From Pontiellaceae bacterium B12219 (GTDB lineage: Bacteria; Verrucomicrobiota; Kiritimatiellia; Kiritimatiellales; Pontiellaceae): DNA of 38,121 nucleotides. The DNA is taken from positions 1 to 38,121 of the forward strand of contig JARNMJ010000043.1 of NCBI GenBank assembly GCA_029432795.1, in the 5' to 3' direction. Every line of letters begins with the position of its first letter. Positions within the stretch are counted from its first letter, which is position 1. A program made the position numbers and the translations under genes. The notes beneath the pieces were generated by a model that had not been told where the DNA came from, made no database searches, and saw nothing but the letters and a program-made list of their open reading frames with translations. Below, one piece after another: positions 1 through 38,121 of this stretch.

Positions 1-168
1 GTGGTTTTGGCTGCCACAAACGGAAAGAGTCCCTCGTCCGTGGAGGTAAAGCTCGATGGAAAACCGTTGAAGTCACGCTTTAAGGTGAAGGATGGGACTT
101 TACGTATCGTATTCAAGTCGCCGCAAGTTCTGAAAGCGGATCAACAGGTCGAAATCACGGTGCTGTGA
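1..168 (+). CDS. C-terminal end of a GH116-like glycosidase (partial, cut by the window start)
   Basis: An open frame runs in from the left edge and stops at TGA 166-168, leaving the last 55 residues. They read as a beta-strand-rich tail with the segment VEVKLDGKPLKSRFKVKDG. This resembles the last residues of the complete GH116-like protein that ends at 4514 (NVTVSFNGKPLAATVKMKQG) in pattern, position and distance from the stop. The simplest reading is that the truncated gene is a paralogue of that enzyme, with the gene at 271 lying between them. No catalytic region is visible, so the family call rests only on this C-terminal similarity. Confidence 0.5.
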   Translation: MVLAATNGKSPSSVEVKLDGKPLKSRFKVKDGTLRIVFKSPQVLKADQQVEITVL

Positions 169-270
169 AATGAAGAAATCATGGGGAAATGGTTGGGGAT
201 GTGCGTACCCAATGGTTCGGGTCCGCGAAGTGCGGTTGATTCCTAAACGGAGTGCATGCGGGAGGGGATG

Positions 271-1581
271 ATGAGTGGTAAAAAAAGGTTCTTAACGAAG
301 CATGCTAAATCAAGTGCGGCACTGGTCAGTCTGGGCATCCATGCCGTGCTGATTCTGGTGGCGCTGTCTTTCGTAGCCGTGACGGTCATCACTAAGGAAG
401 AGCAGGTTTTTGAAGCCAAGCCTGTGAACCGTCCCAAAATGCAGCTCAAAAAGCTACAGGTTCCTGTGAATATCAAGAAAAAGAAAACTCCGAAGCCGAA
501 GCTGCGTAAACGCATTGTCGTACAGTCGAAAATGAATAAAACCATGCCCGATATCAAGATGCCGGAAATTACCGGGGTCAAGGGGGGGCTTGGATCTGCC
601 GGAGCGGGCGGCCTGGGTGGTGCGGGCAGTCTGGGTTTCTCCATGCCGGAGATGAACGTATTTGGCATCAAGGGCAAAGGGGAGAAGGTATTCATCATAT
701 TGGATTCCACTCCATGGATCATGTATGACGAGCTGGGAGGAATCCCCGCCTACACTCTGATTAAAGATGAATTGATCCGCATCCTGGGCGAGTTGAACCC
801 GACGGTGCTGTTTAATGTGGCGGTATATGGCCACGGAACCGGAACCTACACCTTTTTCCCGCAGCTGGTTCCTGCCTCGTCGGCGAATGTGGCCAAGGTT
901 GAAGCCTGGCTGAAACCGCTGAATGCAGTGCAGGCCGACGGCTACGGCACCCGTACCCTCGGGGCGGGCGGGATCAAGGTGGATGAGGATCTGGTGATGG
1001 AACCGCTGGTCAACGTCAACCACTGGAGCGAACCGCTGATGCTGGCCATGCGGCAGCAGGTGGATACCGTATTCCTGCTTTCGAGCGGATGGGGCCATTT
1101 GCTCTACGAAAAAGAGCCGGCCAAGCAATGGAGCGAATCCAAGATGGCTAAATTCAGGGAGATTCAGCAGAAAGCCAAAGAAAAGCTCGCCGAGGAAAAT
1201 AGGCAGCGCAAAGCGAACGGCCAGCCGGAGCGCGTTTTGGTCGGTTCCTCACTCATCGTGGAATATTTTCCCGGAACGGAATTTCCGCCCCAGCCCATAC
1301 ACCATTGGTATACGCCCAAAGAAATTGCCGAAGCGTGCATGAATCAACGCAAAGCATCTGCTTCCCGCACCCCAACCCAAAGCGGGCTGGGATCCAGAAG
1401 CAGAAATTCGAAGGATGCGTTTTCATTTAACGTGGTTCAGTTCGTTTCCGAAACGGACGGCGCCGAGGAAGAGCGCTTTAAAAAACTCAGCGACATACTC
1501 AACGGAGAATACCGGTCATTGCCCGGTCTCGCGGCGATAGAAAGTTATCTTGATTCGGGCAGGAAAAAGACGGGTGAATGA
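271..1581 (+). CDS. Membrane-anchored TonB-like / vWA-like protein of unknown role
   Basis: The protein has about 436 residues. A short basic N-terminus is followed by one membrane segment (roughly residues 14-40, SSAALVSLGIHAVLILVALS), then a Lys/Pro-rich stretch, a Gly-rich stretch and a globular domain from about residue 130. The N-terminal layout is that of TonB-type proteins, but no TonB C-terminal domain is seen. The globular part (KVFIILDSTPWIM, then LIKDELIRILGELNPTVLFNVAVYG) resembles a von Willebrand A fold. The metal site is degenerate: DSTPW stands where DxSxS is expected. I chose ATG 271 because GGAGG lies 5 bases upstream; in-frame ATGs at 256 and 268 are alternatives. It sits between two GH116-like genes. 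A scaffolding or energy-coupling role at the inner membrane is possible but inferred. Confidence 0.6.
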   Translation: MSGKKRFLTKHAKSSAALVSLGIHAVLILVALSFVAVTVITKEEQVFEAKPVNRPKMQLKKLQVPVNIKKKKTPKPKLRKRIVVQSKMNKTMPDIKMPEITGVKGGLGSAGAGGLGGAGSLGFSMPEMNVFGIKGKGEKVFIILDSTPWIMYDELGGIPAYTLIKDELIRILGELNPTVLFNVAVYGHGTGTYTFFPQLVPASSANVAKVEAWLKPLNAVQADGYGTRTLGAGGIKVDEDLVMEPLVNVNHWSEPLMLAMRQQVDTVFLLSSGWGHLLYEKEPAKQWSESKMAKFREIQQKAKEKLAEENRQRKANGQPERVLVGSSLIVEYFPGTEFPPQPIHHWYTPKEIAEACMNQRKASASRTPTQSGLGSRSRNSKDAFSFNVVQFVSETDGAEEERFKKLSDILNGEYRSLPGLAAIESYLDSGRKKTGE

Positions 1582-1617
1582 AACGCATGTTGATCCGGTC
1601 GCGGGCTCCCTCGTGTG

Positions 1618-1642
1618 GTGCATCCTGCAAACGGAGGATTCG
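1618..1642 (+). repeat. Hairpin element copy A (ATCCTGC-AAAC-type)
   Basis: ATCCTGCAAACGGAGGAT (1622-1639) can fold with an AAAC loop, with one mismatch in the stem. It is one of four similar elements (others at 10011, 17980 and 35269). It lies 40 bases after the stop at 1581 and 110 bases before ATG 1749. There is no T-run, so an ordinary intrinsic terminator is unlikely. Confidence 0.45.
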
Positions 1643-1748
1643 ATGACGTCTCTGTTGTGCTACCATCCCTGTTGATCGTCCCGTCCGCAGAAATCCGGCG
1701 GATCGATAAGAATAGTAAATTAAATCAGGCGCGTTGTGAGAGGTAGTT

Positions 1749-4514
1749 ATGCCTGAGTCCAACGATGGGAAAGCTATGAAATATAATTCGATGATGGTGT
1801 ACATGGCCTGTGCAGCCCAGATCACAACTTCCGCTATTTTTGCCGGGTCTGAATCCCTCATTCCTGAGGACAAACAACTGGATCCGGCCTGGGTGGAATC
1901 ATTGACCGAGCGCGGACATCCGCTGGATGCGGCGATCCGGGCTTCAACGGAAAAGGGTGGTCTGGACTATATCGGCATGCCGGTGGGCGGTATCGGCTGC
2001 GGTCAGTTATATCTGTCGGGCGGCGGGCAGCTCTGGCTCTGGGATATTTTCAAGAGCAACTATACCCGCGAGTCGGTCAAGGGCTTGAGCCTTTCGATCA
2101 TGACGATGGGCGGGCACTATTCCGAACCGGTTCAATCGGAAGGCGGGGTGTACAGCGATCGGAACGGGGCCGACGTTGATCAGGGGTTTGTACTTCAAAT
2201 CACGTCGGCGGATGGGACGGTGGAGTCGCGCCCGCTCAATCGCCACGGGTTTTCCGCGGTCGCCTTTCGCGGGGAATATCCCATCGGACGCGTTTCCTAC
2301 ACCGATGACTCTGTCCCGGTTGCGGTTGAGCTGGAAGCGTTTTCCCCCTTTATTCCGCTGGATGCCAAAGATTCCGCGCTGCCGGTAACGGTGATGGCGT
2401 TCACGGTTGAAAACCGCAGCACCGAGCCTGTGCAGCTTTCGCTGCAGGGCTATCTGCAGAACGCGGTGAATCCCTATGATCAGAATCCAATGCTTGGAAG
2501 CCGGAAGAACACGCTCATGCAGCAGGATGGCCTTGCAACGCTGCTCAGCACTTCTGTTCCCGCCGACACCGTGCCGGAGGGACTGAACGGTTTGGAACAG
2601 CGGCATGGCTGGGGCTCGATGGCCTTGAGTCTGCTCGGTGCATCGGAAGGAATGGGCGGTTCGACGGATACGGCAGTACCTGCGTTTCCGTTTAAGAACG
2701 GTGCTGCTGCAACAACGGCCTTGGACAAAAAACTGATCGGTTCACTTGGGCAGCGGTTTACTCTGGAACCCGGTGAACAGGAAACGGTCACATTCCTCGT
2801 CAGTTGGTATTTCCCGCTGCACCAGGAACGCGGCGGGTTCCTGAATATGATGGCCGAGGGGACCACGGTGAACCGACACTATAAACCCTGGTTTACCGAT
2901 GCGGCGGATGTTGCGCAGTATGTCGGGAAAAATACTGAACGGCTTCTCGGCGGAACGCGCCTGTGGAATGAAACCTGGTATGACTCCACGCTGCCGGTCT
3001 GGCTGCTGGATCGGGCCATCGTTCCGATCGATACGTTGGCCACACAAACCTTCTTTTGGTTCGATAATGGTCGTCCGTGGGGCTGGGAGGGTGTTGATTC
3101 CTGCGAAGGCACCTGCACGCATGTCTGGAGCTATGCCCAGGCCATGGCGCGACTGTTTCCTGAACTGGAACGGCGGTTGCGCGAAATAACGGATTACGGC
3201 GTCGCCTTCGATGAGGCAACCGGGGTCATCGGTTATCGGGGCGATCATTCTAAAAACGTGGCTATTGACGGGCAGGCCGGAACTATCATCCGCACCTGGC
3301 GGGAACATACCATGTCGCCGGACAATGCATTTCTTGAGCGGGTCTGGCCGCAGACCAAAATAGCCATTGAATTTCTCATTTCGCAGGATCCTGATCAGGA
3401 TGGTGTGCTCGAAGACTCGCAGGCCCACACGCTGGACGCCAGCTGGTCGGGGCCGATGGGGTGGCTCTCATCGGTGTACTGCGGCGCGTTGCGGGCCGGC
3501 GAGCAGATGGCGTTGGTGATGGGCGACGACGCATTTGCCTATACCTGCGGACGGATTGCAGACAGCGGGTATGAAACCATTGTGGAGAAAGTCTACAACG
3601 GTGAATATTTTATTCACCTGCCGCCGAACAATGATCAGATCAATACGGGTACGGGCAGCCATATCGATCAGGTGCTGGGTCAGTCGTGGGCCATGCAGAC
3701 CGGGCTTCCGCGCGTATTACCGAAAGAAGAAACCGTATCGGCACTCAACGCACTCTGGAAATACAATGTTTCGCCCGATGCCGGCGGTTATGCGATTAAG
3801 CATACGGCCATCAAAGGCCATCGTGTTTATGCGGCAGAAGGTGAAGCGGGTATGCTGATGACGACGTGGCCAACCGGTGGTGCCGAAACCGCCGTGCCCG
3901 GCATGAGTGAGCGCGTTGAGGATTTTACGACGTGGATTGGTCCCGGCGGTTATTTTGATGAGTGCATGACCGGATTTGAATATCAGGCAGCTGCCCACAT
4001 GGTCTATGAGGGCGAACCGGGCAGTGAGCTGGTGAAGCGCGGCCTGGCGGTGGCCCGCAATGTCCATGACCGGTATGCCCCTGATAAACGGAATCCGTTT
4101 AATGAGATCGAGTGTGGCGACCACTACGCCCGTGCGATGGCCGGCTATGGCGTTTTTCTGGCGGCCTGCGGTTTTGAAGTTAACGGCCCGCAAGGTGAAA
4201 TCGGATTTGCCCCGCGTATCTCCCCCGAAGATTTCCGCGCGCCGTTCACGGCGGCGGAAGGGTGGGGCACATTCAGCCAGACGATCGATGAAAAGGGGCT
4301 GCAGGCCAAGCTCCATGTAAAGTGGGGGGCGCTTGCTGTGCAGACCATTCGGCTGAATCCGGTGGGGGTGGAGGCCAAAAATGTAACGGTTTCCTTCAAT
4401 GGCAAGCCATTGGCTGCAACGGTGAAAATGAAACAGGGCACAGCTGTAATCCAACTTAAAGTGCCGGTTCGGATGCTGGAACATCAGGAATTGTCTGTGG
4501 TTCTGGCACATTAA
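1749..4514 (+). CDS. GH116-like secreted glycosidase (DUF608 / glucosylceramidase family)
   Basis: The 921-residue protein matches bacterial GH116 enzymes, which cleave beta-linked glucosides, xylosides or related sugars. The N-terminal domain opens with GGIGCGQLYLSGGGQLWLWDI, typical of the family. The (alpha/alpha)6 domain holds WGWEGVDSCEGTCTHVW (residues 444-460); E447 is the candidate nucleophile, by analogy with the LEG motif of human GBA2. HTLDASWSG follows, with D563 as candidate acid/base. A signal peptide is visible from the internal Met at residue 10 (MKYNSMMVYMACAAQ...), so translation may start at 1776 instead. ATG 1749 has GAGAGG about 5 bases upstream. Substrate is not readable from sequence. 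The cluster suggests a sugar side chain of a fucose-rich polymer. Residues 2486-2498 of the DNA window carry a short copy of the TCCAAnnnTTGGA repeat. Confidence 0.85.
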   Translation: MPESNDGKAMKYNSMMVYMACAAQITTSAIFAGSESLIPEDKQLDPAWVESLTERGHPLDAAIRASTEKGGLDYIGMPVGGIGCGQLYLSGGGQLWLWDIFKSNYTRESVKGLSLSIMTMGGHYSEPVQSEGGVYSDRNGADVDQGFVLQITSADGTVESRPLNRHGFSAVAFRGEYPIGRVSYTDDSVPVAVELEAFSPFIPLDAKDSALPVTVMAFTVENRSTEPVQLSLQGYLQNAVNPYDQNPMLGSRKNTLMQQDGLATLLSTSVPADTVPEGLNGLEQRHGWGSMALSLLGASEGMGGSTDTAVPAFPFKNGAAATTALDKKLIGSLGQRFTLEPGEQETVTFLVSWYFPLHQERGGFLNMMAEGTTVNRHYKPWFTDAADVAQYVGKNTERLLGGTRLWNETWYDSTLPVWLLDRAIVPIDTLATQTFFWFDNGRPWGWEGVDSCEGTCTHVWSYAQAMARLFPELERRLREITDYGVAFDEATGVIGYRGDHSKNVAIDGQAGTIIRTWREHTMSPDNAFLERVWPQTKIAIEFLISQDPDQDGVLEDSQAHTLDASWSGPMGWLSSVYCGALRAGEQMALVMGDDAFAYTCGRIADSGYETIVEKVYNGEYFIHLPPNNDQINTGTGSHIDQVLGQSWAMQTGLPRVLPKEETVSALNALWKYNVSPDAGGYAIKHTAIKGHRVYAAEGEAGMLMTTWPTGGAETAVPGMSERVEDFTTWIGPGGYFDECMTGFEYQAAAHMVYEGEPGSELVKRGLAVARNVHDRYAPDKRNPFNEIECGDHYARAMAGYGVFLAACGFEVNGPQGEIGFAPRISPEDFRAPFTAAEGWGTFSQTIDEKGLQAKLHVKWGALAVQTIRLNPVGVEAKNVTVSFNGKPLAATVKMKQGTAVIQLKVPVRMLEHQELSVVLAH

Positions 4515-4647
4515 TCAACAAGCTCTGTTCATTCAGAGATTGGAATGTCAAAGGGGCTGTAATCCAGTCATTCGACTCGGTGGGAAATTGGCGTTCGTTG
4601 CTCCCCTATATGCAGGATAGGCAAGTCTGTTTGAACGTTTACCATAG

Positions 4648-4676
4648 TTGTATTGTGAAGTTTTTGAACTGATAAT
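4648..4676 (+). promoter_or_regulatory. Candidate sigma70-type promoter of the fucosidase operon
   Basis: TTGTAT (4648-4653) and GATAAT (4671-4676) are separated by 17 bases, the best spacing for a housekeeping promoter. Transcription would begin near 4683, leaving a leader of about 120 bases before ATG 4804. Two CG-centred palindromes flank it: AACGTT at 4634-4639 and AAACGTTT at 4689-4696. Such sites are the core type bound by LacI-family repressors. No regulator of that family is in the window, so the operator idea is an inference. Confidence 0.35.
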
Positions 4677-4803
4677 GGAGAGGAATGAAAACGTTTGAAG
4701 TCGCAACGCTGGGCGGGGTGGCATTAAGGTGCACCATGGGGTTACACGCCGCACTTGAACCTGTTCCGCCAGAGCCGTGCGTTTTAATTTTAAGGAGAAG
4801 CAA

Positions 4804-6132
4804 ATGAAAATGACCTTCATATACATGTTAACGGCCTGCGTTTTATTCGGTACGGCGATTGAGTCTGCTGCGTTAAAGGTGAACAGCAAGGGGCCGTTGC
4901 TGAACGATCCAGCCCGCGAACAGGAGTTCATGGATTGGGGGCTGGGTATGTTTGTCCACTGGTCCCTGGATTCGCAGCTGGGATCGGTGATCAGCCATTC
5001 CATGGTTGGCGCGTCTGATAACTATCTGGATCGTTTCATCAACGAGCTTCCGAAAACGTTTAATCCCAGACAGTATGATCCGGATGAATGGATGGAAATC
5101 GCCAAGCTGGCCGGCGTGAAATACATGGTGTTCACCACCAAGCATCACAGCGGTTTTTGCATGTGGGACACGAAGACCACCGACTTCAGCATCATGAACA
5201 CGCCGTATGGTAAGGATATCGTCAAGGACTATGTTGAAGCCTGCCGACGCCATGGAATCAAAGTCGGCCTCTACTTTTCCCCGGAAGATTTCCATTTTCA
5301 ACGGCAGAACGGATTTGAAATTCGTCGCGTGGGTCGTACAGATGAGGAAAAGGCCATCATCGGCGACTACAACCGCAAACAGCTCGACGAGCTGTTTAGC
5401 AATTATGGAGAGATCGATGTCATTTTCTTTGACGGCGGCGAAAAGGAAGAGCTCACGCAGTACATTCACAAACTGCAGCCGAAGTGCCTCGTGACCCGCG
5501 GCGAAATGGAAACGCCCGAGCAGAGACTTCCGAAAGAGCCGATGCCCGGTCCATGGGAGTCGTGTTTTACGCTGGGAAATCAATGGCAGTTCAAGCCCAC
5601 CAACGATGATTATAAGAGCGGCGGAAAGCTGATCAATATGCTGATCGAAACACGCGCCAAGGGCGGCAATCTGCTAATTAACATCGGACCCGAACCGTCA
5701 GGTATTATTCCCTTTGAGCAGGAACGCCGTTTCCGCGAGCTGGCGCTCTGGATGTTTATTAACGATGAAGCCATATATGATGTCCGTCCGTGCAAGGTCG
5801 TCGGAGAAGAAGGCATTTACTATGCGCAGTCCAAAGACGGCAAATCGGTGTACGTCTTTCTGACGGAATACACGGATAAGAAAAGATGGAAATATGGTGA
5901 GCGCAAAGAGATTGTCCTCAAGGAGCTGAAGGCCACAAAGGATACCGCGATTTCCGTGCTTGGACAGAACAGCAAAGTGCTTGAGTATCAGAAAAAAGTG
6001 AACCCGGAATCGATCTTTGAACAGACCGATGAAGGCCTCCAGATTTCCGTCATGCGCGCCCAGCGCATTTATAATAATAAAGCCTGGCCGAACACGGTCG
6101 TGGTGAAACTCGATAACGTAAGGTTCAAATGA
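4804..6132 (+). CDS. GH29 alpha-L-fucosidase, secreted
   Basis: The 442-residue protein removes terminal alpha-L-fucose by a retaining mechanism (GH29). Family marks are GMFVHWS near the N-terminus, the substrate-binding stretch KHHSGFCMWDTKTTDFS, NYGEIDVIFFDGG with D210 as the likely nucleophile, and the late motif GGNLLINIGPEPSG. The start is ATG 4804, with AAGGAG at 4792-4797 (spacing 6); the upstream in-frame GTG at 4777 would bury the signal peptide. The N-terminus (MKMTFIYMLTACVLFGTAIESA) looks like a Sec signal. It is the first gene of a three-gene operon and its stop overlaps the next start by ATGA (6129-6132). The acid/base residue cannot be assigned by eye. Confidence 0.9.
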   Translation: MKMTFIYMLTACVLFGTAIESAALKVNSKGPLLNDPAREQEFMDWGLGMFVHWSLDSQLGSVISHSMVGASDNYLDRFINELPKTFNPRQYDPDEWMEIAKLAGVKYMVFTTKHHSGFCMWDTKTTDFSIMNTPYGKDIVKDYVEACRRHGIKVGLYFSPEDFHFQRQNGFEIRRVGRTDEEKAIIGDYNRKQLDELFSNYGEIDVIFFDGGEKEELTQYIHKLQPKCLVTRGEMETPEQRLPKEPMPGPWESCFTLGNQWQFKPTNDDYKSGGKLINMLIETRAKGGNLLINIGPEPSGIIPFEQERRFRELALWMFINDEAIYDVRPCKVVGEEGIYYAQSKDGKSVYVFLTEYTDKKRWKYGERKEIVLKELKATKDTAISVLGQNSKVLEYQKKVNPESIFEQTDEGLQISVMRAQRIYNNKAWPNTVVVKLDNVRFK

Positions 6133-7505
6133 TGACTATGAAACAAATACTATGTGGTGCTTTGGGCGTGTTGCTGTTTGGTTCTGGTTGCGCCTACTTC
6201 GGAAAATCGAAGGTGGTCGATGTGAAGAACTTCGGGGCCAAAGGGGATGGGGCGGCCATGGATACGGTTGCGATCCAGTCGGCGATCGATGCCTGCGAAA
6301 GCGGCGGTACGGTACTGGTTGGTTCGGGAAAATATGTGGTCGGCACATTGAAGCTGAAAAGCAATATGGAACTTCATTTGGCGGAAGGGGCCGAACTGCT
6401 GGGCAGCCTGTCGCTCGATGACTATGCAAGGGATATCCAGGGCGCTATCGAAGGACCGGCATTTGATGAATGTCTCGTTTATGCCGAGAATGCGAATAAT
6501 ATCAAAATTACCGGCCAGGGCGTAATCAATGGCCGCGGACATGAAGAGAATTTCCCCATTGGGCCTCGGGAAGCGTATCTCGACCGTCCGATGCTGCTCC
6601 GCTTTGTGAATTGTAAGAATATCCTTTTCGAGGGGGCAACCTTCAAAAATGCGGCATCGTGGTGTACGCATTTGGTGGATTGCGATGACATTATCATTCG
6701 GAATTTAACCATCGACAGTCATGTGAATCGTAATAATGACGGGATTGATCTGGATGGCTGTAAAAATGTGCTGATCGAAAACTGCAATATTCGTTCCGGT
6801 GATGATTCGATCTGCCCGAAGAGTACGACAACCCGGGTTGTTGAAAATGTGGTGGTGAAAAACTGCCGGGTGGAAAGCAATACCTCGGCGTTTAAGCTGG
6901 GCACTTCGTCGCGCGGCGGCTTCCGGAATATCAAGGTGTCGGACTGCGATTTTTCCAATACCCGAATGGGTGCAATCAAACTGCTGGCGGTTGATGGCGG
7001 ATTCATTGAGGATATCACGATTGATAACATCGTTATGAATGACGTAGAAGGACCGATCTTTATCCGGCTTGCAAATCGGGGCCGGACCTATCACAAACCG
7101 ACGGAACAAATTCAAAGCAAGGATGCTGAGCCGGAAGGCGCTCCGGTGGGTTACGTGAAAAACATTCGTATCAGCAATATCAAGGCGACGGTGACCGGCG
7201 ATGTTTTGAAGCGGCAGGGCATCATGATTTCCGGAATTCCCGGTCATTATATTGAGGATGTGGAGCTTGAAAATGTTGAGATCAGCTTCGCTGGCGGAGG
7301 CACTGCGGAAGATGCAAAACGGGAAGTGCCGGAAGACATCGCCCGTTATCCGGAACAGTTTTTCTTTGGCGTGCTGCCTTCGTGGGGGGCGTATATCCGC
7401 CATGCAAAAGATATTGAATTTAAAAATGTAAAGCTGAGTACGCGTTCGCCGGATCAACGGGAGAAAATTGTTTTGGTTGATGTGAAGGATTTTGATGATG
7501 AATAA
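6129..7505 (+). CDS. GH28-like polygalacturonase-family lipoprotein
   Basis: The 458-residue right-handed beta-helix protein belongs to the GH28 (pectin/rhamnogalacturonan hydrolase) clan. The N-terminus is a lipoprotein signal with lipobox FGSGC, modified Cys at position 21. The mature part begins with the family hallmark VVDVKNFGAKGDG. The catalytic region reads NRNNDGIDLDG (D204), where classical GH28 has NTD, and SGDDSICPKS (D225, D226). The usual GHG histidine motif is replaced by AFKLGTSSRGG, and the RIK motif appears as GAIKL. It therefore looks like a divergent exo-acting enzyme rather than a standard endo-polygalacturonase. It is translationally coupled to the fucosidases on both sides, so it probably acts on the same polymer, cutting an alpha-linked uronic acid or other sugar. 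Activity is inferred. Confidence 0.8.
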   Translation: MMTMKQILCGALGVLLFGSGCAYFGKSKVVDVKNFGAKGDGAAMDTVAIQSAIDACESGGTVLVGSGKYVVGTLKLKSNMELHLAEGAELLGSLSLDDYARDIQGAIEGPAFDECLVYAENANNIKITGQGVINGRGHEENFPIGPREAYLDRPMLLRFVNCKNILFEGATFKNAASWCTHLVDCDDIIIRNLTIDSHVNRNNDGIDLDGCKNVLIENCNIRSGDDSICPKSTTTRVVENVVVKNCRVESNTSAFKLGTSSRGGFRNIKVSDCDFSNTRMGAIKLLAVDGGFIEDITIDNIVMNDVEGPIFIRLANRGRTYHKPTEQIQSKDAEPEGAPVGYVKNIRISNIKATVTGDVLKRQGIMISGIPGHYIEDVELENVEISFAGGGTAEDAKREVPEDIARYPEQFFFGVLPSWGAYIRHAKDIEFKNVKLSTRSPDQREKIVLVDVKDFDDE

Positions 7506-9972
7506 GTATATAGCACTTTTGCTGGGTTTGACTTCTGCTGCAATGGGTTCGGTGGCGGAAGAGGCGGCTTATCGCCGTGGCATGACGATGATTACGCCCG
7601 CTGTTCAGTGGCGTGAGGGGCTGCCTTCCGGCAATGGAAAAATCGGTGCGTTGGTTTATGGGTCGGTAAATGAAGAGCGCGTGCTGTTTAATCACAATGA
7701 GCTCTGGTACGGCGGGGTGATTGACGATGTTCCGGATGTATCGGGCGAACTTGAGGTGGTCAGGGAACTGCTGCTGGAGGGGAAGTATCTTGAAGCAAAT
7801 GGGCACTATACTAAAACGCTCAGGGAAAAGGGATTCAATGCGCGGAATGCGGCCTATCATCCGGCTTTTGATCTGCTGGTGACCAGCGATACAGAACGCA
7901 TGTTCGAAGACTACAGCCGTACGCTTGATTTTGAAACCGGGGAGGTAAACGTCAAATGGAGAGACGGAGAGACCCGTTTTTCAAGACGGTTGTTTGTTTC
8001 CATACCGGATGATGTTTCGGTGATGTCCATTCGATCAGATCGTCCCGGTGCTGTGAGTGGACGGGTTACGCTCGATATCCATGATCTCAGAGATGCCATT
8101 CTGCAGAACGGAGAACGGTTCGATCCGGGGTTTACGTTCCGCACCGTGGTCGAGGATGATTTTGTCGAATTTCATGCGGACGGTTCCGATGGCGGCCAGT
8201 TCGGTGGCGTGGTGCGCGTGGTTGCCGATGGCGGCGAACTCGATGCGGATACAGCATCAATTCATTTTTCCAATGCGGATGAGGTGGTTCTGATCGTTGG
8301 ATTTTTCGCCAATGAAGAGAGCGGGACGGCAGTGCCACGCTTGAAGAACCAACTTGCGGCACTCGATGGCGATTATGAAAAACTCTTCCGTCGGCACCAA
8401 CCGCTTCATCGCGAAAAATTTAATTCGATGGGGTTGAATTTAAACGGAACGAACCAGCGCGATACCCCGAACGAGCTGTTGCTGCTGGACGCCTATCAGA
8501 ATCCGGCGTCTCCCGAATTGATTGAACGGCTTTTTGACTATGGCCGTTATCTGCTGATCTCCAGCAGCCGATCGGGTGGGTATCCGGCGAATCTTCAGGG
8601 GATTTGGAACGGGGACTACCGTCCTCCGTGGAGTTCATTGTACGGGATTAATGAAAACCTGCAGATGACCTACTGGCAAGGGCTTCCCGGAAATATGAAA
8701 GAGTCCATGATGGCCTTCTATGACTATTTCGACAGTCATATGGACGAATTCCGCTATAACGCAAAACAGCTGTGGGGATGTGATGGCATCTATATCCCGC
8801 CCTTTATGTCGCCCGACTCCGGCATCATGCGCCATACGGCGCCGCATGTGGTCTATTGGACGGATGCGGCCGGTTGGCTGGCCTCGTTCTACTATGACTA
8901 CTATCTGTTCACCGGCGATGAAGCGTTTCTGAGAAACAGGGCAATTCCCTTCATGATGGAAGTCGCGGCATTTTACGAAGATTTCATCGTTAAGGATGGG
9001 CAGGGTGAAAATATGTTCCTGCCGTCGCAGTCTCCCGAAAATCAACCGGTTGAAATGGTCGTGACCGATCCGGAAAGCGGCCGGCAAACTAAGATTAAAG
9101 TACAGATCAATTCCACGATTGCCGTTGCCATTGCCAAAGAAAATTTCAGTAACCTGATCAATGCGTGTGAAACACTGGGAATTGAGCAGGCGGGGGTTGA
9201 ACGTTGGAAAAGGATGCTGGCCGACATGCCGGAATATCAGGTTAATGATGACGGGGCATTAAAAGAATGGATGCATCCGGATTTCAAGGATAACTATGAA
9301 CACCGGCATCAGTCGCACCTTTACCCGTTGTTCCCGGGGCAGGAAATTACAGAGGAGACCAATGCGGAGTTGTTTGAAGCCTGTCGGATTGCTATCGAAC
9401 AGCGTTTGGTGATTGGGTTGAAGTCGCAAACCGGTTGGTCGTTGGCCCATATGGCCAACGTCTATGCACGGTTGGGCGATGGCGAAAAGGCTCAGGAAGC
9501 ATTGAATATACTGTCGCGAAGTTGTCTGGGGCAGAACCTGTTCACGTACCATAACGATTGGCGCAATATGGGGGTGACTATGCCGTTCACCTGGGGCAAT
9601 TCGGCTCCATTTCAAATGGATGCCAATTTCGGCATTCCGGCGGCCATTATGGAAATGCTTTGCGGTTCAACGTCCGATATGCTGCGAATTCTGCCGGCCT
9701 TGCCGTCTGAATGGTCTACGGGTGCGTTTAATGACATGCTGACGCGCACAGGCGTCCGGACCTCCGCCAGCTGGGATATAGAGCAGAAAGAGATCGAACT
9801 CTCCCTCTATGCCGAGCGCGATACCGTTTTTGATCTGAAATTTCCGGCGGAAATTTCGGAGCTTAACTGCAATCGGCCTGAAGCGCTGAGTGCTTCGGAA
9901 TATGGTACACGGTATCGCACCGTGAAACTCGCAAAGGGCGATCAAGTCCAATTGCAGATCAAACTCAGGTAG
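7495..9972 (+). CDS. GH95 alpha-L-fucosidase (or alpha-L-galactosidase), secreted
   Basis: The 825-residue protein shows the GH95 pattern throughout. Near the N-terminus it has PAVQWREGLPSGNGKIGALVYG and NHNELWYGG. GINENLQMTYWQG follows, with Asn386 and Asn388 matching the paired Asn of GH95 enzymes. Then come EHRHQSHLYPLFPG and APFQMDANFGIPAA, with D709 at the site of the base-activating Asp. GH95 inverts the anomeric centre and usually releases alpha-1,2-fucose; some members cut alpha-L-galactose. A Sec signal is present (MMNKYIALLLGLTSAAMGSVA). The start at ATG 7495 has AAGGA at 7485-7489 and overlaps the GH28-like gene by 11 bases, ending the operon. ATG 7498 is equally possible. Confidence 0.9.
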   Translation: MMNKYIALLLGLTSAAMGSVAEEAAYRRGMTMITPAVQWREGLPSGNGKIGALVYGSVNEERVLFNHNELWYGGVIDDVPDVSGELEVVRELLLEGKYLEANGHYTKTLREKGFNARNAAYHPAFDLLVTSDTERMFEDYSRTLDFETGEVNVKWRDGETRFSRRLFVSIPDDVSVMSIRSDRPGAVSGRVTLDIHDLRDAILQNGERFDPGFTFRTVVEDDFVEFHADGSDGGQFGGVVRVVADGGELDADTASIHFSNADEVVLIVGFFANEESGTAVPRLKNQLAALDGDYEKLFRRHQPLHREKFNSMGLNLNGTNQRDTPNELLLLDAYQNPASPELIERLFDYGRYLLISSSRSGGYPANLQGIWNGDYRPPWSSLYGINENLQMTYWQGLPGNMKESMMAFYDYFDSHMDEFRYNAKQLWGCDGIYIPPFMSPDSGIMRHTAPHVVYWTDAAGWLASFYYDYYLFTGDEAFLRNRAIPFMMEVAAFYEDFIVKDGQGENMFLPSQSPENQPVEMVVTDPESGRQTKIKVQINSTIAVAIAKENFSNLINACETLGIEQAGVERWKRMLADMPEYQVNDDGALKEWMHPDFKDNYEHRHQSHLYPLFPGQEITEETNAELFEACRIAIEQRLVIGLKSQTGWSLAHMANVYARLGDGEKAQEALNILSRSCLGQNLFTYHNDWRNMGVTMPFTWGNSAPFQMDANFGIPAAIMEMLCGSTSDMLRILPALPSEWSTGAFNDMLTRTGVRTSASWDIEQKEIELSLYAERDTVFDLKFPAEISELNCNRPEALSASEYGTRYRTVKLAKGDQVQLQIKLR

Positions 9973-10010
9973 TTTGTTGCTGGATGGCGGTTGGAGCAAC
10001 CTTTCTCGTC

Positions 10011-10026
10011 TCCTGCAAACGCAGGA
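10011..10026 (+). repeat. Hairpin element copy B (TCCTGC-AAAC-GCAGGA)
   Basis: This is the cleanest short copy: TCCTGC (10011-10016), loop AAAC, GCAGGA (10021-10026), followed by TATGCG. It starts 38 bases after the GH95 stop and ends 65 bases before ATG 10092. No T-run follows. It could be a leader hairpin, an operator or a mobile palindrome. Confidence 0.5.
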
Positions 10027-10040
10027 TATGCGGGCGGGTT

Positions 10041-10059
10041 AAATCAGATAGTCTGATTT
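10041..10059 (+). promoter_or_regulatory. Perfect inverted repeat upstream of the second GH29 gene
   Basis: AAATCAGATAGTCTGATTT has 8-base arms and a TAG centre. It ends 32 bases before ATG 10092. The stem is AT-rich and only one further T follows the arm, so a protein-binding operator is more likely than a terminator. The binding protein is unknown. Confidence 0.4.
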
Positions 10060-10091
10060 TTGAATCTGGAAATTGAACGACAGGACCCCCT

Positions 10092-11516
10092 ATGAAAAAG
10101 TTTTTATACTCCTTGCCCGTTATTACGTTGCTGGCCTCCATGGGCATGCAGAACAGCTGTGCGGCGAATGAAAAATCATCAATTGCGCAGGAGCGGATTG
10201 CAGATGCCTCCCGGCTGGATTGGTGGCTGGATGATAAGTTCGGCATGTTTATTCACTGGGGACCGTCCAGTATTGCCGGCGTGGAAATCAGCTGGGCGCG
10301 CGAAACCCATCCGTTCGATCATCCGGGCAAACTCGAAAAAATACCGGATGCGGAATACGACGCGCTCTATGAAAACTTTAATCCCGTGGATTTCGATGCC
10401 GATGCGCTGGTGTTGACCGCCAAAGAAGCCGGTATGAAATATATCGTATTCACCGCGAAGCATCATGATGGCTTTTGCAACTGGCCGACCGAACTCACCG
10501 ACTACAATATTTCGAACACGCCCTATCAGCGCGATATCTGCAAAGAGCTGGCGGATGCGGTTCACCGGCATGGCCTGAAGCTGGGCTGGTACTATTCAAC
10601 CCGCGACTGGACGCATCCCGACTATCTCGTGGGTGATAACGGGAAATACAACGATTTCTATCATGGCCAGATTCGCGAGCTGCTGACGAATTACGGAGAG
10701 GTCGATGTGCTGTGGTTCGATCATGTGGCAGGCAGATGGGATCAGTATCGATTTCAGGAGCTGTTTGATATGATCTATGAGCTGCAGCCCGATATTGTCA
10801 TTAACAATCGGGGTGCCCGGTTTATTTTCAGGAACAAAGCCGGAACGCCCAGCCCGGAGCTTGCTGAACTGACCCAAGGCGACTACGAAACGCCGGAAGG
10901 AAAGATCGGGGTTTTCCGGAAAGATGCGCCGTGGGAAACCTGCATGCCGATGTCGCACGGGCCCGATGGCGGCGGATGGTCGTACCGTCCGGATGCAACT
11001 ACTCAGAGTTTTGAGGAATGCACAACGATGCTGGCGGCCTGTGTTACCGGTTGCGGCAATATGCTGTTGAATGTCGGGCCGATGTCCAGCGGCGAGCTGC
11101 GCCCGGAAGAACTGGAAAACCTGAAGCAGTTTAAACCCTGGATCGAAACCTACGGTGAAAGTATTTACGGAACCGAAGGCGGCCCCTACATCAGCGGTCA
11201 ATGGGGCGGATCCTGCACCAAAGACAATGTGATCTATCTGCACATTTTCCAATGGTCGGAAAATGAACTCACGCTTCCGGCTCTGCCGCGCGAGATCATT
11301 GACTGCGAAGAACTCGGCGGCGAACCGGTTGACTTTAAGCAAACCGCCGATGGCCTTGTGCTTAGCATCGACGGCGGGAAAGAACGCAGCCTGCACAGTG
11401 TGGTTAAACTGACGCTTGCGGAAGGCCCGGAGCTCGAGCTGATCGAAGTGGAAGGCGGTACTCCGAAAAAACAGCACGACACGCTCGTGAATCCAATGGC
11501 TGGAAAAAAGAAATAG
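10092..11516 (+). CDS. GH29 alpha-L-fucosidase, secreted (second copy)
   Basis: The 474-residue protein has a Sec signal (MKKFLYSLPVITLLASMGMQNSCAA) and the full GH29 core. Visible motifs are KFGMFIHWGPSS, FTAKHHDGFCNWPTELTDYN, WYYSTRDWTHPDY and NYGEVDVLWFDHV, with D210 as the likely nucleophile, then GNMLLNVGPMSSGEL. A small C-terminal beta domain follows. It differs clearly from the GH29 at 4804 in loops and in the nucleophile motif (WFDHV versus FFDGG), so the two probably prefer different fucose linkages or sulfation patterns. The ribosome site is weak (ACAGGA about 6 bases upstream). It is separated from the operon by 119 bases that hold two inverted repeats, so it may be regulated on its own. 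Confidence 0.9.
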   Translation: MKKFLYSLPVITLLASMGMQNSCAANEKSSIAQERIADASRLDWWLDDKFGMFIHWGPSSIAGVEISWARETHPFDHPGKLEKIPDAEYDALYENFNPVDFDADALVLTAKEAGMKYIVFTAKHHDGFCNWPTELTDYNISNTPYQRDICKELADAVHRHGLKLGWYYSTRDWTHPDYLVGDNGKYNDFYHGQIRELLTNYGEVDVLWFDHVAGRWDQYRFQELFDMIYELQPDIVINNRGARFIFRNKAGTPSPELAELTQGDYETPEGKIGVFRKDAPWETCMPMSHGPDGGGWSYRPDATTQSFEECTTMLAACVTGCGNMLLNVGPMSSGELRPEELENLKQFKPWIETYGESIYGTEGGPYISGQWGGSCTKDNVIYLHIFQWSENELTLPALPREIIDCEELGGEPVDFKQTADGLVLSIDGGKERSLHSVVKLTLAEGPELELIEVEGGTPKKQHDTLVNPMAGKKK

Positions 11517-11529
11517 CGCGCCTGCAGTT

Positions 11530-11546
11530 TTTCCAATCCTTGGAAA
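11530..11546 (+). repeat. Palindromic repeat TTTCCAA-TCC-TTGGAAA
   Basis: Seven-base arms surround a three-base centre. The copy lies between the GH29 stop (11516) and the alginate-lyase-family start (11614). Further copies are at 14522, 16245, 17582, 24159, 24242 and 32508. Confidence 0.55.
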
Positions 11547-11567
11547 CGCGGCTTTTGTTACATCGGA

Positions 11568-11608
11568 TTCCTCGCTATAACCCGTCTTTACTTTTGACGA
11601 GCGAGGAA
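11568..11608 (+). promoter_or_regulatory. Possible hairpin masking the ribosome-binding site
   Basis: TTCCTCGCT (11568-11576) pairs perfectly with AGCGAGGAA (11600-11608) across a 23-base loop. The right arm contains GAGGA, the likely ribosome site for ATG 11614. If formed in the mRNA the hairpin would hide that site, which suggests translational control. This is a structural reading only. Confidence 0.3.
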
Positions 11609-11613
11609 AATCC

Positions 11614-12745
11614 ATGCAGCTGAAACCACCGACCATTCTGTTTTCAATCCTTTGTCTGTTTTTGGTTTCGCATGATGCGAAGAGTGCGGAAACGAAGAAA
11701 AGAGAATTTGTTCATCCGGGCATTCTGCACACCAAAGCCGACCTGCTGCATATGCGAAAGCAGGTTGCTGAAGGCAAACAACCCTGGCTGGATGGCTTTG
11801 AGGTGCTGAAAGCGCATCCTCAATCATCGAGTGCGTATGTGGTAAAGGGCGGATTCCCGGAAACCGGCCGTAAGCCCGGTGTTCGATCTTCTGAACACGA
11901 AAGCGATGCCAATGCGGCCTATCAGAATGCCATGATGTGGGTCATTACGGGCGACAAGGCCCACGCGGATAAGGCGATTGAAATTATAAATGCCTGGTCC
12001 GGGAAGCTGAAAAAGATCAGTGGGAAAGACGCCATTTTATCGGCGGGAATCTCCGGCGTGAAATTGGTCTCGGCGGCAGAAGTGCTGCGGTATACGAATT
12101 CGGGTTGGTCGCAAATGGATATACTTCGGGCGGAAAAAATGTTCACGGAGGTCTATTATCCGGTCTGCGAAAATATGGCCGATTTTGCGAACGGAAACTG
12201 GGCGCTCGCGGCATTGCAAACGGTGATGGCGATTGCGGTTTTTACCGATGATCAGGCCATGTTTGATCGGGCGGTTGATTGGTTTTACAACGGGCCCGAT
12301 AACGCGCGGCTCACCCATTATGTGATTAATGAAGCCGGGCAGTGTCAGGAGAGCGGGCGGGATCAGCAGCATACCATGCTCGGGCTGGGCTACCTGTCCA
12401 TCGTTGCGGAAATCGGTTGGGATCAGGGGGTTGATTTGTACAACGCGGAAAATAATCGGATTCTGGCCGGTTTCGAATATACCGCATCCCTATAATCTCG
12501 GAAATGAAGTGCCCTTTGAGGAAACGACAGACACGACCGGAAAGTACCATCATACCTCAATTTCATCGAAAGGGCGCGGCGACTTCAGCCGCCGTCCGAT
12601 TTATGAAATGGTGTACAATCATTATAAAAATATCAAAGGCCTCGATTGTCCCTTCACGGAACAGGTCGTTCTTCAGACGCGCCCCGAAGGGCCCGGTTTT
12701 AAAGGCGATCATTTTGGATTTGGAACCGTTCTCTTTTGGCAGTAA
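11614..12745 (+). pseudogene. Alginate-lyase-family (PF05426) secreted lyase, frameshifted
   Basis: The first frame (11614-12495, 293 residues) starts with a Sec signal and continues as a PF05426-type toroid lyase: FVHPGILHTKADL, NGNWALAALQTVMAIAVF, then GQCQESGRDQQHTMLGLGYLS, a stretch characteristic of the family. It ends early at ...GFEYTASL. The expected continuation YNLGNEVPFEETT...GTVLFWQ lies one base over, in the frame ending at 12745. Removing one C from the CCC run at 12488-12490 restores a 376-residue protein of ordinary family length. The break is either a true mutation or an error in a short homopolymer. The family cleaves uronic-acid polymers by beta-elimination. Its stop lies 10 bases from the stop of the convergent minus-strand gene. 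Confidence 0.75.
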
Positions 12746-12755
12746 GTGCTTTTTC

Positions 12756-15308
12756 TTATTCCGCGGAAAGCACCCATCCGGAGGTTTTGGTTCCGTCCAG
12801 CGGCAGATTGTAGGTGAGGCTGTAGGTCTCCGAAACCGGATCGTAGATCGTCTGCCAGAAATCGTTTCCATGTACGGATTGATCAAGCTTGATCCGATCA
12901 TTTCCTTTGACCTGATAGAGTGCATACTCCGCTGACTCCAACCCTTCGATGCGAACGGGGACCATGCCGACTCCTCCGGTTATTTTCATTTGAATGTCGT
13001 CCGGACGGGTGGCTTCGAGGATCAGCGGATAGGTGTGCTTCACGGTTGCACCGGCGGTCTGAACCTCCAGATCATTTCCGATGGCTTCGCGATAGACGCT
13101 TTTCCAGGATCTGGAAAACTTCTTCAGATGGTTGCGGAAGGTTTCATTCGGGCCGTAGTAGTCGTCGGCCACACGGGGCAGTGTGATCCATTCCACCTCG
13201 AAGGTGATGCGATCGCCCGCGTTGAACTCCTTCACACCTTCGGGCGGGGTCAGGATCATATCCAGATTGATCCGGCCTTCTGATTCCACGCGAAAAACGG
13301 GAAATGAGATGGTCGGGTTGGTATGGGTTTTTCCGTCAATAACGGCTTCGTAGGATCGAATGATCAGTGCACGACTTCCCGTTCCCCAATCTCTTCCGTC
13401 TATTTTGGTTGCTCCGGGAAATGCGATCCACCATGGAGCGGCACCGGTGAGTTCCGTTTCCTTTTGGTAGACTTCGCCGGGCTTTAAACCACTGGGCACG
13501 TTGTGCTCTTTAATAAGGCCGTTCGCATTTCCATAGGCAATTTCCGGCGTGACCAGGTGAGACGTTTTCCCCATTTTGAAAAGCCAGCCGTTTTCGGCGG
13601 AAACGGATTGGGTGAAGGTGTATTCAAAGGTCTGGAAGGTGCGGGCATAATCATCGGTACGCAGCGTCTGAACGTTGGCTTTAAAATCAATTTCACGTTC
13701 GCTTCCGTAATAGCCGTCGTAGTGCACTTCGGTTAAACAAGGTCCCTGGGAGAGATAGGCCGTTTTAAGTTCAGTGAAATAGAGTTTCTGATTGCGGTCA
13801 TCCTGCAGGTTGAGCCAGTCGCCGCCCCAGCCGCCATCGGTCCAGCTCCATTTTTTACCTTCGAGGCCGTTGCGGGTCATGAGCATGCGGACATCGGTGA
13901 CGATGTTGTCGACACAGCTTGTGTCCATATCAAAGCAGATGGTTTCGCCCCAGCAGCCGATAGCCAGCTGATCCCAGCGTCCGTTGTTTCCGCGCGCTCC
14001 GTCGGAACCGTAACCCACCAGCGAAAGCTGGGAATGACTGGCGGAGGGGAGGGTGCCGTAGAATCCGTAAACAATGCGGAGTTTGTACTTCGAAACACCC
14101 TGCGTTGCGGGAATCGTGGTGTAGGCGCGCAGATAAGAACCCAGCCCTTCGTGATGCCAGTTTTTACTGAGCTGCACCGGGATACCGGTAGGCGTTCCGT
14201 CTTCGTGGCAGAGGATCGGGCAGAGTCCGGTGATATTGGCCGGACCGGAGAGGTCCAGCTGAAACGGAACATAGGTGCTGTTATCTTCATTGTTAATGAC
14301 GATGTCAAATTCGTCATAGTCGCGGATGTCGGTATAGCCCGATTTCCAGCTGCGCTTCAGTTCCCGCTTGCCGATCTTTACAGCGTAGCAGGCATAGGCT
14401 TCGTCGAAGTCAGCAGGAAACGACTGATTCTGCGGAGCGGTGAACTGGATCGAAACTGCATCTTTTTTCAGGGGCAGATCCTTTAAATTGCAGTTGAGGG
14501 TCAGCTGTTTTTTTTCATCGGGTTTCCAATCATTGGAAACGGTGGTTTCCGTTTCCCAGTCGTTCAGCCGGATGGAGAGTTTCGTATTTTTCCACGAGGC
14601 GGACGTCGGAGTCAGTTCGAGCGTAAGCGTGATCGTATCCGGCCAGATGACCAGGTCCAGGATGCCGTCGCATTCCAGCTCCCGGCCGGAAGCATCTTTG
14701 AAAATAAGTCCCATCAAATCGAAATGCTGAACCAATTGTCCGGACTCCCACAGCCGGGCGTTCTGCAGCCGTTTCTGGTTTTTGCTCACACCGGCTTCGC
14801 AGGCAACGGCACGGTAGGGGGTTCCATCAACGACGGCTTCGATAATAAGATTTGCCGGTTCCAGCCGGTTGATTCTCTGGTTGCCGGTTTTAAGGGCTTC
14901 CATATATGAACTGTCATCGTTCAGCAGACTGAAGCGGGTCTTGGAAAAATCTGAAAGGTCGAAGGTTAATCCATAGTAGCCGGTTTCAAAACAGAGGATT
15001 TCAGGGGAGTCGTCATTTTTATTTTTACGCCACCCATTCAGCCAATAAGCATAGGAAAAATTTTTCCGATTCAACGGGAGTAAGGTTGGATCGGCCTGAG
15101 CGGATTCTTTTTCAGATTGTTCGGCAATCGGTTTTGGTGTTTCAGGAATGTCTTCAGGCTTCTTTTGAGATTCGGGAACCGGCTTTGGTGCCGGGGCAGG
15201 AGCCGCAGGTGCTGAAGTCTGTTTTTTTTCAGCATCGCAACCCACGAGCATAAACACGGAGGTAACGAGTAGAAGCGAAATGACATATAAGTGCAGTGTT
15301 TTTTTCAT
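12756..15308 (-). CDS. Large lipoprotein of an unrecognised family, paralogue of the gene at 15552
   Basis: The 850-residue protein starts with a lipoprotein signal; lipobox LVGC places the modified Cys at 24, followed by Asp. A low-complexity Ala/Pro/Lys/Glu linker runs to about residue 72 and acts as a tether. The rest is similar over its whole length to the protein encoded at 15552-17972. Shared landmarks include RLWESGQLVQHFDLMGLIF, GIPVQLSKNWHHEG (about 376), SHSQLSLVGYG (about 425), the WGETICFDM stretch and LTEVHYDGYYG (about 524). Many conserved Trp, His, Asp and Glu residues suggest a carbohydrate-active protein, but I cannot name a family. Position among lyases, sulfatases and fucosidases supports a role in the same polymer. 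The DNA carries two palindromes (13100-13118 and 14522-14540). Confidence 0.7.
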   Translation of the reverse strand: MKKTLHLYVISLLLVTSVFMLVGCDAEKKQTSAPAAPAPAPKPVPESQKKPEDIPETPKPIAEQSEKESAQADPTLLPLNRKNFSYAYWLNGWRKNKNDDSPEILCFETGYYGLTFDLSDFSKTRFSLLNDDSSYMEALKTGNQRINRLEPANLIIEAVVDGTPYRAVACEAGVSKNQKRLQNARLWESGQLVQHFDLMGLIFKDASGRELECDGILDLVIWPDTITLTLELTPTSASWKNTKLSIRLNDWETETTVSNDWKPDEKKQLTLNCNLKDLPLKKDAVSIQFTAPQNQSFPADFDEAYACYAVKIGKRELKRSWKSGYTDIRDYDEFDIVINNEDNSTYVPFQLDLSGPANITGLCPILCHEDGTPTGIPVQLSKNWHHEGLGSYLRAYTTIPATQGVSKYKLRIVYGFYGTLPSASHSQLSLVGYGSDGARGNNGRWDQLAIGCWGETICFDMDTSCVDNIVTDVRMLMTRNGLEGKKWSWTDGGWGGDWLNLQDDRNQKLYFTELKTAYLSQGPCLTEVHYDGYYGSEREIDFKANVQTLRTDDYARTFQTFEYTFTQSVSAENGWLFKMGKTSHLVTPEIAYGNANGLIKEHNVPSGLKPGEVYQKETELTGAAPWWIAFPGATKIDGRDWGTGSRALIIRSYEAVIDGKTHTNPTISFPVFRVESEGRINLDMILTPPEGVKEFNAGDRITFEVEWITLPRVADDYYGPNETFRNHLKKFSRSWKSVYREAIGNDLEVQTAGATVKHTYPLILEATRPDDIQMKITGGVGMVPVRIEGLESAEYALYQVKGNDRIKLDQSVHGNDFWQTIYDPVSETYSLTYNLPLDGTKTSGWVLSAE
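13100..13118 (-). repeat. Variant palindrome TTTTCCAG-GAT-CTGGAAAA in coding sequence
   Basis: Eight-base arms surround GAT. It encodes the SRSWK part of the lipoprotein. The paralogue at 15552 carries its palindrome (17582-17596) at the matching protein position (SNPWK). Confidence 0.35.
14522..14540 (-). repeat. Palindromic repeat GTTTCCAAT-C-ATTGGAAAC in coding sequence
   Basis: This is a perfect inverted repeat with 9-base arms. It is identical base for base to the intergenic copy at 32508-32526. In the lipoprotein it encodes VSNDWK. Confidence 0.55.
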
Positions 15309-15551
15309 GTAGTGATCCAGGTTAGTGAAATCAGGTAGAAACCGATTTGATTCATTTGGAGAGCGTTTATACCGGATGTGCCCGTCTATGAGTATCCTCT
15401 AAATAAGGGAGGCGCGATGGCAGGCAGTAAGAAGCGTTAGCTGGCTCGGATCAGCAGCAATGCGTTTTAGGGGGTCGTTCATATACGGGATGGTATGTGT
15501 TTTTCTCTCTGATATATTTTCAGAATTAATAGCAGTCTCTCGGGAGAAAAA

Positions 15552-17972
15552 ATGAGTTTGATGAGTGGTAGAACACAAATGGTTGTGATGATCCGAAGAA
15601 TCTTCGCTGTGGCTGTTTGCGGCATGGCTGCAGTTGCTGACGCGAGCGAAGTCGACCGGCACTATTCCTTCATCTATTTTGAACAAGGTTATCCGACCCG
15701 CCTGCTCAAGTATCGGCGTTCGGAAGCGATGGCCGATAAAACGGCTCGGGCCAACCCCGATGTGGTGGTGCAGACCGGATTTTATACGTTACGGCTGGAT
15801 TGTGACACGATGCAACTCTCTGGATTTGATGCCGTGGAGGGCTCGGACTATCTGACCGCTTTAAATCAGGATGTCACCGTGTTCAGCCCGGCAAAGCTGG
15901 TGATACGGATCGAGCAGAATGGGGTTGTCTATACGTGTGCGTCCGGCATTGTTCAGGATAAGGCCGACCAGCATGTCCGCTTGATCGAGAGCGGGCAGTA
16001 TGTTCAGCGCTTCGACCACATCGGGTTGGTGTTCATTGATAAATTCGGGAAAGAATTGGATGGCCGTGGGCGGCTGGAGATCACAGCCTGGGCGGATCAT
16101 GTGGCATTTCAACTCGATATGTCCGGCGTCGAAGGCGTTTCAAAATCAGGGATTCAGATCGTCTCCCCGGCGGGCAAGGTTCATCGTGCCGGTGGAGAGA
16201 GCGATATGGCCACGCTGGTGCTGGTTCCGCATGAGGATGAAGTCTTCCAACCCTTGGAAACATCGGTCTATATCAAGGACGCTATCGATTTGAGGAATAA
16301 GAAGAAACTCGATGTGGTGTTTGACGAAGACGAACAGGCACTTCGTTTTGATCTGCCAATGGAGCGCGTTCAGTTCCCGAAGGATTGGGGGCGTGTGGAT
16401 GAATATGTGATTGAGGTCAAAAACCCGACGGGTGAAGCCGTATCGCTCCCGTTGATTTTCAATGAAATTAAACCGCAGGCGATTACCGGAACCAGTATGC
16501 TGCTGTGCGAAGATCCGGATGGCCGCCCAAGCGGAATCCCGGTTCAGATTTCTAAAAACTGGCACAATGATAAAGAGCATCGGGTGAAACACGACGGACC
16601 CTGGCTTCGCGGATATACCATGGTTCCATTGAAGGGCGGGGAGACCCGGCGGTTAAGATTGCGGGTGGTGACCGGATTCTGGGGCAACGTTCCGGCAGTT
16701 TCCTATTCCCATCTTAGTGTGATCGGTTATGGCGGAAACTGGAAGTGGGATGAAAGTGCGCTCGGTGCCTGGGGCGAATCGATGTGTTACGATCCTTCGC
16801 AGCATCTGGGCGCTGCATTTATCACCGATGTCCGTCCGTCGTTTACGCCGAGTAAACAAGGCAAGCCGTATAACTGGACGGAAAATGTGGGCGGAGGAGA
16901 TTTTCTGGTTTATTTCGATAAGGACAATACCTATCGCTGGGTTAAAAAACTGAAAACCGCGTTTTACTGGACCGGACCCAATGTGACTGAAGTGCATTAT
17001 TCGGGAATCACCGATGACGATGCGATCCGATTCAACTATCGCATCCGGTCTGTGCGTACCTTCGATTATCATCGCCGTTTCCATTCCTATTCCTATGAAT
17101 TTCTGAAGGATGTTGAAACGCCGCAACGCCTCGTCTTTCATCAGTTAGCGGCCGATTATTATAACACCGTGACACTCGATGATTATTATGTGGGTGATGC
17201 AACGGGAATGAAAAAGGCGTTTCATCATGAACGGGGCCGCAGTGGATACGCGTCGGAAAAGATTCCTTTCAATGATTCCTGGCTGTTGTCTGACGATACC
17301 GGTTGTAATGACCGCAATGCCGCGATCGCCTATGGCCGACGTGCGCTGCTCAATATGAGTTCAACGCTGAACGGCGAACCGTTTCCGGTATATATTCACC
17401 CATTCAGTATGGGCCGCAGCGGAGATCGCGTGAATTTTGACCTGAGTGCAGATTCTGTCAGCCGGTCCTACAAAGCGGGCGATATCGTAGAGGGTGAGCT
17501 TGAGTTTATTCTTCCGGCAAAAACGGCGGCCGATTACTGGGGCGACGATCAGGAGTTTGCGGGGCGTTTAAAGGCCGCTGCTTCCAATCCTTGGAAAATG
17601 GCGGCCGATGAATTTACTCATAACATTCTGATGGAACCAACGGTGAGTGTGGGGCAAATGCTGAACACGTATCCGCTCGAAATCGAGGTTTTGGAAAAAA
17701 GCGAGATTCTTACTGACTTCACGATCCAAAGCGGGGGCATTGGGCACGTGCCGATCATTCTACGCAACGTGCCTGCAGGCAGTGCGCTTAAAGTGGAACG
17801 GTTTATTGACGGAAAATGGGCTGACCTCGAAGCGGTGGATCTGGAGCAGAACAGTTATTATCAAGGCATCCGCACTGCCGATGGGACGATGGACTGTCTT
17901 TTCAATATCAACCGCCCCTCTTCCAACCTGAATGAGAGCTGGCGAATACGGATTATTCAATCAGCGCAGTGA
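15552..17972 (+). CDS. Large secreted protein of an unrecognised family, paralogue of the gene at 12756
   Basis: The 806-residue protein has a Sec signal (MVVMIRRIFAVAVCGMAAVADAS) and no lipobox or linker. It follows the minus-strand lipoprotein along its whole length. Shared landmarks are RLIESGQYVQRFDHIGLVF (about 143), GIPVQISKNWHN (about 326), YSHLSVIGYG (about 385), WGESMCYDP and NVTEVHYSGI (about 476); the C-terminal domains also match (TYPLEIEV, GGIGHVPIILRNV). The start at ATG 15552 has GGGAGA at 15542-15547. The two genes are divergent with 243 bases between their starts, so they may share regulation. One is membrane-tethered and the other free, which suggests related activities in two places. 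Function is unknown; a carbohydrate-active role is inferred from context. Confidence 0.75.
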   Translation: MSLMSGRTQMVVMIRRIFAVAVCGMAAVADASEVDRHYSFIYFEQGYPTRLLKYRRSEAMADKTARANPDVVVQTGFYTLRLDCDTMQLSGFDAVEGSDYLTALNQDVTVFSPAKLVIRIEQNGVVYTCASGIVQDKADQHVRLIESGQYVQRFDHIGLVFIDKFGKELDGRGRLEITAWADHVAFQLDMSGVEGVSKSGIQIVSPAGKVHRAGGESDMATLVLVPHEDEVFQPLETSVYIKDAIDLRNKKKLDVVFDEDEQALRFDLPMERVQFPKDWGRVDEYVIEVKNPTGEAVSLPLIFNEIKPQAITGTSMLLCEDPDGRPSGIPVQISKNWHNDKEHRVKHDGPWLRGYTMVPLKGGETRRLRLRVVTGFWGNVPAVSYSHLSVIGYGGNWKWDESALGAWGESMCYDPSQHLGAAFITDVRPSFTPSKQGKPYNWTENVGGGDFLVYFDKDNTYRWVKKLKTAFYWTGPNVTEVHYSGITDDDAIRFNYRIRSVRTFDYHRRFHSYSYEFLKDVETPQRLVFHQLAADYYNTVTLDDYYVGDATGMKKAFHHERGRSGYASEKIPFNDSWLLSDDTGCNDRNAAIAYGRRALLNMSSTLNGEPFPVYIHPFSMGRSGDRVNFDLSADSVSRSYKAGDIVEGELEFILPAKTAADYWGDDQEFAGRLKAAASNPWKMAADEFTHNILMEPTVSVGQMLNTYPLEIEVLEKSEILTDFTIQSGGIGHVPIILRNVPAGSALKVERFIDGKWADLEAVDLEQNSYYQGIRTADGTMDCLFNINRPSSNLNESWRIRIIQSAQ
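16245..16259 (+). repeat. Palindromic repeat TTCCAA-CCC-TTGGAA in coding sequence
   Basis: Six-base arms surround CCC. Here the reading frame gives FQPLE, unlike the other coding copies, which read SNxW. Confidence 0.4.
17582..17596 (+). repeat. Palindromic repeat TTCCAA-TCC-TTGGAA in coding sequence
   Basis: Six-base arms surround TCC. It encodes SNPWK near the C-terminus of the 806-residue protein. Confidence 0.4.
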
Positions 17973-17979
17973 TGGTGCC

Positions 17980-17997
17980 ATCCCGCAATCACGGGAT
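17980..17997 (+). repeat. Hairpin element copy D (ATCCCG-stem, AATC loop)
   Basis: ATCCCGCAATCACGGGAT begins 7 bases after the stop at 17972 and ends 54 bases before the sulfatase start at 18052. Its layout matches the copies at 1622, 10011 and 35269, with AATC for AAAC in the loop. No T-run follows. Confidence 0.45.
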
Positions 17998-18051
17998 TGG
18001 GCTCTCCTGTTTTCATGCTAACGTAGTTAATGCATAAATGAGGTTTTTATT

Positions 18052-19932
18052 ATGAATTCAAGATGGATGGCAAGTGTTGCACTGTTGTGCGTTGTACTGA
18101 ATGGATATGCTGCAGATGAGCGACCTGAAAAACCGAATGTGATTTTGCTGCTGACCGATGATCTCGGCTGGCAGGATGTGAAGTGTTACGACATTGATGA
18201 GCCCTCGCCGATGGAAACGCCGAATATTGACGCGCTGGCGGAAAAAGGAGTGATGTTCTGGCAGGGCTATTCTCCCGCTCCAACCTGCGCGCCGAGCCGT
18301 TGCGCGATCATGAGCGGGAATCATCCCGCACGTGCCCAGAAAACACACGTCATCGGCGGCGGACCGCCGACGCCCTACAACAAAACAGCCCATCGCATGA
18401 TGGCTCCGTGGTATAGCGGGCGCATGCCCGAAAATGAGCAGACCCTTGCGCTTACGTTAAAGCAGAACGGGTATGTAACCGGGCATTGCGGAAAATGGCA
18501 TATGGCGATCAATCACAATGCGTTTCCTCAGCCGAAAGATCAGGGGTTCGATTGGTCGCAGCATAATCTCGGAATCACCCAGCGCATGCGCCCGAATCGT
18601 CTGACGGGCTTCTCAACAGATAAACCGGACGATCCGTATCAACTTGATGAAAACGGATTTTCGACGCATCAGAACAGCGAGGATGCATTGACGTTTGTTC
18701 GGGAAAACAAGGACAAGCCGTTTTTCCTGTATTACGCCACCTGGTTGGTACATTCCCCGATCCAAACCCGCAATGAACGACTGCTCGATAAATACTGTAA
18801 GAAGCTCGGCGTGGAGCGGCCCGAAAATCCGAACGAATGGAAGGGCGAGGGGCAGAACAACCCGTTTTACTGTGCCATGGTGGAAGAACTGGATTACTAC
18901 GTGGGCAAACTTTTCCACTATCTGGAAACGACCGAAGATCCCCGCTGGCCGGGCCACATGTTGAGCGAAAACACCTATATCATATTCACTTCGGACAACG
19001 GTGGAATGGAGCAGCATCCCGGTGAAATAATCACCGATAATGCCCCGTTGGCCCGTGGAAAAATATCGGCCATGGAAGGCGGAACCCGCGTGCCGCTCAT
19101 CATCGTCGGTCCCGAAATTGATGCCGGTGTACAGTCGGATGTGATGGTTAATGGTCTCGATTTTTATCCAACCATTCTTTCCTGGACGGGAACCCCCCGG
19201 CCGGAAGGTAAACATCTGGACGGGCTCGATCTTTCCACGCTGCTGGCAAAGGATCCAACCAATCCGACGTTGGTCAAAGAAGGCGACGGTTCGGTGCGCG
19301 ATACGATGGTTTGGCATTTCCCGAACAGCATTGCGTTGGAAAGTACGATTCGTATCGGTGACTACAAACTGGTGCGGAACTATGATCATATTGGAAATCC
19401 GAACACCCCCGAACTTGAGTTGTTCCGTCTGTATGAAACCAGGAACGGGAAGCAGAAACGCGGAGATATTGAAGAAGCAAATAATCTGGCCGACGCCATG
19501 CCTGAAAAGACTCAGGAGATGAATCGGAAGCTCTCCGAGATACTGACGGAAATGAAGGCCAGTTATCCGTACTACAATCCGGCGTGTAAATTTAATCTGC
19601 CGGGTAAGGATTCGGTGTGTGAAGTTGTTTCCAATGTTCGGAAAGGCAGTACCGTTCAATTCCGTTATAAGGAAAACGGTGCAAAAGTAATTCGTGCTCA
19701 GCTGCTCTATACACTCAACGGCGGGCATCGCTATGAAGAGTGGTTTCGTCTTCCGGCTGAACTGATGGACGGAAATAAAGTACAGGCTCAACTCCCGGAA
19801 GGAACAACGCATTATGTCATCAATCTGATCGACGAAAACAACTTTCTCGTCAGCTACCCCGAAATGGTGGATATGATTGGATCGCGGAAAGAAGCGTATT
19901 CAGTTAAAGCGCTGTCGGTGAATGCCGATTGA
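18052..19932 (+). CDS. S1-family sulfatase, secreted
   Basis: The 626-residue protein is a formylglycine-type sulfatase that removes sulfate esters. A Sec signal ends near GYA-AD (20/21). The metal site begins with LLTDDLGW (D36, D37). The activation motif is CAPSR with C79 as the residue to be converted to formylglycine, followed by MSGNHPAR. HCGKWHM and FTSDNGG (D315, N316) complete the core. The Cys-type motif needs an anSME radical-SAM maturase, which is not in this window. After the sulfatase fold there is an extra domain of about 120 residues (from about 505) that looks like an Ig/fibronectin-type beta sandwich. The ribosome site is GAGG a few bases upstream. It is the first gene of the second half of the island. 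The exact sulfated sugar cannot be read. Confidence 0.9.
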   Translation: MNSRWMASVALLCVVLNGYAADERPEKPNVILLLTDDLGWQDVKCYDIDEPSPMETPNIDALAEKGVMFWQGYSPAPTCAPSRCAIMSGNHPARAQKTHVIGGGPPTPYNKTAHRMMAPWYSGRMPENEQTLALTLKQNGYVTGHCGKWHMAINHNAFPQPKDQGFDWSQHNLGITQRMRPNRLTGFSTDKPDDPYQLDENGFSTHQNSEDALTFVRENKDKPFFLYYATWLVHSPIQTRNERLLDKYCKKLGVERPENPNEWKGEGQNNPFYCAMVEELDYYVGKLFHYLETTEDPRWPGHMLSENTYIIFTSDNGGMEQHPGEIITDNAPLARGKISAMEGGTRVPLIIVGPEIDAGVQSDVMVNGLDFYPTILSWTGTPRPEGKHLDGLDLSTLLAKDPTNPTLVKEGDGSVRDTMVWHFPNSIALESTIRIGDYKLVRNYDHIGNPNTPELELFRLYETRNGKQKRGDIEEANNLADAMPEKTQEMNRKLSEILTEMKASYPYYNPACKFNLPGKDSVCEVVSNVRKGSTVQFRYKENGAKVIRAQLLYTLNGGHRYEEWFRLPAELMDGNKVQAQLPEGTTHYVINLIDENNFLVSYPEMVDMIGSRKEAYSVKALSVNAD

Positions 19933-20247
19933 TCACCTTTCCGAGGTATAGAAGAAACTCCAATAATTCCGGCAAAGGTTGTGCGGTTATTCGAAGGCGT
20001 AACACGTTGATATATAGATGTATATTCCAACGTCTGGAAGATTCGGGTGTCGAAGTTCAGTAACAGGTTATGGGTTAACTTGGTAATCCCTCCATGTCTT
20101 GAATCTTTTCTGCGTTGGCGCACTGTTAAATCATATGTGGGAAAAAGTCAGGGTCTCCATATCGGGTAGACTGAGCCGGCTTTAAAACCCCTCGTGTTTC
20201 CCTGTTGCTACTAACGAGCGCGTTGAATTTAAAAATTGGAGTTCAAA
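19933..20247. other. Intergenic region of 315 bases without a gene
   Basis: No coding frame with a ribosome site is visible. It contains a degenerate TTCCA-ACGTC-TGGAA repeat (20025-20039) and a weak inverted repeat CTCGT (20191-20195) / ACGAG (20214-20218) close to the next start. A promoter for the beta-helix gene is expected here, but I cannot point to convincing -35 and -10 boxes. Confidence 0.4.
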
Positions 20248-23200
20248 ATGAGAAGAGTGGATAAACGAGCAGCGGCTGGTTTGGTGTGGCTTGTGGTCTG
20301 CGGTGTTGCCGGTGCTGAAACCTGGGATGGCGGCGGAGCGGATAATGAATATTCAACTGCGTTGAACTGGAATAATGATGTGATTCCCACAAACAGCACC
20401 GGGGACATCAACGGAGCTTATACGGTCGAACGTTTTGCGGATATTAACGTTCTTCGGACGTTTGTGCAGGGCGGTGCAATACTGAATGTTACGGGTGGAA
20501 CGCAAAACGACAGTGAGTCCGGCAATACGATCCGAAATTTCATAGGCTTTGGCAGCAAGGGCACGGTCAATCAATCGGGCGGCAGCTACAATATTGGCCA
20601 TATCCTCATCGTGGGCGGAAGCAACAGTGCAGGTGATGGCACATACAATCTGAGCGGTGGCGACCTCGCCGTTTCCCGGGGCGGTAATTCGTTCATGGGA
20701 GTCAGCGGAGGATCCTCGATTGAAATCGGTGTTGGTGGCGGCACCGGGCTGTTCAACATTTCGGGTGGCTCGTTAACCACTCGAATCGGTGTGGGTATTG
20801 GTGCAACAGGAACATTTCGCGTGCAGGGCAGCGGTGCCGGCATCATTGGCATCGGGTCGAACGGTTCGCTGGACGGCGATTGGAATCAGAGTGCAGGCGG
20901 CACGCTCAGCGTGGGAATCGATGCGGGCGGCGTTACCAAGATTCTGATCGATGATTATCAAGACGATGGCGGTGCCTATGCGACCTTTGAGTCCGGTTCC
21001 CTGCTGGATGTCGATTTTTACTCCACAGGTTCCGGCAGCGGCACCTGGACGGTGCTGGAAGTGGAAGGAACAAATATTGTAGATAACGGACTGGCTTTTG
21101 CCCCCGGTGTGGATACAAGTGTCTGGTCGTTTGCCATTGATAATTCGGGACCCAACGGGTTATTGACGGTGACCTCGGTGGGTGAGTCCCAGAATCCAAC
21201 ACATGTTACGGTCAACAGCATTGCACAGTTGCAGCAGTATGCCGATGCTTCCAACATGACCGTTACCATGACGCCCGGAACCTATTGGCTCGAAGGACCG
21301 TCGATTCGTCCGGCGCCCTATGCAAATTATGCCGTTTTTCTGGACCTGAGCGGCGCAAACTCCACGTTTGATTTCACGGGGGTGCATATTAAAGTCGATA
21401 CGCAGGAACTGGATGGATACGGCAGAGCCTATGGCCACGACAGCGGGGTGCAGGTGTTGCAGATCAGCGGCTATGGTGTGGAGGTTGACGGGCTAACGCT
21501 CACGATGGAAAAAGTTTCTTACGATGGAGTCGATCAGTATGGCAACCCCCGGGAATATTCGGCGGATTGGTCCTCGCAGCTGGTGCGGGTGATTGCATCG
21601 AACACAACGATTAAAAACTGCAATTTTACGACCGGTGGCTCGTATCCATACGGCTATGGCGATGCCTTCGGAAAAGGAAATCGCCCCAATACCGATGGCG
21701 TAACCGATGCCGCCTGGATTTCCCACAGCAAACAGAGCGGTTTTCTGATCACTGAAGGGGCCTCCAATGTAACGGTGGACAATGTGGTGTTGAACATGCG
21801 CAGTTTCGGGCATGGTTTTTTTATGCAGCAGGGCGCAGGTAATATTCTGTTTAAGGATTGCAAGGCGCTGGGCGACACGATGGCGGACAGTGATGATATT
21901 ATTGCGCATCCTGAATATCAGGCGTGGGGCTTCGCGACCTATAAGGAGCCGATTCCCGCCGATATTCGAATTTCGAAACACGAAGATGCTTTCCGTACGT
22001 ATGGAAATTCCGACTCGGCAAACAACGGATATCCGGCAGATATTTACAACGTGACGATCACCAATTGTGTTGCCGAGCGTATGCGGAATGCAACACCGGT
22101 TCATGCAACGGGCTACTGCCGGATCTATGACACCGAAGTCTACGATTGCGAAATGGGCCTGACGGCTAACAGTCTGGGAGAATCCACCATACTGAACTGC
22201 AAAGGAAATGCGCGCAACGGACCGTTGATCTATTTCCAGTATTCGGTCGTGCAACCCGCGATCTATGAAGTAGAACTAACGGGGGACACGCCGGGCCATG
22301 GTGTGAAGCCGATTGCATTGATCAGTGGTGCAGGAAACCGGATCACGCTTACCAGTTCGGCTGCACCGGGCGTCTATTCCAAAGAGGCCTATTTGAATGC
22401 ATCCCAGAAATGGCGCGAATGGCGCCATCGTCCTGCCTACGATATCGACGAGCGGTATGCCGGAAACTATTCCGACTACACGACAGGAAATTTTATTACC
22501 AACCTGACTGATCAGATTCTGGTGTTTGGAGAAAATGCCACCGACAACATCGGCTGCGTCTCCACGGGCGGGGTAATCAATAAAGGAACCGGCAATGAAT
22601 ATACGGGTGAAACGCTGGTGTCCGGCGAGATCGTAGTTGAGGACACGTGGTCCTATCCGCCGAACTCAACGAATGTCAGCTGGGCGCAGTATGATTCCGG
22701 TGGAAATCTGATTTTGCCAACACCGCCCTATATTGTGTTCGATGGAATACAGGTTGTGGATGATGCGCTTTCGCTCGGCGGTTCTCCCGTTGGAGACGGC
22801 GGAACCACGGTGAGCAACGGCACGCTGGAAATTGCTCCGGGTTTTGCGCTTCACGGTGAAGAGGTGGTGCTCTTCGGTTCTGGAACAACGGGGCAGGGGG
22901 CGCTGTATTCTGACGGAAGTGTAAACAACCAGACCCGTCTGAACTCAAGCAGCGGTTCCATCACGCTTGCGGGCGATACATCGATTGGTGTTGGTGTTGC
23001 CGGCAATCAGCTGTTGGTGGGACCGATTGACGGAACAGGGAATCTGACAAAAGTCGGCGCAGGTCAGTTGGTCATGGAAGGCGGAGCCAACTCGTTCAGC
23101 GGATCGTTGATCATTGCGGAAGGCGGGATCGTCGCGCGGGCGAACAAGGTAAACAATGATTTGGTCATTGCTGCCGGTGCAGGCCTTTCGCAAAATGCAA

Positions 23201-24288
23201 GTCTGGCCCTCAATCAGGGAGCAGGCAACAGCACCCTGTTGGACGGTACACTGGATGTGAACAGCCGGGGGGACAGCACAGCTCTCAGCGTACATATCGG
23301 TTTGTTGACCGGCGGAGCCTCGGGGCTGATTACTTCGACTTCCTCCGCAGCAACACAAACGGTACATGTGAGCGGGGGTAGTTTTGACGGAATGGTGAAT
23401 GGAGCGATTGCGCTTATGAAAAACGGAACAGGCACCACGTTCGCGCTTAACGGAAGCTGCTCGCATACAGCGGGAACCTTTGTGAATGCCGGGCGTCTCG
23501 GCGGGTCCGGAATGATTGCCGGCAACGTAGAGGTGGCGAGCGGGGCAGGCATTGCCCCGGGAAATCATGTGGGTACCTTGACCACCGGTTCCAATGTCTG
23601 GAATGAAAATGCGGCAATGGATATTGAGATTGATGCGATATCAAATGATCTGCTGGTGATAAACGGATCCTTAACGCTGAACGGGACATCCTTTCAGATC
23701 GCCGTTTCGGCTCCGGATATTGGATTTGATGCGGGAGTGGGGCAGTCCTGGAAAATCGTGGATGCCGACAGTGTTTCCGGATTTTCATCTGAAAAATTCA
23801 GTGTCGATGCAACTGCCTTTGCGGTGAACAATCCATTGGGTGGCGGCTCGTTTTCCGTATCTGAAACGGGCGGCGATCTTTATCTGGATTTCACACCCGT
23901 ATTGTATACCGAACTTGAAACGTGGCGCTTCCGGAATTTCGGGACCTATTCCAATGCCGGTAATGCGGCGGACGGGGCGAATCCGGATGGCGATGCGCGC
24001 GATAATCTGCTGGAATACGGCACCGGCTCCGATCCCATGGTTTTCAACTCAAACGCGGTTTCGACCGTCGGGCAGAGCAATGATCACCTGACGTTGACCT
24101 TTAACCGCATCGAAGATCCGTCATTAACCTATTTCGTGAAGGCGGGAACAAACCTTGCTTCCAATGATTGGAATACCATCTGGATGAGTACCGGTGCGTC
24201 CAACACGGCCGGATCGGTTACGGTTGAAGATGATGAAACAATTTCCAACCATTGGAAACGCTTCCTGCAGCTGCACATCGGTTATTGA
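20248..24288 (+). CDS. Very large secreted beta-helix protein with autotransporter-type repeats
   Basis: The 1346-residue protein starts at ATG 20248 (TTGGAG at 20236-20241) with a Sec signal ending VAGA-ET. Four regions are visible. Residues 25-310 are a Gly/Ser-rich solenoid with repeats of the NLSGG type. Residues 318-790 form a parallel beta-helix like the one in the next gene, with PYGYGD (467-472), GHGFF (H522) and KHEDAFRTYG (E579, D580). Residues 830-1185 resemble autotransporter-associated beta strands (GTGNLTKVGAGQLVMEGGANSFSG would be one repeat unit). The C-terminal 120 residues carry NPDGDARDNLLEYGTGSDP and a beta domain, a module common in PVC secreted proteins. No outer-membrane barrel is seen. 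The helix may be an uncharacterised lyase or hydrolase; the rest looks adhesive. Confidence 0.75.
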   Translation: MRRVDKRAAAGLVWLVVCGVAGAETWDGGGADNEYSTALNWNNDVIPTNSTGDINGAYTVERFADINVLRTFVQGGAILNVTGGTQNDSESGNTIRNFIGFGSKGTVNQSGGSYNIGHILIVGGSNSAGDGTYNLSGGDLAVSRGGNSFMGVSGGSSIEIGVGGGTGLFNISGGSLTTRIGVGIGATGTFRVQGSGAGIIGIGSNGSLDGDWNQSAGGTLSVGIDAGGVTKILIDDYQDDGGAYATFESGSLLDVDFYSTGSGSGTWTVLEVEGTNIVDNGLAFAPGVDTSVWSFAIDNSGPNGLLTVTSVGESQNPTHVTVNSIAQLQQYADASNMTVTMTPGTYWLEGPSIRPAPYANYAVFLDLSGANSTFDFTGVHIKVDTQELDGYGRAYGHDSGVQVLQISGYGVEVDGLTLTMEKVSYDGVDQYGNPREYSADWSSQLVRVIASNTTIKNCNFTTGGSYPYGYGDAFGKGNRPNTDGVTDAAWISHSKQSGFLITEGASNVTVDNVVLNMRSFGHGFFMQQGAGNILFKDCKALGDTMADSDDIIAHPEYQAWGFATYKEPIPADIRISKHEDAFRTYGNSDSANNGYPADIYNVTITNCVAERMRNATPVHATGYCRIYDTEVYDCEMGLTANSLGESTILNCKGNARNGPLIYFQYSVVQPAIYEVELTGDTPGHGVKPIALISGAGNRITLTSSAAPGVYSKEAYLNASQKWREWRHRPAYDIDERYAGNYSDYTTGNFITNLTDQILVFGENATDNIGCVSTGGVINKGTGNEYTGETLVSGEIVVEDTWSYPPNSTNVSWAQYDSGGNLILPTPPYIVFDGIQVVDDALSLGGSPVGDGGTTVSNGTLEIAPGFALHGEEVVLFGSGTTGQGALYSDGSVNNQTRLNSSSGSITLAGDTSIGVGVAGNQLLVGPIDGTGNLTKVGAGQLVMEGGANSFSGSLIIAEGGIVARANKVNNDLVIAAGAGLSQNASLALNQGAGNSTLLDGTLDVNSRGDSTALSVHIGLLTGGASGLITSTSSAATQTVHVSGGSFDGMVNGAIALMKNGTGTTFALNGSCSHTAGTFVNAGRLGGSGMIAGNVEVASGAGIAPGNHVGTLTTGSNVWNENAAMDIEIDAISNDLLVINGSLTLNGTSFQIAVSAPDIGFDAGVGQSWKIVDADSVSGFSSEKFSVDATAFAVNNPLGGGSFSVSETGGDLYLDFTPVLYTELETWRFRNFGTYSNAGNAADGANPDGDARDNLLEYGTGSDPMVFNSNAVSTVGQSNDHLTLTFNRIEDPSLTYFVKAGTNLASNDWNTIWMSTGASNTAGSVTVEDDETISNHWKRFLQLHIGY
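24159..24173 (+). repeat. Palindromic repeat TTCCAAT-G-ATTGGAA in coding sequence
   Basis: A perfect 15-base inverted repeat that encodes SNDWN in the C-terminal module. Confidence 0.45.
24242..24258 (+). repeat. Palindromic repeat TTTCCAA-CCA-TTGGAAA in coding sequence
   Basis: Seven-base arms surround CCA. It encodes SNHWK, 10 codons before the stop and only about 70 bases after the previous copy. Confidence 0.5.
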
Positions 24289-24412
24289 TCGGTATGAATG
24301 GATGATGAACGCAGTGAGTTAACTGGGAAACTCACAAAGGCGGATGAAACAGGTGCATTCTAAATTCTTCGGTTTACCCTGTGGGGTAGTATGTCCTTAT
24401 GGGGAGAATCTT

Positions 24413-27256
24413 ATGAAGCTATCAATACTGCGAATCACCGTTGCGGCGGTTGTATTTCTGTCGCTGTTTGACGCTTCAGTTTCCGGGCAGACGGTGGTGA
24501 ATTCATTTTCTCAGCTGAAGCCCTATCTGGATGATAATGATGTTCATATTGTGATGGCGCCGGGCACCTATCGGATTACACCTGCGGATTGCGGTTCCGC
24601 GGGATCCGGGCTGTTTCCTGAACCGCCCTTACTTAACTTTACGGGAACGAATACGTTGTTTGATTTCACCGGTGTTACGTTTGAAATCGAAACAGAGGTG
24701 TTTCAGTCCTTCGGCAATATTGATGTGAAAGAGGTTGCTGTTTTCGGAGCGAACCAGGTGCTGAAGAACCTGACGATGACGGACATCGGCAATGCACGTC
24801 CGCAACGAACCGCGCTCGGTCTTTTGCTGGATGGGGTCAGTAACCGGGTTGAAGGCTTTAATATGACCATCCGCGGTTCTCAGCCCTATGGATATGGCGA
24901 TATTTTCGGGAAGGGGAGCGGCTATGTTATCAAACATTTCAAGCACTCGGCCATTCTGGTGCGCGGGGAGAATAACCATCTATTGAACTGCAAGGTTTTT
25001 CACCGGGCTTATGGCCACGGCATTTTCTGTCAGGGCTCACAAAACGCGATCATTGAAGGTTGCTATGTGGAGGGTGAAACGCGGACCTCAGACGATGTGC
25101 TGGCTGAGGCGGGATCCGGTTCTCCGGCGGACGGGGTTGATTTTCGAACCAATTGGGGCGAGGACGAAAACGGGGAGAATGGATATACGCTTCAGCCCGG
25201 CTGGATGTTCAGCTGTCAGGAGGATGGCATCCGGGCGTATAACAAAGGCCCCGGTTTGGATGGAGTGACCGAAATGAATACCACCGATATGCAGGTAATC
25301 GACTGTACGGTCAATAGGATGCGCTCCGGGGTGACGATCGGATTTTGCAACGATACGAAGTATGTCGAAAACTGCGTGGCGCTGGGGACTGAGGGCGGCT
25401 ATTGGGTGGGAACCTATGGAGAAATTGTGAACAGTGCCGGCAATGCGCAGTATGGCCAATTGCTTGGAAATGCCTACCAGACAGACCGCGACAGTGTGGT
25501 TGACCTGACGGTATTGGATAACAAGGGCCGATACGGAAATGAAACCCTCGCTTATATGGGGGGGGCTCGCCATAACGTGACGTTCCGGAGCCGGGACAAA
25601 GCGTTTGATCCGAATCTGAAAATTATGTTGGCGGGCATTCGTGAAGGGATTCGAGAGTATGTTGTGAATCCGACCTACAATGATTTTTCCACAACCGACA
25701 TCGATTTATACAACTACACCCGGCATCCGGTGGTGATGGCTGCGAAAAGCAGCGGTACGTCGGGGCAGACGGGCGGTACTGTTCTGAACGACGGATCCGG
25801 CAACAGCCTGACGCCGATCTCGGTCAGCACGGCTGGCGGATTCGGCGTTATTCAAACCATCGAGGCAGAGGATTTCAGCGCACAGAGCGGAACGTCCATC
25901 CAAACCCGGAATGATGGTGTTCGGTTTATCGGAGCCGGCAGTGATGGAAGCTGGATTTGCTTTGAAGATTTTTTCATGGGTTCGGGGCCTAATCGTTTTG
26001 AGGGCTGCGTGGCCGGAGGTGCGGTTGATGGAGAAATTGAACTGCGGCTCGACAGTGTCGGCGGCACGTTGATCGGAACCTGTTCGGTCGGATCGAACGC
26101 CGGACCGCATGCCTGGACGATGGAGACCATTACGCTCGATGAGCCGCGCGGCAAGCACGACCTCTATCTGGTGTTCAAGGGGACAGACGGCTCATTACCT
26201 GAGCTGGACCGTTTCCGGTTTTATGTCGACTTTCCGGGCCGGAAAACATCGAAGGGTTTGGTGGGACATTGGAAATTCGATGAAGGTTTCGGTACCATCG
26301 CCACGGATTCGTCCGGTTATGGGAATCACGGTGCCGTGGCAAATGCGGCATGGGTGAGCGGGGTGAAAAGCGGAGCGCTCGATTTCAACGGAAACGCATC
26401 GACCGTCTCCATTCCGACGAATGCGTTTGAATCTGTCGCGGAAGAAATCACCATTGCATTCTGGGCCTGCGGGGACGATGCCCAGCCTTTGGCTGATTCG
26501 TTATTTTATGCCGAGGCTGAAACCGGCCGGGCGCTGAACATTCATTTACCCTATGATAATTCAGAGGTCTATTGGGATGCCGGAGGAGTCGGCGGCTACG
26601 ACCGGATTAACAAGACCGCATCAGCAGATGAGTTCAAGGGAAGCTGGAGTCATTGGGTTTTTACGAAAAATGCAAATACCGGAAATATGCGAATCTACCG
26701 GAACGGGGCGATGTGGCATGCGGCCCCCGGTTTGATGAAATCAATCCCCGGAATAACCGCCGCAGCAATCGGCAGCCAGATCGGAGGATCATTAAGCTAT
26801 AACGGGATGATTGATGATGTGCGTTTATACGATATTGAGCTCATGGAGCATGAAGTCGCTGAACTCTATGATTCCTATTCGTATACCTATGCGGGTACGC
26901 CGTATAACTGGCTCGATAAGTATGGCCTTGTGACCGGCGGCGATTATGAAGCGGCAGACCTTCTGGATGAGGATGAGGACGCGCTGCCGAATGGATCTGA
27001 ATATTGGGCGGGAACCAATCCGACGAATCCGGCTTCGTCTTTCCAGCTTACGGGCGTTGATACGCAGGGAAATCAACTTGCCTTTGATTGGTTTGCCGTT
27101 GCTGGAAAAAACTATGATGTATGGTTTAAAACAAATATGACAGAAGATGTATGGATGCTTAAGGAAAGCGATATTCCGGGCACAGACCCGTCCTGCATAA
27201 GCACGGTGCAGCTGGATAACGTGACAGGGTTTGTTCAGATTGAGGTGCAGAAATAG
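24413..27256 (+). CDS. Secreted beta-helix protein with CBM6-like and LamG-like domains
   Basis: The 947-residue protein starts at ATG 24413, with GGGGAG at 24401-24406; the in-frame upstream ATG at 24344 lacks this and would hide the signal peptide. After a Sec signal (ending VSG-QT), residues 30-455 are a parallel beta-helix related to residues 318-790 of the preceding protein, sharing PYGYGD (158-163), GHGIF (H202) and QEDGIRAY (E270, D271). Residues 480-605 look like a CBM6 (IEAEDFSAQSGT, then GSDGSWICFEDF). Residues 614-825 resemble a LamG/concanavalin domain (GHWKFDEG...GNHG...LDFNG). The tail has DEDEDALPNGSEYWAGTNPTNP. The likely role is binding and attacking a polysaccharide at the cell surface. 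The helix catalytic type is unknown. Confidence 0.8.
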   Translation: MKLSILRITVAAVVFLSLFDASVSGQTVVNSFSQLKPYLDDNDVHIVMAPGTYRITPADCGSAGSGLFPEPPLLNFTGTNTLFDFTGVTFEIETEVFQSFGNIDVKEVAVFGANQVLKNLTMTDIGNARPQRTALGLLLDGVSNRVEGFNMTIRGSQPYGYGDIFGKGSGYVIKHFKHSAILVRGENNHLLNCKVFHRAYGHGIFCQGSQNAIIEGCYVEGETRTSDDVLAEAGSGSPADGVDFRTNWGEDENGENGYTLQPGWMFSCQEDGIRAYNKGPGLDGVTEMNTTDMQVIDCTVNRMRSGVTIGFCNDTKYVENCVALGTEGGYWVGTYGEIVNSAGNAQYGQLLGNAYQTDRDSVVDLTVLDNKGRYGNETLAYMGGARHNVTFRSRDKAFDPNLKIMLAGIREGIREYVVNPTYNDFSTTDIDLYNYTRHPVVMAAKSSGTSGQTGGTVLNDGSGNSLTPISVSTAGGFGVIQTIEAEDFSAQSGTSIQTRNDGVRFIGAGSDGSWICFEDFFMGSGPNRFEGCVAGGAVDGEIELRLDSVGGTLIGTCSVGSNAGPHAWTMETITLDEPRGKHDLYLVFKGTDGSLPELDRFRFYVDFPGRKTSKGLVGHWKFDEGFGTIATDSSGYGNHGAVANAAWVSGVKSGALDFNGNASTVSIPTNAFESVAEEITIAFWACGDDAQPLADSLFYAEAETGRALNIHLPYDNSEVYWDAGGVGGYDRINKTASADEFKGSWSHWVFTKNANTGNMRIYRNGAMWHAAPGLMKSIPGITAAAIGSQIGGSLSYNGMIDDVRLYDIELMEHEVAELYDSYSYTYAGTPYNWLDKYGLVTGGDYEAADLLDEDEDALPNGSEYWAGTNPTNPASSFQLTGVDTQGNQLAFDWFAVAGKNYDVWFKTNMTEDVWMLKESDIPGTDPSCISTVQLDNVTGFVQIEVQK

Positions 27257-27332
27257 GGACTCATACGGTACGCCCAGGACGAAAATAAAATTTTACGAAG
27301 TGATTTAATCCAGAAAACATAAAAGGTTGAAA

Positions 27333-29747
27333 ATGAATACAAACACTCCATTAAAACAAATCTCCATCTTTGCTGTCACGCTGCTGCTCGGTGCGGCGGT
27401 TGATGCCGGCCATCCGCAATTGTTGGTGACAGCGGACCAGCAGGAAATCATTGCTCAGAAAGTGGCTGACGTTCCGTGGGCCAATGCCGCATTCATTCAA
27501 CTGACCGATAAAATTGATGCATATGTGGCCAAGACTCAGGCTGAGCCCGATTGGGCGGTATCGCGATTGGCGATGAACTGGGAAACGCATTATGAGCAGG
27601 CCATTACGAAAGGTTCGCGTACCATTGATGGCAAAGGGCGCGCCCCCGTCCCGACGCCGCGTTTTGCCGGTGCCCGCGACTGGAAAACTGATTATGTCCG
27701 CCAGACACCGATTGAAGCGCTTATCCCCTATAACGACAAAGGCGGGAAAATCAGGCTCATCAATATTAATACAGAGAAAGAGGAATGGGTTGATCCCGCC
27801 ATAACCGGGCATGCCATTGAGCGCATCAATAACGAGATGCTGGCTCTCGCCGCGGATGCCTCCTTTCTCAATTGGGTTACCGGCGACAGGAAATACGCCG
27901 AATTTGCCGCGCCGATTTTATGGACGTTTATGAATGGCCTCTCCTATACCAAAGCACCGGTGATTCTGGATAAGGATGGCGGGCCCTCAAAGATCATCGG
28001 CACCACCTCCTACGAAGTTATTCATGACGGAATTCTGCACAGTATCGCGATCTCGTATGATTTTCTATACAACTACATTCAGGAAAATGATGAGATTGAC
28101 GGTGCGGTTATCGAACAGGGCATTAAACGGATCACCGACCGAATCATCGAGGGCGGTGGACGCTCCGGAAACTGGAATCTGCACCAGGCCATGAAGATTG
28201 CGCATGGCGGTCTGGCACTTGAAGAAAACGCGGCGTATGACGATGGAAAAGGTCGGGAATATTATGTGGATATTGCACTTAACGCCGATCTGCCGAATCA
28301 ATTGGGTGTGATCCATGTGATTGAAGAAGGCTATGATCCGGAATACGCGGTATGGCCCGAGGCCCCCGGATACGCCTTCGATACCACGGCAAATATCGTG
28401 ACTATTGCATCGTTGCTATCCAACGATCCGGTCGGTCGCAAAGCGCTTGAAAATCCGGTTGTATCGAAAGCGGTTCTGGGCCAGCTGAAACAAATGTATC
28501 CCTCCGGTCACTCGCACGCGATGGGCGACACCAGTTATACGCGGGTGGACACCCGGGCACTGGAAATGATGCTCAGCTGGGCGATCAGCGAAGGGGATAG
28601 CGAAAATGCCAGTGCTTTTGCCGCAGCCTTGCAGGCGGAAATTGATGCCGGAAAATACGATCGCAACAATGCCACCAGTCTGCTTGCGCTTACCCGCTAT
28701 GTGGATGAACTCCCGGAAGGCGATCCTGCCGCACTGCAAATTACACCAACGTATTTTGCGGAGCCGATCAATCTGGCTATGTTGCGAAATATGCCGGAAA
28801 ACGGAGATGTTCGTTACGCGCTCGGCGCGGCTGTTTTCGGAACGAAGGGAGGGCACATGCATGCCAACGGTCTGTCGGTCGAACTCTATGGCGCAGGGTA
28901 TGTGCTGGGATTCGATTCCGGTCGTGGCAGCAGCTATTGGCAGGCTGACCATGGTGAATATTACCGCCAGCCGCCGTCGCACAATACCGTCATTGTGAAC
29001 GGCGATTCCAAGTATGCCTCGCATGGAAACGGGATGATTCAGATGAAGGTCGAAAAAGTCGAACCGGCATTTGATCAACCCGCAACGGATAATCGATTGA
29101 CCTATCTCACCGCGGGTTTTAAGCATAAAAACCCGGCGGCAACGCAGCAGCGCACGCTTGCGCTCGTTCGGATTGATGATACGACCGCATTCTATTTCGA
29201 CGTCTTCCGTTCCAAAACCGATAAGAAGGATTCGGATCAATATCATGACTGGTTCTACCATGCGATGGCCGACACGATGGAGGTGTCGAAGCTTAAACTG
29301 AAGAACAGTTCACAGCTCACCTCGAAACGTGGAAATCAGAAAGGCTATGATTACTTCTCGGAGGAAAAGTCCGCCGAGACAGAATCCTCCATTGAAGCCC
29401 GTTTCCCACTTCAAATCGAAGGAAACAACGTTGCAATGGATGTCTGGGTTGTGGGCGAAGAAGATCGTCGGGTGTTTTCGGTGATGGCACCGGCCAACCG
29501 TGGTGCCCGTCATTATGTCGACGAAAAATACTGGAATCGACTCCAGCCGACGATGGTGGTTCGGCAGGATGGTGAAGCGTGGGATCGGCCCTTCGTGGCG
29601 GTTTACGAACCTTCGATCCAAAGTGATGGGGTGAAAATCAAATCGGTTAAGGCAATTGCAGACGATACCTGGCTTGTCAGCGGAGAAGACTGGAGAGCCA
29701 CGTTAAAACTGGATGGCGTTCAATTGTCGCTTGAAATTGAAAAATAA
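27333..29747 (+). CDS. Heparinase II/III-like polysaccharide lyase, secreted
   Basis: The 804-residue protein has an (alpha/alpha) toroid N-terminal half and a beta-sandwich C-terminal half, the layout of heparinase II/III-type lyases that split uronic-acid glycans by beta-elimination. The start is ATG 27333 with AAAAGG at 27321-27326. A Sec signal ends VDA-GH. Motifs include SGNWNLHQAMKIAHGG (N282, H284) in the toroid, and GGHMHANGLSVELYGAG (H508, H510) and EYYRQPPSHNTVIVNG in the sandwich, all rich in the His, Asn, Tyr and Arg used by these enzymes. Which PL family applies (PL15, PL17, PL40 or other) cannot be judged by eye. The sulfatase 12 bases downstream is probably co-transcribed. Confidence 0.8.
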   Translation: MNTNTPLKQISIFAVTLLLGAAVDAGHPQLLVTADQQEIIAQKVADVPWANAAFIQLTDKIDAYVAKTQAEPDWAVSRLAMNWETHYEQAITKGSRTIDGKGRAPVPTPRFAGARDWKTDYVRQTPIEALIPYNDKGGKIRLININTEKEEWVDPAITGHAIERINNEMLALAADASFLNWVTGDRKYAEFAAPILWTFMNGLSYTKAPVILDKDGGPSKIIGTTSYEVIHDGILHSIAISYDFLYNYIQENDEIDGAVIEQGIKRITDRIIEGGGRSGNWNLHQAMKIAHGGLALEENAAYDDGKGREYYVDIALNADLPNQLGVIHVIEEGYDPEYAVWPEAPGYAFDTTANIVTIASLLSNDPVGRKALENPVVSKAVLGQLKQMYPSGHSHAMGDTSYTRVDTRALEMMLSWAISEGDSENASAFAAALQAEIDAGKYDRNNATSLLALTRYVDELPEGDPAALQITPTYFAEPINLAMLRNMPENGDVRYALGAAVFGTKGGHMHANGLSVELYGAGYVLGFDSGRGSSYWQADHGEYYRQPPSHNTVIVNGDSKYASHGNGMIQMKVEKVEPAFDQPATDNRLTYLTAGFKHKNPAATQQRTLALVRIDDTTAFYFDVFRSKTDKKDSDQYHDWFYHAMADTMEVSKLKLKNSSQLTSKRGNQKGYDYFSEEKSAETESSIEARFPLQIEGNNVAMDVWVVGEEDRRVFSVMAPANRGARHYVDEKYWNRLQPTMVVRQDGEAWDRPFVAVYEPSIQSDGVKIKSVKAIADDTWLVSGEDWRATLKLDGVQLSLEIEK

Positions 29748-29759
29748 TCCGGATGAATC

Positions 29760-31601
29760 ATGAGATATACATACTTCATTAAAAGGGCTCTGTTTGCGGG
29801 TGCCGTTGCCTTGGGAACCTGTTTTGCCAAGGGCGCGGAAAAACCTAACGTTGTAATCGTGATGACGGATGATCAGGGCTATGGCGATTTCGGTTTTACC
29901 GGGAATGAGTTTGTTAAAACCCCGACGATTGATGCGCTGCGGGAGCAGGGTACCTTGCTGGATAATTTTCATGTGGATCCAACGTGTGCACCGACGCGCG
30001 CGGCATTAATGACCGGCCGCTATTCGGACCGGGTCGGAGTCTGGCACACCGTGCAGGGACGCAGTATGCTGCGCCGGCGCGAAGTGACGATGGCGGACGT
30101 TTTCAGTGCAAACGGATACGCTACCGGAATTTTCGGTAAGTGGCATTTGGGCGACTGTTATCCCTATCGTCCGGAAGATCGCGGTTTCCAGCATTCGGTT
30201 TATCATGCTGCCGGGGGTATCGGGCAGGCGCCGGACTATTGGGGTAATGATTATTTTGATGATACCTATATGGTAAACGGAAACCCGAAGCGCTTTGAGG
30301 GGTTCTGTACGGATATCTGGTTTGCAGAAGGACTTAAATTTATTGAAGCGAATAAAGACCGGCCGTTTTTTGCCTATATTGTTCCGAATGCGCCGCACGG
30401 CCCCTTTTATTGTCCGGAAGAATATTCCGATCCGTACGAGGGAAATCCGCATGTGACCTATCCGGAAGTGTACGGAATGATTGAAAATATCGATGACAAC
30501 ATGGCGTTGCTTGTGAAGGAGCTGGATGAGCTGGGACTTGCGGATAACACCATTCTGATTTTCATGACCGATAACGGTACCGGCGGTGGGTTAAAGCGGG
30601 ATCGGGATGCCTGGGAGGATAATGGAAAAGGCTTCGATGGAAACATGCGGGGTAAGAAGGGATCCATTTATGAAGGCGGCCATCGTGTACCGTTCATTAT
30701 TCGCTGGCCGGATGGAAAAATTGAAGCCGGTAAATCAGTGGAGGAACTGACGGCCCATATTGATATTCTTCCCACCCTGATTGATTTGTGCGGTTTGGAA
30801 ATACCTGCGGTTGAATATGATGGAATGAGCCTGCGGGATCTGCTCTATCCCGCTTCCTGTCGCTGGAAAGAACGCACCCTGATTGTTGAAAATCAGCGTG
30901 TGGTTGATCCGATCAAATGGCGCTACTGCTCGGTGATGACGGAACAGTGGCGGTTGGTGAATGGAACGGAACTGTATGATCTTCGAAAGGACCATAAGCA
31001 GACAACGGATCTCGCAGCGGAATACCCGGAAGTGGTGGAGCGTCTGCGCGGGAATTACGAGAACTTCTGGAATGATGTTTCGCAGGAGCATGACCTCACC
31101 GGTTATATGGTGATTGGCTCGGATCAGTCGCCGATCGTCGGTCTCTGTTCGCATGACTGGCTGCTGGACATTTATCCGGCTTGGGACCAGAAGCATATTG
31201 TGAATGGCGATGTGGCCGTTGAAGCAAAGTGGGCCATTGAAGTGGAGCAGGACGGCCATTATGAAATTTCGCTGCGCCGCTGGCCGGTTGAAGTTGATAA
31301 AGGCATCAATGATGGAACCTGCGGAAAAGCCTTTAATTATGAACTGGCGAGACTGCGCATCGGCGATGTGGATGAAATCATGCCGATTCCGGATGGAGCC
31401 AAAGAGGTAACTTTTAAGGTTGCGCTGAAAAAAGGGATTACGGAGCTGTCACCGCTGTTCATTGGACCGGAAGGTTCGGCCACACCGTACTACGCTTACG
31501 TGACGCACCAGCCCAGGCCCGGTTGGCAAACACCGGAGGGTATGGGAATTCCGGTGTATGATCCGGATTTCGGGCGCCTGCCGCCTCAACTGAAAAAATA
31601 A
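29760..31601 (+). CDS. S1-family sulfatase with C-terminal beta domain, secreted
   Basis: The 613-residue protein is a formylglycine sulfatase of the arylsulfatase A type. It has a Sec signal (ending AKGA-EK), [10 protein letters not shown] (D37, D38) and the motif CAPTR with C76 as the modified residue; Thr replaces the usual Ser, a variant of the C-x-P-[ST]-R pattern. FGKWHLGD and FMTDNGTGG (D271, N272) follow. From about residue 480 there is a beta-sandwich with [16 protein letters not shown], a tail often seen on planctomycete and verrucomicrobial arylsulfatases. It begins 12 bases after the heparinase-like lyase. The pairing suggests it desulfates the product or substrate of that lyase. 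It differs from the sulfatase at 18052 in the region after the active site, so the two probably act on different sulfate positions. Confidence 0.9.
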
Positions 31602-31629
31602 CACGGCCTTTTCTGGAATTGTTTATGGC

Positions 31630-31650
31630 AAATCAAGGTGGGTTTGATTT
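31630..31650 (+). promoter_or_regulatory. Inverted repeat upstream of the DUF1080 gene
   Basis: AAATCAA (31630-31636) and TTGATTT (31644-31650) are perfect 7-base arms with a 7-base spacer. The repeat lies 28 bases after the sulfatase stop and 41 bases before ATG 31692. It could be an operator or a weak, T-poor terminator. Confidence 0.3.
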
Positions 31651-31691
31651 AACAATCCAGCTGCCCTTTTGATGAATAGGAGATACTCGAA

Positions 31692-32486
31692 ATGAAGTTT
31701 TTATGCGGCGTCCTGACTGTCTGTTGTATGACCGCTCTGGCGGAGATGAGCGAGGATGGATTTGTCTCCATTTTCAATGGGGAAAATTTTGACGGTTGGT
31801 ATTTGAAGATCCGAAGCGGTGATGAGGAACTCGCGAAAAAAGTCTACGCCATTGAGGAGGGGATGATTCATGTTTTCAACAACGAATTTCCGGATGAGTA
31901 TAATCTGAACACCGGCTCCAATGATACGCATGGCCTTTTTTATACCGATAAATCATACACGAACTATGTACTGCGGTTTGAATATAAGTGGGGTGAGCGG
32001 AAAGCCAATAATTTCGGTAAGTGGCAATATGATGCCGGTGTTTATTATCATGTGACCGACGATCGGATCTGGCCTGTGGGAATTGAATATCAGATTCGCT
32101 ATAATCATACCGGGGACCGCAACCACACCGGCGATTTAATCCGTCCGGCAGGAGCTGGATATGAGTGGTTTCAGGGCGAAGACGGCACTTATCTGCACCC
32201 AGATGAGGGCGGTGTTCCCGAAAAGAAAAAGGGTTGGCTTCATTTTGCATCGGCCACTACGAACTATCATGCATTGGATGACCAATGGAATGCGTGTGAG
32301 ATTATTGTGATGGGGGATCAGTATGCCATTCATAAACTGAACGGGGATGTGGTGAACATGGCCTTCAACCTGAAACCCGCTGCAGGCATCTTCGGTTTTC
32401 AGTCGGAAACCGCCGAAATTTTTTACCGGAATATTCGGGTTAAGGAATTTATTGAACCCATCCCTGCTGAGCAATTCCTGAAATAA
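31692..32486 (+). CDS. DUF1080 (3-keto-disaccharide hydrolase family) secreted protein
   Basis: The 264-residue protein has a Sec signal (ending ALA-EM) followed by one DUF1080/PF06439 domain, a concanavalin-like jelly roll. Visible family signs are FVSIFNGENFDGWYLK at the start, FEYKWGERK, the Asp-Ala-Gly-Val strand (YDAGVYYHV), GIEYQIRYN, WNACEIIVMGDQYAIHKLNGDVV and the final FYRNIRVKEF. Some members hydrolyse 3-keto-glycosides; many are of unknown activity and are abundant in PVC polysaccharide clusters. AGGAG at 31678-31682 lies 9 bases upstream. It is the last plus-strand gene before the convergent two-component system. Confidence 0.85.
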   Translation: MKFLCGVLTVCCMTALAEMSEDGFVSIFNGENFDGWYLKIRSGDEELAKKVYAIEEGMIHVFNNEFPDEYNLNTGSNDTHGLFYTDKSYTNYVLRFEYKWGERKANNFGKWQYDAGVYYHVTDDRIWPVGIEYQIRYNHTGDRNHTGDLIRPAGAGYEWFQGEDGTYLHPDEGGVPEKKKGWLHFASATTNYHALDDQWNACEIIVMGDQYAIHKLNGDVVNMAFNLKPAAGIFGFQSETAEIFYRNIRVKEFIEPIPAEQFLK

Positions 32487-32507
32487 TTCTGCAAACAGGA
32501 AACGGTC

Positions 32508-32526
32508 GTTTCCAATCATTGGAAAC
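32508..32526. repeat. Palindromic repeat GTTTCCAAT-C-ATTGGAAAC between convergent genes
   Basis: A perfect 19-base inverted repeat, identical to the copy at 14522-14540. It lies in the 74-base gap between the stops of the DUF1080 gene and the response regulator. A terminator role for both directions is possible, but no T-run is present. Confidence 0.55.
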
Positions 32527-32560
32527 GCCGGAGTCCATCTGGGAAAAAACGATCTGCTTC

Positions 32561-33220
32561 CTACTTGGAAAACAGGCCCAGACGATGGGCTTTATTGATG
32601 GCGGAGGGGGCGTTGCGTACATCCAGCTTTTCATAGATATGGGCAACATGCGTATCAACGGTCGTGTAACTTATATTGAGTTGCTCTGCGATTTCCTTTT
32701 TCACGAAACCTTCGCCAAGCAGTGTCAGAATTTCCAATTCGCGAGGCGTGAGAATCGTATCAATTTCGCCTTGGGGAAGATTTGATTTGAGGGTGTCGAG
32801 AATGAAGCGCGCAACACCGGAATCGAGCGATGCCCCGCCGGCCATGATGCTTCGGATTCCGTCGGTAATCTGAGCCAGGGTAGATGATTTCAGGAGATAA
32901 CCGGATGCGCCGCGGGAGATGGCTCGCAGCACATCCGCTTCTTCATCGGATTGAGTGAGAATCATTATTTTTGCATCGGGAAGGGCGGTGCGGAAGTAGG
33001 ACAGCGAATCGAGGCCGTCCATTCCGGGAAGGCGCAGATCGAGCAAAACCAGATCGGGTACATTTCGGGTCGACATGTCCTGTAGGCTTCGCAAGGCGAT
33101 TTCGGATGTGCCGAACTGGCTGATCAGTTCAATATCGTTTTCGTCTTCCAGAGCCAGATCGATCACATCCCGGTATTCGGGGTTATCTTCCACCAGCATC
33201 ACTCGTATTTTATGTTTCAT
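32561..33220 (-). CDS. NarL/LuxR-family response regulator
   Basis: The 219-residue protein has a receiver domain and a LuxR-type DNA-binding domain. The acidic pocket is VEDN (E11, D12), the phosphorylation site is D61 in LLDLRLPGMDG, and ILTQSDEE and GYLLKSS supply the conserved Thr and Lys. The C-terminal helix-turn-helix is LTPRELEILTLLGEGFVKKEIAEQLNISYTTVDTHVAHIYEKLDVRN in pattern (about residues 150-205). Its ATG overlaps the stop of the kinase gene by four bases (33217-33220), so they are translationally coupled and almost certainly partners. Likely targets are genes of the island or the adhesin gene divergent from the kinase; this is inferred. Confidence 0.93.
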   Translation of the reverse strand: MKHKIRVMLVEDNPEYRDVIDLALEDENDIELISQFGTSEIALRSLQDMSTRNVPDLVLLDLRLPGMDGLDSLSYFRTALPDAKIMILTQSDEEADVLRAISRGASGYLLKSSTLAQITDGIRSIMAGGASLDSGVARFILDTLKSNLPQGEIDTILTPRELEILTLLGEGFVKKEIAEQLNISYTTVDTHVAHIYEKLDVRNAPSAINKAHRLGLFSK

Positions 33221-35169
33221 CTAAAGAGTCCAATTTTTTTCAGTTTCACATTCAGGATGATTCGTGTGCCGCCGTTTGTTGACTTTTCGGAGGTCACATT
33301 TCCGCCCAGCAAGTGTGCCCGCCGTTTGAGTGAGCCGGGCACTTCGCCATTCAGGCCATGCCCGTTATCGGTGATGGTCAGAAGGATTTTGTTGTTATTC
33401 GCCTTCAGATAGGTGGAGACCTTGGTGGCTCCTGAATGACGGATAATATTGATCAGACATTCCTTGTAGAACAGGAACAGGTCGATGCGTTTGCGAGCCT
33501 TGAGTGTCTGAAGTGCAGCTTCTCCTTCGAACGTAATGTCATGATCAAGATCGGCCATGATGCGGGCAGAACTTCGCTTCATATCTTCTACGAGATCTTC
33601 AAACAGCCCTTTGGCTTCCAACAGGTTGGTGCAGTAGCGGGCTGCGGCACCGGTTCGTTCGGTGAGTGCACGCATGCGAAGCAGGAGTCGGTCGAGCTTG
33701 TCCGGCGATGCTTTAGCGGCCTGAGCGAGATCGCCCAGCAGGCCGATGGCGTGAATGTTGGCACCGAGTTCATCATGCAGGTCAGCTGCAATATGTTCAC
33801 GGGTACGGTGAATGGCGCGCTGCCGAATGATGCGGTCAACGAGAATGATAATAATGGTTGCAACAACGAGCAGAGCAAGGAGCCAGCTTACCAACCGAAG
33901 ATTGGCTTTCTGGCGAACATACCGCAGCGTTAACTCTTCCTGAATAGAGGGCCGTTCAAATTCGAGTTCATGGCGGTAGGCCAATTGGTTCAGCCAGTCG
34001 CGGATGGGCAGAATGGTTCCAAACATATTGCGGCCGTCGGTGAGGCTGGATAAGGTCCGGTAGGGATTAACCGCTTCATAGTTCGTTTGAATTGTTTTTC
34101 CGAGTGCAACGTTCCGATCCTTGGAAAAGATCTCTATTTCCGCAAAACCGAACCGGAACGGCTGAGGACCGTATAGGGTGTTGGCCGAAGGCTCGGCCAC
34201 ATTAAACCGAATATACCGGCAGGAGGTTTCGGGGAAACCTATCATCATGATGGGCCCCATTTCATAGATCGTTTCCAGAGTCAGTTCCTTAAGAACGACA
34301 GCATCTGAAAAATCGGGCGAATTCGCTCCTTCAATCAACAGACGCTTGGGAATGCCTACATCGCCGGCAAAAGCCTGCGGCAGGGTATCGCTCTGATCAA
34401 CAGCGTGAAGATGAATGCGGTTAATCGGCCGGGTTTCTTCCAGATCGAGAATGAAAGCCGGTTGGTCAGTGATATCGAGAGGGCTTAAATAGGCAATGCT
34501 TTGTTCCCCATCCGCTGCATTCATCAGGTAGGGCATGAAACCATCCACTGCAAAACGGGGATTCCAGCCGACTGCTCCCGCTCCTTCTTTGGAAGACGTG
34601 GAAATGGGTTTATGCAGGGCGACATTTTCTTCGCCGCTGAAGGCGAGGATTTCCGAAAGCTGGAAAACATAACGGTGGTCAAATGCGCGCGCGGTGAGTT
34701 TCTTTGCTTCCACACGTATCCACGATGCTGTGATTCCCTGACACGGAATGATGAACGGGGCAATGCGTGGCAGAATACCGCGGTCGCTGGTGTACTCAGC
34801 AATCACATTCCCGTCGGTGTTTTCCGCCGTTCCGGCAACGATACGGAAATGCTGTGGAAAGCCATCTGCCTGAAATCCGTTTTCCGCATCGCGCCGAATG
34901 GCCGGAACCAGAAGAATTTCATCGAGCGGGACCGCGGAACCGAAATCAATTTCAATCCATTCCAGGTGGTTCGGATCTTTATGGGATCGGGAACGGTGTC
35001 CGATGGCACCGATGCCGATGCCGAGACTGTAGTTCGCCAACTGGGATAGACGCTCATCGACCTCTTTGAGGCGATTTTCCAACTCAGTCGCGGAATATGT
35101 TTCAAGCGACGCTGCGAGGACCTGAACGGCTGGCAGGAGGAATACAAGAAGTGTCCTGATTTTATGCAT
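33217..35169 (-). CDS. Histidine kinase with discoidin-like extracytoplasmic sensor
   Basis: The 650-residue protein has a Sec-type N-terminus (MHKIRTLLVFLLPAVQVLAAS) and a long periplasmic region. This region contains what look like two F5/8-type-C (discoidin) beta-sandwich units: one about 50-185 (IEIDFGSAVPLDEILLVPA, then SWIRVEAKKL...QLSEILAFSG) and one about 185-370 (NVALHKPIST..., FILDLEETRPINRIHLHAV, RYIRFNVAEP...FGFAEIEIFS). One membrane helix (427-444) follows. The cytoplasmic part is a HisKA_3/NarX-type kinase with H465 in AADLHDELGANIH, then YKECLINIIRHS, TDNGHGL and NGGTRI for ATP binding. Discoidin folds often bind sugars, so direct sensing of the polysaccharide or its fragments is a reasonable inference. 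It forms an operon with the response regulator. Confidence 0.88.
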   Translation of the reverse strand: MHKIRTLLVFLLPAVQVLAASLETYSATELENRLKEVDERLSQLANYSLGIGIGAIGHRSRSHKDPNHLEWIEIDFGSAVPLDEILLVPAIRRDAENGFQADGFPQHFRIVAGTAENTDGNVIAEYTSDRGILPRIAPFIIPCQGITASWIRVEAKKLTARAFDHRYVFQLSEILAFSGEENVALHKPISTSSKEGAGAVGWNPRFAVDGFMPYLMNAADGEQSIAYLSPLDITDQPAFILDLEETRPINRIHLHAVDQSDTLPQAFAGDVGIPKRLLIEGANSPDFSDAVVLKELTLETIYEMGPIMMIGFPETSCRYIRFNVAEPSANTLYGPQPFRFGFAEIEIFSKDRNVALGKTIQTNYEAVNPYRTLSSLTDGRNMFGTILPIRDWLNQLAYRHELEFERPSIQEELTLRYVRQKANLRLVSWLLALLVVATIIIILVDRIIRQRAIHRTREHIAADLHDELGANIHAIGLLGDLAQAAKASPDKLDRLLLRMRALTERTGAAARYCTNLLEAKGLFEDLVEDMKRSSARIMADLDHDITFEGEAALQTLKARKRIDLFLFYKECLINIIRHSGATKVSTYLKANNNKILLTITDNGHGLNGEVPGSLKRRAHLLGGNVTSEKSTNGGTRIILNVKLKKIGLFR

Positions 35170-35268
35170 GCTGATCGTTATACCTGTGAAACCAATGCCC
35201 GTCCATTCACCAATAATCTAAATGGTTCCGATGAGTGGAAAGATTATTTTATACAGCGGATTCCGTGC

Positions 35269-35286
35269 ATCCTGTAAACACAGGAT
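35269..35286 (+). repeat. Hairpin element copy C (ATCCTGT-AAAC-ACAGGAT)
   Basis: The best copy of the family: perfect 7-base arms and an AAAC loop, followed by ATGC. It lies between the divergent kinase (start 35169) and ATG 35381. No plus-strand gene ends upstream, so here it cannot be a terminator of such a gene. Confidence 0.5.
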
Positions 35287-35313
35287 ATGCAAATTTTCAA
35301 AGTGTGATATTGT

Positions 35314-35325
35314 GATTCATGAATC
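35314..35325. promoter_or_regulatory. 12-base perfect palindrome GATTCATGAATC
   Basis: It lies 55 bases before ATG 35381 in the divergent region between the kinase operon and the large secreted protein. It is a candidate site for the adjacent LuxR-type regulator; the binding is inferred. Confidence 0.3.
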
Positions 35326-35380
35326 GGAGAAGGCCTTGGTCTTTTCTTTGCGTGTTCAATGAAAAACTGGAGGAAAGCGA

Positions 35381-38121
35381 ATGAAAAAATGCAGGTGGTT
35401 ATTGGTCTTTACCGGGCTTTTGACAATGGGGCTTCAAGCACAGGAGATCATTCTAAGCAATGATTTCGAAACAGGAATTTCCACCAATGTGACCAAGTAT
35501 AGCGGCCGCTTCAAGGATGAGGATCTGGACGATGGCTGGTTTGCCAATCTTCCCAATATGGCGTCAGAATGGGAGGTGTCCGGCGGACAGCTTGAAAACA
35601 GCGCGACAAACACCGGTGGCTACCCGGCCTATCTTCCCGCAGAAGGCGGTGTTGTGCAGATGGTCTCGTATACGGCGGACACGAATAATGTTGTAGATCT
35701 GAGTGTCGATTACAATGTAGCTGCTGGCGACACGCTTTATGTACACCTTTGGGGCCTCGACGGAACCATTGTGGAAGATGGAGGGAATTTGGCGAACTTC
35801 CAGGCCGGCGCAGGTGCTCTATACGACAATACCGATACGGCCGCCGATGCGGTGGTGGCGTATGCCCTTAACAACGGTTTTAGCAAGCCGACCCTCGTTG
35901 CCAACAGCGGACAAGCTGTGGCGGGACTGACCGGCAGCGGAACCTATACCAACTCATTTAACGTGGCAGAACTCCAGATCGAAGGGATTGAAACAGCGGG
36001 CGACTTTGAATACTACCTGATTGCCTTCTGTAAAGCCGAAGACGGGCTGCCGGGGACCACGTCGGTCGATAATGTATTGCTTACAACCTCCTATATTGAA
36101 CCGCCGCCTCCGGCCGAGTCGGGTATTATTGAAAATCCGGTATTTCCGGATCAGGATGTTATCGCGAGTCAGCTTGCAAATAATAATGATGCCGGCATCA
36201 ACTATACGATCAACTCGTCTACCGCAATTGGTCAGAGTTTTTCCTTTGCAAGTGCGCAATCGCTGGGAGCGTTCTCGGTTCAGAAATCCGGGGATCTGAA
36301 TGTTCCGTTCGATGGTACCAATGTGCTGACCCTGTGGATCGGCGAATACGATTCCACCACCGCTCCGGCGAGCCACACCGTGGGCGCTACGCTGTATACC
36401 AATTCATTCAATATTTCCGGAAACAGCTTTGCTGACGGCTTCTACTATACGTTCAATCTGTCGTCCAACATCACATTGGAAGCGGGCAGAGAATACGCCT
36501 TTGAGCTGACCTGGACTTCGGCGGATGAAACACACAGTTTCGGAATAAAACGTTATTACGACAATCCGACGGGCAGCGGTATTGATCAATATCCGGATGG
36601 TACCATCATTTATCAAACGGGAGTGGCCGGAGTGCTTCCGGCTGTATCGTTGATCAACGAACCTGATAACGATCTGGTATTTGCGTTGCACAGCTCGGAA
36701 GTTGATGTGTATCCGTTTGTAACTGTTGAGCCCTCTGAGATCTTAATGTTTTTCGATTCGGCTTCCGGCAGCCTGGTCACCGGTTCCGTTGATATGGTCT
36801 ACAATTCGGCCACCAATATGGATATCACCATCACGGTTTCGGATGAAACGCAGCCCGGTTCTTTCAGTGTGCTGACCGCAACGCCGCAAACCCTGATCAC
36901 ACCTTATCCTGATGCCACGCCAATAGAAATTGCGTTCGATAACTCAGTGGCCTCCCTGGCACCCGGTTCGTCGGCCACCGGTCTGGTGACTATTGCCTGG
37001 AGTGAATCCGGCGGCGGAGAAAGTGGTTCGGTTGTTGTGCCGGTCAGTGCCACGGCAGCCTTTGCTGCAGATGCGAATAATACCTTTGTTCCCGGTGTCG
37101 GTGTCTGGGGCGATCCGGCCAACTGGAGTCTGGGCCGTGTTCCCGGTATGCTGGGAGCTGACCGGGGAATCGTTCAGAATGCAGGTCTGGTATGCAATGT
37201 GGAAACCAACTTTACAGGTCTGTTTCCCTATCGGGTTTGGGTGCGCACCGCCTCGGGAACTCCCAGTGTTGTCAACATTGGCGCTGATATGAAAGGTATG
37301 GCTGATATTTCTGTGGGGCAGGCTTCCTCTCAATACGGAATTGTGAACCAGACCGCCGGCACGGTGACTCCGGCAGCTTTGAATATCGGAGATCCTGCAG
37401 AAACTGCACCGAGCAATTCCTATTATAACCTAACCGGCGGAACGCTGGAGCTGGGTACTAAAGCACCCACGATCTACAGCACGGGTGTTCTGAATATTGA
37501 CGGGGGTGCGGTTACCATCGATCAGGGGCCGGCCAACTTGGTTGTAAGCGGTGCCGGGGTGGTTAAACTTCAGTCGGGATCATTCAACTCAGTGGGCACC
37601 GCTGCGAATGATGTGCTAACCTTCAACACTTCGCTGGAAGTCAGTGGCGGTTCATTGACGTTGCTTGGGCAAAACAAGTTTGCCGGCGGTCTCACCGTAA
37701 TCGGTGATGAGGCATCCATTTCCATTCACCGTTTTGGAACGCCCAATACGATGGGCGAAGTGGTGTTTGTGATGGGAGAAACCGGCGTTTCAACAATCGT
37801 TGGTCCCAGTTGGGCGACACTCTCATCCTACAACCTCACGGTTGATGGGGCGGACTATGTGGGCGGTTCCACCACGATCGATCTCGTTTCCGCGGGCAAC
37901 TTGACCGCCGGTTTTGCGAGCGTCACCTTCACGAACTTTGCGGAAGGTATTACCACTTCCGTCACTCAGGATGAGGGGGATAATAATAAGGTTATTCTTA
38001 CGATCACCGTTCCGGGTTATGCGGGGTGGATCGGCGGGTATGGATTGAGCGGAACCGATGCGGATTGGAATGTCGACTATGATGGCGACACCGAAAACAA
38101 CTTCTATGAGTATGCATTCGG
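35381..38121 (+). CDS. Large secreted adhesin-like beta-strand protein (3' end cut by window)
   Basis: An open frame from ATG 35381 (GGAGG at 35369-35373) runs off the right edge, giving at least 913 residues. A Sec signal is clear (MKKCRWLLVFTGLLTMGLQA-QE). Residues 20-230 form a jelly-roll-like domain (FETGIS..., DDGWFANLPN, SVDNVLLTTS). A second module at about 245-445 ends in DLVFALHSSE. Residues from about 560 to 880 have the autotransporter-like pattern of short Gly-rich strands (GVWGDPANWSLGRVPG, then YYNLTGGTLELG, LNIDGGAVTIDQG, VSGGSLTLLG). The frame leaves the window inside DADWNVDYDGDTENNFYEYAFG, the C-terminal module seen in the proteins at 20248 and 24413. It probably ends about 100 residues later. 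No enzymatic motif was recognised; a surface-binding role is inferred. Confidence 0.75.
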   Translation, partial: MKKCRWLLVFTGLLTMGLQAQEIILSNDFETGISTNVTKYSGRFKDEDLDDGWFANLPNMASEWEVSGGQLENSATNTGGYPAYLPAEGGVVQMVSYTADTNNVVDLSVDYNVAAGDTLYVHLWGLDGTIVEDGGNLANFQAGAGALYDNTDTAADAVVAYALNNGFSKPTLVANSGQAVAGLTGSGTYTNSFNVAELQIEGIETAGDFEYYLIAFCKAEDGLPGTTSVDNVLLTTSYIEPPPPAESGIIENPVFPDQDVIASQLANNNDAGINYTINSSTAIGQSFSFASAQSLGAFSVQKSGDLNVPFDGTNVLTLWIGEYDSTTAPASHTVGATLYTNSFNISGNSFADGFYYTFNLSSNITLEAGREYAFELTWTSADETHSFGIKRYYDNPTGSGIDQYPDGTIIYQTGVAGVLPAVSLINEPDNDLVFALHSSEVDVYPFVTVEPSEILMFFDSASGSLVTGSVDMVYNSATNMDITITVSDETQPGSFSVLTATPQTLITPYPDATPIEIAFDNSVASLAPGSSATGLVTIAWSESGGGESGSVVVPVSATAAFAADANNTFVPGVGVWGDPANWSLGRVPGMLGADRGIVQNAGLVCNVETNFTGLFPYRVWVRTASGTPSVVNIGADMKGMADISVGQASSQYGIVNQTAGTVTPAALNIGDPAETAPSNSYYNLTGGTLELGTKAPTIYSTGVLNIDGGAVTIDQGPANLVVSGAGVVKLQSGSFNSVGTAANDVLTFNTSLEVSGGSLTLLGQNKFAGGLTVIGDEASISIHRFGTPNTMGEVVFVMGETGVSTIVGPSWATLSSYNLTVDGADYVGGSTTIDLVSAGNLTAGFASVTFTNFAEGITTSVTQDEGDNNKVILTITVPGYAGWIGGYGLSGTDADWNVDYDGDTENNFYEYAF

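Follow-up and report, generated by a model that had tools for sequence, protein, structure and literature searches.

The question raised by this locus is what is done by two large secreted proteins that are encoded divergently among fucosidase, lyase-like and sulfatase genes, and whether they are enzymes. The locus lies in Pontiellaceae bacterium B12219 (assembly GCA_029432795.1, contig JARNMJ010000043.1), a marine bacterium that degrades the sugars of seaweeds, and the whole stretch of DNA that was analysed, 38,121 nt, is called the window. The two genes, named A and B here, and the parts of their products are as follows.

12756..15308, minus strand: A, lipoprotein paralogue of 850 residues (open reading frame; coding sequence including the stop; homologues up to 75% identity)
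15237..15308, minus strand: A signal peptide and lipobox LVGC, residues 1-24, the lipobox being residues 21-24 (sequence)
15072..15236, minus strand: A Pro/Ala-rich linker, residues 25-79 (sequence)
14058..15071, minus strand: A N-terminal beta domains, residues 80-417, including KNWH (AlphaFold model)
13023..14057, minus strand: A beta-supersandwich (galactose-mutarotase-like) domain, about residues 418-762 (VIA-align Z 13-16)
12759..13022, minus strand: A C-terminal beta region, about residues 763-850 (AlphaFold model)
15552..17972, plus strand: B, soluble secreted paralogue of 806 residues (open reading frame; coding sequence including the stop; homologues up to 70% identity)
15552..15644, plus strand: B signal peptide region, residues 1-31, without a lipobox (sequence)

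A and B are divergently transcribed with 243 bp between them, and scans for promoters and terminators gave results at or near the shuffled background. Pairwise alignment of the two proteins gave 29.6% identity over 709 columns with an E value of about 1e-73, and a search of the genome with A as the query gave 2e-73. Since a similarity of this strength is not due to chance, A and B are, on alignment, full-length paralogues. This confirms the preliminary description, which had reported two paralogous proteins of 850 and 806 residues, and its claim that A is lipid-anchored with a Pro/Ala linker while B is soluble agrees with the lipobox in A and with the signal peptide of B, which has none. The description of A and B as a pair was right in that the paralogues are real but too narrow, because a whole-genome search found five copies of the family in the Pontiella-like source genome (4.75 Mb, 273 contigs) and there are dozens of homologues in other genomes.

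These homologues are spread over the phyla Kiritimatiellota, Verrucomicrobiota, and Planctomycetota and include proteins from the cultured Pontiella sulfatireligans, Kiritimatiellae, Opitutia, Puniceicoccaceae, Rhodopirellula, and Phycisphaerae. In four samples that overlap, the family profile matched 22 of 289, 30 of 387, 8 of 392, and 25 of 346 genomes, and one genome (G027) gave no match in the profile search. The distribution is thus patchy, like that of accessory polysaccharide genes. The phylogenetic tree has two distinct and well-supported clades, that of A with 27 rows from three phyla and that of B with 11 rows, and, therefore, A and B are old paralogues and not the product of a recent tandem duplication.

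The fold was analysed on an AlphaFold model of A built with 71 sequences (pLDDT 94.8, pTM 0.95), which replaced an earlier model of B built with 26 sequences that was of moderate confidence (pLDDT 75.8) and in which the most conserved stretch was poorly modelled. By DSSP the A model consists of beta structure apart from a few short helices, two of them of any length and near the end, and no alpha/alpha barrel was found in it. VIA-align places residues 418-762 as a predicted galactose-mutarotase-like supersandwich, with the C-domains of GH38 matching at a Z of about 14, and galactose mutarotases are also among the fold matches. Because the Z scores are spread over many families with rmsd values of 3.5-5 Å, these matches mean a shared fold and not membership in any one of the families. 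The structure-prediction check that had been suggested at the outset gave, at the level of the model, a fold that is found in glycoside hydrolases and lyases. This fold is often a non-catalytic domain, as in GH38, GH36, PL8, and LacZ. A Foldseek search of viral proteins returned mainly tail proteins, whose TM-scores of 0.2 or less are not meaningful. The only real domain found inside family members is a LamG_3 insert, present in 13 of 50 members at about A residue 235, and the matches of nine members to the NCBIfam model 'TafC' probably stem from this insert.

Four motifs had been singled out as conserved and likely to be functional, namely, KNWH, SxLSxxGYG, WGE, and TEVHY. All four are present in both A and B, and across the family KNWH and WGE are well kept but TEVHY is not. 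Invariant acidic residues do exist, but the best candidates for function differ from the four listed motifs: E455, D472, R474, and D553 of A are unchanged in 69 of the 69 members that cover these sites. The candidate positions in the two proteins are given below.

14154..14165, minus strand: A KNWH, residues 382-385 (K382 in 67/70, N383 in 67/70, H385 in 65/70)
13944..13946, minus strand: A E455, invariant in 69/69
13887..13895, minus strand: A D472-V-R474, D and R invariant in 69/69
13641..13652, minus strand: A D553-Y-A-R556, D in 69/69 and R in 66/69 (K in 3)
16554..16565, plus strand: B KNWH, residues 335-338 (sequence)
16776..16778, plus strand: B E409, equivalent to A E455 (alignment, sequence)
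16827..16835, plus strand: B D426-V-R428 (alignment, sequence)
17064..17075, plus strand: B D505-Y-H-R508 (alignment, sequence)

Proteins of a remote superfamily (L141, L142, L144, and L145), which have about 950-1100 residues and match no Pfam family, aligned with the A/B profile in hhalign over 605 columns with a probability of 99.9, an E value of 2.3e-33, and 16% identity. The pattern K-N, E, D-x-R, D-x-x-R is retained in these proteins, whereas H385 and the region of Y717 are not. Invariance within the family together with retention at 16% identity is the pattern expected of a catalytic or ligand-binding centre and, from the sequences, K382/N383, E455, D472-x-R474, and D553-xx-R556 (A numbering) are the best candidate functional residues, which we infer to meet in one pocket. 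Since the remote superfamily keeps the acidic and the basic residues and not Tyr717 or His385, we lean towards a hydrolase rather than a lyase. One of the remote proteins is encoded beside an alginate-lyase-family gene and close to a GH78 rhamnosidase.

The partner of the family is a sulfatase, and it is listed here with the neighbouring genes that make up the context.

18052..19932, plus strand: S1 sulfatase with the active-site motif CAPSR, 79 bp after B on the same strand
4777..12495, plus strand: GH29, GH28, GH95, GH29, and PF05426 alginate-lyase-like genes (Pfam)

Together these genes bear out the earlier placement of A and B within a carbohydrate-degradation cluster. Adjacency to a generic sulfatase is weak evidence in genomes that have hundreds of sulfatases, and the specific subfamily of the 18052-19932 gene was therefore tested instead. 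In four genomes of the genus Pontiella (G000, G001, G005, and G016) a fusion protein of ~1730 residues (L044, L046, L050, and L052) has a B homologue as its C-terminal half and an S1 sulfatase of this same subfamily (52-53% identity) as its N-terminal half; in the window neither A nor B carries an S1 sulfatase domain and the sulfatase is a separate gene. At a cut-off of E≤1e-150, G028, G029, G292, and G186 each have one copy of the partner sulfatase, and its distance to a family gene is between 15 bp and 2 kb in every case; a rough estimate of the probability of such a placement at random for all four is about 1e-9, which is optimistic given that polysaccharide genes cluster. The partner sulfatase gene directly adjoins the A orthologue, in divergent orientation, in two loci (L028 and L038), and the window has the same arrangement but with B inserted between them. 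A sulfatase also adjoins a family gene in Opitutia (L033) and in Phycisphaerae (L030 and L042). The solved structure closest to the partner sulfatase is that of an S1_16 kappa-carrageenan sulfatase.

Around 40 family loci there are 39 sulfatases against 13.3 expected (Poisson p about 9e-9) and 16 GH29 genes against 2.3 expected (Poisson p about 3e-9), where the expected counts are from genome-wide density and the 40 loci are not all independent. A sulfatase within 8 kb is lacking at about half of these loci and a fucosidase at most of them, and the family is therefore not tied to one substrate. Other family or remote-group members adjoin GH106/GH78 rhamnosidase, GH116, GH97, and PF05426 lyase-like genes, and others are fused to an AXE1/DLH-type esterase or to an esterase and an alginate-lyase-like domain. 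This suggests that the substrates are different sulfated or acidic deoxyhexose-rich glycans in each lineage, and fucoidan-like in Pontiella. P. sulfatireligans F21 grows on four fucoidans (PMC7356697), and it carries an A-type gene (L029). Fucoidan does not support growth of P. agarivorans (PMC10880615).

Several other proteins in and around these loci deserve mention. The 441-residue protein encoded at 256-1578 (plus strand) of the window matches nothing in Pfam or NCBIfam and nothing convincingly in the PDB, and it has homologues of 56-73% identity in three other A/B loci (L045, where it is adjacent, L052, and L053); it is a second unnamed family that travels with the A/B family. At 32561-35169 (minus strand) there is a histidine kinase, possibly with an F5/8-type-C sensor, and a LuxR-type response regulator; since homologues are found close to family genes in L034, L046, L051, and L052, it is probably a local sugar-sensing regulator. 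The window also encodes a 1350-residue PATR/beta-strand-repeat protein at 20236-24288 (plus strand) and, after it, at 24344-27256, a beta-helix protein that has CBM6 and LamG_3 domains. Among the fusions, a 1738-residue protein (L098:5590-10803, plus strand) combines an A/B-family domain with an AXE1/DLH-type esterase and a PF05426 lyase-like domain, and a 2897-residue protein (L049:8973-17663, minus strand) contains autotransporter-type PATR repeats, an A/B-family domain, and an AXE1-type esterase.

Taking these results together, we propose, with a probability of about 0.6, that A and B are secreted carbohydrate-active enzymes of an unnamed family that act with the S1 sulfatase on sulfated deoxyhexose-rich glycans. 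In this scheme the lipid anchor would keep A at a membrane, and B would be released. The invariant residues would surround a single active site, where two of the acids would be the acid and the base and the basic residues would bind the negatively charged group of a sulfated or uronic-acid sugar. The partner sulfatase would strip the sulfate and the A/B enzyme would cut the neighbouring glycosidic bond of a sulfated polymer rich in fucose or other deoxyhexoses, which for the Pontiella members would be of the fucoidan type.

The alternative that survives best is that A and B are non-catalytic glycan-binding or scaffold proteins that bind a sulfated polymer through their supersandwich and beta domains and bring the sulfatase, fucosidases, and esterases to it, in which case the invariant residues would bind a ligand or a metal. 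The family is fused to varied enzymes (a sulfatase, an esterase, and an esterase with a lyase-like domain) as a targeting module would be, and the frequent non-catalytic use of supersandwich domains is in keeping with this. We nevertheless consider it unlikely because A and B are very large for a binding module, many family members stand alone, LamG modules have been added to the A/B domain as they are to a catalytic core, and three acids and an arginine are unchanged in 69/69 members and retained at 16% identity.

If A and B are enzymes, they could still belong to a CAZy glycoside hydrolase or polysaccharide lyase family that is already defined and that has neither a Pfam or NCBIfam model nor a sequence-related solved structure. 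Several recent CAZy families have no Pfam models, and the searches of Pfam, NCBIfam, and PDB sequences with A, B, and family profiles, which gave no match for the core, are compatible with this. The chance hits in these searches, namely, EF-Tu, a TonB linker, and an antibody light chain, were discarded. The initial statement that the proteins match no known family holds in these databases. That even a 71-sequence profile found nothing among all PDB sequences, and that no published description of the family was found in a literature search, argue against an existing family, and we think this explanation quite improbable. Some other carbohydrate-modifying activity, such as that of an epimerase, an esterase, or a mutarotase, after which the fold is named, is very unlikely: galactose mutarotases are among the fold matches and some family proteins have esterase domains, but the mutarotases match no better than many other supersandwich proteins and a large secreted protein that works outside the cell, beside depolymerising enzymes, does not fit such a role.

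A bolder and more tentative form of the proposal, to which we give somewhat less than even odds, is that A and B are the first members of a new family, of glycoside hydrolases or polysaccharide lyases, with a free-standing catalytic beta-supersandwich that has one sulfatase subfamily as its close partner, either beside it or in the same chain. The preliminary suggestion of a new hydrolase, lyase, or binding family is partly supported, by the lack of a recognised family in Pfam, NCBIfam, or the PDB and by the secretion, the gene context, the fold, and the invariant acids. If the founder proposal is true, desulfation and chain cleavage of fucoidan-type polymers would be carried out by one unit. 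A family that spans three phyla, is joined in some members to a sulfatase and to esterases, and has few invariant residues is a testable candidate for a step that is missing from the turnover of a long-lived marine store of carbon, and the A/B enzymes may be a tool for making defined fucoidan oligosaccharides.

The best structural match of the A supersandwich is the beta-sandwich of the PL26 exo-rhamnogalacturonan lyase (5xqg; Z 16.0, 3.8 Å, 253 residues). PL26 has a C-terminal alpha/alpha barrel that is absent from the A model, and homology in sequence was rejected because the hhalign probability was 1.9% and A, B, and 50 members had no PcRGLX match (PF21345 and its partners) in Pfam. GH186 OpgD matches at Z 14-15 over about 260 residues in VIA-align, and OpgG matches in Foldseek with an E value of 4e-6. 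Sequence homology to GH186/MdoG (PF04349) was likewise rejected, with no Pfam match and an hhalign probability of 0.1%. The substrate of GH186 is beta-1,2-glucan, its proteins have about 500 residues whereas A and B are larger, and its catalytic residues in E. coli OpgD are D300, R359, and D388. GH186 (OpgD/OpgG, the MdoG family) is a glycoside hydrolase with a supersandwich-type fold (PMC10514313). The GH174 endo-1,3-fucanase (8jd7) matches at Z 13.3, 4.7 Å, and 264 residues, in a fold class common to many families; its catalytic residues are D119, E120, and E218, and the 71-sequence profile had no sequence match to GH174 (8jd7 and 9k1g among the PDB chains). GH174 is a sulfated-fucan enzyme, which is in line with the gene context of A and B. 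As for the fusions, no description of a sulfatase joined to an A/B-family domain was found in the literature. The sulfatase fusions known from Pontiella strains combine an S1 sulfatase with a GH10, GH32, or GH29 domain (PMC6388578). They and the sulfatase-B fusions are alike in having an S1 sulfatase and a second domain in one chain, and they differ in that the second domain is a GH10, GH32, or GH29 domain in the former and belongs to the unnamed A/B family in the latter.
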